The notes under the pieces are model-generated. The model made no database searches and had not been told where the DNA came from. It saw only the letters and a program-made list of their open reading frames with translations. Shown here in pieces: positions 1 through 64,000 of a stretch of DNA of 64,000 nucleotides (its first letter is position 1; each line of letters starts with the position of its first letter). Origin of the DNA: Pseudomonas extremaustralis (GTDB lineage: Bacteria > Pseudomonadota > Gammaproteobacteria > Pseudomonadales > Pseudomonadaceae); the NCBI RefSeq assembly GCF_900102035.1, contig NZ_LT629689.1, positions 3,518,001 through 3,582,000 on the forward strand, in the 5' to 3' direction. Made by a program: the position numbers and the translations under genes.

Positions 1-219
1 ATCCTTGGCAAGCACACGTGCCACGGCTTCAGGGGATGCTCTTACTCGCCCCACGAGGCGTGAAGTCTTGGGACGCATATAGACACCCCGATACACCCTC
101 TCCAACTCGCCAGACTCAACCATCCTAGCAATGGCTTTTTCAACACTTCCTCGCGCTGTCGCTCCGAGTATGACGAATCGCTTGAGGGTAAATGGGCACC
201 CTTTCGGATAGCGCTTCAC
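1..219 (-). CDS. AbiEi-like antitoxin, N-terminal part (runs off window)
   Basis: The reading frame starts with GTG at 219, preceded by a strong TAGGAGG ribosome site, and is open to the window edge (73 codons seen). The visible start, VKRYPKGCPFT followed by a short helix-turn-helix-like stretch and VYRGVYMRPKTSR, matches the N-terminus of AbiEi/DUF6088-type antitoxins of type IV toxin-antitoxin pairs. In that family the antitoxin binds its own promoter and counters an AbiEii nucleotidyltransferase encoded just downstream. That partner would lie left of the window, so the pair cannot be confirmed. Family call from remembered motif similarity. Confidence 0.7.
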   Translation of the reverse strand, partial: MKRYPKGCPFTLKRFVILGATARGSVEKAIARMVESGELERVYRGVYMRPKTSRLVGRVRASPEAVARVLAKD

Positions 220-265
220 GCGCCTCCTAACCGACCCCGCAATGGTAATCCCAGTCCCCATACGT

Positions 266-457
266 TCACCCAATCAACATGCGGAGGGCTTTCCAGGCAT
301 TGATCAGCGCATCATTCAGCTGGGCTTGCTGATTCTCTGCATGGATCAGATAGGCCAGCGTGGATGTCAGAAAATCGAGCGTGTCCTCGATGCTTTCCAG
401 CAGCTCCAAGCATTGACTGTGAGTCATACCCTGCGATTCCGCACTCGGAAATAACAT
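266..457 (-). CDS. Hypothetical protein, 63 aa
   Basis: ATG at 457 follows a GAGG ribosome site at good spacing. The product is small, helical and acidic (LELLESIEDTLDFLTSTLAYLIHAENQQAQ). No family recognised. It lies directly upstream of the AbiEi-like gene on the same strand, with about 45 bp between them, so co-transcription is possible. An internal start at MTHSQ (427) is an alternative. Confidence 0.5.
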   Translation of the reverse strand: MLFPSAESQGMTHSQCLELLESIEDTLDFLTSTLAYLIHAENQQAQLNDALINAWKALRMLIG

Positions 458-572
458 GACAATACCTCATGCAATCCTCAAGAAGCGTGCGTAATTGCAT
501 CGCACTTGACCAGTACGCGCCGAAAAGGTGCACGCAGTGACCATAGCCAAGGGAAATTGGCGGCCATGAGGA

Positions 573-989
573 TTACAATTTCGCAGCCAAGACGGGCTTG
601 GGAATTTCGACGGCGCGTACACCTTGCGGGTGATACTCGTCGGCCAGCAACCGAGCCTTGAGGGTTGGCCAATACTGTTTCACGTAGCCCGCCAATTCGT
701 CGACCGTCATGCCATCGGCACCCGGCGCGCCCTTGTTGCTGACCACGCGGTGATACGCACGCTTGAGGTTGGCCGGTGCAAGCACCCGCTCCATCAGCGT
801 GTCCGGCTCCGCTTTCGTCCACGCCACAGACGCCATCGATGCCTGTGCACTGCCAGCCGTCATCCGCGGATTCTGTCCGGAACTAAGGGTCACAGTTCTC
901 CCTCGGAGAAATTTCTGCTTTTCGACATTCGATGAGACTCTGACGCCTACTGGCGGCATAACCTGTTCGGCCCTTGGTGACGCGGTCAT
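573..989 (-). pseudogene. Group II intron reverse transcriptase/maturase, N-terminal fragment
   Basis: The frame contains LMERVLAPANLKRAY, NKGAPGADGMTVDEL and a VEIPKP block, the N-terminal signature of LtrA-type group II intron reverse transcriptase/maturases. Similarity stops right after EIPKP (about 594) and the frame ends seven codons later. The RT catalytic YADD block, maturase domain and endonuclease domain are all missing, so it cannot be active. The translation start is uncertain; only the part from about 850 downward looks like RT. Confidence 0.75.
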
Positions 990-1386
990 TCGTCACTTAC
1001 TACGGCTTCGGCTGACTTCTGCACGTTCATCCCTTCGCCTCACGACGCTCGGTAGCCCAGTGGCAAACGTGCAGATCTCCCAGGGTAATTCGCGCGACCT
1101 TCCTGCTTATGCCTGTCGGATTTACGCCGTAGTGCTCCGTGCAAGTATTGGGCTTTGGCTGTCATTGCGACCTCACCCCACTACGACGCCTCTATCCGCT
1201 TCCTATACGTCAGGCCAGCATTTTGCCTCGGGCATCCTTCAGATTCGCGGTCACCCGCGACACCCTTGCCTCTGGCTAACACTTCCCCTTGCCGGGTGTG
1301 TAGAGGACTTTCACCTCCAAGTCACCAGCGAGGCCACCACAGCCAAGCTGGTTGCGCTTGCGCGCAACGCGCCATGCCTGGCGCAC
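594..1386 (-). mobile_element. Group II intron, 5' fragment
   Basis: On the minus strand a GTGCGCC start at 1386 is followed by structured GC-rich sequence, including the TGGAGGTGAAAGTCCTC block and a GTGTTAGCC block typical of group II intron domain I. The maturase start follows. Everything 3' of codon EIPKP is gone, including domains V and VI, so the intron is dead. The 5' exon flank (1387 to about 1500) carries no recognisable gene. Confidence 0.7.
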
Positions 1387-1558
1387 AATGACAAAGGCGG
1401 CCTCAAAGAGACCGCCTCAAACCATGTTTCGTCACCGGTAAAAACACCCGGGAGAGGAAGCTCATGGGCAGCCTGCACAGCATACCACTGACCGAGGCCG
1501 TACGGCGACGAGGTAGGCCTACGCCTACCGTTTCAATTCAAGTGCTCGACCAACTCGC

Positions 1559-1984
1559 CTGGCCAAGCCGGCACCCCTGGAGCAGCTCCATAGCGTGGTG
1601 CGCCCGCCGTTGATCATTAAGCAGCAGGGGGATGATCTAATGCTGTGGGGCGGCTGGGGCACGGTGGCCGGTTACGAACCACCTGGAGTGAATGCAGTTG
1701 AGATCCGCTGCAACCGCGGCAGCGGCAGATGCCTGGAGGCCTATGCCTCAATCCTCCACCACGACGAAGGGGAAGACCTGGAAGCCCAGGTGTTCAACTA
1801 CGAGGTGGTGGAGTGGACGGAGCAGATTCTGCATGCCACCGGCGTGATGCCCCATGCCGACTGCGTGACGCTCAGCCTGGTGGTGGCGCTGCCGGATGGC
1901 TCCGCTTCCCTGGAGCTGTTGCCGAAAGGCGATGACTGCGAATTCGAAGCCAGCGCCACCATGTTGGTGGGTAACCCGCTTTAG
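1559..1984 (+). pseudogene. 5'-truncated copy of the 164-aa exported-protein gene
   Basis: Reading from the truncated 5' side, the frame matches codons 25-164 of the intact gene at 10836-11330 with only a few substitutions, ending in the same stop. The signal-anchor part and the ribosome site are missing because the repeat begins at 1559. It is part of an 0.89-kb direct repeat. An internal GTG at 1595 could give 129 aa without the export signal, so it is probably non-functional. Confidence 0.7.
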
Positions 1985-2100
1985 CCCTGACAGGAAGCAG
2001 CCACCTTGAAAATCACCGTTGACAGGAGGCTCGGCGGATCAAAAAACGACCAATTATTATTGCTTTAATAATTCCAAATAATTTCAACAATCGCTGTCTT

Positions 2101-2348
2101 ATGCGTCGGCTGGACTGGATGCGATTGATGTAACCGTGGATGTAGATCTTCAACAACACTGCGGGGTGATAGGACGGCCGCCCGGTTACAGCAGGGACCA
2201 CCCCGTCGAACTCCAGGGTCGCCAGGTCGAGTTGTTCGACGAAGGCCTCAACCACCCGGATTGGGTTCTCTTCGGCGACGAAGTCATCCAGGCACTCTGG
2301 CAGCAAACTAACTTGTGTCCGGCTCGCCTCTTCGATGAATCGCTTCAT
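2101..2348 (-). pseudogene. IS1182-family transposase, N-terminal fragment
   Basis: From ATG 2348 the product begins MKRFIEEASRTQ and continues with LPECLDDFVAEENPIRVVEAF and a GRPSYHPAVLLKIYIHGY block, the N-terminal domain of IS1182/DUF772-type transposases. Homology ends at SSRR (about 2103), where it meets AT-rich DNA. The DDE catalytic core is absent. An IS end sequence (TCACACAGCCTGGGC) lies at about 2399-2413. Confidence 0.8.
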
Positions 2349-2479
2349 TCGTCGCCCCAGCTGACGTTCCTTCAGCAACTCTAGGCGAGACTGGTGTTAT
2401 CACACAGCCTGGGCTGTTACCTGCCAGTCGCAAATGGCCGAAGTCGACCCGGAGCAGGTGGTAGTCACCGGCAGAAATC

Positions 2480-2521
2480 GGCCCAGGCTGTGTAAAAACG
2501 TTGGCATCGACCTTGCTATGA
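2480..2521. repeat. 42-bp IS1182 terminal sequence, copy 1
   Basis: This 42-bp segment starts GGCCCAGGCTGTGTAAAAAC and is repeated exactly at 5356-5397 in the same orientation. It sits about 30 bp upstream of the IS1182-type transposase start at 2554. Its first 15 bases are the inverse of the end at about 2399-2413, as expected for IS terminal inverted repeats. Confidence 0.8.
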
Positions 2522-2553
2522 CTTGATGGATTCGAAATTAGCGGGGGACGCCA

Positions 2554-3039
2554 GTGAAGCGTTTTATCCAGGGAGAGCATCGAGGCCAAAGCGCGCTGCT
2601 TCCCGAGAGTCTGGATGACTATGTGGCGGACACCAACCCGGTGCGGGTGGTCGATGTTTTCGTCGATGAACTCGACCTTGGTCAACTGGGTTTCGACGGT
2701 GTCGTCCCGGCTGAAACCGGCAGACCGGCCTACCATCCTGCCGACCTCCTGAAGATCTACATCTACGGTTACCTCAATCGCATCCAGTCCAGTCGCCGTC
2801 TTGAACGCGAGGCTCAGCGCAACGTTGAGTTGATGTGGCTGATCGGACGTTTGATGCCGGACTTCAAGACCATCGCTAACTTCCGCAAGGATAACGGCAA
2901 GGCAATCCGCGGCGTCTGTAGGCAGTTCGTGGTGCTGTGCCAGCAGCTTGGCCTGTTCTCTGAAGCGCTTGTGGCCATCGATGGCAGCAAGTTCAAGGCG
3001 GTCAACAACCGCGACCGCAACTTCACCAGTGCCAAGCTT
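2554..3039 (+). pseudogene. IS1182-family transposase, truncated by IS21 sequence
   Basis: GTG at 2554 starts MKRFIQGEHRGQSALLPESL and runs through the DUF772 N-terminal domain into the start of the DDE domain ([12 protein letters not shown], the first catalytic Asp region). After FTSAKL at about 3037 the sequence switches abruptly to an IS21 IstB gene in another frame. It has about 160 of the usual 450 or more residues, so it is inactive. Confidence 0.8.
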
Positions 3040-3322
3040 CAGCGGCGGTGCCCTGCTGTTTCACCTGCTGTCCAAGCTGTACGAGCACACCAGCGTCGTG
3101 ATCACGACCAACCTGAACTTCGCAGAATGGTCGCGCGTGTTCGGCGACGCCAAGATGACCACTGCCCTGCTGGATCGGCTTACGCACCACTGCCACATCG
3201 TCGAAACGGGCAACGAGTCCTACCGCCTGCAACACAGCAGCTTGGCGGCTCAGGCAAAGATCAAGTCACGGGAACGAAAACGCAAGGACGATCAGAAGCC
3301 GGTGGACGACGAACCGTTTTGA
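3040..3322 (+). pseudogene. IS21-family IstB ATPase, C-terminal fragment
   Basis: The frame reads [19 protein letters not shown], then a NLNFAEW block and [20 protein letters not shown], the C-terminal third of IS21 IstB helper ATPases, ending at 3322. The Walker A and B parts are missing. It is joined directly to the truncated IS1182 transposase, so one IS probably inserted in the other before both decayed. Confidence 0.8.
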
Positions 3323-3343
3323 TTTTAGGGAAAGGATGGCCTG

Positions 3344-3530
3344 CTGCATGACGACATGTGGCAGGTCAACAGTCGCTGTTTTGGATGATCGAAAGGAAGG
3401 GATTCAAAAGCAGCTCCGTTGCTAAACTTATCCACAATTGCTGATGCTGAAATCAGCAATCCGCCCTGGGTCAAATTTCAATCGGCAGGGTGGGTCAATT
3501 TTCCATCAGCGCCAACAGCAAAGGGACTTT
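3344..3530. repeat. IS21-type 3' end remnant, copy 1
   Basis: This stretch contains GATTCAAAAGCAGCT, then AAACTTATCCACA and TGCTGATGC, followed by repeated GGGTCAATTT motifs. The same arrangement occurs at 16766-16925. Repeated short motifs at an end are typical of IS21 terminal regions, and it directly follows the IstB fragment. No gene is seen between 3323 and 3658. Confidence 0.6.
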
Positions 3531-3658
3531 TTCAACAGAATCGGCCAGAAGCAGCCAGTCTGAAGTACCGAAACTGGATGCGCCAAAGCGGTAGACGGAA
3601 GTGATATGGTCGAAAACCGCGAAGAACGTGGCGCATAGCGTCGGCTACAGGAGAGCAT

Positions 3659-4675
3659 ATGGGACGCGAGCAATCCAGCAGTGACGATGCAGCTGAGCCT
3701 ACCTCCACCGCTCCGCCTTCATTTTCAGTACAGGCTCGGGGATTTGTCGAGGCCGAAACGGCGACCCGACTTGCGACCCTCGTAGGCGAGATCATTCGAG
3801 CGCTTGGGAGGCACATAGGACTCCAGACGCTAGACGGAGTGACTGTTGCTTTTGACTACGATCAGGCACTTCTGGAACTCGATAGAGGCTATGACTCGCC
3901 CCACCAGTTGCAAGCTACCAAATCCCACGTATATGGCGTAGCCATGACGCCTTCGGTGATCCGTGAAGGTGAGCTGAAGTCACATATACTTGTGCGAGCG
4001 CCTATTTTGCTGCCTTTGCTTGATGACGCAGACGAGGAAGGCATCCGCATCGCCGTCCATGTACTCGCTCACGAATGCGGTCATGTGGAGGTTACGAAGC
4101 AGTTCGACCGATGCTTTCCCAATGTGATTTTGCAACGTCAGTTACCACTGCTCGATACCCTACGCTGGAACACCATTTTTGCCGTGTGGGATGAGTATGC
4201 GGTGACCTGGATTGCGGCCCCTTTTGGCGCCGATCAAACTGATGGATACAACCAGACTTTCCTTGCCGACCTCCAGACTCTGGATGACCGTAACAACGAG
4301 CTGATCCGCGCCTATCGCATCCACGGGAATGTTGAGCAAATTTTGTCAGAGATCTATCGTAGTTGTGGAAATCTCCTGAAGTTCGGCGGCTACTGCATAG
4401 GGAATTTGCGAGGCAGAGACATCCACTGGCGGGAGCGCGATGATTTGACCTCCGTAATAGTGGGCCACTGGTTTGAGCCATTTTTCCAAAGTCTCAGCGA
4501 GGCGTGCAGCGGGCTTGCCGACAGGTATGGTGAATGGACAGACATGGACGCCTTTTTATCCATCAGCAGCATTTTAGACGAGCTCGTTTGCCGAGCGGGA
4601 TTGAATGTGACTGCGCAACCTGATGGAGGCGCTTATGTCGATATACCCTTTACCATTCAAACGATGCCTGAATAA
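3659..4675 (+). CDS. Zinc metallopeptidase-like protein (HECGH), 338 aa
   Basis: ATG at 3659 follows CAGGAGAG. Residues 138-142 are HECGH, a zincin HExxH motif inside a helix (HVLAHECGHVEV). WDEYA at 177-181 could give the third, glutamate ligand about 40 residues later, as in ImmA/IrrE-like peptidases. The first 22 residues are polar and disordered, and no signal peptide is seen, so it should be cytoplasmic. No helix-turn-helix is evident, unlike many ImmA fusions. The next gene, 84 bp downstream on the same strand, encodes a very acidic protein that could be its substrate or regulator. The gene converges on the Gabija-like pair. Exact family not recognised; protease activity is inferred from the motif only. 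Confidence 0.65.
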   Translation: MGREQSSSDDAAEPTSTAPPSFSVQARGFVEAETATRLATLVGEIIRALGRHIGLQTLDGVTVAFDYDQALLELDRGYDSPHQLQATKSHVYGVAMTPSVIREGELKSHILVRAPILLPLLDDADEEGIRIAVHVLAHECGHVEVTKQFDRCFPNVILQRQLPLLDTLRWNTIFAVWDEYAVTWIAAPFGADQTDGYNQTFLADLQTLDDRNNELIRAYRIHGNVEQILSEIYRSCGNLLKFGGYCIGNLRGRDIHWRERDDLTSVIVGHWFEPFFQSLSEACSGLADRYGEWTDMDAFLSISSILDELVCRAGLNVTAQPDGGAYVDIPFTIQTMPE

Positions 4676-4759
4676 CCACGCTGACGATTAGGTGACGCAT
4701 TGCCTCGGAAATTGTAGGTTAATCGACCCAAACGGCCTCTATCAGACGAAGGATTAAAC

Positions 4760-5305
4760 ATGGCGGACGATGACAAAGAAAGCTCGGAGCTTCCAGGTGC
4801 AGGCGAGCCTGCACGCAAGCCCAGCGGCACGGCAAACCTGCTTCACAACTACACCAATTACATGGCCATAGAAGAGGAGTACGACGCCGACGTGGCATCT
4901 GGTCTTCTGCGAAAGTCATTGGAGCGAAAAGGTGTGGAGCAGAGCCAGGAGGGCGTCAAAAGCTGGGCTGCGATCAGTAAAGCGATGGTCACGAGCGACG
5001 TAGATGTTGGCCAAGAATTCACGGACGCGAAGGCAAAAACTGACGCTCTCGTGGATAGAATGTTCACCTCCACGGTCAAGCAGGCTTCGAGTGAACCTGA
5101 GCTAAGCAGTTCGCTTGACGCTCGAAGCACGCCTGGTGGCGACACGGAAGAAGCTCATATGGATGATGACTTCGATGATGAAGAGGTTGAGGTCGAAGAC
5201 GACGAGCTTGATACGCTCCAAGAGATCTTCGGCACTGACGATGAGGACGATGCGTCCGAGCAAGCCTACGATCACATTCTCAAAATGATGGAGAAGGTCG
5301 ACTGA
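4760..5305 (+). CDS. Highly acidic hypothetical protein, 181 aa
   Basis: ATG at 4760 follows a GAAGGA site. The product is strongly acidic: a DDDKESSE start and a C-terminal run of Asp and Glu at about residues 133-170 (DDDFDDEEVEVEDDELD). No domain, membrane segment or signal is seen. It lies 84 bp after the HECGH peptidase gene and probably shares its transcript. Roles as a peptidase substrate, inhibitor or DNA mimic are all possible; none is shown by sequence. Confidence 0.6.
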   Translation: MADDDKESSELPGAGEPARKPSGTANLLHNYTNYMAIEEEYDADVASGLLRKSLERKGVEQSQEGVKSWAAISKAMVTSDVDVGQEFTDAKAKTDALVDRMFTSTVKQASSEPELSSSLDARSTPGGDTEEAHMDDDFDDEEVEVEDDELDTLQEIFGTDDEDDASEQAYDHILKMMEKVD

Positions 5306-5355
5306 GCGCCGTGCCGAAGAGGGACAAATTTATTTGCTGCTGACCGGCTGCTTCT

Positions 5356-5397
5356 GGCCCAGGCTGTGTAAAAACGTTGGCATCGACCTTGCTATGA
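5356..5397. repeat. 42-bp IS1182 terminal sequence, copy 2
   Basis: Exact copy of 2480-2521, in the same orientation, with no transposase beside it here. It lies between the convergent ends of the acidic-protein gene and the helicase gene. It is a solo IS end left by deletion or recombination. Confidence 0.75.
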
Positions 5398-5492
5398 TTT
5401 GTCCGCCAGCCTGACCTGCCTTGTTGGTTCAACTAACCACGTCAGTTCTGGTCGCGCGAGGGTCAAAGTCAACTCATTCTCTTTTCCGCGTC

Positions 5493-7289
5493 TCATACGT
5501 CGTCGTAGTTGAATACGCAGGCCGCTAGCATTCGCGTGGGCACATACACGTTGTATCTCCCCCTTTTACGGCCGGTCTCCGAAAAAAGATGTAGGTTCTT
5601 TCTGGCACGCGAGCCCACGACGTAGAGCAGCTTCTGCGCGCTCGTATCCCCGTCCGCGTCATTGAAGTGCGGCACCATTCCTTCCAGCAGCGCATACGCA
5701 ATAACGACATCAAACTCGGCACCCTTCACACCATGAATAGTAGACACGGTGATTCCTGTGCGGTTTTGGAATACTTTCCTGAAGAAAGCAATGTCCCCAA
5801 TTGCGTCAACCCCTTCCGCTTCGAGCTTCGCAATGCGCGATTCAGAGCTTTCGAAGAACGCTTGATGGTGCTCCTGCAACTGCGCGAAATCGCTGATCTG
5901 AATACCAAGTCGCTCGAACAAAGTTGCAAAGAAGCGCCGCAGGTAGGCCAAACCGTTGTCCTCGTCGATGGGAATCGCATTGCACTCCCTAAGGAAGGAC
6001 TTTCGCGATAGTCGTGAGGTCTCAATGCCTGCGTCCTTCATCTCACTGATCACCTCTCCCGCCCAGCGAAGCCGGCGAACATAGAGGGACGGTGACGGCT
6101 CCGTAAGGGCAAGTCTCGACAGCTTGTACCAGAAGTTTTCGATGTCTCTGGCAAACGGCACCATACCTGGACCATCGAACTGGTAGTCAGGCATATTGAC
6201 GACAAGCTGTCGGGTCATAGAGGCTAAATGGAGCCACTGCGGAGCAAGTACGCAAACCTCGCTCGGCGGTATTCCTAACGTCTCAACGTTGTGCCGAATG
6301 AGTCTGACAATTTCGTGTACCAGATCATCTCGGGTAACCCCACTGTCGTACGAAACAAGGCTCGGGTAGACGCGCCCGTCGCCTGCAGCCGCTATCGCCG
6401 TGCTGTACACATTGAAATTGCCGAAATAGTCGATGATGCGGCTGGACGACCGATAGTTCTGCGACAACTGCTGCTCAGCAATCCGAACTTCGGTCAGCCT
6501 CCTCAGCTCGCCAATTTCAATCGGGTAGCCACCCAACGAACCATAGATTGCCTGATTCGGGTCGCCCACCATGAAAAGCCGCGTTGCGCCTGCCCCCGCA
6601 CGAAGAATTGACCCCAAAATACTGTACTGAATCTGCTTCGTATCCTGATACTCGTCGACAAGAATGAGTGCGAAGAGCTTCGACAACAGCACACTGATCG
6701 CCGGATTCAGGTCGATCAGCTGGCTGGCATGCCACAGGATCAGCTCAAAGTCTATTTGCCTGTTCTCGGCCAGAATCCTGAAATACTCAGCCAAAACCCG
6801 ATGAATGATTGCGTGCTTTCCCGCGTTCGGGCAGCCCAGGTAGTAGCCGTCAGTGGTGAAGAAATAATCGCAATCGTAGTGAGAGACTCGTTGAGATGCG
6901 TATGGCGCGCATAACCGCTCCAGCAACTTCTCTCGTTCATGCTGATCGATTACCCGGTACCCGGGCGCAAGCTCAGGCGCATAGATGCCATATGGTTTGA
7001 TGATCCATTCCAGGCAGAAAGAGTGAATCGTGCCGATCCAGAGCCGCGACGTATCCACCCCGAGATCTTCAATGCGCTCCTGGATTTCGTCCGCCGCCCG
7101 GTGCGTGTAGGTGATGGCAACGATGAATTGCCTGTCCGACTCCAGGCGTGAGAGCTCGTATGCAATCTTGTAGGTTAGGGCCCTCGTCTTTCCGCTGCCA
7201 GGACATGCCACCAGAAACACACTTCCGGGCAGCAGGACCGCCTCGCTCTGCTCGGCGTTCAGCTCCCGGCTCGTCCAGGTGAACATCAC
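5493..7289 (-). CDS. UvrD/Rep-like helicase of a Gabija-like system (GajB-like)
   Basis: Superfamily 1A helicase motifs are in order: Walker A CPGSGKT at residues 29-35, VDEYQDT at 211-217, GDPNQAIYG at 242-250, QNYRS at about 277, and near the C-terminus TIHGVKGAEFD and LYVVGSRARKNL. At 598 aa it is shorter than housekeeping UvrD or Rep (about 670-720). The start, GTG 7289 or ATG 7286, overlaps the stop of the upstream OLD-type nuclease gene, so translation is coupled. In Gabija, GajB joins GajA in an anti-phage complex that senses nucleotide depletion or DNA ends and promotes DNA cleavage. A stand-alone repair helicase is less likely given the overlap. Confidence 0.85.
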   Translation of the reverse strand: MMFTWTSRELNAEQSEAVLLPGSVFLVACPGSGKTRALTYKIAYELSRLESDRQFIVAITYTHRAADEIQERIEDLGVDTSRLWIGTIHSFCLEWIIKPYGIYAPELAPGYRVIDQHEREKLLERLCAPYASQRVSHYDCDYFFTTDGYYLGCPNAGKHAIIHRVLAEYFRILAENRQIDFELILWHASQLIDLNPAISVLLSKLFALILVDEYQDTKQIQYSILGSILRAGAGATRLFMVGDPNQAIYGSLGGYPIEIGELRRLTEVRIAEQQLSQNYRSSSRIIDYFGNFNVYSTAIAAAGDGRVYPSLVSYDSGVTRDDLVHEIVRLIRHNVETLGIPPSEVCVLAPQWLHLASMTRQLVVNMPDYQFDGPGMVPFARDIENFWYKLSRLALTEPSPSLYVRRLRWAGEVISEMKDAGIETSRLSRKSFLRECNAIPIDEDNGLAYLRRFFATLFERLGIQISDFAQLQEHHQAFFESSESRIAKLEAEGVDAIGDIAFFRKVFQNRTGITVSTIHGVKGAEFDVVIAYALLEGMVPHFNDADGDTSAQKLLYVVGSRARKNLHLFSETGRKRGRYNVYVPTRMLAACVFNYDDV

Positions 7290-9424
7290 TCCACGTCGGC
7301 CAGGATGGCGTGAATCTGGTCGTTGCGGAGCGCAGGTCCCATAGCTGCCTTGAGCGCCACTAGGTCAAGCGTGCCCTGCCTATAAGCGTTGAGCCGTGCT
7401 GTCGCAACATCTGCCACAGCCTGCGGGATGTCCCCTCCCGAAAGCGCGCACTTGACTCTGTAGCTGTAGATATTGAAGAAGAGCTCCACGGTCAAGCTCT
7501 CCCGCGCAAAGAAGATGGCCTTACTTATGTACCCGGGAAGGACCGTCTTGTGATTGATGTGCTCGCCAAGAAGAATCGCGAACCAGCCTTTGCCCTGATT
7601 CGCCGCCATCGTAAGCACTCGCCTGCCGTACTGTGCCTTGTCCCCCGACATAAGCTCCGCAATGGCGGTCGCCTTAGTGGCCGCTTGCGTATAGACAAGC
7701 GGTACAATCGAAGCCATTTGACGTCCATTGCCGGCTGAAATGAAGTCGACCTCCAGCGTGTGGTCTGCGTAGTGCACCGAGAGCCAATCGTTGCCATTCG
7801 CGAACGCATCGAGCGCAACCTTGCGTGCAGCACCAACCACTTGTGATGCTAGGCATTTCGCTTTGAACTTTGCTTCAGCTTCTGGCTCGCCGGGAATGGG
7901 GGTCGTGTCCACAATCGCTGCGTCCAGGTCGGTGATGATGCTGCAGCGCTTCCTGATTCTCGTGTCGTGGAAGAGGACCGCTACGTTCTGGAAACCCGTA
8001 CTGCGAATGTTGATCAAACTGACTCCGAGCTCATCCAAGCTTAGGCCGACAACTTTCTTGAACAGAATCGGGATTAGGATTTCCTCTGCGTCACCCTCAA
8101 CTAGGACAACGCTTTTGGCAAACAGTAGGTTGCTACGAACGGCGTCGAGATAGCGCTGAATATTCCCGATCTCGCTAGGCGACAGGCCTGTTGCCGGCTG
8201 ATAGGCCTCGCATGCAACGCCGCGACGACCAAGAATGTTCACGTTCTGGACGCTGCTGACCTCAGAGATATGCGTTGAATGCGTTGAATAGATGATCTGA
8301 GTGTCGTCGTAGGCAATGCGGTCAAAGAGCGTCTTTTGGATGTGGGTGTGGATATGTGCTTCCGGCTCCTCGATGACGAGAAAGTTCGCTATGGATTGGT
8401 GCGCCTTCTGATACTTGAACTCAAGCAGCTTCAGCGTCAGAAATATGAGGTTTGCGCCCCCCAGGCTCAGTTCGTGAATCCCGCCTTCGTAGCCCTCGGC
8501 CGACTCACCGACAAAGAGCTTGAGCGACTGAAAGAGCTTGTCCGCTTCGTCCGAAAGATCGGATTTGATCGACAGCGAACTCGGAGAGTAGGTCTCCCCT
8601 GCCGCATCTTTGATCGTGTCGCGAATGTCCGTCCGGACCGTTTGCACGTCCTCAAGTGCCTCAATCGAATTGTTCAACGCCAGCACTTGCGCCACTATCG
8701 GCGCCATTGTGGCGGGTGCTATCTCACCGCTCTTGCTCTTGAGCAGTGTGAGTAGTGGGTTCGTCCGATTGTTGTGGAACTCGGCGACGACGTCGCGGAG
8801 AGCCTGAATGAAGGTAAAGGAGACCTCCTGACTCACCGACAAGAACACAGGCAAACGCGATCCAATTCGAGGATCGTCAACCTCCCCACTGAATACGCAG
8901 TTATCAAAGTCGCCCACAAGACTCTTGTAGACTACCTCGTTACCGAAGTTAGCCTCGCTCCTGCCAGTGAAGAGTGTCTCATAGTCAGCAATAGTTATGG
9001 CCTGTCGGATAGCGGCCAATCCGGCCAAATCGCCATCATCCAGACTTGCCAGCTTTAGGCGCACTTCTTTCTTCGGCCGAAAGATAAGGTTGTAGGTTGC
9101 CCGGCCAACGGCAGCATCCCCTATAACCCCAGCGCCATGCAGGAATAGCGCCTGGATTGCCTCGTCAGGCCCTATTTCATCGAACTCCAGGCTGATGATG
9201 ATCCAGTGGCCCCGCCACTGCTCGAGTCCCCGGTGAAAGTCCGACTCATCCAGCTTGAACGCCGCGCGGACCATGTTGTCATCCAGCAGCAGGCGTATAG
9301 CGCGAAAGAGATTGGTCTTACCAGATCCATTCTCGCCAATGATCGTGTTAACGCCTTTGCTGAGCACGAGTGTCGTATTGGCAAAGTTGCGGTAGTTGAC
9401 TACCGACAGTTTCGATATGTGCAT
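7286..9424 (-). CDS. OLD-family ATPase/TOPRIM nuclease of a Gabija-like system (GajA-like)
   Basis: ATG at 9424 (MHISKLSVVNYRNF) follows GGGAGGAC at good spacing; the longer frame upstream lacks such a site. The ABC-type ATPase has Walker A GENGSGKT at 30-37, a signature-like LSLGG at about 319, Walker B FLVIEEPEAH at about 348 and an H-loop THSTH at about 381. The C-terminal TOPRIM nuclease has VEGDAE at about 442 and TDLDA at about 498, the metal-binding acidic residues. At 712 aa it is longer than Bacillus GajA (about 580), mainly from extra C-terminal sequence. Gene order and overlap with a UvrD-like helicase fit Gabija (class 2 OLD). The DNA specificity is unknown. Confidence 0.85.
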   Translation of the reverse strand: MHISKLSVVNYRNFANTTLVLSKGVNTIIGENGSGKTNLFRAIRLLLDDNMVRAAFKLDESDFHRGLEQWRGHWIIISLEFDEIGPDEAIQALFLHGAGVIGDAAVGRATYNLIFRPKKEVRLKLASLDDGDLAGLAAIRQAITIADYETLFTGRSEANFGNEVVYKSLVGDFDNCVFSGEVDDPRIGSRLPVFLSVSQEVSFTFIQALRDVVAEFHNNRTNPLLTLLKSKSGEIAPATMAPIVAQVLALNNSIEALEDVQTVRTDIRDTIKDAAGETYSPSSLSIKSDLSDEADKLFQSLKLFVGESAEGYEGGIHELSLGGANLIFLTLKLLEFKYQKAHQSIANFLVIEEPEAHIHTHIQKTLFDRIAYDDTQIIYSTHSTHISEVSSVQNVNILGRRGVACEAYQPATGLSPSEIGNIQRYLDAVRSNLLFAKSVVLVEGDAEEILIPILFKKVVGLSLDELGVSLINIRSTGFQNVAVLFHDTRIRKRCSIITDLDAAIVDTTPIPGEPEAEAKFKAKCLASQVVGAARKVALDAFANGNDWLSVHYADHTLEVDFISAGNGRQMASIVPLVYTQAATKATAIAELMSGDKAQYGRRVLTMAANQGKGWFAILLGEHINHKTVLPGYISKAIFFARESLTVELFFNIYSYRVKCALSGGDIPQAVADVATARLNAYRQGTLDLVALKAAMGPALRNDQIHAILADVE

Positions 9425-9617
9425 GGCGCGATGTCCTCCCGGTGTCCACTGCACTTCGCTACTGCAGGCTCCGCCCATGCTATCGAAACGCTACTCATGT
9501 TGAAACCTCGGGTTTGCCTTGTACCTCAGCGCTCGCTCGGTCGCCTTGCCTGCTCGTGCCTTATCGGTTCCAACTAGCAACGCTCGGGGCAACGCACCGA
9601 ACTAGCATTGAGTCGCC

Positions 9618-9702
9618 GACATGACCTCCATCCCGCCCTCGGTCGCCTTCATCTACCTGGCTGTGGTCATCCACGGATGGAGCCGGCACGTGATCGGTTG
9701 AT
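9618..9702 (+). mobile_element. IS3-type transposase fragment in the Gabija upstream region
   Basis: A short frame reads DMTSIPPSVAFIYLAVVIHGW then SRHVIG before a stop. This resembles the DMT...YL..V.D..SR core around the second catalytic Asp of IS3-family OrfB. It is a remnant only. The rest of 9425-9900 has no gene; it should hold the promoter for the divergently placed Gabija-like pair, but I could not define one. Confidence 0.45.
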
Positions 9703-9902
9703 CGGGGACCGTTTTAGGCACAGCAGGCGGCGACGGAAGATAGTTTCAAAATTGCAAGTTGCCATCTGTGGAGTTTCTACTGCTCAACCTTCGCATCCTG
9801 CATGACCGACACAACGGAGAAAGTGAACAGCAAGCGTCAACTCACGGCTGAAAGCTGCTGATGGCGACAGGCAGCTTTTGGCCTGTTGTTGTCTGTCGCG
9901 AC

Positions 9903-10045
9903 CGGCTGGTTTGGATCGGTTCCCGCCGGTCGCAGCGGACTGGTTCAGATCCTCTCCGGCCGATCAGAGATCGGTCGGGTGGTTCCTCGGTGTCAAGGGG
10001 GCAATCAGCGCTGCCCCGGTGTTTTTCACGTTACCCACCGCCATG
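9903..10045. repeat. Partial copy of the yedK-like 3' end (pairs with 13281-13425)
   Basis: About 140 bp is similar to the 3' end and downstream flank of the SRAP gene at 13281-13425, in the same orientation, including GCCCCGGTGTTTTTCACG and GTTACCCACCGCC. Similarity is clear but diverged in the first half. The two copies bracket the segment with the antitoxin remnant, the 164-aa gene and the HEPN-like gene. Confidence 0.7.
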
Positions 10046-10059
10046 CGGATCTGATATCC

Positions 10060-10250
10060 GCTGTTACAACCATGAGCACCACCACAGCCGCATCCGCTTC
10101 GTGACCCCGGCGCAGCAGCATCGCGATGAGGATCATCAGGTGCTGGCCAGGGATTATGCGCTGTACCAGCAAACTCGCCATAAACACCCGCATCGCTGGC
10201 AGGTGCAACGCGAAATTGGCAACCTGTCGGTGCCGTCACACTCAACCTAG
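10060..10250 (+). pseudogene. IS3-family transposase OrfB, C-terminal fragment
   Basis: The frame reads YNHEHHHSRIRFVTPAQQH, then VLARDYALYQQTRHKHPHRW and a short tail to TAG at 10248-10250. This matches the C-terminus of IS3-type OrfB (YN...H..I...TP..RH, then ALYE...NP.RW). The DDE core is absent. It follows the yedK-like repeat directly, marking an old insertion junction. Confidence 0.65.
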
Positions 10251-10366
10251 AGAGGGAGCAAACGGCACTGAAAAGCACGACTGACGCGACACTACCTTGA
10301 GAAACACCGGGGACACGGGGCGATTCGTGGCGTATCTTTTCCCTGTTGCCCAGGGAGATCGCATCA

Positions 10367-10666
10367 GTGGATAAGCCGGCCGAAGATCGAAGCGTCACAG
10401 TACTCAAAGGGCTGATCAAGAAGCCCGAAATCCCGGTGTCTGTCGACTCTATGAATCCCATCAGCGCGACGGCACCAGACTGTCTTGCCCAAGTTGTCGT
10501 CTTAGCCGAAGAAGTTTTCGAAGACAAGGCCGTTGCCACCTCATGGATGACCACGGCTAACAATGCCTTGGGTGGGAAAACGCCCGTCTCTCTTTGCGAG
10601 ACTGAGATTGGCGCTCACCAGGTGCTCAGGGTATTGCGTGCAATTGAGTGGGGCGGTGTAGCGTAA
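10367..10666 (+). pseudogene. Xre/MbcA/ParS-type antitoxin lacking its DNA-binding part
   Basis: From GTG 10367, with AGGGAG 9 nt upstream, the product keeps an N-terminal stretch (RSVTVLKGLIKKPEIPVSVD) and a C-terminal toxin-binding DUF2384 domain: AEEVFEDKAVATSWM, then NALGGKTPVSL and GAHQVLRVLRAIEWGGVA. Such antitoxins are usually about 130-150 aa with an Xre-like helix-turn-helix in the middle; here, at 99 aa, that part is missing and the ends are joined in frame. No RES-type toxin gene follows. I read it as an orphan remnant, though a short functional variant is possible. Confidence 0.65.
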
Positions 10667-10835
10667 CAGGCACTCAGCATGGCCAAGGTCTGGGTCGCAG
10701 CTAAGAGGTGTGAGCAATTGGAAGCCCCGGAGGTACTGCCTGCATGAAATTATGCCGGCCTTGGTCTAGAGTGATTTGCGGTATCCCAAACGGATAACTG
10801 GCTAGGACAGCCAACCTCTCGAAAGGAACTCGACC

Positions 10836-11330
10836 ATGCCTATTCTTCGCTACCTATCCATTTCCCTCGCGTCTGCCCTGGTGGCTTCTTATGCGGCCCT
10901 CTGGCTGGCCAAGCCGGCACCCCTGGAGCAGCTCCATAGCGTGGTGCGCCCGCCGTTGAACATTGAGCAGCAGGGGGATGATCTAATGCTGTGGGGTGGC
11001 TGGAGCACGGTGGCCGGTTACGAACCACCTGGAGTGAATGCAGTTGAGATCCGCTGCAACCGCGGCAACGGCAGCTGCCTGGAGGCCTATGCCTCAATCC
11101 TCCACCACGACGAAGGGGAAGACCTGGAAGCCCAGGTGTTCAACTACGAGGTGGTGGAGTGGACGGAGCAGATGCTGCATGCCATCGGTGTGATGCCCCA
11201 TGCCGACTGCGTGACACGCAGCCTGGTGGTGGCGCTGCCGGATGGCTCCGCTTCCCTGGAGCTGTTGCCGAAAGGCGATGACTGCGAGTTCGATGCCAGC
11301 GCCGCCATGTTGGTGGGTGACCCGCTTTAG
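10836..11330 (+). CDS. Hypothetical exported protein, 164 aa
   Basis: ATG at 10836 follows GAAAGGA. An N-terminal hydrophobic segment (ISLASALVASYAALWLA) could be a signal peptide or anchor. The rest is acidic, with three cysteines (CNRG, CLEA, DDCEF) and a WGGW motif. No family recognised. A 5'-truncated duplicate lies at 1559-1984. It is followed by an IS1182 fragment on the other strand. Confidence 0.6.
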   Translation: MPILRYLSISLASALVASYAALWLAKPAPLEQLHSVVRPPLNIEQQGDDLMLWGGWSTVAGYEPPGVNAVEIRCNRGNGSCLEAYASILHHDEGEDLEAQVFNYEVVEWTEQMLHAIGVMPHADCVTRSLVVALPDGSASLELLPKGDDCEFDASAAMLVGDPL

Positions 11331-11794
11331 CCCTGACAGGCAGCAGCCACCTTGAAAATCGCCGTTGACATGAGGCCCGGCGGATCAAAAAACGACCAAT
11401 TATTATTGCTTTAATAATTCCAAATAATTTCAACAATCGCTGTCTTATGCGTCGGCTGGACTGGATGCGATTGAGGTAACCGTAGATGTAGATCTTCAAC
11501 AACACCGCGGGGGGATAGGACGGCCGCCCGGTTACAGCTGGGACCACCCCGTCGAACTCCAGGGTCGCCAGGTCGAGTTGTTCGACAAAGGCCTCAACCA
11601 CCCGGATTGGGTTCTCTTCAGCGACGAAGTCATCCAGGCACTCTGGCAGCAAACTAACTTGTGTACGGCTCGCCTCTTCGATGAATCGCTTCACGTCGCC
11701 CCCGCTGACGTTGCTTCAGCAACTCTAGGCGAGACTGGCGCTTTCACACAGCCTGGGCCGTTACCTGCCAGTCGCGAATGGCCGAAGTCGACCC
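10905..11794. repeat. Direct repeat copy B (pairs with 1559-2450)
   Basis: Same orientation and content as copy A, but here the repeat begins inside an intact gene, so B is likely the older copy. It includes the AT-rich stretch at about 11390-11450 and the IS1182 transposase start. The IS end sequence TTTCACACAGCCTGGGCC lies at about 11742-11759. Confidence 0.85.
11446..11694 (-). pseudogene. IS1182-family transposase, N-terminal fragment (copy B)
   Basis: ATG 11694 begins MKRFIEEASRTQ, nearly identical to the fragment at 2101-2348. Homology stops at the same SSRR position, so truncation came before the duplication. The frame stays open into the opposite-strand gene, but that extension is meaningless. 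Confidence 0.75.
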
Positions 11795-11880
11795 GAAGCC
11801 GACGTCCGGGAAAATAAATTACGCCGACTCCTTTAATATTGGGTATGGCTCGTCGATTCTAGGGGCTCTCGTTGGAAGAG

Positions 11881-13056
11881 TTAGGCCTCATCGCAGGGTG
11901 CCAATGTAAGATCAACAACTTGAGCCAAGTACTCCATTTCTCTTTCGCCGGAGTCAACAAACGCGCAGTTGCTACCGAGCGTACTGGCGCGAAGATGACG
12001 TACTCCCGACTTAGTAATGTAGTCAATCTGTACCTTTACGGACTTTGTCGCCTGCCATAGGCCAAGGACAAACTGCGACGCGTGAATGCCTCGCGGCGTC
12101 GGCTCCCCGGTCGTGCAGTCTTTGAAGACTGCTATCGAGAGATCAGGTGATACTGAAAGGGAGGCCACCTCGAAGCCTTGCGAGGCAGCGCCGACCACGA
12201 ACTGAAATTGCAGGTCACTGTCCTTGCGGCCAAAACCTTTGCAGTGGCTTGCCAAGATATTGCCATGATCCATGAAGAAGATCGTGTGCGACGTTCGTAT
12301 GGCGAGCAGCATGGATAAGATGGAGAAAAGGGCCTTCCATAGGTCGGCGCGTGTGAACTGAATCGTGCGACTGTTCCCTTGGCCGTATCTACAAGTAATG
12401 ATTGCGGCGCTGCTCTCAATAGAAAAATGCTGCGCGATGTTCCGCCATTGATTCAGCGGAATGTTCCAGGGCTGTGGACGTAGCGCGTTGGCACCCAACA
12501 CGTGCTCTAAGCGGTTAACGACAGCGCCAAAGTGGAGGGCAAGAATGTCGACTTTGACCGATTGACTGCCGTTGCGCGATTCGTGAAGGTGAAGAAGTTC
12601 GCGAAGGTAGGGCAACATGGTCGCTTCAAGAAGGCTTCCGATGTTGCGGAACGCCTCATACGCGAACTCATCGATTGGAAGGTCGTCCTTGTTGACTTCC
12701 AGTCGGGCCGAGTTCCAGTAAAACCGAAGTCCTGCCGCAATTTCCTGCTCCCAATTTGAGCAGACTTGAGCGCAGCGATCATGGTCTTCGTCAAGCAGGG
12801 AAGACCGCACACTCATGCAAGACCGAAATAGTTCGTATGAGCTGGGGGTCTGTTTGAGTTTCGATACGTTTGTGGCTTCGACAGTCAGAAGGTCAATTCC
12901 GTATCGATCCAGCACTACTGTGTTTCGAAACTCTGGTTGCAGAGCTTCGAGAACCGCTGCTCGAACTTCTTCAATGGTGTAGCCGGCCTCAAAGGCCTGC
13001 AACAGAGGACTGAATTTGCGTACACCTTCCGTGAGATAGCGTGTGCGTTCTGTCAT
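11881..13056 (-). CDS. 391-aa protein with HEPN-like RNxxxH motif
   Basis: From ATG 13056 the product is 391 aa, cytoplasmic, with no membrane segment. Residues 205-210 are RNIAQH within PWNIPLNQWRNIAQHFS. This fits the R-[N]-x3-H signature of HEPN-domain ribonucleases, preceded by a helical region (about 130-200) as HEPN folds require. The C-terminal third looks mixed alpha/beta (FQFVVGAASQGFEVASLSVSP). It stands alone, with no obvious nucleotidyltransferase partner. It lies in a cargo region rich in defence genes, so an abortive-infection type role is plausible but unproven. The family is not recognised by name. Confidence 0.55.
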   Translation of the reverse strand: MTERTRYLTEGVRKFSPLLQAFEAGYTIEEVRAAVLEALQPEFRNTVVLDRYGIDLLTVEATNVSKLKQTPSSYELFRSCMSVRSSLLDEDHDRCAQVCSNWEQEIAAGLRFYWNSARLEVNKDDLPIDEFAYEAFRNIGSLLEATMLPYLRELLHLHESRNGSQSVKVDILALHFGAVVNRLEHVLGANALRPQPWNIPLNQWRNIAQHFSIESSAAIITCRYGQGNSRTIQFTRADLWKALFSILSMLLAIRTSHTIFFMDHGNILASHCKGFGRKDSDLQFQFVVGAASQGFEVASLSVSPDLSIAVFKDCTTGEPTPRGIHASQFVLGLWQATKSVKVQIDYITKSGVRHLRASTLGSNCAFVDSGEREMEYLAQVVDLTLAPCDEA

Positions 13057-13337
13057 GAGAAGCGCCGATCTAATGAGGCCTGACTACCATTAGGCATTAG
13101 GCGATGTTGCTGTCGGATGACGTTCCATGTTCATACGTAACCCTTGATTCGGCTGAGACCCGAGCTGAAAACGCGACATTGTTGAGGAACAAAAGCGACA
13201 TGGTTTTCGGGCACCTTACGGCGCGATGGGCATCGTGTCCACCGTCGACTATTGTCCGCAAGCAGACCTTCATGACCGGTCGCTCCTGGCCGCTTCCCGC
13301 CGGTCGCTGCTGACTGGTTCAGGTTGTCTCTGGCCGA

Positions 13338-14060
13338 TCAACGCCGGTCGGGTGGTTCCCTGGAGTCAAGGGGGGCAATCAACGCTGCCCCGGTGTTTTT
13401 CACGTTACCCACCGCCTTGCTGACCTGGTACCACTCGAATGCCTCGGACTGCAGGCCCAGGTCCTGCACTATCTGCTCGGCCCGCTGCGAAGTTGTGTTC
13501 GGGTCTATCCACTCTCGGGCCAAGTCTACTGGTAGCACCACTGGCCTGCGATCGTGGATATCCAGCATGCCGCCCTGGGCGTCGGCGGTGATGATCACGA
13601 ACCCATCATCCTCGCGAACATCGCTGCCGGCGTGGGGGAGTTGGCCGATGGCGGCGAAGAACATCGGCTCGCCGCTGCGTAGGTGGATGAAGTAGGGCTG
13701 CTTGTGCTTGTTGTTCGGATCGGTCTCGTCCTTCACCCACTCATACCAGCCGTCAGCGGCGACCAACGCGCGGTGCGGCCATATCTACTTGAAGAATTTG
13801 CCGCTCGCCACCGTCTCGACACGGGCATTGATCGGTGCCGGCATCTTCCCCTTCTTCGCCCAGTGCGGTGCCCACCCCCATCTCACCGCGGCGATCGTCA
13901 GGCCGCCTCCCTCCGCGTGCAGCAACTGCACGTTGGTCTGTGGCGCCACGTTGTAGCGTTCGATCGGCAGGTTGTCGTAGCCGCCGATCACTTCCTGCTC
14001 GCTGTTCAGCTCGCGGAGGTAATCCGCCATCCCCTGATACTGGGCAAATCGTCCGCACAT
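13338..14060 (-). pseudogene. yedK: SRAP-domain protein (YedK/HMCES-like), amber-interrupted
   Basis: The gene begins MCGRFAQYQG at ATG 14060, with the catalytic Cys2 used by SRAP proteins to crosslink abasic sites. It continues through RYNVAPQTNV, RWGWAPHWAK and PINARVETV. At 13785-13787 a TAG stops it; the same frame resumes at once with IWPHRALVAADGWYEWV and runs to DIHDRRPVVLP and the usual C-terminus. So a single CAG-to-TAG type change is the only lesion seen. The truncated 91-aa product lacks the conserved Glu and His of the active site. It is divergent from umuDC, which suggests a former DNA-damage cassette. Confidence 0.8.
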
Positions 14061-14125
14061 GACCGTCCGCTCGTCATCGTCTTGATCAATTTGATTGTAG
14101 GCTGGCTGGTTTGTTCTGTACTGTA

Positions 14126-14141
14126 CTGTATATGTATACAG
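14126..14141. promoter_or_regulatory. LexA box (SOS box) of umuDC
   Basis: CTGTATATGTATACAG fits CTG-N10-CAG, near perfect to the gammaproteobacterial SOS consensus. It ends 18 bp before the umuD start and lies between umuD and the divergent yedK-like gene, so LexA could repress either or both. Confidence 0.9.
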
Positions 14142-14159
14142 TTTTATTACAGATGCACC

Positions 14160-14591
14160 ATGTCCTGCACGATTCTCGGGCCACTGAGCAGCAGCTGTGT
14201 GACCCTACCTTTCTATTCCTTCCGCGTTCCGGCCGGGTTTCCCTCTCCGGCGCAGGATCACATCGAAGCCGAGATATCCCTCGACGAGCTGCTCGACCTC
14301 CGCGCACCGCATATGTACCTGGTGCGCATCAGCGGCGACAGCATGATCGACGCGGGGCTGTTCGATGGCGACCTGGCGATCGTCAATAAAGCGATGGAGG
14401 GGCGGCCTGGACTAATCGTCATCGCCGCGCTCAACGGCGATACGTTGGTCAAGCGCTTGGCCAAGGAAGGCGAACAGATCATTCTGCGGGCCGAGAACGA
14501 AGCCTACGCGCCGCGCTACGTACTCGAAGGGGATGAGCTACTGATCTGGGGCGTGGTCACTCACAGCGTGCACTGCCATGCCCCAGGCTGA
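14160..14591 (+). CDS. umuD: UmuD/RulA-like SOS mutagenesis protein
   Basis: ATG 14160 gives 143 aa. The S24 peptidase catalytic pair is present: Ser61 in GDSMIDAG and Lys98 in DTLVKRL. The self-cleavage site is Ala25-Gly26 in [10 protein letters not shown]. RecA-stimulated cleavage yields UmuD', which joins UmuC to form Pol V. It overlaps umuC by 14 nt and has a LexA box just upstream. The longer frame upstream of 14160 has no matching family sequence. Confidence 0.92.
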
Positions 14592-15855
14592 GTCGGCGAT
14601 TGCCCTGATCGACTGCAACTCGTTTTACGCCGCTTGCGAGCGGGTGTTCCGCCCAGATTTGCTGCGTACACCTATTGTCGTGTTGTCGAACAACGATGGC
14701 TGCGTGATTGCCCGCTCGGCCGAGGCTAAGACGCTAGGTATCAAGATGGGCGAGCCGTATTTTCAGATCAGACAAAAGCTGCGGCAGCACGGCATTTTGG
14801 AGTTCTCCAGCAACTACGCGCTTTACGGCGATATGAGTCAGCGGGTGATGACCATCCTTGAGGGGATGGCTCCGGTGCTGGAGGTGTACAGCATCGATGA
14901 AGCGTTTGCCGACCTGACTGGTATGCCCGGCAGCTTGGAGGCGCTAGGGCGGGAGATGCGTGCACGGGTGCTGCGCTGCACTGGTATCCCGGTGGGGGTG
15001 GGCATTGCCCAGACCAAAACCTTGGCCAAGCTGGCCAATCGTGCGTCGAAGCTATGGCAGCGGCAGACCGGTGGGGTCGTGGATATCCGCCAGCCCGAAA
15101 AGCGCGACAAGCTGCTGAAGGTGATGGATGTCAGCGAGGTCTGGGGTATCGGCCGGCAGATGACCGCCCACCTGGCCGACATGAACATTCGTACGGCCTG
15201 GGATCTTGCCCAGGCCGACGCCTGGACACTGCGCAGCAAGTTCTCGGTGGTGGTGGAGAAGACGGCCCGTGAGCTGCGCGGCACATCCTGCCTGGCGCTC
15301 GAGGAGCAAGTACCGCCGAAGCAAGAGATCTGCTGCAGCCGGATGTTTGGCAAACGCTTGCATGAGCTGTCACCGATCCGCGAAGCGGTGGCCACCTATG
15401 CGGCGCGGGCTTGTGAAAAGCTGCGCGCGCAGCGCTCCCTGTGCAAGAAGGTACGGGTCAGCATCCGCACCGGCATGTTCAACCCGGACGAGCCGAAGTT
15501 CGCCAGGGGCATTATCTGCGAGTTGCCCTACCCGACCGACGATACCCGGCTGATATCCAAGGCCGCCACCGAGGGGCTGAAACTGATCTACCGGGCCGGT
15601 TTTGCCTTCAGCAAGGCGGAGATCCTGTTGCTCGATCTGCGCCAGCGTGGCGAGTTCACCGACGACCTGTTCGTCGCGACACCGCCAGTGACTGCCGAGC
15701 GGGTGATGGGCGTGATGGATGCGATCAATGCACGATGGGGACGGGGAACCATGCGGCCTGCGGGGGTGCCGGCAAAACCGGACTGGGGCATGCGACGGGA
15801 GATGATGAGCCCGAGCTATACGACGCGGATCGATCAATTATGGACGGTAACGTAA
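14578..15855 (+). CDS. umuC: UmuC/RulB-like translesion DNA polymerase V subunit
   Basis: 425 aa, the usual UmuC length. The N-terminus [16 protein letters not shown] carries the first catalytic Asp; [10 protein letters not shown] holds the second acidic pair; [16 protein letters not shown] and WGIGRQ are the finger/thumb and helix-hairpin-helix parts. Y-family polymerases copy past damaged bases. It starts inside umuD (14-nt overlap), so the two are co-translated. Frequent on Pseudomonas mobile elements as rulAB. Confidence 0.93.
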
Positions 15856-15996
15856 GCGCTTGAGGCGGCCTACCCTGGAAGAGACAGATACCGGCCAAGA
15901 GCTGCCTGAGTGCGAACTGATTCGCTTTAGTTGATTCAAGCGTTCATTGCACCAGAGCAGTCAGCGAGGCTGGACTGACTGGCGGCTGTTGCGGCT

Positions 15997-16269
15997 CTAT
16001 GATGAAACCTGCCTGATATCCAACACGACCCAGACCTCATACCCTTTCTCCCGTGCTGCTTTCTCGGCCTCGAGTTGGGCAGCGAGTGTACTGATGGAGC
16101 GGGAGCGGTGCTCGAAGCGGAACGGCGAGCCACCGTTCTTGCGCACGCTCAATTCAACGAGTGTGAAGGTGGAGTGCTGTTTGGGTATTGGCTGCTTCGA
16201 TTTCGAAGGCGCGAGGTCTAGGCCAAGTGCGCGCCGCATCTCGACTTCAGTGAGTTTTGTGTCAGTCAA
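15997..16269 (-). CDS. Hypothetical protein of Pseudomonas accessory regions, 90 aa
   Basis: A TTG at 16269 would give MTDTKLTEVEMRRALGLD, a start I recall from small proteins on Pseudomonas plasmids and integrative elements; an ATG at codon 11 is the alternative. Basic middle (SVRKNGGSPFRFEHRS), then LAAQLEAEKAAREKGYEVWVV. No domain or function recognised. It is convergent with umuC. Confidence 0.55.
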   Translation of the reverse strand: MTDTKLTEVEMRRALGLDLAPSKSKQPIPKQHSTFTLVELSVRKNGGSPFRFEHRSRSISTLAAQLEAEKAAREKGYEVWVVLDIRQVSS

Positions 16270-16375
16270 GCTAGATCCCTAGACGATTGCGGGTGACGCC
16301 ATTGTAGCGAGGAGTCGTGCTGACATGGCCTGAGTTCGATGCTGGCGAGCCAATAACCTCATCTCTGCGATATGG

Positions 16376-16657
16376 CTACGAGTCGCCAAAGTAGTCATCA
16401 CGGGCGACTAGTCCGAATGGGCGCTCCTCGCAGGGCTGCTCATCGCTGAACAGATTCTGCGTGCGGCGCTCCTGCTTCAAAAACGCTAGTGCCGCGAAAA
16501 AGCAACTTTCGCATAGATTGACTCGATAACGTTCGCCATCATGCCCTGCGCCATAGCCCCAGAGCGCCTGGAGCGTCCCGAACTGCTCGCCGTATCCCGG
16601 CACCCTCGTACTGGTAGCGCATACATCGCAAATGGTGTCTTTATGGGTCTCTGTCAT
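16376..16657 (-). CDS. Small protein with two CxxC pairs, 93 aa
   Basis: From ATG 16657. CDVC (residues 10-13) and CESC (about 49-52) could bind one zinc ion, as in zinc-ribbon proteins. The middle contains GTLQALWGYGAGHDGERYRV. No enzyme family recognised. It lies 106 bp upstream of the 90-aa gene on the same strand. Confidence 0.5.
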   Translation of the reverse strand: MTETHKDTICDVCATSTRVPGYGEQFGTLQALWGYGAGHDGERYRVNLCESCFFAALAFLKQERRTQNLFSDEQPCEERPFGLVARDDYFGDS

Positions 16658-16765
16658 CGGGCAGTCCTCGTGTTCGTATTAAAGAGGGTAACCGGGGGCA
16701 CTGCGCAACGGAGCGCCTTTTGCCAATTTGCCAGCCCCGCTGCGTCAGCTCAAGCATGGTCTGGT

Positions 16766-16925
16766 GCGCCATGCCAGCGGTGGATGTGGCAGGTCTTCGA
16801 CAACTGAACTGGGCTATCGAAGGGAGGATTCAAAAGCAGCTGCGCTGATAAACTTATCCACAGTTGCTGATGCAGAAATCAGCAATCCGACTGGGTCAAT
16901 TTCCCATCAGTGCCAACACTTCAAG
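16766..16925. repeat. IS21-type end remnant, copy 2
   Basis: Similar to 3344-3530: GTGGCAGGTC, then GATTCAAAAGCAGCT, AAACTTATCCACA, GTTGCTGATGC and GGGTCAATTT. No istA or istB coding sequence is attached here. It marks another IS21 insertion that has decayed, or one boundary of a cargo block. Confidence 0.6.
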
Positions 16926-16996
16926 CTGTCCATCGACGACCTGTGCCATGATTTGAAGCGCGACGAGTGTCTGGAGATGCGGTTGGCATTGGTTTG

Positions 16997-17230
16997 TCAT
17001 GGTTGTCCCCTGCACGTTTCTTGCGTTGCCGGCGGCGACCACTCCATTCCCTCTTCGAGGATCGGATGGCTTTCGCTCACGACGATCAACGGTTTGTTCC
17101 GATTCTCCAGCGCGAACATGGCGATGGAGCCTTCGACGTCCGCCACCGGCACCTCCCCCTGTGGGTCAAGCCTGCCAACCCAGACATATTGCCGGGTCTC
17201 CAAACATGCAAGGTAATACGAAATACCCAT
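16997..17230 (-). CDS. Hypothetical protein, 77 aa
   Basis: ATG 17230 has a very good GGAGGAAAC site, which decides the start. Sequence begins MGISYYLACLETRQYVWVG and includes FALENRNKPLIVVSESHP. No family recognised; small soluble protein. It stands alone between IS remnants. Confidence 0.55.
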   Translation of the reverse strand: MGISYYLACLETRQYVWVGRLDPQGEVPVADVEGSIAMFALENRNKPLIVVSESHPILEEGMEWSPPATQETCRGQP

Positions 17231-17763
17231 GTTTCCTCCGAATTCGAATCAAGTCTTTTGCTGCGCCAATCCGGAACAGGAGGCAGTACTGCCGCAAACA
17301 TCAAAGGCAGCGTGACACGCTCACACGACAACTACCTTGAAAATCGCCGCAGCAGCCGACCCGAAGCTGCCTGTTAGGTTCTGACAATATCGTCCATAGA
17401 CGGACTCAAGGGTCGAAAGATCCGGCCACATCGAGGACTTCTTGTTTCCGAGCCGATTACACGGTTCGGATCATCTCTCCACCAGGCAATACGCACGAAC
17501 AGTAAAAGCCTGGGTTGCCGCTGGCCGTAGTCTTGTGAGCGTTGACCGGAATTTGGTGAGCGCTGCCGACCTGAAATGCCACCGATAATTAGTGAACGCC
17601 CCGATTTCCGTGGTCTCCCTGGCCATCGGCGTGTGCCAAACGCTCGAAAAACCCTGAAATCAGGGCACCGGAAACAGCTGAGCGCTGAAACAACGCTATT
17701 GGGTTCCCGAACCAGCTGCTAGCATCAAGCAAGCCATCAGCCACAAACCTGCCATTGGTTTCC
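17231..17763. other. Gene-free stretch with IS-end-like repeats
   Basis: No convincing gene. Around 17534-17610 short motifs recur (GTGAGCGTTGACCGGAATTT, GGTGAGCGC, TTAGTGAACG), and GAGCGCTGAAAC appears near 17682. Repeats like these are typical of IS21-class ends, but I could not assign the element. Confidence 0.35.
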
Positions 17764-17934
17764 ATGAAATCCTCTAAACGCCAACCCAAAGCATTGATCG
17801 TTGCCCAGTTAGAGGCAGAAGCTCGAAGGCTGGCCGGCGGCATTTCAGAAAATGAACGCAGGTTCCTCAGAGTAGCACTGGAAAAAGGCAAAGAATTGGA
17901 GCCTACAGGTCGCTTAGCAGGGCCTTCTGCTTGA
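17764..17934 (+). CDS. Putative small protein, 56 aa
   Basis: Frame MKSSKRQPKALIVAQ..., with a charged helical centre (AEARRLAGGISENERRFLRV) and stop at 17932. Basic start, acidic later. No good ribosome site is seen upstream, so expression is doubtful. It converges with the BPSL0761-like gene, 8 bp away. Confidence 0.35.
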   Translation: MKSSKRQPKALIVAQLEAEARRLAGGISENERRFLRVALEKGKELEPTGRLAGPSA

Positions 17935-17942
17935 GATAGAAA

Positions 17943-18245
17943 TCAATCTATCTCCGTGGTTGAGCTCGAGTTAGAGCTTTCATCACAGAACAGCGGGTCA
18001 GCTGCTAACCAGCAGCCCAATGCCGGATGTAGAGGCCCATGCTTGTCCGCCAACAGGGACAATTCCTCTCTCCGCCGCTCTTCAAGCCTGCCTGCGAGCC
18101 AGATATCAGCTGCTTTCGGGTAATGTCGTAGAAGGCGTTCAGCCTGGAGGCGTATGGATTCAGGCAGGGATGAATCCCTGGATAAGTCGCGCAAGAAGTC
18201 TCTTGTCTGCACCACACTACGGGTGCGCTCATGAACCATGGTCAC
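17943..18245 (-). CDS. BPSL0761 family protein, 100 aa
   Basis: GTG 18245 follows AGGAGAG. The sequence HERTRSVVQTRDFLRDL, then SLPESIRLQAERLLRHYP and ADIWLAGRL fits the BPSL0761 family, small proteins common on Pseudomonas and Burkholderia accessory regions. Function unknown. The C-terminus is extended with SSNSSSTTEID. Confidence 0.7.
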   Translation of the reverse strand: MTMVHERTRSVVQTRDFLRDLSRDSSLPESIRLQAERLLRHYPKAADIWLAGRLEERRREELSLLADKHGPLHPALGCWLAADPLFCDESSNSSSTTEID

Positions 18246-18385
18246 GGCAACTCTCCTAAATTGTCCGTGGGGGGAGACGGTTTCCCGTCAACAAATCCCA
18301 CGGCCCAGAGGGACAGTGTATCGAATGGAGAACGAACAGCCAAAATCGGAACCCCTGATCAACCGCTCCATCACTTCGATCCACT

Positions 18386-18438
18386 GTAAGTGCTCCATAA
18401 ATCCCACCAGGGTGAGGTGGGGTTTATGGAGCGCTTAC
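18386..18438. repeat. Near-perfect 23-bp inverted repeat
   Basis: Arms at 18386-18408 and 18416-18438 pair at 21 of 23 positions around a 7-nt loop (GTAAG.GCTCCATAAA.CCCACC). No T-run follows on either strand, so it is not a standard terminator. It lies about 225 bp beyond the stop of the last recombinase gene. Possible roles are a recombinase site, an RNA hairpin that protects the operon's 3' end, or a relic of an IS end. Confidence 0.6.
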
Positions 18439-18663
18439 GTATGTACGGATTCAGGGTGCTCGTGCAGCGGTTGTGTGCAGACCGATCTGGGCTACGAGAC
18501 ATTCAACTATGGGCTGTCCCGCGCTTACCTGCATGGTGTCAACACGAGCCGTGACGGGACACGGTGATCTCCAAGGGATACTGGGATGGGTCGCACTGAG
18601 ACGCATGATGTCCTCGTGAAGTGTGTAAACATCTGGTTCCAAGTCCCACCTCCGGAGCGAAAT

Positions 18664-19872
18664 TTACACTTCTTTTGCGAGCGACCTCGCCGCTTCGATC
18701 TGGGAAGTGATCATCGAAAGCTGTGTTTGCAGAAGTATGCGACTCTCTTCGAGCGAGCTTATCCCAGAATCAGACAAAGTCATTGCGATAGCCATATCGA
18801 CATACCATCTGAATGTTGTCGAAATTTTCTCATGACCCGCTTGCTGAGTTAGCCGCAATTCGATGCTACGCCTGTCTATTTCGGCGATCTCGCCGGCTTT
18901 GTAAAGCGACAGCTGAATGCGATACAGATACGCAGCATAACGTGTCAACGCATAGCGCCGCAGCCCGTGCGGCGAAATTTCACTATCTACAGAATCGAGC
19001 TGGTCGGTGATAGCTTGCGCAGTAAACCTTCCTCCGTTTGCATTATGAGTGCTTACAAACACAACGCCTGGATCATGGCCAGCATGGCACTTTCGGACTA
19101 TTTCCGGGCGCTCATACGCAATGTAATCAAGGGTCTCTTGAAGCAGCAAGGACTCGACTTCAATGTCACGTACCTTTCTAAACTTTGTGCCTTTGGTCAA
19201 AGTGACCCTCACCATGGTTCCGGGCATGACCTCGGGTGGAATTGCACTCACAGGCAGGGATACAACCTCCAAGCGCCTCAGTCCTGCCTCCGCCATCCAA
19301 CGAAGCATCAATTGATTGCGCACATTGATTTCTTCGGCGAGCGGGTGCCCGCATTCCAAAGTTTTATCAGCAATGCCATCTTTCAGGGCTGCAATTTCGT
19401 CTGCGGACGGAATACGCTTTCTTGCCTGCTGAACAGTTCCAAGCAAAAAAGGGATTTTATAGTTTGCACTACTCCCTTGCGTCGCCAGATTTACGACGAT
19501 ACGAAACACGCGACCGCTTAGCATGTCGTTAGAGCCGATCACTCCACGACACAAGCCCGTGTTTTCGGCATACCAATAGAAGGCGCAGACGGATGAAATT
19601 CGGTAATTAATAGCTTTGGCTTCAAGGTCGCCAGAGATCTTTAGCTCATCACGATACTTGCACAAAAGCCTGTCTGTGACATCGTAAATATCGCGTTCAC
19701 CAAGCCAGTTCAACCACGCCTTGAGTCGATATGCGATCTGACGAACATAGGATTTCTCATGACACTGAACGCTTTCAAGATCAAGCAAATAATGCGTTAC
19801 GTGACGCTGAAGCACCCCCGACCCATCAATAACGATGTGCTGTCCATTTTTAGTCGGCAACAGCTCAAACAT
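18664..19872 (-). CDS. Tyrosine recombinase (GmtY-like), 402 aa
   Basis: ATG 19872 (MFELLPTKNG) follows AAGGGTGG and overlaps the upstream gene by 8 nt. All catalytic residues of tyrosine recombinases are visible: Arg in GLRRLEVVSLP, Lys in LTKGTKFRKV, HGLRR, a His in AGHEKISTTFRW and the nucleophile Tyr in RWYVDMA. The N-terminus looks like a SAM-like core-binding domain (YVRQIAYRLKAWLNWL). It is the last gene of a four-gene overlapping set. Gene set, sizes and position match what I recall of Gamma-Mobile-Trio elements, in which this would be GmtY. Confidence 0.75.
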   Translation of the reverse strand: MFELLPTKNGQHIVIDGSGVLQRHVTHYLLDLESVQCHEKSYVRQIAYRLKAWLNWLGERDIYDVTDRLLCKYRDELKISGDLEAKAINYRISSVCAFYWYAENTGLCRGVIGSNDMLSGRVFRIVVNLATQGSSANYKIPFLLGTVQQARKRIPSADEIAALKDGIADKTLECGHPLAEEINVRNQLMLRWMAEAGLRRLEVVSLPVSAIPPEVMPGTMVRVTLTKGTKFRKVRDIEVESLLLQETLDYIAYERPEIVRKCHAGHDPGVVFVSTHNANGGRFTAQAITDQLDSVDSEISPHGLRRYALTRYAAYLYRIQLSLYKAGEIAEIDRRSIELRLTQQAGHEKISTTFRWYVDMAIAMTLSDSGISSLEESRILLQTQLSMITSQIEAARSLAKEV

Positions 19873-20344
19873 TTGAGCCACCCTTGAGCTTGCTGACACT
19901 GAATTGCTTGTCTGCCCATTGGGCTTGTTGCAAGGAAATGCGCTGCTCAAGTTCACGCACCTGATCAAGCAAATCAACGATGGTTTGCGACAAGCCAGGC
20001 ACTATCGTTTCATATTTTTTTACCTTCGCGTCAAGCTCGCTAATTCGCTTTGACTTGAGACAAATTCCCTGCTCAGCCCTGCCATTCTCCAGAACCGACT
20101 GTGCGCTCTCCAGTGACGAGATCACACGCTCGTGAGTGGCTGAGCCCGTCCTAAGTTGATCACCGGCCTTAGAGACGCTCTCGTAGGGCTCAGAAGCCAA
20201 GGCAGCAAACCAGTTGAGGGTGAATTTCTTCGGAACTGGAAAATCGGCCACCCCGTTTTCGATGTATTGCTTCAGACCGCTGAGCTTGCGCTGTATCTTC
20301 TGCTCTGTCTTTTGCCGGTTCACTTCACTAACATGTTTAGACAT
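19865..20344 (-). CDS. Small helical partner protein (GmtX-like), 159 aa
   Basis: ATG 20344 follows CAGGAGG and overlaps the stop of the 752-aa gene by 8 nt; its own stop overlaps the 402-aa recombinase start. The N-terminus is basic (KHVSEVNRQKTEQKIQRKL); residues about 80-145 are predicted coiled coil (LKSKRISELDAKVKKY, then LLDQVRELEQRISLQQ). No catalytic motif. Analogous in place and size to TnpC of Tn554 and to the small member of Gamma-Mobile-Trio sets; may steer recombinase assembly or orientation. Confidence 0.6.
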   Translation of the reverse strand: MSKHVSEVNRQKTEQKIQRKLSGLKQYIENGVADFPVPKKFTLNWFAALASEPYESVSKAGDQLRTGSATHERVISSLESAQSVLENGRAEQGICLKSKRISELDAKVKKYETIVPGLSQTIVDLLDQVRELEQRISLQQAQWADKQFSVSKLKGGSNV

Positions 20345-22595
20345 TGTGAGCCTCCTGCCTGTCGGCAAACGCTTTAAGCATCGGTGACGATGCAGGATCA
20401 AGAACCAGTCCGACATCTTCCGCACTGATGCCAGTCTCAAAGCCCAGCAAATTAGGGCATCCAATACACGACCCTCGGCAAGCCGAAGATTTTTGAACAG
20501 CATCATCCATGAGGCACTTACTGCGCTCTAACAAGGTCGGCGTCTGGCCGAAACATGCACCGTCAGGCACAAAGTTAAGAATGTAGCCAATTTCCTCAAC
20601 CTTCCCAATCATTTTTTCAGCGCGACTCTCTGAAACAGCATCAAACGAACTGAAAAAATCACCCAGTTCTTTCTGCATATTTCCGCAGAGCGCTTCAGTT
20701 CTTTCATTAGCAGCAGACTGTGCAAATGACACAATGCGTTCTGCTTTGATCTCTTCAAAAGCTCTGCGGAAGTCTTTGTCCGTGATGTACTTGGCGGTCA
20801 TTTCAAAATCTGTGTGACGCAAGTGCCAGGACAGCGTTGCAAGATCACCGGACTCAAACTTGTAGAAAAACATCATAGCGAAGAAGCGGCGGAACTGGTG
20901 CTCGCTAAACTGCCAAGGGGTTCCTTCATTATCTGGAACGCCGACGTACTCTGCGAATTCGTTGACTTTGCCGCTTGACCAATAATTAACCTCCCCACCT
21001 CCGAGCGTTGGAAAAGTAAGTAACGACTGGTTTTCTTCATTGCGAACCGGCTCAGTCAGGGCTTCAAGCACGCGAACCGCTTTAGCAACAAGCTTCGTGA
21101 CCGGAAAATACTTGTGCTCTTGATAAACCTTGGCAGAGTACATGCGGATAACCGGGCCGTTCGGCGTCTCCACACAGCATCCTGCTTGAAGCGATTCGAC
21201 TTCGCATTCCCTCCGAGCCGTAAAGCAATAGATAACCAGCAAACAGGCGGTTGGGAGTAAGTGGTGCAGACATTTATTAAGCGATGCACCGCTAACAGCA
21301 CGCCCCTTAGTAATAAGCTTATGTGCTGTTGCTTTACTCACACCCAAACGCTCGCCTATTTCCTGATATGTCAACCCTTGAGCACGAAGTGCGTGACAAT
21401 TTTGAATTTGCTCAGCAGGCAAGACCGATTCAAATTTTTTGGCAGAAGTATCTTTTGCAAACCCGCTTATGGGATAAGGACTCCCCGGATGTCCATCCAG
21501 CCACTCAAGTTGTTTGCTAAGCCACAAGCGCATTTTTTTCGACGCATAGTGCACCTTATGCACTTCTTTCCCGCCGCGCCCTACGTCATCAACATACTCT
21601 TCGTACTTCACCCGCGCCTGAGACTTAAGATCAATCAGCGGCTCGGCATAATCTACAACCCAGCGAATGGCCCGATCCATCAACTCAAAGAAAATAGGTT
21701 GCGGAATATCGCGCGTGCGCACGACGGCCCGCCCCATATTCTTAGATATTTTTTGGGGTTTGATATTATTTTTCTGAAAGAAATCCTTGGGTATCCGCTG
21801 GCTAACAGGAAAAAGGTCTTTAAATATCTGGCACTGACGATAGAGCCTTGAAATAGACGTCAACTCTTTACGAATTGTATCTTGCGAACTAGGGGTTGCA
21901 CTCTGCTCGCTGTCAATACACAAATAGCGTTTGAGTTTTGGTTCAATATAAAAACCATTTTCATAGCGAAACTTGGTAAGCATCACCACCAATGGTGTGT
22001 CGGTATTGCTTAGAATCCGATCACTGACGCCAAGCGCCTTGGCAAGCATCGTTACATTGAAGTCAGGCTGAATCTTATTTCCGTATACCACCGCATACCG
22101 CTCAAGATCGGCTGAAGCACCCCGCAGCTCGACAAGTTCCCCACGTAGACGCTCTTCAAGATTCAAACGTACATACAACGGCTTCCCTATTGACCGTGTA
22201 TAAATCGCAAATACTCCATCATTCACACTTGAAAGATGATTAACACCTTGGAGCCGGAGCCAGCGAACGTGGTTAATAATGTTATTGACGTATTTATACT
22301 GGGAGACACCGGACAAAAGGCCGCCTGTCTTTCTGTCATGAGTAATAGCGCGCGCAAGGTATGCCGAAAGCTTAACCGCATAACAGAGATCTTGATTATC
22401 CGTAAGCAGTTCATTCGGTGCCACGGCAACATTAAAGCGGATAATCTGTTGGCCTGTTTTATCCTCGACAACCCATTGATTATCTGCAAAACGCGACGCA
22501 CCGACAAACCAAGAGGCGGAATAAGAGCCAAGATCATTTAGATCGCGTTCATCATCGAAGAAACTTCTGTACGCATTCAAGTTAATGACACTCAT
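20337..22595 (-). CDS. Large tyrosine recombinase-like protein with internal HTH, 752 aa
   Basis: ATG 22595 overlaps the upstream stop (ATGA). The C-terminal half has recombinase residues: Arg at about 461 in TARRECEVESL, EHQFRR at 565-570, HLRHTDFEMT and Tyr603. A helix-turn-helix (LTYQEIGERLGVSKATAHKL) at about 408-427 sits just before the catalytic domain, unusual for integrases. A C-terminal cysteine cluster (CFGQ at 681, then CRGSCIGC at 706-713) could bind zinc. At 752 aa it is twice the usual integrase length. Probably the GmtZ-like or second recombinase of the module. Confidence 0.65.
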   Translation of the reverse strand: MSVINLNAYRSFFDDERDLNDLGSYSASWFVGASRFADNQWVVEDKTGQQIIRFNVAVAPNELLTDNQDLCYAVKLSAYLARAITHDRKTGGLLSGVSQYKYVNNIINHVRWLRLQGVNHLSSVNDGVFAIYTRSIGKPLYVRLNLEERLRGELVELRGASADLERYAVVYGNKIQPDFNVTMLAKALGVSDRILSNTDTPLVVMLTKFRYENGFYIEPKLKRYLCIDSEQSATPSSQDTIRKELTSISRLYRQCQIFKDLFPVSQRIPKDFFQKNNIKPQKISKNMGRAVVRTRDIPQPIFFELMDRAIRWVVDYAEPLIDLKSQARVKYEEYVDDVGRGGKEVHKVHYASKKMRLWLSKQLEWLDGHPGSPYPISGFAKDTSAKKFESVLPAEQIQNCHALRAQGLTYQEIGERLGVSKATAHKLITKGRAVSGASLNKCLHHLLPTACLLVIYCFTARRECEVESLQAGCCVETPNGPVIRMYSAKVYQEHKYFPVTKLVAKAVRVLEALTEPVRNEENQSLLTFPTLGGGEVNYWSSGKVNEFAEYVGVPDNEGTPWQFSEHQFRRFFAMMFFYKFESGDLATLSWHLRHTDFEMTAKYITDKDFRRAFEEIKAERIVSFAQSAANERTEALCGNMQKELGDFFSSFDAVSESRAEKMIGKVEEIGYILNFVPDGACFGQTPTLLERSKCLMDDAVQKSSACRGSCIGCPNLLGFETGISAEDVGLVLDPASSPMLKAFADRQEAHNV

Positions 22596-24673
22596 ACACT
22601 AGCCTCTTCGATGACGAAAACAGGGATAACATCAACGTAGGGATTCTGATGGCTATTGCAATACTCTTCTGCTTGAGTAAGCAATCTGCGTTGTTCACGC
22701 GCACTGTAGAGCCTGTCGAGAACTGAACTCACGAACAACTTCCACAGACTCCACCTAGAAAACTGTTCTTCCCCTAAGCACTCTTCGGCTTTTGCCAGCA
22801 CCTCGCGCCAGTGGATAACATTGGCGATATTTTCTTTTGTGGCAAGAAACAAACTACGGCGATTCGAGCAACTTACGCACTTATCAATGCGATGACAGAC
22901 TTTCCCCTCTATCGTGCCAGGCTGTACGCCGGCCATGGGATCTGAGCAATGTATGCCGCCGAACTGCTGATTGAGAATCCTTTGTTTGCGTATATCATAA
23001 GCCTCGGGATCAATACCGACTTTCTCTGCAAACTGATCAATATTGACGGTCAATACTGTTTCAAACCAGTCCAAAAATTCGCGAACCTTTTTTTCACGGC
23101 GCAGTATTTCAGGCAGGTGGTGGGTATACTTCGCCGCCATCGTCAAGTCACTATGACGACCGACCTGCATTACCTGCATGGCATCTCGGGTTACAAGGCC
23201 AGTCAACAAAAGAACGCTGCCACGCAGCGCTTTTAGTGTACTCGACCAGCGCTCCCCGGAGACCTCTCGACAGAGCGATTTAAAACTCATATTGATTGTG
23301 TTAAGCGCGAGCTTTGACGGCACATGCACTCGCTCACCGCCAGTTCCTTTTGTATAGTTTTTGTAGAACCCAATAAACAAACTATTGCGATCTTCTTCGC
23401 GCGCAAAGTCGCGAATATTCTCAGTGCATACCCTCAGATATTCAACAACATCAACGGCTGTCAAGGTATCGCAACTAAGCGCCACCCCATCTATGCGCGA
23501 GCTTACAACTACTGACTCCTGATTTTCAGCCCCTTTGCGTAATTTATTCCAGACAAACTGATACTGCCCATCATTGCCAATCGGAATGAGGCAGTTCGTT
23601 GCTAGATTTAATAAAGCATCGGGGTTGATTGCGTAATTGATCGAGAGCCATACAAACGCAGCCACACGAGCTTCACGCGAATAACCGAGAGCACTTCGAA
23701 CATCGGATATGGAGATACCGCTTTTTTGTATGCGGTTAGCCAAGAATGCGTAGGAAGCATCCTTATCAAAAGGATAAATTCCGCCATGATAGATATGGCA
23801 GTAAGTAACTATTACTTGCAGAGCACAGCCATCCATTATCATGGCGCATTCCGCACCCATAACTTTTGCCGCCTGACCACCAATTACCCCAACGGCAGGC
23901 TGTTCAAACATATCCCTCAAGCCTTTCGCCTTCCGTTGATATCCTTGATTACTCGCCCATCGCCTTGCGTCCTGAAGCAATTTATAGTGCTGTACGACCA
24001 AATCCGCACTGGCGCTTTTCAATGCTCCCAAGCGGCTATCTAAGACGCGAGTAGATGCCTCAACAATATCAAACGAATCTTCCAGCGAAGCACAGGCACC
24101 TGCCTCATTAAATAGATTTGAAAGGAGGCTTTCCATACCTTCGAGATCATCAAGCCCCTCGGAAATCAACGTATCCTGATGCTGAGAAATCAGCGCTTGG
24201 ATGTCAACCTCTTTATGAATGGTCACATCAAGCAGAGTGGAGCCTATTCCACGCTCAAACTGGAAGCCTTTGATGTTCAAGCCATGCGGCACGACACCAC
24301 GATTTGCAAGATGGCGAACGAACGCACGCACGCCGGCCGCATAGTTATTTTTTGTTCGATTTTCAATCTCTAGCTTATCAAGATTACTGCGATAGCCGCT
24401 CATCAGATTATGGAAAAGCACAACGATGTACGATTCGCCTGGGTCTGAGATCTCACCAGTTTTCAAGAAATTCCTGAGTTCTTCTTGCGAACCATCTTCG
24501 GCCAAGAAGTCCAAAAATTTAATGATGGGATAAAAATAAGAGACTTCAGTTGAGCTATTATCAGGCCAGAATATTTCGTATGCAGACACGAGGGCATTGC
24601 AAAAGTAATGACCGAGGCTTTCAGTATACTTACCGAAGTCGCGCTCGGTGTAGCCTTTCTTTAGCTTTAGCAT
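22592..24673 (-). CDS. Recombinase-like protein with degenerate active site, 693 aa
   Basis: ATG 24673 (MLKLKKGYTERDFGKY) follows GGGAGG. First gene of the overlapping set. The C-terminal region is recombinase-like: LKALRGSVLLLTG in place of HxxR, then QVGRHSDLTMAAKYTHH with the His and the nucleophile-type Tyr. The first catalytic Arg is not found where expected (NYAINPDALLNL). A cysteine group (CSDP, then CHRIDKCVSC) near the C-terminus resembles the one in the next gene. It may be a structural subunit. The IS30 remnant lies just upstream and may have cut it off from its original promoter. Confidence 0.6.
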   Translation of the reverse strand: MLKLKKGYTERDFGKYTESLGHYFCNALVSAYEIFWPDNSSTEVSYFYPIIKFLDFLAEDGSQEELRNFLKTGEISDPGESYIVVLFHNLMSGYRSNLDKLEIENRTKNNYAAGVRAFVRHLANRGVVPHGLNIKGFQFERGIGSTLLDVTIHKEVDIQALISQHQDTLISEGLDDLEGMESLLSNLFNEAGACASLEDSFDIVEASTRVLDSRLGALKSASADLVVQHYKLLQDARRWASNQGYQRKAKGLRDMFEQPAVGVIGGQAAKVMGAECAMIMDGCALQVIVTYCHIYHGGIYPFDKDASYAFLANRIQKSGISISDVRSALGYSREARVAAFVWLSINYAINPDALLNLATNCLIPIGNDGQYQFVWNKLRKGAENQESVVVSSRIDGVALSCDTLTAVDVVEYLRVCTENIRDFAREEDRNSLFIGFYKNYTKGTGGERVHVPSKLALNTINMSFKSLCREVSGERWSSTLKALRGSVLLLTGLVTRDAMQVMQVGRHSDLTMAAKYTHHLPEILRREKKVREFLDWFETVLTVNIDQFAEKVGIDPEAYDIRKQRILNQQFGGIHCSDPMAGVQPGTIEGKVCHRIDKCVSCSNRRSLFLATKENIANVIHWREVLAKAEECLGEEQFSRWSLWKLFVSSVLDRLYSAREQRRLLTQAEEYCNSHQNPYVDVIPVFVIEEASV

Positions 24674-24709
24674 AGTGCCTCCCTGCAATACTCATGGCGG
24701 TTGCAGAAG

Positions 24710-25690
24710 CTGAGTGCAACACGGTTATTGAATTGAAGCTGGAGCATCATGCATTGCAGTGCGATGGCATCCAACTCTTCTTGGCTGTATACCGACAAGT
24801 CCGTTCCTTTGGGCAGGTACTGGCGCGTTGCTGCCACATTGCCAAGGGCTGTGCGGTCAAAGAAGCAGATCGCCACGCCGGTCTTCTGGGTGATCTCCGC
24901 GTGTCTCGCCATCTCCCGGCCCTGGTCGTAGGTCATGCTCTTGTGCATCGCCAGCGGCATGCGATTGAGCGCCGGGCTGAAGCCTTCCAACGCCGAGGTG
25001 GCCGTCGCGTCGTTCATCTTGATCAGAACAGGTAGCCACTGGTGCGTCCCACCAAGGTACCTACCGCAGAGGCGTTGGCGTTGGCCTTGATCAGGTCACC
25101 CTCCCACTGGCCCGGCATCAGGCGGTCTTCGATCTCCGGCGGGCGTACTTGGATGCTGACTATCTCGGGAATCTGGCCGCACCGATCTACACCGCCAGAA
25201 CGCGGCCTGCGTGTCGTCTTACCTTGGCGCAGACAGATGATCAGCTCCTTGCGCAGCTCACCGGCGGGCAGGGGATAGATCGCGCTGTAGATCGTCTCGC
25301 GACAGACGTAGGCATCTCTGAGGTCGGGTATGTTCATGCTGCGCAGCTTGCCGGCAATCTGCTCGGGAGACAAACGTTCACGCAGCATATGAGCGAACAG
25401 GTCGAAGCGCTCACTACCGGGCAGCAATTTGCGTCTGGGGAGGGAGGCTTGACGCCGGCGCAGCATCTGTTGCTGCTGGGCTCCGTGGGCCGAGTAGGTG
25501 CCGCAAACTTCGCGTTTACGACGCAGCTCTCGGCTGATGGTCGAGGGGGATCGGTTGATCACGCAGGCAATCCTTCTCTGACTGAAGCCTTTGGCATGAC
25601 CGATTTGGATAGTGGCGCGCACTGCAACGCTAAGTTCGGAATAGGACATAGGGGCAGCACCGTACCGAAATGGTCAGGTGTTGCACTCAG
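24710..25690 (-). mobile_element. IS30-family insertion sequence, decayed
   Basis: Perfect 13-bp terminal inverted repeats (CTGAGTGCAACAC) lie at 24710-24722 and, inverted, at 25678-25690. The element is 981 bp, shorter than typical IS30 copies (about 1.1-1.2 kb). It sits between the recombinase operon and the island recA, so it inserted after the island formed. The transposase inside is broken. Confidence 0.85.
24740..25649 (-). pseudogene. IS30 transposase, frameshifted
   Basis: Starts MSYSELSVAVRATIQIGHA at 25649; HTH region FSQRRIACVINRSPSTISREL and the first DDE part PGQWEGDLIKANANASAVG are clear. The frame breaks at about 25020, continues in another frame with FSPALNRMPLAMHKSMTYDQG, then QYLPKGTDLSVYSQEELDAIA, and degenerates after that. 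The stretch between the last Asp and Glu of the DDE triad is scrambled (FFDRTALGNVAATRQYL), so it should be inactive. Confidence 0.8.
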
Positions 25691-25711
25691 TTTTTGCGGT
25701 CACCCATACTA

Positions 25712-25737
25712 TCTAGGCAGCACCAGATGGTGCTGCC
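25712..25737. terminator. Terminator after island recA
   Basis: Hairpin with arms GGCAGCACCA and TGGTGCTGCC around GA, 11 bp past the recA stop. On the minus strand (the recA direction) no long T-run follows, so strength is uncertain, but position and perfect 10-bp stem suit recA transcript ending. Confidence 0.6.
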
Positions 25738-25748
25738 TTAAACGTCGA

Positions 25749-26798
25749 TCAATATTCGACTTCTGGAACTTCAGAAATAGGGCTGGCAGTTGGTTTGGCT
25801 GCTGGAGTGACACTAAGCAACCTGTCCCGGATCTGCTTCTCAAGCTCTTGTGCGGCCTGCTCGTTATCTTTCAACCATTGCGCAGCGTTTGCCTTACCTT
25901 GGCCGATCTTGTTGCCTTGGTAGCTGTACCAAGCACCTGACTTTTCAACCAGTTTTTCTTGCACACCTAGATCGATAAGCTCGCCCATCTTGTAGATTCC
26001 AGCACCGTACATGATCTGGAACTCTGCCTGCCTAAACGGTGGGGCCACCTTGTTTTTTACGACCTTAACGCGGGTTTCGCTGCCGATCACGGTATCGCCA
26101 TCCTTAACGGCACCGGTGCGGCGAATATCAAGTCGCACAGAGGAATAAAACTTAAGTGCATTTCCCCCAGTTGTAGTTTCGGGGTTGCCGAACATCACAC
26201 CGATCTTCATGCGGATCTGGTTAATAAAGACCAGGATGGTATTGGTCTGTTTAACACTTGCAGTCAGCTTGCGCAGCGCTTGAGACATCAAGCGGGCTTG
26301 CAGGCCCACGTGCGAGTCACCCATTTCGCCTTCGATTTCAGCCTTCGGCACCAATGCAGCTACCGAGTCGATGATAATGACTCCGATAGAACCGGATCGC
26401 ACGAGCATATCGGTAATTTCCAATGCCTGCTCGCCCGTATCCGGTTGCGATACCAACAAGCTATCGAGATCAACTCCAAGCTTTTCAGCATACAGTGGAT
26501 CAAGCGCATGTTCGGCATCTATAAATGCACAGGCCTTTCCAAGTTTTTGTGCTTGTGCGACAATTTGCAAACACAAAGTGGACTTTCCGCTTGATTCCGG
26601 ACCATAAATTTCAATTATACGCCCCTCTGGCACTCCACCAATACCAAGTGCAATATCAAGTCCGAGAGAGCCAGTTGAAACAGCCGGAATAGGTTCTCTT
26701 GGCTCTTCGCCCATACGCATCACTGCGCCTTTACCGAACTGCTTCTCGATTTGCGACAAAGCCGCATCCAGCGCCTTCTTTTTGTTGGCTTCCATCAT
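25749..26798 (-). CDS. recA: RecA recombinase carried by the island
   Basis: Full-length, 349 aa. Walker [10 protein letters not shown] is at 66-74; the [27 protein letters not shown] block gives L1/L2 DNA-binding loops and RecA fingerprint; the acidic C-terminal tail is present. It should do strand exchange and LexA/UmuD co-protease work. In the 64 residues that can be compared, it differs from the host RecA at 14 positions, so it is not a recent duplicate. Start ATG 26798 has GGCGAGGG upstream and lies 10 bp after the stop of the broken host recA frame. No LexA box of its own is seen; the host recA promoter at 27140 likely drives it. Confidence 0.95.
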
Positions 26799-26808
26799 TT
26801 GCCCTCGC

Positions 26809-27099
26809 CTAAGCTGATACCTGAACTGGTTTTGGTGTTATGACCGGCCTAGAGGCCAGTGTGAACAAGTCGTTCACACACATGAACCGATTTTGTGGGC
26901 GTGAATAATAAATTTCAACGATACGGCCTTTTGGCAGGCCGCCAATGCCGAGCGCGATGTCCAGACCCAGAGAGCCAGTGGAAATAGCCGGGATCGCCTG
27001 ACGGTCGTGATCGCCCATACGCATTACGGCACCTTTGCCGAATTGACGTTCGATCTGACCCAGGGCCGCAGCCAAGGCTTTCTTCTTGTTGTCGTCCAT
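26809..27099 (-). pseudogene. recA: Host recA 5' fragment, cut by the island
   Basis: ATG 27099 follows GAGGAC. Codons 1-64 are normal Pseudomonas RecA ([20 protein letters not shown] ... GRIVEIY). Right after VEIY, where GPESSGK should follow, the frame changes to [15 protein letters not shown] and ends at 26809. The break is at about 26908, just before the Walker A codons. The fragment has no ATP site and cannot work as RecA. The host position is confirmed by the adjacent cinA. Confidence 0.93.
26859..26879. repeat. Palindrome just inside the island end
   Basis: Perfect 8-bp arms GTGTGAAC and GTTCACAC are separated by 5 nt. A second palindrome, GGCCTAGAGGCC, directly adjoins at 26847-26858. 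Both lie 30-60 bp inside the island junction at about 26908, a place where recombinase or accessory-factor binding sites are usual. Could also be an operator for the recA read-through transcript. Confidence 0.55.
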
Positions 27100-27139
27100 T
27101 AAAGTCCTCACGTAATCAATAAGGCCTGGCGGCCAACAC

Positions 27140-27155
27140 CTGTATAAGTAGACAG
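27140..27155. promoter_or_regulatory. LexA box and promoter of host recA
   Basis: CTGTATAAGTAGACAG fits CTG-N10-CAG. On the minus strand TATACA within it could serve as -10 with TTGTGG as -35 (16-nt spacer). It lies about 40 bp upstream of the host recA start. Since the host gene is cut, this SOS promoter now reads into the island recA. Confidence 0.85.
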
Positions 27156-27182
27156 TATTGTTCCACAAAGATCGGAGATCGC

Positions 27183-27683
27183 CTACCCCTGATTTTCTAT
27201 TTCTGCTGCAGCTCGTCGCAACAAGCCCTCTAGGGCGGCCGTTACCGTTTGTCGGCGGACCTCGTCGCGGTTGCCGGAGAAGTGCTGGCGCTCGGCCGTG
27301 ACCTTGTCACCCACGCCAAACGCGAGCCATACCGTGCCCACCGGCTTGTCCGGCGAACCGCCATCGGGGCCGGCTACACCGCTGACCGCCACGGCGAAAC
27401 GCGCCAGACTTTTTTCCTGGGCGCCCCGGACCATGGCCTCCACCACCTCACGGCTGACGGCTCCGACTTTGCCGAACAGTTCTTCGGGGACATTCAATTG
27501 GCGAGTCTTCTGCCGATTGGAATAGGTGACATATCCTGCCTCGAACCAGGCCGAACTGCCCGGTATGCGCGTGATGGCTTCGGCGATACCGCCGCCGGTA
27601 CAGGATTCGGCGGTGGTGACATGGGCATTGAGCACCTGTAGACGGCGACCCAGTTCAGCGGCAAGTTGGGTGATTTCCTTCAC
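27183..27683 (-). CDS. pncC: CinA C-terminal-domain protein (nicotinamide-nucleotide amidase)
   Basis: GTG 27683 with CCAGGAGA upstream gives 166 aa, the stand-alone CinA/PncC size. Motifs [21 protein letters not shown], then [10 protein letters not shown] and [19 protein letters not shown] are typical. The family converts nicotinamide mononucleotide to nicotinate mononucleotide in the pyridine nucleotide cycle. It precedes recA in pseudomonads, which fixes the chromosomal site and orientation of the island junction. Confidence 0.92.
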
Positions 27684-27825
27684 GGTCGTCTCCTGGAGTG
27701 GGCGGGCATTTGCCTACCCTACAGGAGCCCACCGGCCATGCAAATCGATGGCGCCGAGCTGCTGCTCCAGGGCCTGCCGTTCATAGCCGCCATCAGCAGA
27801 CAAATACCGACGACACGGAATGCGC

Positions 27826-28392
27826 CTAGGCAACGCATAGCGCCGCCTTCGCCCGCGCCCATAGCCGCAAGCGATCCTCCAGCCCATTCAGCCCACCGTT
27901 GATGCGCCGCGTGATAACGCTGAACTGATCCTTGTCGGCCAGTTCATTGAGGCCATTGCACTGCCAGAACCAGGCGGCAGACTCACATGCCCATTGCGGT
28001 TGCTCCAGCAGTTCCGGCCGCTGCAACAACCGCTCATCACCGAACAGCGCCTGACTGCACGCCTGGTAGTTGCGACGGCCGGTGATCTGGATGAGGCCCC
28101 TGCCCCGGTACTTCTGACCGTCGCCATCGGCCTCGACGGTATTGCCCAAGCGAGCGGCCAACACACCCGTGTCATATTTGCTCAAGTACTGCTCACTGCC
28201 CAGTTCGCGCACGTAGCGCAGTTCGGCGGATTCGTGGCCGACTTGGGCGAGAAAGGCGGCAGCGCGCCGGGGGCTGTTAATCCCGTAGCGCGCAAACGCC
28301 AGATTTAAAGTGGGCAAAAAAACACCCGCCTTAAGGCTGGCTCCCGGCATGATTTGAGTCAGTTGAGGCAGTGTGATCACCATCGGTTTCAT
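27826..28392 (-). CDS. Tailocin-associated endolysin, glycoside hydrolase 19 type
   Basis: 188 aa. Contains RRAAAFLAQVGHESAEL with the catalytic Glu, YRGRGLIQITGRRNY and the INGGLNGLEDRL end, all typical of GH19 phage lysozymes. It is a clear paralogue of the prophage enzyme at 35417-35950. It would cut peptidoglycan for tailocin release with the holin at 30918. Probably still intact, though the particle genes are not. Confidence 0.85.
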   Translation of the reverse strand: MKPMVITLPQLTQIMPGASLKAGVFLPTLNLAFARYGINSPRRAAAFLAQVGHESAELRYVRELGSEQYLSKYDTGVLAARLGNTVEADGDGQKYRGRGLIQITGRRNYQACSQALFGDERLLQRPELLEQPQWACESAAWFWQCNGLNELADKDQFSVITRRINGGLNGLEDRLRLWARAKAALCVA

Positions 28393-28404
28393 CCTGAAAA
28401 AACC

Positions 28405-29001
28405 CTATGTCGACAACCCACCCGCCGTGATCGAACTGCGATACCCCGTCACCGGATCGCCCACATTCACCACTTTGGTAATTGACCAGCGCCCCTGCAT
28501 GTACGACGGCCAGGTCTCGTCCAGCCGCAACAGCCCTTCGGCAGACAGCAGCGGATTACCGGGGCAATCGCAATCTCCTCCAGGGCGGGCGCCACCCGCG
28601 CAGAAAAACCGGGGCACTCGACTATCTGGCGAAACAGCGCCCCCAGGGTCGTCGGCCCGTAACTGGCGGATCGACGCTGGCGGTAGCCGCTGGGGTCCAC
28701 CATGCTGAAAGGGGCAGCCGTCGCCACAATCATCAAGCGCATGGGAAACAGGACGGGGGTTCGTTGGGTGATCGCGAATTCGCCTTTTTCCACCAACCCC
28801 GACTCTTTATAACCGACACGCAAGCCGATCTTGCCGCTCATGCTGGGCAAGCCTTCAAGCCCCTCGATATTGCGGGTCAGCTCCAGACGATCAGACTCGA
28901 TGCCCGCCGCATCAGTGTGGCGCCAGTGCATGATGCGCTGATTGAGTAACGCCGCGTTGGCGCCGTAAAACTCGACAATGGGGGGTAAATCCCTGTGCCA
29001 T
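28405..29001 (-). pseudogene. Tail protein gpD (late control D), broken
   Basis: ATG 29001 begins MAQGFTP, but a run of six C shifts the frame before the expected IVEFYGANAALL. The body resumes as MHWRHTDAAGIESDRLELT with GKIGLRVGYKESGLV, and breaks again at about 28580. The last part, AEGLLRLDETWPSYMQGRW to ITAGGLST, is in a third frame. A large middle piece is missing (normal gpD is about 330-380 aa). In P2-like tails gpD is the hub/spike adaptor. Confidence 0.75.
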
Positions 29002-29010
29002 GCCGCCTCC

Positions 29011-29223
29011 TTAATCCCACGCCAGAACGGAGCGCACCGCCGTCGGGTGCGATTGCATTTCGGGCACGATCACCCATACGCAAGCCGGGAGTACCGGGCC
29101 GTACTCGGCAAGCGTGGGGTTCAAACGCCAAAGGTTTTCTTCCGCTGCGTCATCGCAACGATCCAACTCGCGGTACAGCAGCAGGTTCACCGAATCACCG
29201 GCGATACTTCGCACTCTACGCAT
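29011..29223 (-). CDS. Tail protein gpX, LysM-like
   Basis: ATG 29223 follows GAGGAG. 70 aa: MRRVRSIAGDSVNLLLYREL, then a NPTLAEYGPVLPACVWVIVPE block, matching P2 gpX, a small LysM-type tail protein. Start overlaps the gpU stop by 8 nt. Looks intact. Confidence 0.85.
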   Translation of the reverse strand: MRRVRSIAGDSVNLLLYRELDRCDDAAEENLWRLNPTLAEYGPVLPACVWVIVPEMQSHPTAVRSVLAWD

Positions 29224-29599
29224 TGGCGAACTCCTCGAGTTCCAGGGTCCAGGCAACCACCATGGCAGTGCCGTCATCAATCACGCTGCTCTGGGTTTCC
29301 GCCACCGCATTGATCCGCCAAAGGCCCCAGTTACGGCCGATGCCGTCGACCAGAGGCAACGGTAGCCGCAGGTTCTGCAAGGCGCGTAGTTCATCCAGCC
29401 GCTGCATACCCTCGGCGTACATGGCCGTTCCGCTGAAGGTGAGTTTTTCCGATTTCTGCCCGTTCTGCCGCGACTGGGGCTTGCTGGCGATAATCGCCAA
29501 GTCTGCCCAGCCGCCATCGCTATTGCGGGTCAACGAGGAGTAGGCAAAGCCCTGGGACAGACCGAATATAAAATCGCCCAACACCATTTGTTGTCGCAT
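29216..29599 (-). CDS. Tail protein gpU
   Basis: 127 aa from ATG 29599 (MRQQMVLGDFIFGLSQGFAY), with WADLAIIASKPQSRQ and GRNWGLWRINAV, matching P2-like gpU, a tail-end component of contractile tails and R-type tailocins. It is overlapped by the tape-measure stop. Intact by length. Confidence 0.85.
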   Translation of the reverse strand: MRQQMVLGDFIFGLSQGFAYSSLTRNSDGGWADLAIIASKPQSRQNGQKSEKLTFSGTAMYAEGMQRLDELRALQNLRLPLPLVDGIGRNWGLWRINAVAETQSSVIDDGTAMVVAWTLELEEFANA

Positions 29600-30099
29600 C
29601 AATCACCTCCAGAGTCGGCCAGGGCCGCGTTGCGCCGGATGCCCAGACTGTCCGTGAGCATCGGCATGCACTGAAATTGCAGGGCCTTGATCACCTGGTT
29701 GACGACCTGTTGAGCGTCGGCCGGGTTGACCCCGGTGATCTGAATACTCGGGGTAATCGTGATTTGGGCGTTGTCCGTCCGGGCGCTGTTGAGCTCTTTG
29801 CTCACGGCGCCAGGAGCGGGGAGGCGATCGGCTGAGCCGAACAGTTTGTCGCCTAGCCACGCGCCCGCCTCACTACCGAGCAAGCCTCCGATTGCGCCGC
29901 CGACGGCAGTGCCGACGCCGGGGAAAATCAGCGTACCGATGGCGGCTCCGGCGGAAGCGCCGGCCAAGGCTGCCCCTGCGGTGCTCAGCCCTATGCCGAT
30001 GGCTTTTGCGTCGCCGTTGCGTGCGCCGTGGATCACGTCCATGGCGACGGCGGCATATTTCAGGGGGCCAAGCCTGCGGGCCGTAGCAGTAAACCCCAT
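29599..30099 (-). pseudogene. Tape-measure protein, C-terminal part of tailocin
   Basis: The frame holds RRLGPLKYAAVAMDVIHGA, a Gly/Ala-rich membrane-like segment and ITPSIQITGVNPADAQQVV, which match the last 160 or so residues of P2-like tape-measure proteins. Normal length is 800 aa or more, so most of the gene has been deleted. It follows directly on the gpV fusion, marking the deletion scar. Confidence 0.75.
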
Positions 30100-30377
30100 G
30101 GTTTTGTTACCACCAGTGGGGCATCAGCTTCGGGGTCTGGGGCTTTGATCGAACGGCTCGGGTTGGACAACGAACTGTTGAGCGTCTCCAACGTTTCCCG
30201 CAAGCGCACTTGTCCCTGCGTCAAGGCGTTGATATTGGTGGCGGCGTCGACCTCCTGGCATATGCCAATCCGACAGAAACTTTCCGCGCGTCGATACAGG
30301 TCTTCGAGCTGGGCGTCCATTTCCGCCAGGCGCTCGACGATCGGCCCCAGTTGCACACGTAGCAATGCGTCGAACAT
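30060..30377 (-). pseudogene. Baseplate gpV N-terminus fused to other tail sequence
   Basis: Starts MFDALLRVQLGPIVERLAEM then CRIGICQEVDAATN, the N-terminus of P2-like baseplate protein V. After about residue 48 the spike part is replaced by NALTQGQVRLRETLETLNSS, which resembles tail chaperone or tape-measure N-terminal sequence. This is one side of a large deletion that removed the rest of V, W, J, I, fibre, sheath and tube genes. Confidence 0.65.
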
Positions 30378-30380
30378 GGA

Positions 30381-30896
30381 CTACTCCTGCAGGGGACGAT
30401 ATTGATTCGGATCGTCGATGTCCGAGACTTCCCAGGTGTGGGCAAACAGCGGGGTGCCTGTGGGATCTTCGAGCAACGACGGACCGAAATAGAGGTTTTG
30501 GGAGAAGAACACTGTCCACGCGTCGTAGTCCGTTTCGGCACCTGTGAGTGCGGTCGGTGCCGCGACGATGGCCGTGGGCAAATCGCATTGATCGGGCGGC
30601 AGGCCCCAACGGTTATCCAGCGTCAGGTCCATCAATTGGCTGGCCAGGTCGCAGGCGTCAAAAGGAGCAGCGCCGCCGGCAACCGTGACCCTGAGTGAAA
30701 CGGACAAGGCGTGTGCCTTGCGTCCTTCCAAGGAGCGAACGTTGGGGCCGTTGCGCTCGACGCTGATCAATACGCCGGTTTTATCTCCGGTGCCGACAAA
30801 GTCCTGATGATTGCCTACGCGCAATTGTGGGAAGGCGCTCTTCAGCGCCTGCCCAATCGCCACAGGCAGTTGGGATGGCTTTTCGATAAGTGTCAT
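30381..30896 (-). CDS. Tailocin structural/assembly protein, unknown
   Basis: 171 aa from ATG 30896 (MTLIEKPSQLPVAIGQALKS). Looks like the phage protein that precedes gpV in pseudomonad tailocin clusters; possibly a head-tail or tail completion type. No motif beyond that. It appears intact. Confidence 0.5.
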   Translation of the reverse strand: MTLIEKPSQLPVAIGQALKSAFPQLRVGNHQDFVGTGDKTGVLISVERNGPNVRSLEGRKAHALSVSLRVTVAGGAAPFDACDLASQLMDLTLDNRWGLPPDQCDLPTAIVAAPTALTGAETDYDAWTVFFSQNLYFGPSLLEDPTGTPLFAHTWEVSDIDDPNQYRPLQE

Positions 30897-30917
30897 TGCG
30901 TTGCGTCCTTGCAGCGG

Positions 30918-31262
30918 TTACTGCTGATCCGGGCGAGAGGTTGGGGGCTCGTTGACCCCGATGCGCTTGGCCGCCCAGCGTTCATAAAGACCGATGGCGA
31001 CATCCGCGCCGGCCATGGCGGTCAGGCAACCAATGGCGCCGGCGGTCCAGATCGACATGCCGGCGGCGTAGCACAGCATCAAGGCCGAGACCCCGCAGAC
31101 CATGCACGCCCCGGACCGCAGGGCCAGGCGCCGCACCAGCGACCAACCGCGGGCGCCCTCCTTGTCGGCACGCCACATTTCGCCGGATACACCGCCGATC
31201 AGGGCCAGTACGATCACCAGCCAGATAGGCATTTCCGCTAACGCTTGCTGCTCGTTTGTCAT
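30918..31262 (-). CDS. Holin of the tailocin
   Basis: ATG 31262 follows GGAGGCG. 114 aa with three hydrophobic segments: WLVIVLALIGGVSG, a middle SGACMVCGVSALMLCYAAG and a GAIGCLTAMAGADVAIGL helix, then a charged C-terminus. This is the make-up of class I phage holins, which form pores in the inner membrane so the endolysin can reach the wall. Confidence 0.75.
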   Translation of the reverse strand: MTNEQQALAEMPIWLVIVLALIGGVSGEMWRADKEGARGWSLVRRLALRSGACMVCGVSALMLCYAAGMSIWTAGAIGCLTAMAGADVAIGLYERWAAKRIGVNEPPTSRPDQQ

Positions 31263-31856
31263 GTCACGCCTCCTGGCTGAGCAATGCCGGCAGAGTGCCG
31301 GTGTTGGGGTAACTTCCATGGGTAGGTAGGCATTCCAAAAAGCCCGGTTGCCCAGGCTTTTCAGTAATGATGTCCTCGATCTTTCGGCGCTACTGGCGCG
31401 GTACAGATCTTTCCTCGATGTTTTTCCGACCACGATCCCTGTCTGCCGGATAACTGCTTCTGGTGCTTTACGCTGCACACCCGGGTCAGTTGCCAACCCT
31501 CTGAACCGTTGAGGCCGGTTCATCGCTGCCTGTTCCTTGAAGCGGTGTCACTAAAGAGCGTCGGCATCCTTGCCGGTATTGCCTGGCCTCCCTGCCATCG
31601 CTCGGATGGCGTCCTTGCCGATGTTGCGTGCCGTCCTTGTCTTTCCTGGCAGCTTCCTTGCCGCCTCCACCAGACCTTGTTGGCTGGCTTGAGACGAAGA
31701 ATATGCATGTATGCATATACAGTCAATGCGTAAATGCATTTATTTTTGCTCGATCAATGTACAGGTGCATTAAAGCCTTGCAGGCAAAGGGCCCGGCCAT
31801 TTTCCCTAGGCGAAAAAAAGCCCGCTCATTGGCGGGCCGTGTCTTACAGAAGAAGG
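31263..31856. other. Gene-free stretch with operator-like repeats and a terminator
   Basis: No convincing gene; short frames here have no family match. Around 31701-31765 TGCAT-type motifs recur (ATGCATGTATGCATATAC, AAATGCATTTAT), similar to those upstream of the repressor. A hairpin GCCCGCTCATTGGCGGGC at about 31817-31837, next to an A-run, should end repressor-direction transcripts. Confidence 0.5.
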
Positions 31857-32591
31857 TTAGCGGGCGTACATGCCCCACCAGAACACATGACCGAGGATGC
31901 TGATTTGCTCATCCTGGATATCCTGGAAGCTGTAGTCCTCGTCGGGATGCTCATCGCGGTTGAAACTGCGCAGGCGAATCCCGGAAGGCAGGCGATAGAG
32001 CTGTTTGACCCGCAATTGGCCATTGTGATTGATGGCGTACAAGTCGCCATCGACGATGTCTCCAATTGCGCTCTTGCCTGCATTCACCCCTACCGTCGCG
32101 CCATCGCGCAACACCGGCAACATGCTGTTACCGCGCACCGTCACACACTTGGCCTGGTCGAACTGCACGCCGTTATGTCGCAGGCTGCGCTTACCGAACC
32201 GCAGGCTGGCCTTCTCGCTTTCCTCGATGACGAATCTTCCTGATCCAGCAGCCAATTCAACCTCGCGCAGAAAGGGGATCGACACCTCGTCGTCATTTAC
32301 GGGGGTGTCGTCGTCCCACAGGCTTATGTCCTTGAGTTCCGAATGCATCGGGTCACGCCCGTCATCCCGCGAAACGCCCACCGCCGCGCGCCCGCGCAAC
32401 TGGTCGGTGCTGACGCGGAAGTACTCGGCGATACGGGAAATGTGCTTGTCCGACGGATCAACGATCTTGCCGCTGAGGATCCGGGACAGCGTGGATTGAG
32501 GCACGCCGGTACGCCGATGAAGCTCCGTGGGGGAGATTCGGTCGCGATCCAGCAGTTCTCTTAAGACGATAGAAACGTTGCGTTTTTGCAT
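31857..32591 (-). CDS. LexA-like (Xre-S24) repressor, PrtR type
   Basis: ATG 32591 (MQKRNVSIVLRELL) gives 244 aa. HTH PTELHRRTGVPQSTLSRILS at about 21-40; S24 peptidase domain with Ser in GNSMLPVLRD and Lys in LRVKQLY. RecA-triggered self-cleavage would release the tailocin or lysis genes on DNA damage, as PrtR does for pyocins. With the island RecA next door, induction would depend on the island's protein. Confidence 0.85.
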   Translation of the reverse strand: MQKRNVSIVLRELLDRDRISPTELHRRTGVPQSTLSRILSGKIVDPSDKHISRIAEYFRVSTDQLRGRAAVGVSRDDGRDPMHSELKDISLWDDDTPVNDDEVSIPFLREVELAAGSGRFVIEESEKASLRFGKRSLRHNGVQFDQAKCVTVRGNSMLPVLRDGATVGVNAGKSAIGDIVDGDLYAINHNGQLRVKQLYRLPSGIRLRSFNRDEHPDEDYSFQDIQDEQISILGHVFWWGMYAR

Positions 32592-32623
32592 AGCGGGGAT
32601 AGTGACGGGAGTTTTGCGGATTG

Positions 32624-32639
32624 GCAAATGCTGATTTGC
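32624..32639. promoter_or_regulatory. Candidate repressor operator
   Basis: GCAAATGCTGATTTGC is a perfect 6-bp inverted repeat with a 4-nt centre, 33 bp upstream of the repressor start. A second half-site series (TTTGCATATTTTATGCATC) follows to 32654. Position and symmetry suit autoregulation by the Xre-S24 repressor. Confidence 0.6.
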
Positions 32640-32785
32640 ATATTTTATGCATCTTGAGCGCAGAGGCCTGCAATCATCCCTTGCAGCAATGGAGCCTCCA
32701 GCCAAAGCGATGTCAATTTGAAACACCCGCTTAGATTAGATCAAGCAGCGGCAGGCTGTTTCTTGATAAACCAAGGAAGATCGTG

Positions 32786-32899
32786 ATGAAACTCGTGCTT
32801 GTGGTGTTGTTGATGTTCAGTGGTTACACCTTTGCGGCCAGTTGCGCCAACATCAGCAATAGCGATTTACGCGCTCAGTGCAACGCGATGACACCTTAA
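32786..32899 (+). CDS. Small exported peptide, 37 aa
   Basis: ATG 32786 follows CCAAGGAA. An 18-residue signal peptide (MKLVLVVLLMFSGYTFAA) with an AXA-type end precedes a 19-residue mature part, SCANISNSDLRAQCNAMTP, with two cysteines 12 apart that could form a disulphide bond in the periplasm. A strong terminator lies 57 bp downstream. Function unknown. Confidence 0.6.
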   Translation: MKLVLVVLLMFSGYTFAASCANISNSDLRAQCNAMTP

Positions 32900-32955
32900 A
32901 CAGCAGTGATGGAAACAGCAGATGTGATTCCATGAAGCTTTGATGGGCAAAAGCT

Positions 32956-32999
32956 AAAAGGGGGGCAGCGCATTTATTAAAATGCGCTGCCCCCCTTTT
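32956..32999 (+). terminator. Strong rho-independent terminator
   Basis: Stem of about 17 bp, GGGGGGCAGCGCATTT paired with AAATGCGCTGCCCCCC, loop ATTA, followed by TTTTGCGTTTT on the plus strand. An A-run on the other side makes it usable in both directions. It closes the small-peptide gene. Confidence 0.85.
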
Positions 33000-33624
33000 G
33001 CGTTTTACCTGTCCGTTAGCGACCTGTGTCCTCCCGACCTCGCGTGTTAACCTTGCCGCCATCGCAAAAAATGCTGGGCCAAGCGCCCCCTTTGCCCCAT
33101 CACTTTCAACGAATTTGCCTACTATCCAATGAGTAAAAACACGTCCGATCTGTCCTCCCACACCCCAATGATGCAGCAGTATGGGCTTGAGAAGGTCGAA
33201 CGCCTCTGACTGCGTGGCTTGCAGCGATCTGCTGTCTAAAACGAGTCAGCGAGATAGCGCCTGTTTCGACCAATGAAACCGGAATAGGTCGAGGTAGTTT
33301 TAGACAGAATTTTGCAGCGATTTGCGATCGCATCCTGATCACTGGGTCAATTTTACGAACTGCTTAGCGAGATTGCTGTCTGATGTCATGAATGGTTTCA
33401 ACAAGGCATTTAGGTTCCGAAATTACGGCCGATACACACCGTGTGAAGGGGAGCAAAATGACGAACGGGCTTTCCGATAGTTATTTTTCATTGACTTCAT
33501 GCGTTGACATATGAAGAATCGCCCCCCACTTTAAGTGGACCGTAAATTACGTTTTACGGCGCATGAAGACCATTTCTAGACCAGTTATGGCATTCCCTGG
33601 CACCGCCGGGACGAGGAGAAGACC
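33000..33624. other. Gene-free junction between tailocin and prophage
   Basis: No gene recognised. The sequence is richer in A+T near 33360-33560. This is where the left end of the lambda-like prophage should be; I could not define an attachment site because the other end is outside the window. Confidence 0.4.
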
Positions 33625-33795
33625 GTGGGACACGCACTGAAAAAAACCGACCGCATCTACATCCCGCAGCGCGATAAAGCGCGCGTGGCGACTGCACGTC
33701 CGGCTGAAGGCGCATACCAGGCTCAAATCGAAAAGGCTTTCTGCACCGCATTCCATCGCTACGAAAAAGCGTTTGAGGATCTGGCTAAAGTCTGA
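33625..33795 (+). CDS. Small basic protein upstream of Doc-like toxin, 56 aa
   Basis: GTG 33625 follows GAGGAGAAG. Sequence GHALKKTDRIYIPQRDKARV, then QIEKAFCTAFHRYEKAFEDL. It is 15 bp upstream of the Doc-like gene on the same strand and may be its antitoxin, though no Phd-type motif is recognised. Alternatively a prophage moron of other function. Confidence 0.5.
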   Translation: MGHALKKTDRIYIPQRDKARVATARPAEGAYQAQIEKAFCTAFHRYEKAFEDLAKV

Positions 33796-33810
33796 TCGAA
33801 GGTCAGCCTC

Positions 33811-34314
33811 ATGCCGCCAATGGAACTGTCGGAAATCAGCGAAACTCAGGAGGGGATCAGGTATCTCACTCCTGAAGCGCTGATCTGGATCAACAAGCGT
33901 TTAATCCTCGCTCAGACTCCTGGCGAACCCATAGCGGTTATCAAGCCAAACGAACTGAGCTCATCTCAGCAGCGACCAGCACAGCATCGGTACTACACCG
34001 GCAATCAAGACATGTTCTGTCTGGCTGCACTGCTGATGCAAAGCCTTATCCAAAATCACCCATTTGCAAATGCCAACAAGCGAACCGCTGCGGCGGCCGG
34101 CTATATGTTTCTGTTGCTGAACGGGTATGAGCTGACGGCGCCAGGTGATGAGTTCGTAGAGATTATGGTTGGCGTCGCGCGCCACGAATATGATGAGGAA
34201 GATCTAGAGGATTGGCTCGCACATTGGTCTCGTCCTTTCGATGCTGGTGGCCTGAACGGACCTAGCGAATTTCTTGATATGTTTGGCCATATTGAAGCCA
34301 TGCCTGCTTGCTGA
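33811..34314 (+). CDS. Doc-like (Fic fold) toxin
   Basis: 167 aa from ATG 33811 (or 33820). The Fic/Doc motif HPFANANKRTA at about residues 72-82 fits HxFx(D/N)(A/G)NKR of Doc, a kinase that phosphorylates EF-Tu, rather than the HPFxxGNGR AMP-transferase type. Other Doc-family features are YLTPEALIWINKRLI near the start and AGYMFLLLNGYEL. It probably forms a toxin-antitoxin pair with the 56-aa gene just upstream, carried by the prophage. Confidence 0.75.
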   Translation: MPPMELSEISETQEGIRYLTPEALIWINKRLILAQTPGEPIAVIKPNELSSSQQRPAQHRYYTGNQDMFCLAALLMQSLIQNHPFANANKRTAAAAGYMFLLLNGYELTAPGDEFVEIMVGVARHEYDEEDLEDWLAHWSRPFDAGGLNGPSEFLDMFGHIEAMPAC

Positions 34315-34435
34315 TCCCTCCCACGACGTCCTGCCAACTGAATACAATCAACCTATCGCAGTAGTGATTTGATGGCGCATCGCTGGTAATGTCCGTGCCA
34401 CGTTCGCCGGCATTTAAAGGGATGGAGGCGGAAAT

Positions 34436-34475
34436 AGAAGCCCTGGAGTTGCGAACCTCCGGGGCTTTGCTTTTT
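34436..34475. terminator. Bidirectional terminator at end of prophage late operon
   Basis: GAAGCCCTGGAGTTGCG pairs with CCTCCGGGGCTT around a short loop, followed by TGCTTTTTG. It lies between the convergent Doc-like gene and the Rz gene. Confidence 0.65.
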
Positions 34476-34506
34476 GGCGTGCTAATTTTTTGACCTCGGA
34501 TGTAGG

Positions 34507-35016
34507 TCAGCGAGCTATCGCCCTAACATAAGCCTGGCACGCCCGCAGCGCGATCAGTCCTTGGTCGCCGGCGTCGGTGATGGCGATAATTCGTTGAGCA
34601 TGCGCTGGGTCAAGTTGGGCTCGCGCGGCTCCATGAACCACGCCGACGGCGCCGGGGGAGGAAGGCACGTTGCTGCCACTGGCTGTATCCGCGGCGTCGA
34701 GAAGGACTGACAGCCGGACATCAGAAGTAGCAAGGCGATCGCGCAAAACAGCCTGGTTGCGTTGGGCATCGGATAATTCCTTGGTGTGTTGTTGGTCCTG
34801 GCCAGCGAGCTGCTGCTCCAGGGCCAGGCGCTTGTCGGTCTCGGTGCGCGCTTGGGCGGCGGCGGCATTGGTGATTTCCGCCAGGTCATCCTTGTGCAGG
34901 CCGGCCTGCTCGGCGAGCTTCTCGCCCATCCGCCAGTCCTGCACCTGCCAGGCGCCGGCGGCGCTGATAACCATCGCCAGCAGGATCGCGCCCAGGATCT
35001 GCCCGGGAGTCATCAT
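34507..35016 (-). CDS. Rz: Rz-like i-spanin
   Basis: 169 aa, ATG at 35016 (or 35013). One N-terminal signal-anchor (ILGAILLAMVISAAGAW), then a long alanine/glutamine-rich coiled coil (TETDKRLALEQQLAGQDQQH). Inner-membrane spanin subunits join with Rz1 to fuse inner and outer membranes in the last step of lysis. Rz1 is encoded inside it in another frame. Confidence 0.85.
   Translation of the reverse strand: MMTPGQILGAILLAMVISAAGAWQVQDWRMGEKLAEQAGLHKDDLAEITNAAAAQARTETDKRLALEQQLAGQDQQHTKELSDAQRNQAVLRDRLATSDVRLSVLLDAADTASGSNVPSSPGAVGVVHGAARAQLDPAHAQRIIAITDAGDQGLIALRACQAYVRAIAR
34554..34769 (-). CDS. Rz1: Rz1-like o-spanin lipoprotein (embedded)
   Basis: 71 aa from ATG 34769, in a different frame fully inside Rz. 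Signal peptide with lipobox LLMSGC (Cys19), then a proline-rich part (CLPPPAPSAWFMEP) typical of Rz1. The nested layout is as in lambda. Confidence 0.8.
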   Translation of the reverse strand: MPNATRLFCAIALLLLMSGCQSFSTPRIQPVAATCLPPPAPSAWFMEPREPNLTQRMLNELSPSPTPATKD

Positions 35017-35420
35017 TGCTCATCCTCCCAGTCAGGCAGGTCAACGGTCTGGCCGGCCAGCTTATGCGTGCAGTCGCCCAGATACTGGATACGACCATTG
35101 GTGACGAATGAGTGGCAGACCTTGCCGAAGCGGCTGGCAAAAACTGCCTCTCTTCCACCCTTGGCATAGATAGCGTCGTATTCAGCCTCATCCTCAGGCG
35201 TCATTACACTGCGCCCGTCAGGGGCGGCCGTGGTTCGAACCAGCACCGACGGCGTGAAGGTAGGTGCCTCGGCGTTGCCGTTGTAACCCCAGCGCGGGCC
35301 AGGCCCATTTCCAGTTGAGATGCCGTGCACCATGTCGCAACCCGGGCACTGGAAGAAGAGATCTCCCTCCTTGGCCTGAGCCAGCACTCGCGACAACCTG
35401 GTGAATCCCGTGCCGCTCAT
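35013..35420 (-). CDS. DUF6527-like phage protein, 135 aa
   Basis: Start ATG 35420 overlaps the endolysin stop. CPGC at about residues 25-28 plus late Cys residues (VCHSF, LGDCTHKL) could bind a metal. The CHSFVTNGRIQYLGDCTHK block is shared by many Pseudomonas phage lysis cassettes, often misnamed ammonia monooxygenase. Function unknown. Confidence 0.7.
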   Translation of the reverse strand: MSGTGFTRLSRVLAQAKEGDLFFQCPGCDMVHGISTGNGPGPRWGYNGNAEAPTFTPSVLVRTTAAPDGRSVMTPEDEAEYDAIYAKGGREAVFASRFGKVCHSFVTNGRIQYLGDCTHKLAGQTVDLPDWEDEQ

Positions 35421-35950
35421 GCCAGCACCTTCAAGGCGTTGTCATACAGCGCCTGCCGATCAGCCAGGCCGTTCAGCCCCCCATTGATGCGGCGGGTGAT
35501 TCTCACGAAATCACCCTGGTCCGCCAGCGTGTTCAGCCCTTTCGTAGACCAGAACCACGCCGCAGACATCGCGGCGTGCTGTGGCTGCTCAAGCAGTTCC
35601 GGCTTGCTGAGCAGGTCCAGGCCCAGGGCTTCACCGCACGCGGCGTAGTTGGCTCGACCGGTGATCTGGATCAGGCCACGGCCACGATACTTGGAGCCGT
35701 CGCCCTTCACGGTGTTGCCCAGATCGGCACGCCCTTCATAGCCGGCCTGCTGCGCCGTAGGCCCCCAGATCTCGCGCACCAGCCGCAACTGGCCCGACTC
35801 GTGCCCGACCTGGGCGATGAATGCTGCCGCACGCGGCGTGCCGACGATGCCGTAACGGTTCATGGCCGTGTTCAGGACGGGAACGAAAACGCCGGCATTG
35901 CGGCAGGCGTTCGGGAGAATCTGCAGCAGTTGCTGCTCAGTGATAGGCAT
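35417..35950 (-). CDS. Prophage endolysin, glycoside hydrolase 19 type
   Basis: 177 aa. AAAFIAQVGHESGQL with the catalytic Glu, YRGRGLIQITGRANY and NGGLNGLADRQ mark a GH19 lysozyme. It is a paralogue of the tailocin enzyme at 27826. No signal peptide or anchor, so it needs a holin, probably the lambda-type one at 58678. Confidence 0.9.
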   Translation of the reverse strand: MPITEQQLLQILPNACRNAGVFVPVLNTAMNRYGIVGTPRAAAFIAQVGHESGQLRLVREIWGPTAQQAGYEGRADLGNTVKGDGSKYRGRGLIQITGRANYAACGEALGLDLLSKPELLEQPQHAAMSAAWFWSTKGLNTLADQGDFVRITRRINGGLNGLADRQALYDNALKVLA

Positions 35951-36007
35951 GGCTTTCTCCAGGCAAAAATAAACCCGCTCATGGCGGGTGGTGGTGTTCA
36001 GGTGCTA

Positions 36008-36394
36008 TCAGGCGGGAGCTACGGGACGCTTGGTGCTGTCGGGGAAATCAGGGTTGTCGGCGGTCCACTTGCGTAGCGCCAGCCAATACTTCTGCCACTG
36101 TTGGGCTGTTCCGGGAATTCCGTCCTCGCCGTACTCGATGGCAGTCACATTCTGCTGCGCCCTGGGCATTTCAGAATCGCGCCACGCGGCCTCAATCGGC
36201 GCCTGCAATTCCTGCCAGCTCGGCCCAGGGATAGGAACCAGCACCGGGCCCTGCGTGAGCGGATCAAGCTCAATTGTATTTCCCTGGCCCCGACCATCCA
36301 GAAGCTCACCGTAATACTCATCGGTAAGCACCCAGTAGCTTGGTGGCTCGGTATCCTGGGACTGAAACGTCATCGTTTGTGCGTCGAAGAACAT
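36008..36394 (-). CDS. Tail fibre assembly-like protein, 128 aa
   Basis: ATG 36394 (MFFDAQTMTF), 3 bp after the tail-fibre stop. Contains YYGELLDGRGQGNTIE, then QAPIEAAWRDSEM and WQKYWLALRKW, as in Pseudomonas tail-fibre assembly chaperones, which help the fibre fold. Not part of the virion in related phages. Confidence 0.65.
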   Translation of the reverse strand: MFFDAQTMTFQSQDTEPPSYWVLTDEYYGELLDGRGQGNTIELDPLTQGPVLVPIPGPSWQELQAPIEAAWRDSEMPRAQQNVTAIEYGEDGIPGTAQQWQKYWLALRKWTADNPDFPDSTKRPVAPA

Positions 36395-36396
36395 GG

Positions 36397-38154
36397 CTAA
36401 ACCCCTTCTGCCCACCAATTGAAATTAAGCGGTGTCGCTGATTGGCCGCTAGCGATCCGGAACTGGGAAACGCTTTCTGGCCGGCCGGTACTATTAGCTT
36501 CCGCCGCCCCAGCTCGACCGCTTTGATTTGGGGTAAAGCCAAAACTCCGCACTGCCGTGATGAAGGGTGTATTGAATGAAAAAACCGTCCCAGCCGTACC
36601 AGTGCTAGACACGCTGACAACCCCCCATTGCTTGATCGTCCCGTCGGAATATTTTGCCCACCCATTTAGGTCGGTCCCGCCCATGCTGACAACGGAAAGC
36701 TTTCCCGCGATCAGGGCTGATTGGTTCGAAACAGTGGTAGCTAGCGCCGTCACGTCTACAGCGCCGGGGTTTACGGACTTTCCTGCTCCAACAGTGCACC
36801 AGATGACCGTCTCGCCGGGGCCGCGCGTTTCAGCCCCTACGCGAGGCGTACCATTGACCCCATCGGCGACCTGTCGGCCGGTAGTTGCGACATAACCAGC
36901 ACCAAATGCCGTCCCGTTAATGCTTTGGGAGTAGAGCTTGTCCGCGATGAACAAGAACTCCGGGTCCATTGACGCGGGTCTGGTTGCATTAGTGGAAGCC
37001 GTCACAATTGTAGCGTGACGCATCCCCTGCACCTGATCCGCCTGATGCAACCCGGGTGAGCCCGCCGAATTTTTCCCATCGCCGCGCAGGAACATTGCCG
37101 CAAGGGTGTTTCCGTCTGCGTGCTTCGCATTGGTATCTGGCATGCGGAACGTGGTCGTGCCATTACCGCTGGAATACTTACCGCGCTGATCATACGGCGC
37201 AGCCAGCCACACCGCGTCGGTCACTGCTGTTGCCGAGACCAGGGCCCAAAGGTCTGGCCAATCAGCCCGATTGAGCAACTGCCCATCACGGGTAATCCAT
37301 CCGGCCGGTAGCGTCGTGCGTGAAACGGACCATGGCACGAGCGAGCCAACTGGCAAGCCTGCGCCCGCCTCCTTGTACGCCCCTCCAGCGGTTAGGAACT
37401 TATCCTGGTCGCCTGGCGCTCCCGGCGGAACAAGCCCCTTCTTGCCCGCCGTGGTCGCCGTCGCGCCAACCATCGGCGCAATGCCCTGCCGCAACCTGTC
37501 GAAGCCATCCGCGGTGAGCGCGCCCAGAGACGTGATGTCATTGTTGTCACCACTGGCGGCCTTGCCGAGCGTGACCTCCTCAGCGTGTTCAGCAGATGCT
37601 GCCGCAGCTGATGCAGATGCTGCGGCCGCCTGCTCCGATTGAATGATGGAGGTCTTGGCCGTCTCTGCTCGATCAGCCGCCGCGGCGGATGCCTGGGCAG
37701 ATAAACCGCTTTGCTGAGCCGCCAGCTGCGCGGCATTCTTGTTCTCCGCAGATGCATCAGCCGCCGCGCTTGCGATGCCGGCCTGCTCGGCGGCCACCGT
37801 CTTGGATTGCCCTGCCGATGCGGCAGCCTCTGTCGCGGCCGCCACCTGATCCTGCATATCAGCAACACCGCTGGCAATCACCTGGGTAGCCGCCCGAAGG
37901 GCATCAGCCGAGTCCTTGACGTATCCCTGCATCGGCGCAAGCGAGTAACCGCCTGCTGCCAGAGTGGTGCCCTGGTAATTCGGTGCGATCGACAATGCCG
38001 TGTCGCTGGCAATGTTGGTGACTTCGTACCACTCACCGTCAGGACCACGGAACGCATCGCCAACGCGCGAATTCGCAATGAAGGATGTTCCCGTGCCAAT
38101 CACGGCATTGCTGCCAGCCGTCACAGCAACTGTTCCTGTTTTGTACCAGGTCAT
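36397..38154 (-). CDS. Tail fibre protein
   Basis: ATG 38154 (MTWYKTGTVAVTAGSN) follows GGAGA; 585 aa. Order: N-terminal tail-binding part; an Ala-rich coiled coil from about 110 to 210; a collar-like domain LVPWSVSRTTLPAGWITRDG; a central DTNAKHADGNTLAAMFLRGDG part; and a beta-rich C-terminal knob (SDGTIKQWGVVSVSSTGTAG...FNWWAEGV) that should bind the host receptor. Confidence 0.85.
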   Translation of the reverse strand: MTWYKTGTVAVTAGSNAVIGTGTSFIANSRVGDAFRGPDGEWYEVTNIASDTALSIAPNYQGTTLAAGGYSLAPMQGYVKDSADALRAATQVIASGVADMQDQVAAATEAAASAGQSKTVAAEQAGIASAAADASAENKNAAQLAAQQSGLSAQASAAAADRAETAKTSIIQSEQAAAASASAAAASAEHAEEVTLGKAASGDNNDITSLGALTADGFDRLRQGIAPMVGATATTAGKKGLVPPGAPGDQDKFLTAGGAYKEAGAGLPVGSLVPWSVSRTTLPAGWITRDGQLLNRADWPDLWALVSATAVTDAVWLAAPYDQRGKYSSGNGTTTFRMPDTNAKHADGNTLAAMFLRGDGKNSAGSPGLHQADQVQGMRHATIVTASTNATRPASMDPEFLFIADKLYSQSINGTAFGAGYVATTGRQVADGVNGTPRVGAETRGPGETVIWCTVGAGKSVNPGAVDVTALATTVSNQSALIAGKLSVVSMGGTDLNGWAKYSDGTIKQWGVVSVSSTGTAGTVFSFNTPFITAVRSFGFTPNQSGRAGAAEANSTGRPESVSQFRIASGQSATPLNFNWWAEGV

Positions 38155-38217
38155 ATTTTCTCCAGGCGATAAAAAACCGCACATGGCGGCTATCGGTCTC
38201 TAATCGTTTTCCAGCAG

Positions 38218-38871
38218 TTAAGAAATCGGCTTGGCAAATACAACAGGCGTATAGTATGAAGTTGAGATATCAACCCCGACAACTTGCATAACAAGCCTAT
38301 CATTACCATAGTCCCACACGGCATATTGATTTCCCTGCCGAGATGTAAGACCTGCAATATCCATTGCAATATTATTAAGGAGCATATAGTCACCAGAACC
38401 AAGTGGGCTATATGCTGTCCAGCTAAGTCTTGATGTACCTTGCCCTGTTGGGGACGAACCTAAATATGACCAGCCTGTAATCGTTCTTGTGAACTGAGCG
38501 CAGGCCGTACCACTATCAAACAGCAGTTTTGAATTACCATCCCATAATCTTAGCCCGAAGGTGGCTATCTCCTTGGATTGAAAAGCGGCAGCAAACCAGT
38601 TCCCAGAGGTTCCAACTCCGGCTATGCCGGTGAACGAAAATCCGGTCCAGGCTCCAGGGCCTCCCGATAGCTTGCAGAAACACAGTGTGTTTGACTGGCC
38701 TGGCCTCACGAAAACAAGCGGTGGCTCTTGGGTAGTGATTACGAACGGGAACGACGCCCCCGCGCCACCGACCCCGCTATATGTGCCGCTTGCTAAAACG
38801 ACAAGCCTGGAAAATTCCGAGTCAAGCGTTACAACGTCATTATTATTTGTAAAGGTTAGCCCGTAAGACAT
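38218..38871 (-). CDS. Putative tail accessory protein, 217 aa
   Basis: MSYGLTFTNNNDVVTLDSEF; beta-rich and Gly/Ser-rich, no signal peptide. Base content is visibly richer in A+T than the neighbouring tail genes. It lies between gpJ and the tail fibre and may be a receptor-binding or decoration protein. No family recognised. Confidence 0.5.
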   Translation of the reverse strand: MSYGLTFTNNNDVVTLDSEFSRLVVLASGTYSGVGGAGASFPFVITTQEPPLVFVRPGQSNTLCFCKLSGGPGAWTGFSFTGIAGVGTSGNWFAAAFQSKEIATFGLRLWDGNSKLLFDSGTACAQFTRTITGWSYLGSSPTGQGTSRLSWTAYSPLGSGDYMLLNNIAMDIAGLTSRQGNQYAVWDYGNDRLVMQVVGVDISTSYYTPVVFAKPIS

Positions 38872-39212
38872 TACCGATACCTCATAACAATAAGTCTCTG
38901 CGGAGCCAAGCCGAGAGATGACCCGGATGGTGCGCCAGGCTGCCCGAAATATATTGTCACTCCGCCAGAAGACAATATAGGGATATATTGGATAGCATAC
39001 ATACTTGTGCCGCCGGTATCATAGTTTGCAATTGGGACGCAGACAGCAGAATGGGTGGAAGGATCGACGCCCGGTATAGATATATACCTTGTATATCCCG
39101 GACTTGGTTGACCTGATTGAACTACCGCTGAATATATAACCCTTACTGTAAAGGAGTTCTCATCCAACTCAAGGGAGCCGGTCGGCCCCCATATTCTCAT
39201 TCCGAAGCTCAT
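38871..39212 (-). CDS. Putative tail accessory protein, 113 aa
   Basis: MSFGMRIWGPTGSLELDENS start resembles the start of the 217-aa neighbour (MS.G...), and both are beta-rich. The stop touches the neighbour's start, and its own start overlaps the gpJ stop (ATGA). A+T-rich like the neighbour. Likely co-transferred pair. Confidence 0.5.
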   Translation of the reverse strand: MSFGMRIWGPTGSLELDENSFTVRVIYSAVVQSGQPSPGYTRYISIPGVDPSTHSAVCVPIANYDTGGTSMYAIQYIPILSSGGVTIYFGQPGAPSGSSLGLAPQRLIVMRYR

Positions 39213-42200
39213 GCCGTCAGATCCCCGAGTTGCACTCGCTTGACATTGTTTTCGTCGTAGACCTTGATCGCCCGGTTGGTCATCGTCAGGCGCCCGCCAC
39301 CAGGTGCCGGCCCGTTGAACTCCAGATTCCCCGCTTTATCAAGGCGCCATCCCTGTACACCGGCGACGTAGTTGTCCGATTCCAGCGCCTGCCCGATCTT
39401 GAGCATGGTGATACTGCCGTCCTGGATGAAGGTAGAGCGCATGAAGACCTGACCGTTATCCACCGTGAACGGCGTGAATGCCTGTCCGCCGGACAGCGTG
39501 CTGACGATGGAGAAGCGATCAGCGCTCACCAGGAACTGACTCTGAAGTACGCCCTCCTCATCCTGCTCAATACCCAGTCCAAACCCGGCAGCGACCAGCT
39601 GGCCGTCAGCATTCACCTGCATCTTCACGGAGTACATCGTGGAGAACTTGCCGTCGGTGTCGGCCTGGGCCTGGCTCACGACCTGGACGGCCGCAGAGGT
39701 TTCACCGATCTCAGCCCTGACCTGCTGGATGGCCTGCGAAGTAGCCTCTCGGTCGGTGACCACCACGCTTTCGAGTTCGCTCACCGAGCCGCTTACCTCG
39801 CCCACCTCGGCGGTGAGTTCGGTCTGCCGTTGCACCATGGCTGCGTTCTGCGAGGCCCGCGTCTTCACCTCCTGTGCGAAGCTCGCCGATGCGTTATAGC
39901 CCTGGAGTGCGTCAGCGAGATCGCCCTCTCCTGTATCGTCCCGGTACGCCGACTGCAACGCCTGGAGGCTCGACGCCTGGGCCATGACCGCACCGTCGAG
40001 CTCGGTGATGATGGTGGTGTTGATCTCAACCTGGCGCGCCAGTCCGTTGGCAGTGACAAGCACCTGGCCCACGTCCACCCAGTACGCAGCGTTCGGCGGC
40101 GAAGTATCGACCGGCACTAACTGCGTGGCCTGGTAGATCCGCTTGCCAACCACCACCAGGTCGCCTTCGAGGTAGACAGACTCAGGGTCGTAGGCCGACA
40201 GCCCATCAAGCGCATCAATCTGCGCCTGCAAGCCTGGGATCTTATCGATCTCGTCATTGATGTCCTGGCCCAGCTCCGTGCGGCCTATCTGTCCAGCGAT
40301 CAGCTCCAACACCGGTGCCGCGTCGGCGCTGGCCTGGCCCATCACGCCATTGCCGTGCGGGTAGAACGGGCCAACGTTGCCGGTGCGGTCCACGAGACGC
40401 GCCCAGAAGAAGAACTGCGCTCCAGCCTTGAGGGCCTGCATACTGTAATCAGCCTGCGGATACGCCAGGTCGGCTAGCTTGGTCGCCGCCGCCAGGTCAT
40501 TTGCCGGGCCATACCACAGCTCGGTGCGCTGGGTGTCTTCGGCGCCAGCAGGAAAGCCCCACTTGATGCCGATGCCGAACAGTTCGCTGGTGGTGGACAG
40601 GAACGCCACCGCCGGCGGCAGGCCGACCTTCCCTTCCAGGTTGGTCAGGGCTGAGGCCGTCGGAATCGAGGAAACGTTGAGCGCGCTGACCGCTCGCACC
40701 CTGGCCATATACTGCCCGGAGTAGATTCCGCGCACGTCCACCATCAGTTCGGCGGTGCGTGGCACGGTGATCCACTCCCTTGCACCCCACTTCCATTCAA
40801 CGTCATAAGCAACAGCACCCGGTGCTGCGTCCCAGGCAATGGACATGACCGTCACAGCAATACCCTGCTCAATCACCACGTTCTGGCTGAGCATCACGCG
40901 AGCCGGCGCTTCCTGGCTGCCAGCGGGAATACCGGTGATCGGCCTAATGTCGACCACGGCGCCGTTGTCGATCGCGTCAAACTTGCTCGGGTCATGCTGG
41001 ATAACTTCGAATTGGAACTGGTGCCACTCCGGGCGCGTCACGTTGCGGACGTAGAACTGCATCAGCTTCAGGTCTTCATAATCCAGAATCCACCCGGCTT
41101 CCGCCTGAGGCTGTTCGCTGAAATCAGCCATCAGCGTCACGTCTCGGCCAGAGACCGACTTGACCACGCGGCCCTCTGACTTTCCGCTTGGCAGGTTGAC
41201 CATCAGCCGCGCGCCCACCGGTACTACGGTATCGCGGTCCAGCGTGACCACGCGGCCAGCCGCCGCCGATATCCTGCCGCCGTTGTTGCGTCCAACCAGC
41301 ATGGGGTCGGCCACAGCGATCACTTGTCCAGGCTTGGGGATATCCCCGTCGAGCCCTACACGAAAGACGGCACCCTGGGTTTGCAGTTTTTCTGTGAGCG
41401 CCGCCCACTGCCCGGCGCGCTGGGCCTGGCCCAGGGATGTGCAGCCAATGGCGTCAATCGATGTTTCGCGCACAATCCCGCCAAGCTCGACCATGGCCTC
41501 ATCGTCGAAGACCGGCTCCTTGTCCGTCTCGAAGCCCTGATCTGGATTGTCCCAGGACACCGTATAAAGGCTGTGCCGGTCGCGGGCGCGGGTGCCTTCG
41601 TACTTGATGGCTCCCGAGTTTAGGATCTGCGTTTGGTTGTAGGTGTAGACCGGATCACCCGGCATATCGGCGTTTACCACGATCTGGCTGCCGTCCCAGT
41701 AGGCCAAGCCGTGAAAGATTGAGGCTAGGTCCTGCAGCACTGCGTAGGCCTCGGCCTGCTTCTGGAAGTAAAGGTTGCAGGTGAACCGAGGCTCTTGCCC
41801 CCCTTTGCCGTCAGGAATCATCTGATCGCAGTACTGCGCAATGCGGTACAGCGCCCAGCGATCAATCATGGTCGCATCGATTCGGTCGCCCAGGCCGTAA
41901 TAGGGATGAAGCACCAAGTCATAGAAAATGAATGCTGGGTTGTTGGTGTAGGCCTCCTTGAAGGTGCCGTCCCAAATCCCGTTACTTGTGCCGGTCCCTG
42001 CTGTGGCGTACGTACGAGTGGCTGCGTCGTAGTTGGCTGGGACACGGATGATGCGCCCGCGCATCAGCACGGCAATCTTGGCGATATCGCCACCAAAGGT
42101 CTGCGCGTCGTACTCAATGCATCCTACCGACGTCAGCGGATATTCCTGATCGCTGTCCACAACCTCGGCGATGGCCTTGACGATCATCTGATCAACTACC

Positions 42201-42841
42201 AGGTCGGAGTTGGCGTTCGGAGTCAGCCGGCGAACCCGGATGGTCCAGCGGCTACCGGCCGGCAACTCGATGCGGTGGGCACGCTCGTACTCGGTGACGT
42301 TTTTGCGGTCCACAGCAGAGGCCAGCACCTGCACGTACGGCCCATTGTCGGTGGAGATGTCCACCGCATAATCGATACGGACGCCACTGATGTTGCCCGA
42401 GGAATCCTGGCTGCGCAGAGCCGGCCAGCTGAGACGCAGACGAACAGCATCGATCACCGAGTTGGTGATGGTGTGAAGCCATGGCGTGCCGTAGACAAGT
42501 TCAGTCTTGACGTCGATTTCGTTGCTTGATTCGGCGATTCCCTCGAGGCGAGTTTGGTTCAACTCACCGGGACGGAACTGCCATTTCACCGTGGGATAGT
42601 TGATCGTGCCGTCGGGAGCCTGCACGGGGGTGCCGTTCAGCTTTACGGAGCGCAGCCCATCAACCGGACCAACAATGGGGCCCCAGCTCCAGAGGTAGGT
42701 GATTCGCGCGGTGGAGATCGATGGCACACTATTGGAGGCGATGCTCGGCTGCTTCTGCTTGGCCTGGCCGCCCTTTCCGCCAATTACGGCCCGGCGCTTA
42801 CGAGGTGCTGCGCGGCACGCCTTCTTTGCTACTGCGCTCAT
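39209..42841 (-). CDS. Central tail fibre / host specificity protein J
   Basis: ATG 42841 (MSAVAKKACRAAPRKRR) follows GGAGGG; 1210 aa, as lambda gpJ (1132). Contains FGGDIAKIAVLMRGRIIRVP, RFTCNLYFQKQAEAYAVLQD, fibronectin-III-like repeats at about 670-870 and a C-terminal coiled coil (SVSELESVVVTDREATSQAI) ending in DUF1983-like sequence. It forms the tail tip and contacts the host receptor. Confidence 0.92.
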   Translation of the reverse strand: MSAVAKKACRAAPRKRRAVIGGKGGQAKQKQPSIASNSVPSISTARITYLWSWGPIVGPVDGLRSVKLNGTPVQAPDGTINYPTVKWQFRPGELNQTRLEGIAESSNEIDVKTELVYGTPWLHTITNSVIDAVRLRLSWPALRSQDSSGNISGVRIDYAVDISTDNGPYVQVLASAVDRKNVTEYERAHRIELPAGSRWTIRVRRLTPNANSDLVVDQMIVKAIAEVVDSDQEYPLTSVGCIEYDAQTFGGDIAKIAVLMRGRIIRVPANYDAATRTYATAGTGTSNGIWDGTFKEAYTNNPAFIFYDLVLHPYYGLGDRIDATMIDRWALYRIAQYCDQMIPDGKGGQEPRFTCNLYFQKQAEAYAVLQDLASIFHGLAYWDGSQIVVNADMPGDPVYTYNQTQILNSGAIKYEGTRARDRHSLYTVSWDNPDQGFETDKEPVFDDEAMVELGGIVRETSIDAIGCTSLGQAQRAGQWAALTEKLQTQGAVFRVGLDGDIPKPGQVIAVADPMLVGRNNGGRISAAAGRVVTLDRDTVVPVGARLMVNLPSGKSEGRVVKSVSGRDVTLMADFSEQPQAEAGWILDYEDLKLMQFYVRNVTRPEWHQFQFEVIQHDPSKFDAIDNGAVVDIRPITGIPAGSQEAPARVMLSQNVVIEQGIAVTVMSIAWDAAPGAVAYDVEWKWGAREWITVPRTAELMVDVRGIYSGQYMARVRAVSALNVSSIPTASALTNLEGKVGLPPAVAFLSTTSELFGIGIKWGFPAGAEDTQRTELWYGPANDLAAATKLADLAYPQADYSMQALKAGAQFFFWARLVDRTGNVGPFYPHGNGVMGQASADAAPVLELIAGQIGRTELGQDINDEIDKIPGLQAQIDALDGLSAYDPESVYLEGDLVVVGKRIYQATQLVPVDTSPPNAAYWVDVGQVLVTANGLARQVEINTTIITELDGAVMAQASSLQALQSAYRDDTGEGDLADALQGYNASASFAQEVKTRASQNAAMVQRQTELTAEVGEVSGSVSELESVVVTDREATSQAIQQVRAEIGETSAAVQVVSQAQADTDGKFSTMYSVKMQVNADGQLVAAGFGLGIEQDEEGVLQSQFLVSADRFSIVSTLSGGQAFTPFTVDNGQVFMRSTFIQDGSITMLKIGQALESDNYVAGVQGWRLDKAGNLEFNGPAPGGGRLTMTNRAIKVYDENNVKRVQLGDLTA

Positions 42842-42894
42842 GCGCCCTCCAGAATGCAAAAACCCGCCGAAGCGGGTTTGTTGTGGTAACTGAA

Positions 42895-43482
42895 TCAGAT
42901 GTTGTCTTGGGTGTAGATCCCGCCAGACTCGACTGCCCCGCCGATCTCGCGCTCGCCGTAAAGCAGTGGGTACGGGTTGCCCTGCGCAATAGTCGTCACC
43001 GCCCCACCGAAGCCGTAGCTGGGGTTGTTGCCGTCGTCGTTCTTGCCTTCAGCATTGGCTTTTGTTGTAGGGGATAGCATCTGCACTACACCACCTAAGC
43101 CAACAGCGGCACCCGCGGCGAGCAGCCCCATACCGAGCGTGGTCGTACTGCCACCAGAAACCAGGCCCGCGACAATCAACACCACACCTAGCAGGGTCTG
43201 AAACATGCCCGCCTGTTTGCTCCCCTGAATGATCGGCTGAATACGAATGTCACCTTCGGTACGCCCGACCAGCTCGAGCTCTTGCTCGCTAACGTTGCGC
43301 TCGTCGACGAACACCGCGAAGACCATGCCGCGCTCGTGCGCTGTTCGCATGAACTTCTCAAAGCCCGGCTTCATCGCGCACAGTGCCGCTGTGGCGTCGT
43401 GAATGCCGTACAGGTCGAGCCGGTACTCCCTGCCAAACTTCTTGCCCAGCACGCCGCCGAGCTTGATGGTACGCATGGTCAT
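42895..43482 (-). CDS. Tail assembly protein I
   Basis: 195 aa from ATG 43482 overlapping the gpK stop (ATGA). N-terminal small beta domain (MRTIKLGGVLGKKFG), then a hydrophobic GMFQTLLGVVLIVAGLVSGG hairpin and a C-terminal GNPYPLLYGEREIGGAVESG, matching lambda gpI. Needed for tail tip assembly. Confidence 0.88.
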   Translation of the reverse strand: MTMRTIKLGGVLGKKFGREYRLDLYGIHDATAALCAMKPGFEKFMRTAHERGMVFAVFVDERNVSEQELELVGRTEGDIRIQPIIQGSKQAGMFQTLLGVVLIVAGLVSGGSTTTLGMGLLAAGAAVGLGGVVQMLSPTTKANAEGKNDDGNNPSYGFGGAVTTIAQGNPYPLLYGEREIGGAVESGGIYTQDNI

Positions 43483-44261
43483 GGGCGGTAGTCCTTGTGC
43501 CGGAGGATCAATTTCACGCGGTTCGCCATCGACCAACCGTAGATTTCACGAACAGCCAGGCGGCCAGGCATGTGGTGGTAAATGAACGGGCCGGACCCGC
43601 CAAGTTTTGGCGCCGGCTCGCTGATGAGCGCCGGCTCATCGCCCAGATAGATCACGGCGTGATTAGGGAAATAGCACTCCCGGCCCGGCGTCGGAATCTG
43701 CAACACAAGCATGTCGCCGCGCCGGGCCTCGTTGACCTGATAGAAACCGGTAGCCGCGAAGTTGTCCTCGTAGAGGCTTGGGCCGTCTTTCTGCTCCCAC
43801 CACAGGTCGGAGCGCTCGAAGTTTGGTAGCTGCAGGCCCGCCTCGCGCGCGTACCAGTCGCGGCACGCGGCCCAGCAGTCAAGCAGCCCATGGGAGAAGT
43901 CTCGACCCAACAGCGGTGCCTGGAAACCCGAAGGCTTGAACCACTCAAAGTCACCGCCGGGCCAGCCGACAATGCCCCAGGGCAATTCATGCAGCTCACA
44001 GCTGACGCGGTCGGCCATGCTTGGCGCCGGCGCCTTGTCGGGGTGGCTGTGGATGATCGCCAGCACCTCGCCCCGATCTTCCGCCCGGGCCATGTCCTTG
44101 TGATCGATCTGGAAGTGTTCACGCGGAGTGGTGGCCAGGTTTCCGCAGGGCACGTATTCACGGCCGGAGGCGGACTTGATCAGCACACCGCAGGCCTCAG
44201 CCGGGTAGGCGCGCTCAGCGTGCGCCCGGACCTCATCCTGTAGCTTTTGATTGATGCGCAT
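43479..44261 (-). CDS. Tail tip protein K: JAMM and NlpC/P60 peptidase
   Basis: ATG 44261 (MRINQKLQDEVRAHA) follows GAGGTAA; 260 aa. N-terminal JAMM motif: AIIHSHPDKAPAPSMADR with His-x-His-Pro and the later Asp. C-terminal NlpC/P60 domain: LLDCWAACRDWY with the catalytic Cys and FPNHAVIYLGDE with the His. Lambda gpK has the same two-domain layout and may cut peptidoglycan or process tail proteins. Confidence 0.9.
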   Translation of the reverse strand: MRINQKLQDEVRAHAERAYPAEACGVLIKSASGREYVPCGNLATTPREHFQIDHKDMARAEDRGEVLAIIHSHPDKAPAPSMADRVSCELHELPWGIVGWPGGDFEWFKPSGFQAPLLGRDFSHGLLDCWAACRDWYAREAGLQLPNFERSDLWWEQKDGPSLYEDNFAATGFYQVNEARRGDMLVLQIPTPGRECYFPNHAVIYLGDEPALISEPAPKLGGSGPFIYHHMPGRLAVREIYGWSMANRVKLILRHKDYRP

Positions 44262-44263
44262 CG

Positions 44264-44968
44264 TTACCTCGAGCTTGCTATCAGGCTTGCGCCCATGGAC
44301 CCACCAAACCGGCGGGTGTTGCCCCGAAGCTTGCAGCTGCTCCACCAGCCTCCGCAGCGGTCAAGAGCAGGGTTGTCCGTTGGCTGGTTCTTCTTGTCGA
44401 ACATCGCCGTGCCGGTGTAGGCGCAGGCCTCTTGCCGGTACCCACCGCGGCAGGCCCACCGGCAAAGCTTGGTGATCTGCTGGGAAGGCAACATCTGCCC
44501 TTCCATGTCGGTGGGGCTCGACAGCGAGAACGTGACCGAGATGCTCGGCAGCGCCTCGGTCTTCTGCTCGATAAACCAGAGATTCGTTTTCGACTGGTTG
44601 CTGGCTTCCGGATTGCCGTCGGGAAAGTTGGCGGCATCCAGGAAGTGGCGGAAGGTCTCGATCACCTTGACCCTAGCCCCGGCCAGGTCGCGGAACTGGA
44701 AGCACAGGGCTGTGATCGCCCCGCGCACGCCGCCTAGCTCATCATCCACCTGCAGCGTGGGTGTGGCTGGCCGCCCATCGCCGCGGATGTCGAAGCCCTT
44801 GGCCTCGATCTGGAGCGGTGAGTAAAGCTGTCCCTGCCAGATTATATCGCCTTCGTGAGCGTGGCCGTGGAAACGCCAGAGCAGGCCGCCAAGGCGCGTA
44901 GCGTCCAGCTCGTACAGCCTGATCTGGTTGCCCGGCTCAAGCTTTTGAATGTCGGTGTTGTAATTCAT
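44264..44968 (-). CDS. Tail tip protein L
   Basis: 234 aa, ATG 44968. Contains LYELDATRLGGLLWRFHGH near the start and a C-terminal cysteine set (LCRWACRGGYRQEACAYTG ... DRCGG) like the four cysteines that hold a 4Fe-4S cluster in lambda gpL. Stop is 2 bp from the gpK start. Confidence 0.9.
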   Translation of the reverse strand: MNYNTDIQKLEPGNQIRLYELDATRLGGLLWRFHGHAHEGDIIWQGQLYSPLQIEAKGFDIRGDGRPATPTLQVDDELGGVRGAITALCFQFRDLAGARVKVIETFRHFLDAANFPDGNPEASNQSKTNLWFIEQKTEALPSISVTFSLSSPTDMEGQMLPSQQITKLCRWACRGGYRQEACAYTGTAMFDKKNQPTDNPALDRCGGWWSSCKLRGNTRRFGGSMGASLIASSR

Positions 44969-45016
44969 AGGGCCCCAGAAACAATAAACCCCGCACTTGG
45001 CGGGGCTTGGTGAGGG

Positions 45017-45367
45017 TTAAGGTCGGGGATTGAACACTTGTTTGACGGTGAAGGTGACGGTGTAGATCTCCTCGCCAAGGGCTTTTTTCTTGTAGCCGTT
45101 GGTGCGGTACCATCCTTCAGGCTCGCCCGGCGGTGCGTACCGGAAGGCCTTGTAGCCTTCGTGCCGATCCAGGAACGCCAAAAGCTCGGGCAATTCCTCG
45201 CCCGGCAGATTCTCGCCAGTGTGCACCAGGTTCCAGACCTGACTCTTGGTGTTAAGACCTATGCCGCCGGCCTGAACCATCCCGTCACCGAACTCATTCT
45301 CCCAAGTGCGCTGGCTGATATCGCCGTCGGTGCCCACCTCAACATCAAAGGTAAATGTCTCGGCCAT
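45017..45367 (-). CDS. Tail tip protein M
   Basis: ATG 45367 or 45370, overlapping the tape-measure stop. 116 aa: MAETFTFDVEVGTDGDISQ, then GYKAFRYAPPGEPEGWYRT and TVTFTVKQVFNP, matching phage minor tail protein M. Confidence 0.88.
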   Translation of the reverse strand: MAETFTFDVEVGTDGDISQRTWENEFGDGMVQAGGIGLNTKSQVWNLVHTGENLPGEELPELLAFLDRHEGYKAFRYAPPGEPEGWYRTNGYKKKALGEEIYTVTFTVKQVFNPRP

Positions 45368-48300
45368 CATCGCCTCCACAGCCGGCCACCCTGACGCATC
45401 TCCGCGTCCAGGAATTTGCCGAACTGCGTTTCCAGGCCGGCAGACACCGCCTGCCCTTGGCGCGCCGCATCCTGATCACTCATGCCGGGCTGAGCCTGTA
45501 CGTTGATTGGTGCGTTGAACACGATTTGTGTAGGACCGCTCGGCGCAGAATCAGCGCCGCCGCCAATCATTGCCGCGCGCCCGTTGCCAAGTGACTCCAG
45601 GCTGCCCACGCCGATCTGGGCTTGTGGCTGTGCGCCACTCAGGCTGTTGTCGATCCTGGACAGCATTGCATCAAGCTTCGCGCTGGTTTGAGCAGTAGTT
45701 ACACGCTCGCCCTTTTGCAGAAACCAACTGCCATCTTCGGGAACCGAATCGATACCGTCGTGCGCCATACCCGCCAGCGCGGTCATGCCCACCGCCGATG
45801 CCAGGGGGCCGGTGACGGTAAGCGCCGCCGCCATTGCCGCCGGCGCGGCTGCTGGACCAATGATCGGAATTGCCGCAGTCGAGGCGTAAGCGTTCAGGCC
45901 AGCCTGCAAGGACATAGCCTGAGCATTGGCACCCAACGTAGTGGCGGCGCCAGCCTGAGTTGTTTTGCCCACCAGCAACTGCACGCCCTGGTAGATCAGC
46001 CACTGCGCCGCCATATCACCCAAAGCCTTGAGCATCGACTTGGCGAAGTTGCCAACCATATCGCCCAATGCGTCACCGGCACTCTCTGCGCCACTGGCAA
46101 CATCCGAAAAGAATGTGCCAAGCCCGCCAGTGGCCTCGCTCAATGCGGTATTGGTGATATCCGTAGCCTGGGCCGAATAGTCCCGCGCCGCGTCTGCGTA
46201 ATTGGCCCAGGCCTCGTTGACGCCATTCATCCAGTTGGCTTGCTGCTCATCCGTCGCAGCGTAGAAATTCTCCTGCGCCAGCAGACGCTTGTTCAGCTCA
46301 TCCTGCAGGACCTGGGTCTCATTGGCATAAAGCTCAGGCGTGATCTGCCCGGTGTTGCGCTGCTCATTGAGGCTCGCAACGTCAGCCGCGTACTTCTGCC
46401 GCATAGCCAGATCAGCGCGCATCCGGTCCCGGGCCTTGTCGCCCATACCGACGCCAGCCAACTCCTGGTCGAAGCCATCCTTCGTGGTTTGGGTAGTCAG
46501 GGCTTGGGCATTCTTGAACGCCGTGAGCTTCAGGTCGTCCTCGTTGGCCTTCTTCAGCTTGTTCAGCGCATCCAGCTCAGCGGCCATGCCCTGGAGTTTT
46601 TTCTTTTGCGCCTCGCTCAGCTTGCCGAGCTTGCCCTCCTGGAGTTCGAAGGACAGCTTCATCACCTCCGTGGCTTCGTTCTGCTTGTTGCCGGTGGTGT
46701 TGATAAGCTCGATCTGGCGCTTGTAGCCTTCCTCGGCAGTAGCAAAGTCCTTTACCTGCTTCTTTGCTGCCGATTCAGTAGCGCTGGCGTTCTTCTGCTT
46801 GGCCTTCGTCGCGGCGTCGTCCGCTGCCTTTTGCTCATCAATAGCTTTAGCTCGGGCGCGAATAGACGCTGCGACAGCACTTTGAGTGTCGATATTCTCT
46901 TTAAGAATTACACGCTCCGCTGCCTCAGCGGCCGTCTTGTCCTGCAGGGTTCCAAGCTGCTTATCTAGCTGTTCAAGGTATTTTTCACCGGCAGCCGTCG
47001 CGGCGGCAGCAGCGGCTGCATTCTTGCCAAGCCCATCTGCGGACTTGTTGTTCTCGGCAGAGAATGCAGAAAGTGCAGCCTGGTTAGCGGTAAGCGTTGC
47101 CGTGAGTTTCTCGACATCACCAGCGCTCTCCTCAATCCCTTGCGCCATGGATTCAGAGACAACAGCGGGGAAGGCGCGAACCTTGTTCGCAACAGCAGCC
47201 CAGTCAACTGCGACGCCGCTGGCCGAATCCTTGGATGCCTTCTTGACGATATCTAGTGCAGCTTGAGCATCCTTCGACAGGCTGACGAAACCTGCGGCAA
47301 GGCCCCCGTCCTGACCGGCAGCGCCAGCATCGCGAAGGCTGTTTTCGAATTTATCCGCAATCGCGCCAGAAGTTTCTTCGACCTTGCGCTGAGTCTTATC
47401 GATTTCAGAGCGCAGTTCACGCAGTGTGACAGCCTGAGTCGCCCTCCCAAGTTCGTTAAATTTCTTGATCAAAACGTCAAGAGGCGCTGATAGGTCCCCC
47501 AGCTTTTTCTCAAGAAATCCGGTGTTGTCGCGAAGAGTTAGAAACGCAGTGGCCGCACCGATTGCCAGCATTGCAATGCCGGCCGGCCCTCCGAGGACAC
47601 CCAGTAGAGTTGTCGACGCGCTTCTCACACCCGCTTGAGCGATGGCGACGGCATTAGTTGCGCGGGCCTCGACCGTCCTGGCTTCGGCCAGTTGCAGAGA
47701 CATCTGCGTTTGAACCGCAGTACCCCGGGCGGCGAGTGCTTCTTTCTCTGCCAGAAAAACGGTGGTTTGTGCCTTCTGCTGTTCGGCTTGAGCGACGAGC
47801 AACACAGATGCGGCCTGGGCTTTGCGCGCGGCAGCGTCCTGAATCGCCGATTTAACTGCAACGGCCGCATTTCCTGCGGCGGCGCGACCGTACCCGGCAA
47901 GCGCCCCGATTGCGGCGAGAATCGCGACATCTGCGAGCGTTTCAAAGTTATCGCCAACAACCCCGATGCCGCTCGCCAGAATGCCTGTAGCGTCTGTAGT
48001 TTCGTTCAGTTTTCCGACGTAAGTAGTGAATGCGTTTTGTAGGTTTTGCACTGCGTCTCGTACCGCTACACTCATTCCATCAGCAAGAACGCCGTTGGCA
48101 TCGGCGGACTTTTGCAACCCCTCAGTCAGGATATCCAGGCTGAGCTTCCCTTGCGCGCCGAGGCTCCGGATTTCTTCAGCTGTTTTGCCAGTCGATTTGG
48201 CAATCGTATCTACTACCGTGGGCATCGCCGCGAGAATTGACTGCCAGCCGTCAGCCTCAACCTTGCCGGTCTGAAGCGCCTTCGAATAGGCATCGATTGC

Positions 48301-48804
48301 TGAACTGGCTTTATCTGCCGACGCCGAGTTGGTCACTAACAGAAAGCTGAAACTATCCATTACATCCAGCGCCTGGCTGGTGTTGTAGCCCATCGACTTC
48401 AGGCTGTCTGAAGTTCGGATGTAAAGCTCTTGCGCCTCAGCCAGAGGACGGTAGGTGCGCTTGGCAGTGTCCAGCAGTCGCTGCTGAACCAGCTCATACT
48501 CGCCAACACTGCTAGTCGCCATGCCGATACGATCGGACATTTGGCCGTAAGAGTCAGCCGCCTCAATTATCTTGCCAATACCAGCTGCGCCGATTGCCGT
48601 CGCCAATGCAGTCTTGATCAAGCCGGAAGCGTGCTGGGCTCGCTCGCCTGTCCGGTCAAAAGCATCATCAATCCGACCTAAACTCTTATCGATCTTGGTG
48701 GATGCCTGGCCGACGCTGGAGTCTGCGCGAGCCATCTCTTGGCGCAACTGGGCAGTTGTTGCTTCGATTCGAACCAACATACCCTGGACATCAGTATCGG
48801 CCAT
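45367..48804 (-). CDS. Tape-measure protein (H-like)
   Basis: ATG 48804 (MADTDVQGMLVRIEATT) follows GGAGA; 1145 aa. N-terminal tape-measure domain (SYGQMSDRIGMATSSVGEYE), long Ala-rich coiled coils (330-400, 600-750), hydrophobic segments at about 1000-1060, and a C-terminal lambda-H type part (MVGNFAKSMLKALGDMAAQW). It sets tail length and is ejected into the cell wall. Confidence 0.92.
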   Translation of the reverse strand: MADTDVQGMLVRIEATTAQLRQEMARADSSVGQASTKIDKSLGRIDDAFDRTGERAQHASGLIKTALATAIGAAGIGKIIEAADSYGQMSDRIGMATSSVGEYELVQQRLLDTAKRTYRPLAEAQELYIRTSDSLKSMGYNTSQALDVMDSFSFLLVTNSASADKASSAIDAYSKALQTGKVEADGWQSILAAMPTVVDTIAKSTGKTAEEIRSLGAQGKLSLDILTEGLQKSADANGVLADGMSVAVRDAVQNLQNAFTTYVGKLNETTDATGILASGIGVVGDNFETLADVAILAAIGALAGYGRAAAGNAAVAVKSAIQDAAARKAQAASVLLVAQAEQQKAQTTVFLAEKEALAARGTAVQTQMSLQLAEARTVEARATNAVAIAQAGVRSASTTLLGVLGGPAGIAMLAIGAATAFLTLRDNTGFLEKKLGDLSAPLDVLIKKFNELGRATQAVTLRELRSEIDKTQRKVEETSGAIADKFENSLRDAGAAGQDGGLAAGFVSLSKDAQAALDIVKKASKDSASGVAVDWAAVANKVRAFPAVVSESMAQGIEESAGDVEKLTATLTANQAALSAFSAENNKSADGLGKNAAAAAAATAAGEKYLEQLDKQLGTLQDKTAAEAAERVILKENIDTQSAVAASIRARAKAIDEQKAADDAATKAKQKNASATESAAKKQVKDFATAEEGYKRQIELINTTGNKQNEATEVMKLSFELQEGKLGKLSEAQKKKLQGMAAELDALNKLKKANEDDLKLTAFKNAQALTTQTTKDGFDQELAGVGMGDKARDRMRADLAMRQKYAADVASLNEQRNTGQITPELYANETQVLQDELNKRLLAQENFYAATDEQQANWMNGVNEAWANYADAARDYSAQATDITNTALSEATGGLGTFFSDVASGAESAGDALGDMVGNFAKSMLKALGDMAAQWLIYQGVQLLVGKTTQAGAATTLGANAQAMSLQAGLNAYASTAAIPIIGPAAAPAAMAAALTVTGPLASAVGMTALAGMAHDGIDSVPEDGSWFLQKGERVTTAQTSAKLDAMLSRIDNSLSGAQPQAQIGVGSLESLGNGRAAMIGGGADSAPSGPTQIVFNAPINVQAQPGMSDQDAARQGQAVSAGLETQFGKFLDAEMRQGGRLWRR

Positions 48805-48860
48805 GCCATTCTCCAAAAACAAAAAACCCGCCGAAGCGGGTTCTTAGAAAACAAAAAATA

Positions 48861-49325
48861 TTACTGAATATTTAGCTCAGTCGCGCGCCACATTTTCGAA
48901 GCCCTGTCATACGACATTTTGACGGTGTATCGACTTCTGATCGCTGCACCGAAAGCATTCTGAGCATCAACATATGCTGATACGCCGAAAGAGCAGTCCG
49001 GTATCACGTCTACCATCACGCCTCGGTCGGTTATGTACGGGAATTCAGCAGTGCTTGGAGCTTTCAGCCTTTGCTTTACGAAATTCTGAGACATGACAAA
49101 AGCCATTGTTGTGTTATTGCAATCCTTCTCGGCCTGCTCCCTGTCCCGGTCAGGGCTTGAACTCCAGTTAAAGTACCAACCCCAAACCATTGCAGCAGCG
49201 ATAGCACCTGCTACCAGCGTAATTCTAATGTTTGTTTCAGAACCTCTTTTGGCAGCCATCGCAGTACAAACAATAAAAACGACAAATACTATCGCGCCGG
49301 TCAACAGCACCATTAGAAAGGCCAT
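48861..49325 (-). CDS. Membrane protein within tail operon, 154 aa
   Basis: ATG 49325 after GGAAG. Two membrane segments near the N-terminus (MVLLTGAIVFVVFIVCTAMA; ITLVAGAIAAAMVWGWYF), then a soluble part outside the membrane with NFVKQRLKAPSTAEFPYI. Richer in A+T than its neighbours. It interrupts the usual G-T to tape-measure order, so it may be a moron, for example for superinfection exclusion. Confidence 0.55.
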   Translation of the reverse strand: MAFLMVLLTGAIVFVVFIVCTAMAAKRGSETNIRITLVAGAIAAAMVWGWYFNWSSSPDRDREQAEKDCNNTTMAFVMSQNFVKQRLKAPSTAEFPYITDRGVMVDVIPDCSFGVSAYVDAQNAFGAAIRSRYTVKMSYDRASKMWRATELNIQ

Positions 49326-49374
49326 AGCCAACTTCCATATTGGGGATTAATTGGCGATTGTACACGCCACCAGA

Positions 49375-49653
49375 TCACGTAGCCTGCCTCCCTGTGAGCG
49401 CCTGCCGCAGCTTATCGGCCACAGTCGACGCTGATGGCTTGTCAGCCTTGGCTTTCGCCTTTCCGCCACCAAAGGGGTTGGTCATCTGCGCCCATTCGAT
49501 CTTGGCATCCATGGCCAGAAACAGTTCGGGCATCGGCGTGGACCAGGCCAGGTCAGGCGGCCAGCCCAGCCAGCCGGTGGCCACTGCGTAGAGCCGGTCG
49601 ACGTAGCTGCCGTTCTCGACAGCACTTACGCCGCCGCCGGCTTTTCCTTTCCC
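49375..49653 (-). CDS. Tail chaperone T part, made by -1 frameshift from G
   Basis: Reached from gpG by a -1 shift at GGGAAAG (49647-49653). The joined frame reads GKGKAGGGVSAVENGSYVDR then LYAVATGWLGWPPDLAW and ends KLRQALTGRQAT at 49375. No good independent start is seen. The G-T fusion would be 193 aa. In lambda the G-T product loads tape measure for tail tube assembly. Confidence 0.85.
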   Translation of the reverse strand, partial: GKGKAGGGVSAVENGSYVDRLYAVATGWLGWPPDLAWSTPMPELFLAMDAKIEWAQMTNPFGGGKAKAKADKPSASTVADKLRQALTGRQAT

Positions 49654-49955
49654 GCATCAGGGCCCTTCGGGTTGTACAGCGCGACCAGATAGCCGTTGAG
49701 CTGCACGGACACGTCCAGCACGCCAGTCTGCCAAACCTGCTCAGCGACAGCCTCGGCAGCCTTGCCTTTCAAGCCAGCACCGCCCGCGATGATCACGGCG
49801 CAACCGTCGATGCTCAGCGCATTGACGGCCTGTGATGCCCCGCGCAGGCCGCCGAAGTGCGCCTCGATGGCGCGCACCGCGCCGAGGGTCGGCGTGAGGG
49901 TGTAGGTCTCGTCGCCCAGCTTGATTTCGACGGTACCGTAAAGGGTCTTGCTCAT
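49626..49955 (-). CDS. Tail assembly chaperone G
   Basis: 109 aa: MSKTLYGTVEIKLGDETYTL, AVRAIEAHFGGLRGASQAV. Ends just after the slippery heptamer, in YNPKGPDAGKEKPAAA. Most ribosomes stop here to give free G; a minority shift into T. Confidence 0.88.
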   Translation of the reverse strand: MSKTLYGTVEIKLGDETYTLTPTLGAVRAIEAHFGGLRGASQAVNALSIDGCAVIIAGGAGLKGKAAEAVAEQVWQTGVLDVSVQLNGYLVALYNPKGPDAGKEKPAAA

Positions 49956-49994
49956 ATCGAGAATCCTTGAGTTTCGGGGCCGAAGCCCCGCAGG

Positions 49995-50492
49995 TTAGGC
50001 GGCGGCAGCCGGGAGAATTTCCAGGATGTCTGAGTTGATGCCGATCGTGACGTTGCGGCGAACCACGTTGTCAGCAGCGCCGGCGGCGACGGTGTTGTTC
50101 ATCACCTTGCCACGCAGGTAGAAGGTGGTCGGCAGCAGCGCCGGGGTGGCATCAGGATCGCCATCGTTCAGGGTGATCTTGATGTTGTAGTCGCCCTTGC
50201 TGCGATCCTTGTGAGCGATCTTCAGCTTGGCCTGGCCCAGGTCGCCGTTGTCCAGGCCGACGGCCAGGGTCAGGTCGCCGGCATCAGCGGTGCCCTTGTA
50301 CTTGCGCACGCGACCATCGCGCAGCGAAGTGAAGGTCACCGAACTGAAGGTGTCGCCGAACTCGCCCAGGTCTTCCACTTCGCCGATCTCGACGTAGGTG
50401 TCTGCTTTGTAGAGCGCTTCAGTGTCCGCGCCGTTCTTGCTGCCGATGCTGATCCGGCAGCCGGCGGCTGTATTGAGGTTGTCGTCGGCCAT
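49995..50492 (-). CDS. Major tail tube protein
   Basis: 165 aa: MADDNLNTAAGCRISIGSKN, then VGLDNGDLGQAKLKIAHK and TTFYLRGKVMNNTV. Fits siphophage tail tube proteins by order and composition. Strong GGAGG site upstream (CCTCC at 50496-50502 on the plus strand). Confidence 0.88.
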   Translation of the reverse strand: MADDNLNTAAGCRISIGSKNGADTEALYKADTYVEIGEVEDLGEFGDTFSSVTFTSLRDGRVRKYKGTADAGDLTLAVGLDNGDLGQAKLKIAHKDRSKGDYNIKITLNDGDPDATPALLPTTFYLRGKVMNNTVAAGAADNVVRRNVTIGINSDILEILPAAAA

Positions 50493-50547
50493 GGGGGTTC
50501 CTCCAAAGGCTCATTGGATAAAGCCGCGGTGCGGCCGGTTTTTGGGT

Positions 50548-50934
50548 TTAGTGTGTGGTGATAACGCGGACCGTGATTGATCCATGGTACGTGACGCCGT
50601 CAGCATCGCGCTGTGCGTCGGCTTGCTCGACCCGGACCGAAACTGCCCGGCCAACTTCCAACGGCAACCGGCGCTCGTCCAGGGCAGCCATAACCTCGCC
50701 GATGATGCGTTTCACCTCGGCCTGGCCGTGAGCGTCCGACCAAACCGACAGGTAAATCAGGCGCTGCTCGCGCTTCCTGCCGGCGATGGGTGTGATGTTG
50801 GTGGATATCTCCCTATCAATCGAAACATAGGGCATATCCGTGTCCATGGGCGCGCCGTCGCAGATCGGGCAAGACACCTCGGCCTCCAGCCTGGCGAACA
50901 GCGCCTCCTGCAGCGCAACAGACGGATCAGCCAT
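50548..50934 (-). CDS. Tail completion protein (DUF3168-like)
   Basis: 128 aa: MADPSVALQEALFARLEAEV, MPYVSIDREI and REQRLIYLSVWSDAHGQAEV. Tail terminator or completion family. Start overlaps the next upstream gene's stop by 8 nt. Confidence 0.85.
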   Translation of the reverse strand: MADPSVALQEALFARLEAEVSCPICDGAPMDTDMPYVSIDREISTNITPIAGRKREQRLIYLSVWSDAHGQAEVKRIIGEVMAALDERRLPLEVGRAVSVRVEQADAQRDADGVTYHGSITVRVITTH

Positions 50935-51430
50935 TTGAAAGCCCCTTGCTTGCCTTGCTCAAGGTCCGGCCAATGGCAGCGCGGATATTTGCGATCACAT
51001 ACTCGCGATTGACGTCTTTCGCCGGCCTGAGCCATGGATGTGCCGGACGCGCTGGGATGTCCGGGTACTTGCCGTAGAAGGTGGCTCCGTCAGATTTGTT
51101 CTTAGTGCTACGAGATCGCCCACCTGAACGCTTATTTCCCGTGTAGCCCTTGGTTCCGTACTCTACGAACTTCAGGTAGAAGAACCGGTCGCCATCCCTT
51201 TTCCCGCGGATGCCAATCTGGGCATCCAGACCGCTCTTGGAAACAAATACCTTCAGAGCAGCAGCAGCCGCGCCCGTGTCCTTCGGGATCAGACTCTTCA
51301 TCGTGGAAAGAATGCGCTCCGCACTGTCGCGCATCACCGGTGCCAACTCGTTATCCATGGATTGGTGGATGTTCCGCAGGGTGCGGCGCAACTTGAAGTC
51401 ACCGGACATCCTGGAGCGGCGGGCAGCCAT
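50927..51430 (-). CDS. HK97 gp10-like tail completion/neck protein
   Basis: ATG 51430 after AAGGAG; 167 aa. SGDFKLRRTLRNIHQSMDNE, LKVFVSKSGLDAQIGIRGKR and FVEYGTKGYTGNKRSGG match the HK97 gp10 family. Confidence 0.85.
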   Translation of the reverse strand: MAARRSRMSGDFKLRRTLRNIHQSMDNELAPVMRDSAERILSTMKSLIPKDTGAAAAALKVFVSKSGLDAQIGIRGKRDGDRFFYLKFVEYGTKGYTGNKRSGGRSRSTKNKSDGATFYGKYPDIPARPAHPWLRPAKDVNREYVIANIRAAIGRTLSKASKGLSNG

Positions 51431-51433
51431 GGC

Positions 51434-51604
51434 CTACTCCTTGGTCTTGGCCGGTTTATCAGTGGCCGGCGCTGTTTCGGGCGCCAGCTCAACCAAGCCA
51501 CGCGCGACAAGATCGGCGCCGAGCTTGGCGTCGACCACAAAATCCTCACCCTTTTCCCGGTCGCCAGTAGCGCCGGACAGGGTTCCCAGGGCAATAACTC
51601 TCAT
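51434..51604 (-). CDS. Small neck-region protein, 56 aa
   Basis: ATG 51604 follows AAAGGTG. MRVIALGTLSGATGDREKGE, then VDAKLGADLVARGLVELAPE and a Lys/Pro tail. Similar in tone to the 66-aa protein at 52246. Its stop is 3 bp before the gp10-like start. Function unknown. Confidence 0.65.
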   Translation of the reverse strand: MRVIALGTLSGATGDREKGEDFVVDAKLGADLVARGLVELAPETAPATDKPAKTKE

Positions 51605-51613
51605 GATTCACCT

Positions 51614-51946
51614 TTAAGGGTTGGGTACGTTTGAACACAGCAATCGAAGCATGTCGCGCTCGTTGTTGGGCAGCGCCGCACCGATCAGGTAAGTGGTGGT
51701 GATTCCCTTCGCCGTATGTACGATGCGATTGCCGGCGACAGCATTGGCCCGGGGGCGGATGCGGATTTCGGCAGTGATCACGACCTTAAGCTGCTCAGCC
51801 ACTGGGGCGATGCGACCTGTCGGCATGGTGATCTCCGCCCACAACTTGCCGACTTCGGACCAGGTGACATCTTGTCCACCTGATTTGTTCTTGGTCAGCA
51901 CCGGCTTGTACATCGTGCAGTGGTGACGCATTGGGCCGGCTCTCAT
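51614..51946 (-). CDS. Head closure / head-tail adaptor protein
   Basis: 110 aa: MRAGPMRHHCTMYKPVLTKN, then TWSEVGKLWAEITMPTGRI, typical of SPP1 gp16-like head closure proteins. Start overlaps the connector stop by 1 nt. Confidence 0.83.
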   Translation of the reverse strand: MRAGPMRHHCTMYKPVLTKNKSGGQDVTWSEVGKLWAEITMPTGRIAPVAEQLKVVITAEIRIRPRANAVAGNRIVHTAKGITTTYLIGAALPNNERDMLRLLCSNVPNP

Positions 51947-52245
51947 CAGAAACGCTTCCTTGGCCAGAGAAGTCGGTCAACGGCCAGAGGAACAGCCGAT
52001 GAGATAGTGCCGATCACCACGGCCTCGCGATTGGCGTACCAGTGGCCAACGAGTAGAAGCACTGCCTGCTCAACGTCAGGGGTGAACCCCATCTGCTCTG
52101 GCCCGACCGGCGTTCCTTCGACCAGCTCCCGGTCACAGTGCATGGCAACGTGCGATTTGGCGGCGTCTAGGTAGCCAGTGATAAGCATGTCTTCCTCGTC
52201 GCCGTCCACCTTCAGGTGAAGCTTCACGCGCGCCAGGTCGATCAT
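51946..52245 (-). CDS. Head-tail connector (gp6-like)
   Basis: 99 aa: MIDLARVKLHLKVDGDEEDM, YLDAAKSHVAMHCDRELV, a short form of the HK97 gp6-like head-tail connector that forms a ring under the portal. Confidence 0.85.
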   Translation of the reverse strand: MIDLARVKLHLKVDGDEEDMLITGYLDAAKSHVAMHCDRELVEGTPVGPEQMGFTPDVEQAVLLLVGHWYANREAVVIGTISSAVPLAVDRLLWPRKRF

Positions 52246-52446
52246 TTACTTGGTCTCGTTGGGCTTGGACTGCTTATTGGCTTTAGGAGCGGCACCGTCA
52301 TCAAGCGCGGCAAGCCCCTTACCGATCAAGCGATGGCCGTACTCTTCGTCGTCCAGTTCAATGATCTCACCTGCGGATACTCGGCCGTTGTTCACTTTGA
52401 CCTTGTCAGGATCGCCTTCGAAGCCCCACAGAACTTTGATTTTCAT
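52246..52446 (-). CDS. Small phage protein, 66 aa
   Basis: ATG 52446 after GGAGAAGG: MKIKVLWGFEGDPDKVKVNN, then AGEIIELDDEEYGHRLIGKG and a basic tail. Often found between capsid and connector genes. Function unknown; the frame upstream of 52446 is not needed. Confidence 0.65.
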   Translation of the reverse strand: MKIKVLWGFEGDPDKVKVNNGRVSAGEIIELDDEEYGHRLIGKGLAALDDGAAPKANKQSKPNETK

Positions 52447-52498
52447 AACCTTCTCCACAAAAAAGGGGCCGCCAGGCCCCAGGATCAACTCGACACAA

Positions 52499-53707
52499 TC
52501 AAGCTTGAGGCTTGAAGCGGCCCTTCACGAACGCGTAAGGGCGGCGCACGGCCAGACCCAAGCGTTCCTCGACCAAGATGGCACGCTTGTTCTTGATGAA
52601 GTCGTCGTTGATCATGCCGACCTTGATGGTGAACGCCATACGGTCATAGATCCGCGCGCCTTGGGCGAAAGAACCCGTCAGGAACTCGCCGCCGGTGGTG
52701 GAGCCATCGCCTTCGTCCATGCTATCGGAGGCCACAACCGGCCGCCCCCACAGGATCGGGGTAACCAGGCCCTGCAGGTTGGCGAACAGATAGCGGTTCT
52801 GGGCGTCCTTTTCCAACTCGATGTTCATCCAGTCCAGATCAGTCATCACCACGGCATCAGCCGAACGCTTCGATTGCTTGCCAACCTGATAAAGGGCGCG
52901 GCGGACAGTGTCGATAGCCGTATCATTCGCCTTGCTCAGCGCCGCGTTGAACGCTGTCGCCTGAGTCATGATGCCATTCATGTTCTTGCCGATACCGTCG
53001 CCCTTGAGGATTTGGCCTTCCTTCTTCAGCTTCAGGTCGTAGCGCAGCAGCTCCTGAATGTAGCTGTAGAGCTGCGGCACGTCGTCCAGTGCCTCGTCGG
53101 TTACCGGCATCCAAACAGCGATCTTCTTGATGGTGTCGGTGGCTTCTTCGAAAGTCACGTCGCTGGAAGGCTTCGCCTCACCTTCACCGACCATGCCTGC
53201 GCCCAGGGTGTGGAGCAGTTCCTTGAAGTAAGTGAAGGAGGTTCCGGTGACCGGCGTCGAAGGGATCAAGTCTTGAATCACCAGGTTCTGCCGTGGCTTG
53301 TCCTGAATGACTGGATCGTACTGAGGCGCTACCAGGCCGGCGCTGGTCACCTTGACCTCGGACATGGTCGCCATCGCCGACTTGGTAACTTCGATTTCGG
53401 CGCGGTCCTGCTTCTTGTCGAGCAGCGCTTTGTAATCGTCGTTGCCTTTGACGAAGTCGATGAAGCCCTTCTGCTCGCCACCCGGGGAACGCAGACGAAC
53501 ACCCTTTTCTTCGAGCTTCTGCACCTGCTCGATGACGCGCTCGATCTCACCCTTTTGGTTTTCGATCTGAGACTTGATGTCCTTGGTTGCAGCGTTGCCC
53601 TTTTCGAGCTCCGCCGAGACATGGTCATATTTTTGTTGCAGCCCACCGAAGCCCTCGGAGAGTTGTTTTTCCAGGGCTTCGCGAATTTCTTTAACATCAG
53701 CGGTCAT
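52499..53707 (-). CDS. Major capsid protein, HK97 fold
   Basis: 402 aa. Residues 1-100 are a charged coiled-coil scaffold (KEIREALEKQLSEGFGGLQQ), expected to be cut off by the protease encoded next to it. The body has VTSAGLVAPQYDPVIQDKPR, the E-loop region and KNRYLFANLQGLVTPILWGR-like HK97 capsid blocks. Overlaps the protease stop. Confidence 0.93.
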   Translation of the reverse strand: MTADVKEIREALEKQLSEGFGGLQQKYDHVSAELEKGNAATKDIKSQIENQKGEIERVIEQVQKLEEKGVRLRSPGGEQKGFIDFVKGNDDYKALLDKKQDRAEIEVTKSAMATMSEVKVTSAGLVAPQYDPVIQDKPRQNLVIQDLIPSTPVTGTSFTYFKELLHTLGAGMVGEGEAKPSSDVTFEEATDTIKKIAVWMPVTDEALDDVPQLYSYIQELLRYDLKLKKEGQILKGDGIGKNMNGIMTQATAFNAALSKANDTAIDTVRRALYQVGKQSKRSADAVVMTDLDWMNIELEKDAQNRYLFANLQGLVTPILWGRPVVASDSMDEGDGSTTGGEFLTGSFAQGARIYDRMAFTIKVGMINDDFIKNKRAILVEERLGLAVRRPYAFVKGRFKPQA

Positions 53708-54345
53708 GGCTGAACTCCAAATTGGTTTTTGAACAGGTTGGATATTTCTTTCAGCTCATCCACGATCGCCGTGGCCGCCGTCCCACCATCACGGTGTACG
53801 GCGGAATAGCCGAGCGAGGCGACTGCTGCCGCCTCCTTTTGCGAGAGCCCCATGCGTTCGCGCAGGGCTGCTTCAAAAAGTCTGATATCCGACTTCACGT
53901 CGGTGACCTTTGCCTCTGGATTCATACCAAAGGGCACGATCGAGGCTTCCCACAGCTCGGCGGCGCTGATCAGTCGCACAGTGCGACCATCGCGCTCTTC
54001 GAACGTGGCTTTGATGGTGTTGAAGCCGATGGACATACTGTCCAGCGTCTCTTCTTTCATGAGCTCGTATGCGTCGCGCGCATAGCTCACGGCCAGGTTG
54101 ATCTTGCCTTTGAGGTAAAGGCCATGATCGTCTTGAGTGAACGCTGCAGAGCCGACAAGTCGGGTCAGATCATGGAACAGCGCCAGCTTCAGGCGCCCCC
54201 CGCGAGTCGTCTTCACCTTCGTGAATGCGCCTGGCAGAATCACGTCGTCACCCAGATCGATGTTATTGAACACCGCGGCATAGCCTTCGAAGTTGCCCGC
54301 GTCGTCCATCCCTTTCAGCTCAAACGGGACTTCAATCTTTGACAT
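53704..54345 (-). CDS. Prohead protease (S78/U35)
   Basis: ATG 54345 (MSKIEVPFELKGMDDAG); 213 aa. ALFHDLTRLVGSA holds the catalytic His; DSMSIGFNTI the Ser. HK97-type proteases mature the capsid shell. Overlaps both the portal stop and capsid start. Confidence 0.9.
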   Translation of the reverse strand: MSKIEVPFELKGMDDAGNFEGYAAVFNNIDLGDDVILPGAFTKVKTTRGGRLKLALFHDLTRLVGSAAFTQDDHGLYLKGKINLAVSYARDAYELMKEETLDSMSIGFNTIKATFEERDGRTVRLISAAELWEASIVPFGMNPEAKVTDVKSDIRLFEAALRERMGLSQKEAAAVASLGYSAVHRDGGTAATAIVDELKEISNLFKNQFGVQP

Positions 54346-55540
54346 TTGTTTGCATCTCCCACCGGGTGACCCGGTCGTATTCTTCGCCAACCAGAGGAGG
54401 AAGGTTTTCTTTGCGTCGAACTTCGTTGATGGTCATCCAGCCAGAGCCACCTGAACCGCCCAAGGCGCTGCCGTAGTAGGTGGCGCGACCAGCGCTGTCG
54501 GCGCGCAGAATGCCTTCCACCACAAACTCGACGAACTGAGTCGTACCGCCAAAGAGCTTGTCGTTGATCTCGTCCTCGATCGCCTTGATGTAGGGACTGA
54601 GGCCGAAGGTGATGAAGCCGCTGGTTTGCTGCTCCAGGTTGGAACCCATGATCGAGGTCTTTCCGGCGCGGTTGGCCAGGTACAGCGGCACGCCCCAGAT
54701 ACCCGCGAGGGCTTCTTCCTGGAACTGCTGGGATTCAATGAACTGGCTGTCTTTCTGCGTCATGCCGGCAGGGACAATCTTCGGGCCACCCTGAAGCAGT
54801 CCCATCTTCCCGATGTCCTCAACGTCACCGTCGCGGATCTTCGGGAATTTTTCGAGCACCTGCGCCTGCTGCTCCGCAGTTAAGAAGTTGTCATAGATGA
54901 CATACCCGCCGGTGAACCCGCCTTTACGCATGAACCGCGAGGACCAACTCTGAGCCGCCTTGGCCAGGCCCATCGCTTCCTTCTGAAACTCGACCGGAGA
55001 CAAACCGTTGATTCCGTCGGCGCTGAATATTTTGAAGTGCAACATGAACTCGGGAGATACCGGGAATCGCTGACCTTTCAAGGTCACCCAGTAAATCAGG
55101 TCATCGTCTGTGTTCACCTCGACACAGTCAGCGCTCAGAGGGATAAAACCGATGAACTCCCCTGCGTCGTTACGCTCGATCAGCGCGAAAGCATTCCCGC
55201 GTAACGCCATGTTGACGATGATCGCTTTGATGAAATTGAGCATCGTCATGTACGGGTTTGGCTTGGCCAGTAAGCGCGCCGCACGGCTGTTACCTTTGGC
55301 AAGTGCTCGACCTGCCGGGAGATCGTCGTAAAGCTTCAAGGGAAGCCCAGATACAGTCTCACTCAGTATCTTTACGCAGGACCAGACAATGGGAATCGCC
55401 ATTGCCTTCTTGGGTGTAACAACTTCACCCGAGCGCGTCTTGCCGCCGATCTCGTTATTGACCTCGATGTACTGGCCTGTTTTGGGATCGTTGAAGCCGA
55501 AGAAACTCCAGCTCATCGGGTTGTACCAGCGAGAAGCCAT
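54332..55540 (-). CDS. Portal protein (HK97 family)
   Basis: ATG 55540 (MASRWYNPMSWSFFGF); 402 aa. PIVWSCVKILSETVSGLPLK, GNAFALIERNDAGEFIG, RNGLSPVEFQKE-like and LANRAGKTSIMGSNLEQQ blocks. Forms the 12-mer DNA gate. The terminase stop is 7 bp upstream. Confidence 0.92.
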   Translation of the reverse strand: MASRWYNPMSWSFFGFNDPKTGQYIEVNNEIGGKTRSGEVVTPKKAMAIPIVWSCVKILSETVSGLPLKLYDDLPAGRALAKGNSRAARLLAKPNPYMTMLNFIKAIIVNMALRGNAFALIERNDAGEFIGFIPLSADCVEVNTDDDLIYWVTLKGQRFPVSPEFMLHFKIFSADGINGLSPVEFQKEAMGLAKAAQSWSSRFMRKGGFTGGYVIYDNFLTAEQQAQVLEKFPKIRDGDVEDIGKMGLLQGGPKIVPAGMTQKDSQFIESQQFQEEALAGIWGVPLYLANRAGKTSIMGSNLEQQTSGFITFGLSPYIKAIEDEINDKLFGGTTQFVEFVVEGILRADSAGRATYYGSALGGSGGSGWMTINEVRRKENLPPLVGEEYDRVTRWEMQTNVKD

Positions 55541-55547
55541 AGTGAGC

Positions 55548-57089
55548 CTATAGAAGTCCGGAGAATCCGTTTTTGAGATAGTGGTCGATGTCGCCCTTGA
55601 CCTCTTCGGGAGCGCCAAGAGTTGCGCCGAACGCCATTGCCAAGGCAGACATCCCATCGATGCGGCCGGTGGCTTTGTCCTTTGCAAACTTGCGGTTACC
55701 CGCCGGGTCTTTCTGGATCACCGCATTTGATGCGCACATGGTCAGCACCGGGTGCATACCGTGGCTTAGCCTTCCGTTGAGCAGCTCCGACTCCAACGCA
55801 TCGATGGCCGGGGTCATGTCCTTGTAGCCTTGGCCGTACTCGACCAGAGGCAGCGTTACGCCCTGAGCCTCGGCGTCCCGCTTGAAGAGGTCGATCCGAT
55901 ATCGGTCGAACGCAATAGCCTGGATGTCGCCACCGAGCTCGGCAAGAATTCGAGCAATGTCAGCAGCAACATAGGCGTAGTCCACGGTCGCCCCTGGAGT
56001 GGTCAGTAGCAGGCCTTCGCGTGCCCACACCTCGTATGCCTCTCGGTCACGCTTGGCGCGCTCGGCGAGGCCCTGTTCAGGCGTCCAGAAGAACGGCCAT
56101 ACGTTCCAATTACCGTCGCGCTTGCCGATGACGACGAAGGCCGTGAGGTCAGTCCTGAACGAGAGGTCAAGGCCGCCGTACAGGTCCATGCCATCCGGGC
56201 TATCCGGATCATCGCCGCAGCTGACCCAAACACCTTTCGAGACGAAGACGGAAACTGTCGACACCCGCTGATTCAGGCAGAGGTTTCGGAACGTGTTCTC
56301 CGACGCTGGCATCCGATTAGCGCGCTCGGCCTGCTTCTCCAGGTCTGCCAGCGACCGGAATGATCCAAGCGCCGGGTTTGCAGCCTTCCATCCAGTAGGG
56401 TCAGTGACCTTGCAGTCCTTCGGCGCCTGGTAAACATGGCTGACGATGTGCGGGTCTTGAGACTTCTCCGCGTCGTCGAGCCAGATGCTGAAAAGGTCAC
56501 TGTCCTGTGCGGCCTGAGTACTGATCGCAATCAGTAGCGGCGCAGCGTGAGCACCCTGAGCCGTGGTGATCGCGTCAATGAAATCGCTTTGCGGGCCGCG
56601 CACCTGACCAATCTCATCGAGGATGGCCAGGATCGGAGACAGCCCGTGTGCGGTTTTCCCTTCGGCGGAAAGCGCGCGGTACTCAACGTTCAACGGCGTG
56701 CCAATCAACGTCTTGCTGCTCGGCACGATGTGGATCAACGATTGCAGCTCAGGGTTGAGCTGGATCATCTTCACCGCCAGCTTGAACACCAGGCCGGCCT
56801 GCTCTCGACTCATGGCGCCGGAAACGATCTGTGAATTCTGCACCGCCTCCGGCCCGACAATATGTGCCAGCAGGATGCCGGCGATTAATCCTGTCTTGCC
56901 ATTCTTCCGAGCGATGCTGAGGTAGGCGGTGCTGGTTCCTGCCGGGTTGTCGTATACCGCGAGGATGAAGTCCTTCTGGAACTGGTCCAGCACCAGAGCC
57001 TTGCCGACGTGCTGCCCCTCTGGCACGCGGCAATATTTCTCGATGAATGCGATGACCTTCTCGCCGCGCGTTCTGCGCCGGGCAGCCAT
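55548..57089 (-). CDS. Terminase large subunit
   Basis: 513 aa. Walker A-like SIARKNGKTGLIAGILLAH at about 81-99, Walker B LAILDEIGQ at about 170, and a nuclease acidic start in YGGLDLSFRTDLTAFV at about 306. HK97-type terminase that cuts and packages DNA. ATG 57089 overlaps the small-subunit stop. Confidence 0.92.
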   Translation of the reverse strand: MAARRRTRGEKVIAFIEKYCRVPEGQHVGKALVLDQFQKDFILAVYDNPAGTSTAYLSIARKNGKTGLIAGILLAHIVGPEAVQNSQIVSGAMSREQAGLVFKLAVKMIQLNPELQSLIHIVPSSKTLIGTPLNVEYRALSAEGKTAHGLSPILAILDEIGQVRGPQSDFIDAITTAQGAHAAPLLIAISTQAAQDSDLFSIWLDDAEKSQDPHIVSHVYQAPKDCKVTDPTGWKAANPALGSFRSLADLEKQAERANRMPASENTFRNLCLNQRVSTVSVFVSKGVWVSCGDDPDSPDGMDLYGGLDLSFRTDLTAFVVIGKRDGNWNVWPFFWTPEQGLAERAKRDREAYEVWAREGLLLTTPGATVDYAYVAADIARILAELGGDIQAIAFDRYRIDLFKRDAEAQGVTLPLVEYGQGYKDMTPAIDALESELLNGRLSHGMHPVLTMCASNAVIQKDPAGNRKFAKDKATGRIDGMSALAMAFGATLGAPEEVKGDIDHYLKNGFSGLL

Positions 57090-57577
57090 CAGTGCATCGC
57101 TCTGGGAATCAGGTCATCGTCATCCTGGTTCGCCAGGACCTTCTCGGCGGCGCGTTGCTTGGTTGCCTTCTTGCCCTGGTCGCGGGATTCGCCCTGGGTC
57201 GCCTGGGCGTGTACCTGCAGCGTGCGGCTCAAGGCCACGGCGCGGCGGCTCAATGTCTCCAGCAGGTTGTGCTTCGGGTTGATCACCTGGGTGCCGCGAT
57301 CGTTGGTGAGCACGTCGCCCTCGACATCGATCTCCTTCTGGAGCCGCTCAATGTCGGAAAGGCATCGAGCGAGATTGCCCGCCAGGACCAGGTCGGAGTC
57401 TGTCCAGCTATCTCGCGTGCGCGCGCGCACAATGGATTCCCAAAATGGCTTGTCGGCTTTGCGGATGTTGACGAAACTTGGTGGCTTGATCGGACCGGCG
57501 GCAGCGGCCTGCATAGCAGCAACCGCCGATGTCGCGCTATCGGAGCGGGTGCGCTTGGCTGTCATAGGTTTTCTCAA
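57089..57577 (-). CDS. Terminase small subunit
   Basis: 162 aa: MRKPMTAKRTRSDSATSAVA (basic start), SWTDSDLVLAGNLARCLSDI and a NPKHNLLETLSRRAVALSRT block, the P27-like small terminase. It recognises the packaging site, which should be nearby (57578-57744 is gene-free). Confidence 0.88.
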   Translation of the reverse strand: MRKPMTAKRTRSDSATSAVAAMQAAAAGPIKPPSFVNIRKADKPFWESIVRARTRDSWTDSDLVLAGNLARCLSDIERLQKEIDVEGDVLTNDRGTQVINPKHNLLETLSRRAVALSRTLQVHAQATQGESRDQGKKATKQRAAEKVLANQDDDDLIPRAMH

Positions 57578-57744
57578 TACTTGCCGCGATGTGTTTTGGC
57601 GGCGTTTTCCGGGTTAGGAATGAAGAAGAGGGTCGAGGGCGGTCCTACTAGACGAGAATCGCTATATTTTGACCGCCCCCTGGGGCACTGACGTGCTTCA
57701 ATCGGGGCTTTGACGTGCTTCACCGCCGATTTCAATAGATTCGG

Positions 57745-58062
57745 TCAATCGCGATTCCAGTGGTGGTTCGGGTCGACCGGTATGCCAGACACGTCATGAC
57801 CAGGCAGGATGCCGGTCCTCTCCTGCCTCTGCTTGGCTCCGTCGTGACAGGGCTTGCAGAGGCTTTGCAGATTCGAAGCGTCGAAGAACAAATCCTCGTC
57901 ACCCTTGTGCGGTTTGACGTGGTCGACAGTGTTAGCAGCCTCGACCGTACCTGGCGCACGACACAAGCGACAGGTAGGCTCGACCTGTAGTTGGTGCCAT
58001 CTCAACCGATACCATCGCTTGGTCTTGTAGAGGTGGTGCCACGGTGATGTGCTCGCCATCAC
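57745..58062 (-). CDS. HNH endonuclease
   Basis: 105 aa. Zinc pairs CRLC and CKPC bracket the core: TVDHVKPHKGDEDLF with the catalytic His and NLQSLCKPCHDGAK. HNH proteins beside the terminase aid cos cleavage in HK97-like phages. Confidence 0.9.
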   Translation of the reverse strand: MMASTSPWHHLYKTKRWYRLRWHQLQVEPTCRLCRAPGTVEAANTVDHVKPHKGDEDLFFDASNLQSLCKPCHDGAKQRQERTGILPGHDVSGIPVDPNHHWNRD

Positions 58063-58220
58063 TCAACCTCGATGGTGAGGCCGTGACGCACGAGCCAGTC
58101 AATGAAACCTGGCGCGATCTCGTTTCGACCAGTGATCCAGTACCACGCCGCCGCACAGTTGAGCAGCGGCATCAACCACCAGCGCCGCGTGGCCTTCAGC
58201 TTCAGTTCGATTCGAGCCAT
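58059..58220 (-). CDS. Small hypothetical phage protein, 53 aa
   Basis: ATG 58220 (MARIELKLKATRRWWL); a basic start, one hydrophobic stretch (MPLLNCAAAWYWITG), then FIDWLVRHGLTIEVE. Overlaps HNH by 4 nt and the upstream gene's stop by 1 nt. Function unknown. Confidence 0.55.
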   Translation of the reverse strand: MARIELKLKATRRWWLMPLLNCAAAWYWITGRNEIAPGFIDWLVRHGLTIEVE

Positions 58221-58444
58221 CACCAACCTCCCGCCATCTTGGCACCTACCGCAACACCTGCAATGAACACCAGTACCACCAGCATTGAGCCAGTGGTTGG
58301 AATGATCGATGTCGGCGGCGGGCGACGCATGGGCGGTGGCGCTGGTGGGTCGGGCTTGTTGATGATGCAGCGAGCACACTTGCCGCAGGCTGTGCCGAGA
58401 CGCCAATCACCGCGGCAAACCGGATTGCTGTAGCCAGGGTCCAT
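58220..58444 (-). CDS. Small membrane protein with CxxC motif, 74 aa
   Basis: ATG 58444 (MDPGYSNPVCRGDWRL); CGKCARC at about residues 20-26, a proline-rich linker (PDPPAPPPMRRPPPT) and a C-terminal membrane segment (MLVVLVFIAGVAVGAKM). It may be part of the lysis region. Function unknown. Confidence 0.55.
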   Translation of the reverse strand: MDPGYSNPVCRGDWRLGTACGKCARCIINKPDPPAPPPMRRPPPTSIIPTTGSMLVVLVFIAGVAVGAKMAGGW

Positions 58445-58446
58445 GG

Positions 58447-58623
58447 TCACGCCTCCAGCGAAAGCTTGATTGAGCCCAAAATCACACCGAGCGCGGCAGC
58501 CTGGGACGACTTGGCCAACTCCACCACCAAGGCTTCGACCCGTGCGACCTCAGCCTGCTCTTCAGCTGGCATATCACTGACCATGCCTTTGATCTGGTAG
58601 TACTCGGCGCTTACTGTGCTCAT
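58447..58623 (-). CDS. Small hypothetical phage protein, 58 aa
   Basis: ATG 58623 (MSTVSAEYYQIKGMVSDM), helical: EEQAEVARVEALVVELAKSS then a Ala/Leu-rich end. Similar proteins precede HNH genes in pseudomonad siphophages. Function unknown. Confidence 0.55.
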   Translation of the reverse strand: MSTVSAEYYQIKGMVSDMPAEEQAEVARVEALVVELAKSSQAAALGVILGSIKLSLEA

Positions 58624-58677
58624 GGTGCGGTCCTTGTTACGCGCCACGATTTGGCGCATTAGAAAACGTGGCGCGGA

Positions 58678-58995
58678 TTACAGCGAGTCAGCCTTGCGAC
58701 CAATAAACCTGTCTGAGTAGTCGCGCAGCTTCTCAACACCTACGAACCCAACCGCACCACCGGCGAAGGTAGCCATGCCCTGAGGTAGCCCCATCCACTC
58801 CAGTAGCGGCACCAGAGCCAGGGTAATCAGCCCGCACAGGGCACCCTCAAGGATCATCTGGCGACGAGTGCCGCCGCCATACACAACCCGCAGGATGGCA
58901 ATGAGCACCGATAAGCCAGAGGCATAGAGTTGCGGCTGGTGCGCTGCAAGCCAGGCAAATGCAGCGGCCCACAAGTTAGGGTCTTTTTCGGGCAT
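58678..58995 (-). CDS. Phage holin, lambda family
   Basis: 105 aa from ATG 58995 (MPEKDPNLWAAAFAWLAA). Three hydrophobic segments: LYASGLSVLIAILRVVYGG, a GALCGLITLALVPLLEW part and GMATFAGGAVGFVGVEKL; basic C-terminus. Matches the PF05106 lambda-type holin family. It lies far from the endolysin (35417), an unusual split. Confidence 0.85.
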   Translation of the reverse strand: MPEKDPNLWAAAFAWLAAHQPQLYASGLSVLIAILRVVYGGGTRRQMILEGALCGLITLALVPLLEWMGLPQGMATFAGGAVGFVGVEKLRDYSDRFIGRKADSL

Positions 58996-59039
58996 GGGAG
59001 CCATCTCAGTTCCTCCCCATCAGGGAGTTAGGGGGTTGA

Positions 59040-59864
59040 TTAGCGTGAACGGTGAAGCAGGCCGCCGGGCATGAGTTCCTTGCGGATCACAGCCTTGACC
59101 TGGTCAGCGAGGTTCCAGCCCTGCAGGTCAATCTGCTCTTTCAGCTCATACCCAAGCTTGGTATCACCGATCTTTCCGGCGAGAGCGTCAAGCACCGCAT
59201 TCACGCCTCCCGCCAGCTTCCGCTCGAATTCCGTCGGGTACTTGATCGCGAACTTTTCGGACGCTACTAGGAACTGCGATTTAAGCGACGCGCTCAAGGC
59301 CGCCTCAAGCGTTCCTGCTTGAGTGACGCTAGCGGCATCGATGAATGCCTGGTTGATGTAGGGCTTGCAGCCATCAAGCTTGAATGGCTGCTCTGGCTCT
59401 GGCTCGGGCTGGTCCAGATTGCCGAACCTGGCCCGCACAACACCATCGCAAACTATCGTAGTGCAACCGCCCGCGCTCACGATCCGCGCACCGGAAGCCT
59501 TAGCCTTCTCCAGGCGATCGGCCAGCTCTTCCTCGGTTTCGAGTCGGGAGTAGCTCAGGAACAGGCGAGAGTTGAACGAATCATCGCCGTAGCTCGCATC
59601 GAACTCTTCGAACTCGGCGGCGTGGCGATACTGCTCCGGAACCCGTTGCAGCTCGGCCTGCATGAACTGGAGTAGGTTGGCGGCATTCTTGGGCAAGTCG
59701 TACTTGCTCCAGCTGGCAACCTCTACCGACACCATCTGGCGCTCTGGCGCATTGGCCGTGATGCCGAGGGTGCAAGAGTTAATCTCGAACTCGCCCGTCT
59801 TCAGGTCGATCTTCAGGCCGGATTTGCCCGGCACGTAGTCATGGGATTGAAACGAACCGGACAT
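59040..59864 (-). CDS. Phage protein of unknown function, 274 aa
   Basis: ATG 59864 (MSGSFQSHDYVPGKSG); the start KSGLKIDLKTGEFEINS resembles the DUF1983-type end of gpJ proteins, but the gene is among early-late border genes. The rest has EELADRLEKAKASGARIVS and a helical C-terminus. No function assigned. Confidence 0.55.
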   Translation of the reverse strand: MSGSFQSHDYVPGKSGLKIDLKTGEFEINSCTLGITANAPERQMVSVEVASWSKYDLPKNAANLLQFMQAELQRVPEQYRHAAEFEEFDASYGDDSFNSRLFLSYSRLETEEELADRLEKAKASGARIVSAGGCTTIVCDGVVRARFGNLDQPEPEPEQPFKLDGCKPYINQAFIDAASVTQAGTLEAALSASLKSQFLVASEKFAIKYPTEFERKLAGGVNAVLDALAGKIGDTKLGYELKEQIDLQGWNLADQVKAVIRKELMPGGLLHRSR

Positions 59865-60084
59865 TTGCTGTGCTCCAGATGCAGAAAAGGCCCGCCGATA
59901 TGGCGAGCCTTGAAATAGGTGAGGATCTTTCTCCCCTGTCCGCCAACACCACCCCGCAAGCACAACTGAGGACTAGGGTGTGCTGACTGCCGGTGTTCTA
60001 CCGTAACGCGTGACTTCCGGCTATACCGCGTCCAGGCCCTGCCCGAAGGCCCACCCTGGCTGTGGCTAACGCCCACATCAAAAC

Positions 60085-60169
60085 TGGTGCTGCCTGATGG
60101 AATCGAACCACATAGCACTCGGCGCAGGATTTACAGTCCCGTGTGCGTCCCAGCGCACATTCAGTCAGC
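60085..60169 (-). tRNA. tRNA-Tyr (GTA)
   Basis: 85 nt including encoded CCA. Acceptor stem GCTGACT with AGGCAGC (one mismatch), anticodon loop CTGTAAA on a 5-bp stem, long variable arm as expected for Tyr, T-arm GGTTCGATTCC. Read on the minus strand. Confidence 0.85.
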
Positions 60170-60176
60170 GAAAACT

Positions 60177-60262
60177 TGGCGGAAGGCGGAGGAGTCGAAC
60201 CCCTACCGTTTCCAGCAGCTCCGGGTTCAAACCGGATTGCCCACCACTGAGCGCCACCTTCC
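60177..60262 (-). tRNA. tRNA-Ser (TGA)
   Basis: 86 nt including encoded CCA. Acceptor GGAAGGT with GCCTTCC, discriminator G, anticodon loop TTTGAAC on stem TCCGG/CCGGA, long variable arm (GCTGCTGGAAACGGT), T-arm GGGGTTCGACTCC. 7 bp upstream of tRNA-Tyr, so one transcript. Confidence 0.8.
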
Positions 60263-60267
60263 AGGAA

Positions 60268-60348
60268 CGAAAAAGCCCAGCGGGTTAGGCTGGGCTTGAC
60301 GAAATTCGGTCATAAAAAAGCCCGACGCAATGGCCGGGCTTTGTTTGT
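60268..60348. terminator. Two tandem hairpins after the antiterminator gene
   Basis: AAAAGCCCAGC...GCTGGGCTT at about 60269-60298 and AAAAAAGCCCGAC...GGCCGGGCTTTG at about 60314-60345. They lie between the Q-like gene and the tRNAs, as expected for the terminators that a Q protein overrides. Confidence 0.6.
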
Positions 60349-60414
60349 TGTGTCGCGCTTGAAAAGCTGAACACGGTGCCATGAAAACAAGGCTATTCCG
60401 CGAGTGCAAGTTTT

Positions 60415-60798
60415 TTATGCGGCTTCGATAAATCGCTCCAATGAGCAATCAATCCAGCCGACGCCCGTCTTGATGATCTCCCTGGCCTTGGCCTCGCTCA
60501 TGTCGTACTTGTTGCCAATCCGCTTGGCCGGCCACTTGGCTGCGTAGTACAGCCAAACGAAGTCGCCCATCTCAGGTGCGCGCTTGCACAGCCTGGCGAC
60601 AGCACCATCAACCACGCTGGCCAACTCATCCGTGATGACATAGGACTTGCTGGTCGATGGGACCATGTCCCGCATGATCGCCCAGGATGGCGACACATAG
60701 CTCGGGACGCCCATGCCATCCATGCGCCAGAAGCCCCATTGCTCAAGCATGTACTCGGTATCCCCCAAAGGGAGGCGTGCTGGTTTTCTGGTATTCAT
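60415..60798 (-). CDS. Q-like antiterminator (phage_antitermQ)
   Basis: 127 aa: LPLGDTEYMLEQWGFWRMDG, LWYYAAKWPAKRIG-like (YYAAKWPAKRIGNKYDMSEA) and KTGVGWIDCSLERF, the 21/82-type Q family with its HTH-like C-terminal part. It sits just before the late region and its two terminators. Confidence 0.85.
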   Translation of the reverse strand: MNTRKPARLPLGDTEYMLEQWGFWRMDGMGVPSYVSPSWAIMRDMVPSTSKSYVITDELASVVDGAVARLCKRAPEMGDFVWLYYAAKWPAKRIGNKYDMSEAKAREIIKTGVGWIDCSLERFIEAA

Positions 60799-61082
60799 GC
60801 GGCTTTCCTCGGATCTGGATCACTCAGGCCAAACAGGTCACGTAGCAACCGGTCGGCGGGCTTGTTCTTTGCATTCCCTTCGATCAGCCAGCGCTGCCCG
60901 AAGTCGTGGAAGCCGATCTGTGCGCGGTTGCCGTGCCAACTGGCGACCATATCCAGCAGGTACGCCAATGCGGTCGGGCCTCCCACCTTGACCTTGGCCA
61001 GCTCCTCGCCGGCGATTCTCAGAAAGCGCCGCTCCAGGTCACTCATGCTTTTGCGCGGCAATGCCGCTGTGACGTTACTCAT
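60795..61082 (-). CDS. Small early phage protein, 95 aa
   Basis: ATG 61082 (MSNVTAALPRKSMSDLERR); helical, with EELAKVKVGGPTALAYLLDM then NKPADRLLRDLFGLSDPDP. Overlaps the Q-like start by 4 nt. Similar genes lie between dnaB and Q in Pseudomonas phages. Function unknown. Confidence 0.6.
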   Translation of the reverse strand: MSNVTAALPRKSMSDLERRFLRIAGEELAKVKVGGPTALAYLLDMVASWHGNRAQIGFHDFGQRWLIEGNAKNKPADRLLRDLFGLSDPDPRKAA

Positions 61083-61254
61083 TTGCGGCACTCCCGAGGC
61101 TTTTACAAACCTCCATAATCACAATTTGTGGATGCGGGGTGCAGGCCCTGCAATCCGTGGGCTGTAGCGAAAAGCGCGAATATTGGAATCTAACGCCTGT
61201 CTGCTTGACATCAGCGCTTACCGCGGTCCGGTCTATCAGATCAGAACTTTTCAT
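61075..61254 (-). CDS. Small early phage protein, 59 aa
   Basis: ATG 61254 with GAGGAGGAACG upstream, overlapping the dnaB-like stop by 14 nt. MKSSDLIDRTAVSADVKQTG, then CRACTPHPQIVIMEVCKSL. Function unknown. Confidence 0.55.
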   Translation of the reverse strand: MKSSDLIDRTAVSADVKQTGVRFQYSRFSLQPTDCRACTPHPQIVIMEVCKSLGSAANE

Positions 61255-62677
61255 CGTTCCTCCTCCCCTTGTACTTGTTGGAGAGAGGCCGCCCCATCTC
61301 GACCTCCTCTTCCGACGGATATGAGTTGCCAATAAGCTCGACAAACCGGTGGTAGGCACCCTGGTGCTGAACGCGACAGGAGCCCGTGGGCCCGTGGCGG
61401 TTTTTGTCGACGATCAGCTCTGTGACGCCGGCCTTCCCAGCGTCGGATTCACCATCGCGATGCACCAGGATCACCACGTCGGCGTCGGCCTCGATCTGCC
61501 CTGAGTCACGCAGGTCACTTTTGGTGGGGCGCTTATTGGGCCGGCTGCTAGGTCCGCGGTTGAGCTGGGCAAGCACCACGATGGGCACCGCCAGCTCCTT
61601 CGCCAGGCGCTTCAGGCCTTTACTGATCTCGGTGACCGTTTCGTATCGGCTCGACGACTTGTTTTCGCCGTTGACCAGTCCGATGTAATCCAGGGCGACG
61701 AATGCAAGGCCGTGCTCGCGCTTCACTGTCCGGCAGATCTGCCGAATGTCCCGAAGCGTCAGCGATGAGTCATCGCATATGATCAGCGGGGCATCCATCA
61801 GCTTGTTCACTGCCGAGGTTAGGCCCGGCCAATCAGCGTCGGTCATCGAGTGACCTTCGCTGATGTGTTTGAGTTGGACGCTGCCGACCGAGGCCAGCGA
61901 CCTGTTGGTCAGCTCCACATCCGTCATTTCCAGCGAGAAAACCAGCGCCGGCTCGTTCTTGACCAGGGCGACACGTTCGGCAATGCCAAGGCCCAACGTG
62001 GTCTTGCCGCTGCCGGGCGTTCCCGCCACCACCACGACGTGACCAGGACAGATGCCTGGGATGAATTCGTCCAACGACGGCAGGCCCGTATCAAATCCAA
62101 GGCTTGCGGTCCGATTGAACCGGCGGTCAACGCCATCGATTGCCTCGGGCAGAATGTCCTTGATGAACCGGTACCGGCGGCGCGAGTCGAGCCCTTCCGC
62201 CTCAAGCGACACCCAAGCCTGCTGGCCCTGGCTCATCACCTCGTCAAGCGGTTCGCCGTCGATCAGGCGCTGACTCATGATTCTCGCAGCAGCGATAACC
62301 CGGCGGGCGACAGAGCGCTGCTTGACGACCCGGGCGTATTCGTCAAAGTTCGCGGCGCTCGGTGTGTTCTGCACCAGCAGCCCCACAACGGCCACTGAGC
62401 TTTGCCCGTCAGCAAGGAAGGGGCGAGCCTCGCAGATGGTCACAACGTCCACCGCGCGACCTCTGGAGCGCAGCCCCAGCACCACTTCGAACAACTCGGC
62501 GCAGGCGGGATGGTGGAAATCCGCAATGGACAGCTTCCCCCCGGCCTCATCGATCAAGTCAGATTGCTGGATCATGCTGCCGATCAGGGCGTATTCAGCC
62601 TCATGGCTGTATAGCGCCGAGTCGGGAACCTGCTGGTAGGACGATGAAGAGTCGTCAATTTCAGGGAAATCCATCAT
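61241..62677 (-). CDS. DnaB-like replicative helicase
   Basis: 478 aa, near the usual DnaB length. N-terminal domain YSHEAEYALIGSMIQQSDLI; Walker A VVVAGTPGSGKTTLGLG at about 214-230; Walker B GLAFVALDYIGLV; DLRDSGQIEADADVVILVHR motif 4. Overlaps the loader stop (ATG ATG). The phage thus brings its own helicase. Confidence 0.92.
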   Translation of the reverse strand: MMDFPEIDDSSSSYQQVPDSALYSHEAEYALIGSMIQQSDLIDEAGGKLSIADFHHPACAELFEVVLGLRSRGRAVDVVTICEARPFLADGQSSVAVVGLLVQNTPSAANFDEYARVVKQRSVARRVIAAARIMSQRLIDGEPLDEVMSQGQQAWVSLEAEGLDSRRRYRFIKDILPEAIDGVDRRFNRTASLGFDTGLPSLDEFIPGICPGHVVVVAGTPGSGKTTLGLGIAERVALVKNEPALVFSLEMTDVELTNRSLASVGSVQLKHISEGHSMTDADWPGLTSAVNKLMDAPLIICDDSSLTLRDIRQICRTVKREHGLAFVALDYIGLVNGENKSSSRYETVTEISKGLKRLAKELAVPIVVLAQLNRGPSSRPNKRPTKSDLRDSGQIEADADVVILVHRDGESDAGKAGVTELIVDKNRHGPTGSCRVQHQGAYHRFVELIGNSYPSEEEVEMGRPLSNKYKGRRNDEKF

Positions 62678-63495
62678 GCCAAGCCTCCCGACCGCGCCGA
62701 ATTCCAGGTGAATGGCGCCAGCAGCCCACCATTTTCACGCAACCGGTCAGCTGCGCGTGGACCGATGAAGCTGTGCAGATCCTCAGGTTTCTGATTGCTC
62801 ACCAGGATGGTCGGCTTGATCAATTGGTAGCGGCGGTCGACCACCTCATGCAACAGGCTTGGCGTGAAGTCCTTGCCAGCGCGAACGCTATGCACGCCAA
62901 CCTCATCGATCACCAGTAGATCGACAGATGCCAGCTCGTTGATCAGATCCGTCTTGGATGGCCCCGAGTTATTGCGGAAGCTATCGGTCACGGCCTGTGT
63001 GATCGACTCCGCGGTGACGATCAACCCGGTATACCCACCAGTGTGGACAACGTGCTGCAGGATCGCGCAGGCCAGGTGCGTCTTGCCGGTACCGATCTCG
63101 CCCATCAGCATCAGGGCGCGGCCGGCGGTCAAGTGCTCCCCGAAGCCCTCGGCGTACTTGCGGCAGATGCTCAAGGCGCGCTGCTTGTCCTTGTCGTTGC
63201 CAGTGACGTAGCTGTCGAGGCTGCACTTGCGAAAGCGCGGAGTGATGCCGGTGGCCATGAGGTCGCTGTTGAGGCGATCAGCTTCGACTTGGGCCACGGC
63301 CTGCAAATGTTCCTCGCGATCCTTGGGCGTGTTGTACAGCGCTTGCCAGCGGCAGGCCGGGCAGGTGTTGAGCTTCCACGATCCGTCGAACTGCTCCACC
63401 AGCGACTGCTTGAACGCGTTGTGCCCAGGAGTACCGCACGACTTCTCGCGAGTTTCAGCCAGTTCCGGCTCCAGGATGAATTTAGAAACGGTCAT
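62674..63495 (-). CDS. DnaC-like helicase loader
   Basis: 273 aa. N-terminal CxxC zinc-type part (CGTPGHNAF, CPACRWQA), then AAA+ domain: Walker A LMGEIGTGKTHLACAIL, Walker B VDLLVIDEVGV, and a sensor ILVSNQKPEDL. Loads DnaB at the origin. Stop overlaps the helicase start by 4 nt. Confidence 0.9.
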   Translation of the reverse strand: MTVSKFILEPELAETREKSCGTPGHNAFKQSLVEQFDGSWKLNTCPACRWQALYNTPKDREEHLQAVAQVEADRLNSDLMATGITPRFRKCSLDSYVTGNDKDKQRALSICRKYAEGFGEHLTAGRALMLMGEIGTGKTHLACAILQHVVHTGGYTGLIVTAESITQAVTDSFRNNSGPSKTDLINELASVDLLVIDEVGVHSVRAGKDFTPSLLHEVVDRRYQLIKPTILVSNQKPEDLHSFIGPRAADRLRENGGLLAPFTWNSARSGGLA

Positions 63496-64000
63496 TTGGG
63501 TACATCTCCTGGGTGTGTGTTGGCACGCTGAGGACGGCGCTCTGTTGATTGCCGGCTTTGGCGCCAGCCCCTGGCAGCACTGACTCGGGGTATATGTCCG
63601 ACCAACTGCTGGTGGTGGACTTATCCAGTACGGCGTCGGGCTCTGGGTGGTTGGCCAGCTTCTTGGCGATCAGTTCGCAAGCGCGCAGGGTCAGCGGTGC
63701 CCGTTTGGCTTTTCGCATTTCACAGAAGTCAGCCCAGGCTTGATCGGATGCATTTGTAGGCTTGGCAGCCAACGGATCGAACTTGCTCGACTTCCCTCGT
63801 GAGCCAGCAGACTTGCCTGCGCCTTCTTTTGGTTTATTAACGGATAGATGACGGATAGATGACGTATTGGGTGCAGCTGCTGCACCCCGTTCTGTCTTCA
63901 TTTGCACCCCGTTCTGTTCTGAGCTGCACCCCGTAGCGTTTTCATTTGCACCCCGTTCTGAGCGGGGTGCATCTGGTGCACCCCGTTTTTCGATGAGGTC
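63482..64000 (-). CDS. Replication initiator-like protein, C-terminal part (runs off window)
   Basis: The frame is open from the window edge to 63482, 14 nt into the loader gene. The part seen has a low-complexity linker with repeated ERGA-type motifs, a Lys/Ser-rich region (KSAGSRGKSSKFDPLA) and a C-terminal domain (QAWADFCEMRKAKRAPLTLR). Place upstream of dnaC/dnaB and the iterons inside it fit a lambda-O-like initiator. Confidence 0.6.
   Translation of the reverse strand, partial: DLIEKRGAPDAPRSERGANENATGCSSEQNGVQMKTERGAAAAPNTSSIRHLSVNKPKEGAGKSAGSRGKSSKFDPLAAKPTNASDQAWADFCEMRKAKRAPLTLRACELIAKKLANHPEPDAVLDKSTTSSWSDIYPESVLPGAGAKAGNQQSAVLSVPTHTQEMYPNDRF
63881..63986. repeat. Iteron array, candidate prophage replication origin
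   Basis: TGCACCCCGT occurs at 63881, 63903, 63925, 63947 and 63977 (steps of 22, 22, 22 and 30 bp), with an inverted near-copy at 63961-63971. Three copies continue with TCTG. The array is inside the initiator-like gene, as lambda ori lies inside O. Confidence 0.7.

Follow-up and report, generated by a model that had tools for sequence, protein, structure and literature searches.

An island inside host recA of Pseudomonas extremaustralis that carries a divergent, complete recA and a four-gene tyrosine-recombinase operon

The closest known system to the locus described here is the group of recA mobile elements (RMEs) of Vibrio, known from V. cholerae S24 and V. parahaemolyticus 090-96, whose recA is 23-24% divergent (PMC4405046, PMC4334540). 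Like the Pseudomonas island, an RME lies inside recA with both halves of the gene flanking it, and its stub end holds a recA that is complete and divergent. The V. cholerae RME also carries umuDC as added repair cargo, and the recA halves around the V. parahaemolyticus RME overlap by 6 bp, as they do here (PMC4405046, PMC4334540). For the V. parahaemolyticus RME, the published table of genes contains four adjacent ones of approximately 650, 674, 243 and 435 codons, the last annotated as a phage-family recombinase, and the size order, compared by this table only, is that of our element. A likeness to the V. cholerae recA island had been proposed in an earlier note, made from the letters of this DNA, and is supported by PMC4405046; the logic is the same, whereas site, layout and recA control differ. 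RMEs are inserted at nt 491-494 (about codon 165) rather than at codon 64, have their recombinase genes at the recX end rather than beside recA, and measure about 30-33 kb compared with 71,929 bp; the V. cholerae recA-RME has its own LexA box, and none was found before our island recA. For the V. cholerae RME, a restored empty site was detected by nested PCR (PMC4405046).

Three further kinds of element are comparable. Strand-biased circularizing integrative elements (SEs) share with our element related IntA and IntB proteins, a small fourth gene, imperfect terminal repeats and a 6-bp spacer (PMC10214605), although their order, intA-tfp-intB-srap, is permuted relative to ours, tfp-intB-small-intA. 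SEs reportedly form no empty site, and copy-out movement has been proposed for them (PMC10214605). GInts occur in Pseudomonas, are site-specific, and have a four-gene operon at one end and variable cargo of up to at least 70 kb; their target differs from ours, the likeness being one of description only (PMC5385486), and some of them do form an empty site. The 65-kb tmk island of P. putida KT2440 also splits a housekeeping gene and carries a replacement, but the target is tmk, the replacement is a phage-type kinase that is not an orthologue, and the system has been tested genetically (PMC10653934). Its flanking genes encode two tyrosine recombinases, a TetR-annotated protein and one unknown (PMC10653934), a set that could be read as an SE/GInt operon. 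For the SE Tn6283, its authors suggest that cargo partly compensates for the bcp gene broken by the element. Viewed together, RMEs, the KT2440 tmk island and Tn6283 suggest that breaking and replacing a gene may be a habit of this kind of element. Generalities on SEs, Tn554 and the LexA consensus follow PMC4334540, PMC10214605, PMC10653934, PMC5991714 and PMC5385486.

The window analysed here is a stretch of 64,000 nucleotides from the P. extremaustralis genome. Its open reading frames bear out the minus-strand order described in the earlier note, namely cinA, a 64-codon host recA stub, a sharp break and a complete second recA in the same direction. Host cinA (27183-27683) was assigned from its open reading frame and gene order, and also adjoins recA in HGW-Gammaproteobacteria-13 (L012) and Pseudomonas sp. 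GD03858 (L014). The stub frame comprises host recA codons 1-64 (27099-26908) and the break lies immediately 5' of the Walker A codons. Host recA proper accounts for codons 1-62 (26914-27099), and codons 63-64 are a 6-bp spacer, ATTTAT, encoding Ile-Tyr (26908-26913). The island end that follows (26799-26907) has the terminal motif TATTCACG and subterminal AAAATCGGTTCATGTG and AAAACCAGTTCAGGTA, motifs read by eye and without statistics. The island recA (25749-26798) is complete, with 349 codons and a TIGR02012 score of 557 bits against a cut-off of 325. The stub reading frame continues past the junction into island sequence, and its stop lies 10 bp short of the second recA ATG; a previously claimed 10-bp gap applies to this stop. 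Host sequence proper ends at 26914, 115 bp from that ATG. A recount of the N-termini of host stub and island RecA gave the same 14 differing residues of 64 as before.

When the genome, a single contig of 6.67 Mb, was searched with the island RecA, three strong matches were obtained. Two were the island recA and the stub; the third covered codons 64-347 of another RecA, 76% identical to the island RecA (3472121-3472978). The last is the 3' part of host recA, which runs from 3472978 down to 3472106 on the contig (G000:C1), is followed by recX and lies 72 kb from the stub, to the left of the window, where the earlier note had expected it. The junction on this side reads ATGACGTGCTTT-ATCTAC-GGTCCTGA. 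Because the host recA remainder and recX sit at the far end in the same genome, the insert can be placed at 3472979-3544907, which is 71,929 bp. Its G+C content is 57.4%, compared with 58.9% for the part of the window that lies to its right, and that of the recA and recombinase region is 49.5%. The search found no other complete recA in the genome, including the host-type copy that would have spoken against the island reading; two further RecA-like matches at E <= 0.001 were partial, 28 and 29% identical, and belonged to other proteins. The island recA is the only complete recA found in this genome.

The same break, cinA followed by a 64-codon stub, occurs in Pseudomonas sp. GD03858 and in the gammaproteobacterial MAG HGW-Gammaproteobacteria-13 (HGW-13). 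A scan of named genomes with R752, the large recombinase of the island, gave three loci: L014 in GD03858 (genome G169), L012 in HGW-13 and L013 in a P. synxantha MAG. The L013 contig has the recombinases and ends short of recA, and was not counted as a recA insertion; G169 and G300 are one genome, counted once, from which both L011 and L014 derive. In L014 and L012 the order is cinA, 64-codon stub, island recA, insertion sequence, R698, R752, small open reading frame and R437; in L012 the insertion sequence is partial, and N residues mask the first 40 island recA codons. In GD03858 the 3' half of host recA shares a contig with the stub, about 29 kb from it; in HGW-13 it is on a separate contig. 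The GD03858 island is about 29 kb long with different cargo, and has recA, the four-gene operon, the insertion sequence and little else in common with ours. Since two other genomes are broken at the same codon, the habit of breaking and replacing recA is real.

Two recA starts close together in the same direction might also reflect a diverged copy of the host's own gene, produced by tandem duplication or by gene conversion within the genus. The residue differences between the two starts and the distance of the host 3' half both argue against such an origin, as does the relationship among islands. Island RecA proteins are 98% identical across hosts whose own genes diverge far more: between P. 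extremaustralis and GD03858, island recA is 96.8% identical in nucleotides, the host recA 3' parts 84% (800 bases) and the CinA proteins 72%. In a tree of 27 rows, obtained after 8 of 35 long or partial rows had been removed, the island RecAs formed one clade (100/100) and the Pseudomonas RecAs, with the 3' part from our host, another (100/100). The full 35-row tree contained the same two groups with a weaker island clade (93/58). Island RecA is therefore outside the Pseudomonas clade in the best tree; a joint clade of island and Pseudomonas RecAs was not rejected (p-AU 0.227). Duplication was rejected on the far 3' half, the near-identical island RecA in other hosts and the tree, as the earlier note had also concluded, and we give it practically no chance of being correct. 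With both junctions, the only-copy status, the two further genomes and the tree in agreement, the central proposal of that note, an island within recA bringing a divergent complete recA, is supported.

Among the best 120 RecA relatives listed, the closest to the island RecA were a cluster at 99% and one protein at 87%, the remainder being 77-82% identical and the named ones mostly from Marinobacterium, Neptuniibacter and their kin. In 230 alignment columns that were invariant in 22 other rows, the island RecA was changed at 14, mostly to similar residues. The dN/dS values of island recA in three pairs were 0.16, 0.067 and 0.065; island recA is under purifying selection, and its product is predicted to be functional.

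At both ends of all three islands, the 6-bp spacer encodes Ile-Tyr. The stub-side junctions are GTTGAA-ATTTAT-TATTCACG in P. extremaustralis, GTTGAG-ATCTAC-TATTCACG in GD03858 and GTTGAA-ATCTAC-TATTCACG in HGW-13, and the recX-side junctions, in the same order, are GCTTT-ATCTAC-GG, GCTTT-ATCTAT-GG and GCTTT-ATCTAC-GG. The empty site was ATCTAC in 7 of 7 relatives examined (a subset of 11), so in P. extremaustralis the recX side carries the six host bases and the stub side others. Because ATTTAT is unlike the ATCTAC of the relatives, it was probably brought by the island, although it could also reflect two synonymous changes after insertion. A differing stub spacer that still encodes Ile-Tyr is what would be predicted if the element moves from one recA to another. 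The footprint, with the host 6 bp at one end and another 6 bp at the opposite end, is that of SEs and Tn554 (PMC10214605), and was judged against relatives for one island, that of P. extremaustralis. The ends form imperfect repeats by eye, TATTCACG with AAAGCACG and AAAACCAGTTCAGGTA with AAAACTGGTTCAAGTA.

Over 270 codons, the 3' part of host recA is separated from that of genome G017 by 42 synonymous changes and 2 non-synonymous ones, and a comparison pair of two intact relatives differs by 46 and 2. Both host recA halves appear intact and undecayed, which suggests that the insertion is young or often undone. As the halves are intact and either spacer gives the same amino acids, precise excision would restore host recA. 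At the recX-side end of all three islands, an open frame with an ATG is fused to host recA codon 63 onward (3473032-3472973 in P. extremaustralis), a frame that chance alone allows fairly often; no promoter-like site was found at this fusion in P. extremaustralis. A bolder side-reading is that the start codon keeps a trimmed host RecA or recX expressed.

These observations bear on a further proposal of the earlier note, that the island is a form of addiction. Part of it stands: the only complete recA is the island's, and the host is likely to depend on the island for recombination and SOS. True addiction would entail copy-out movement, a host recA that is never restored, and a host crippled by loss of the island recA. 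The operon is partly related to that of SEs, for which no empty site is reported (PMC10214605), and this agrees with copy-out; for the V. cholerae RME, a restored empty site was detected by PCR (PMC4405046), and some GInts also restore theirs. The undecayed halves weigh against the idea in the same way, since only imprecise loss or SE-like copy-out would leave the host without recA. Loss of recA is, in addition, survivable in many bacteria. We therefore regard true addiction as unlikely, while giving it some weight.

Four minus-strand genes with successive overlaps of 4, 8 and 8 bp form the recombinase operon. R698 (22592-24688) is the first and is weakly Tfp-like; R752 (20337-22595) is a large, IntB-like tyrosine recombinase; O159 (19865-20344) is a small protein in the Srap/GinD position; and R437/402 (18664-19872) is an ordinary, IntA-like tyrosine recombinase of 402 aa from the ATG at 19872 or 437 aa as the longest open reading frame, from 19977. 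pVb1796 and a Rahnella plasmid provided the SE references, elements taken as SEs from their gene order, and identity between SE and operon proteins was low (22-28%). R437 matched the IntA-type protein of a Vibrio plasmid element (blastp E 7e-15; profile probability 97.8%, E 9.6e-13) and R752 matched IntB (profile 98.0%, E 1.7e-13). The match of R698 to Tfp was weak (61%, E 8.1e-5), with a profile that contains a Providencia row without demonstrated homology; R752 also matched Tfp at 36%, and the probability of R698 against IntB was 0.3%. As judged by eye, R698 appears to lack the first catalytic Arg. O159 reached a profile probability of 1.6% against Srap, the likeness being one of position and size only. 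From these relationships, the four genes are predicted to catalyse movement of the element.

The same permuted size order was found in Providencia plasmids, where umuDC follows, in a P. aeruginosa plasmid and in Pseudomonas sp. FeN3W. In the Providencia operon the counterpart of R752 alone was homologous by blastp (E 4e-13), the counterparts of the other three genes giving no significant blastp match. R752 matched 50 plasmid records, with identities under 60% throughout and query coverage short of 80% in every case, and R698 had no match in plasmids. A phage origin was rejected, as R698 had no match in phages and the R752 profile had no relative among viral contigs.

The host recA promoter contains a LexA box of the form CTGT-N8-ACAG (27140-27155), and a second LexA box precedes the island umuDC (14126-14141). 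These two exact matches in the window compare with 0.77 expected, and 16 of 100 shuffles reached two, so that the argument for the box is its position and not the count. The host recA box is exact in L012 and has one mismatch in L014. In the three islands, allowing up to two mismatches revealed no LexA-like site in the interval that separates the island end from island recA, an interval that is partly N in L012. The host SOS promoter therefore probably drives island recA, the most economical interpretation. At 26918-26890, across the stub junction, lies a weak sigma-70-like match (one found, 0.3 expected), and the island recA may thus also own a promoter.

The cargo includes umuD (14160-14591, plus strand; Peptidase_S24; 143 aa when started at the ATG that follows the LexA box), umuC (14578-15855, plus strand), and gajA and gajB, a Gabija-type defence pair with very high scores (5493-9478, minus strand). 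The recX end carries a type I restriction system (L007:4337-15086), and between the subunits of this system are a PrrC-like gene, a Schlafen/AlbA-type protein and a PHP-AAA protein. Further cargo comprises genes for polyhydroxyalkanoate and acetate metabolism, in one cluster, and an ABC/outer-membrane efflux set. Between recA and R698 there is a broken insertion sequence with an HTH_38 transposase in two open reading frames (24667-25649, minus strand), which we take to be IS30-like; it occupies the same place in GD03858 and, in part, in L012. It is 77% identical to its GD03858 counterpart, compared with 90% for the neighbouring R698. Beside cinA, the window encodes an endolysin, tail proteins and a phage-type repressor (27826-32726), presumably a tailocin cluster.

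The element is rare. Of 398 Pseudomonas genomes, 392 of which gave a RecA match, 2 had a codon-64 island; R698 was present in 2 of 298, P. extremaustralis and GD03858. A protein 87% identical to R752 (P0124), found by protein search, is filed under P. aeruginosa. The R752 profile detected its own genome only among 369 genomes of the class at E <= 1e-20. A RecA match was obtained in 354 of 370 genomes of the class and was lacking in 16. Fifteen were taken further, 12 with two matches (besides P. extremaustralis) and three with a weak best match; sequence was inspected for G417, G413 and G828, in which recA 5' pieces reach contig ends, and the remaining 12 were at most judged by their entries in the match table. 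More than one RecA match was obtained in 9 of the 398 genomes of the genus and none in six, among the latter G342, listed as 100% complete. The nine include the two codon-64 islands and G075, with a break at a second site. The contig of G186 ends at recA codon 65, G076 looks like a recA frameshift from the match table, and G200 has three similar recA copies on three contigs. An additional divergent RecA was observed elsewhere in G038, G063 and G356, beside a full-length native-type recA. The open-access literature matches listed, a set that leaves out most subscription journals, included no published recA island from Pseudomonas.

In G075, a recA stub extends to about codon 167 and is followed by a divergent full-length RecA, 67% identical to ours. 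The host recA 3' part is on another contig, both junctions contain CTGCAG, and the recX side reads AAAACCGGTTCAGGTA, resembling the ends of the codon-64 islands. The evidence comes from three stretches (L035, L029 and L039) without recombinase genes on them. This break is close to the Vibrio RME site at nt 491-494.

The reading that we hold with high confidence is that a 71.9-kb four-gene tyrosine-recombinase element, like SEs, GInts and RMEs, breaks host recA and substitutes its own RecA. The element would recognise the highly conserved recA sequence around codons 62-66, and its insertion there with a 6-bp spacer destroys host recA. Its RecA belongs to a lineage that travels with the element, and the island recA lies directly inside the end that lands behind the host recA promoter. 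In that position, the LexA-controlled promoter, leader and stub most likely transcribe island recA, so that recombination and SOS would continue with the protein of the element. The replacement RecA may let the element use an otherwise costly target.

Alternatively, recA might be hit at random and the survivors be those insertions that happened to carry a recA. Selection alone would purge recA-less insertions, and a similar idea appears in PMC4334540. All three islands, however, share the codon and the 6-bp frame, their ends are conserved and recA is always promoter-proximal, which makes passive carriage very unlikely. More tentatively than break-and-replacement itself, and with less than even confidence, we suggest that SEs, GInts, RMEs and the tmk island may be one superfamily with a break-and-replace strategy, of which the Pseudomonas branch would capture the host SOS promoter. 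In such a superfamily, a four-gene recombinase would target a near-invariant stretch of a housekeeping gene, the spacer would keep frame and amino acids, and a substitute gene would be carried.

If the superfamily exists, each 6-bp spacer would record the recA of the previous host, and spacers are a possible tracer of hops between hosts. Replacement of recA by mobile elements extends beyond Vibrio and to a second site, and may link element kinds that have been described separately. recA is a phylogenetic and strain-typing marker and is regarded as an immobile core gene; here, the working recA is a mobile gene common to several hosts.
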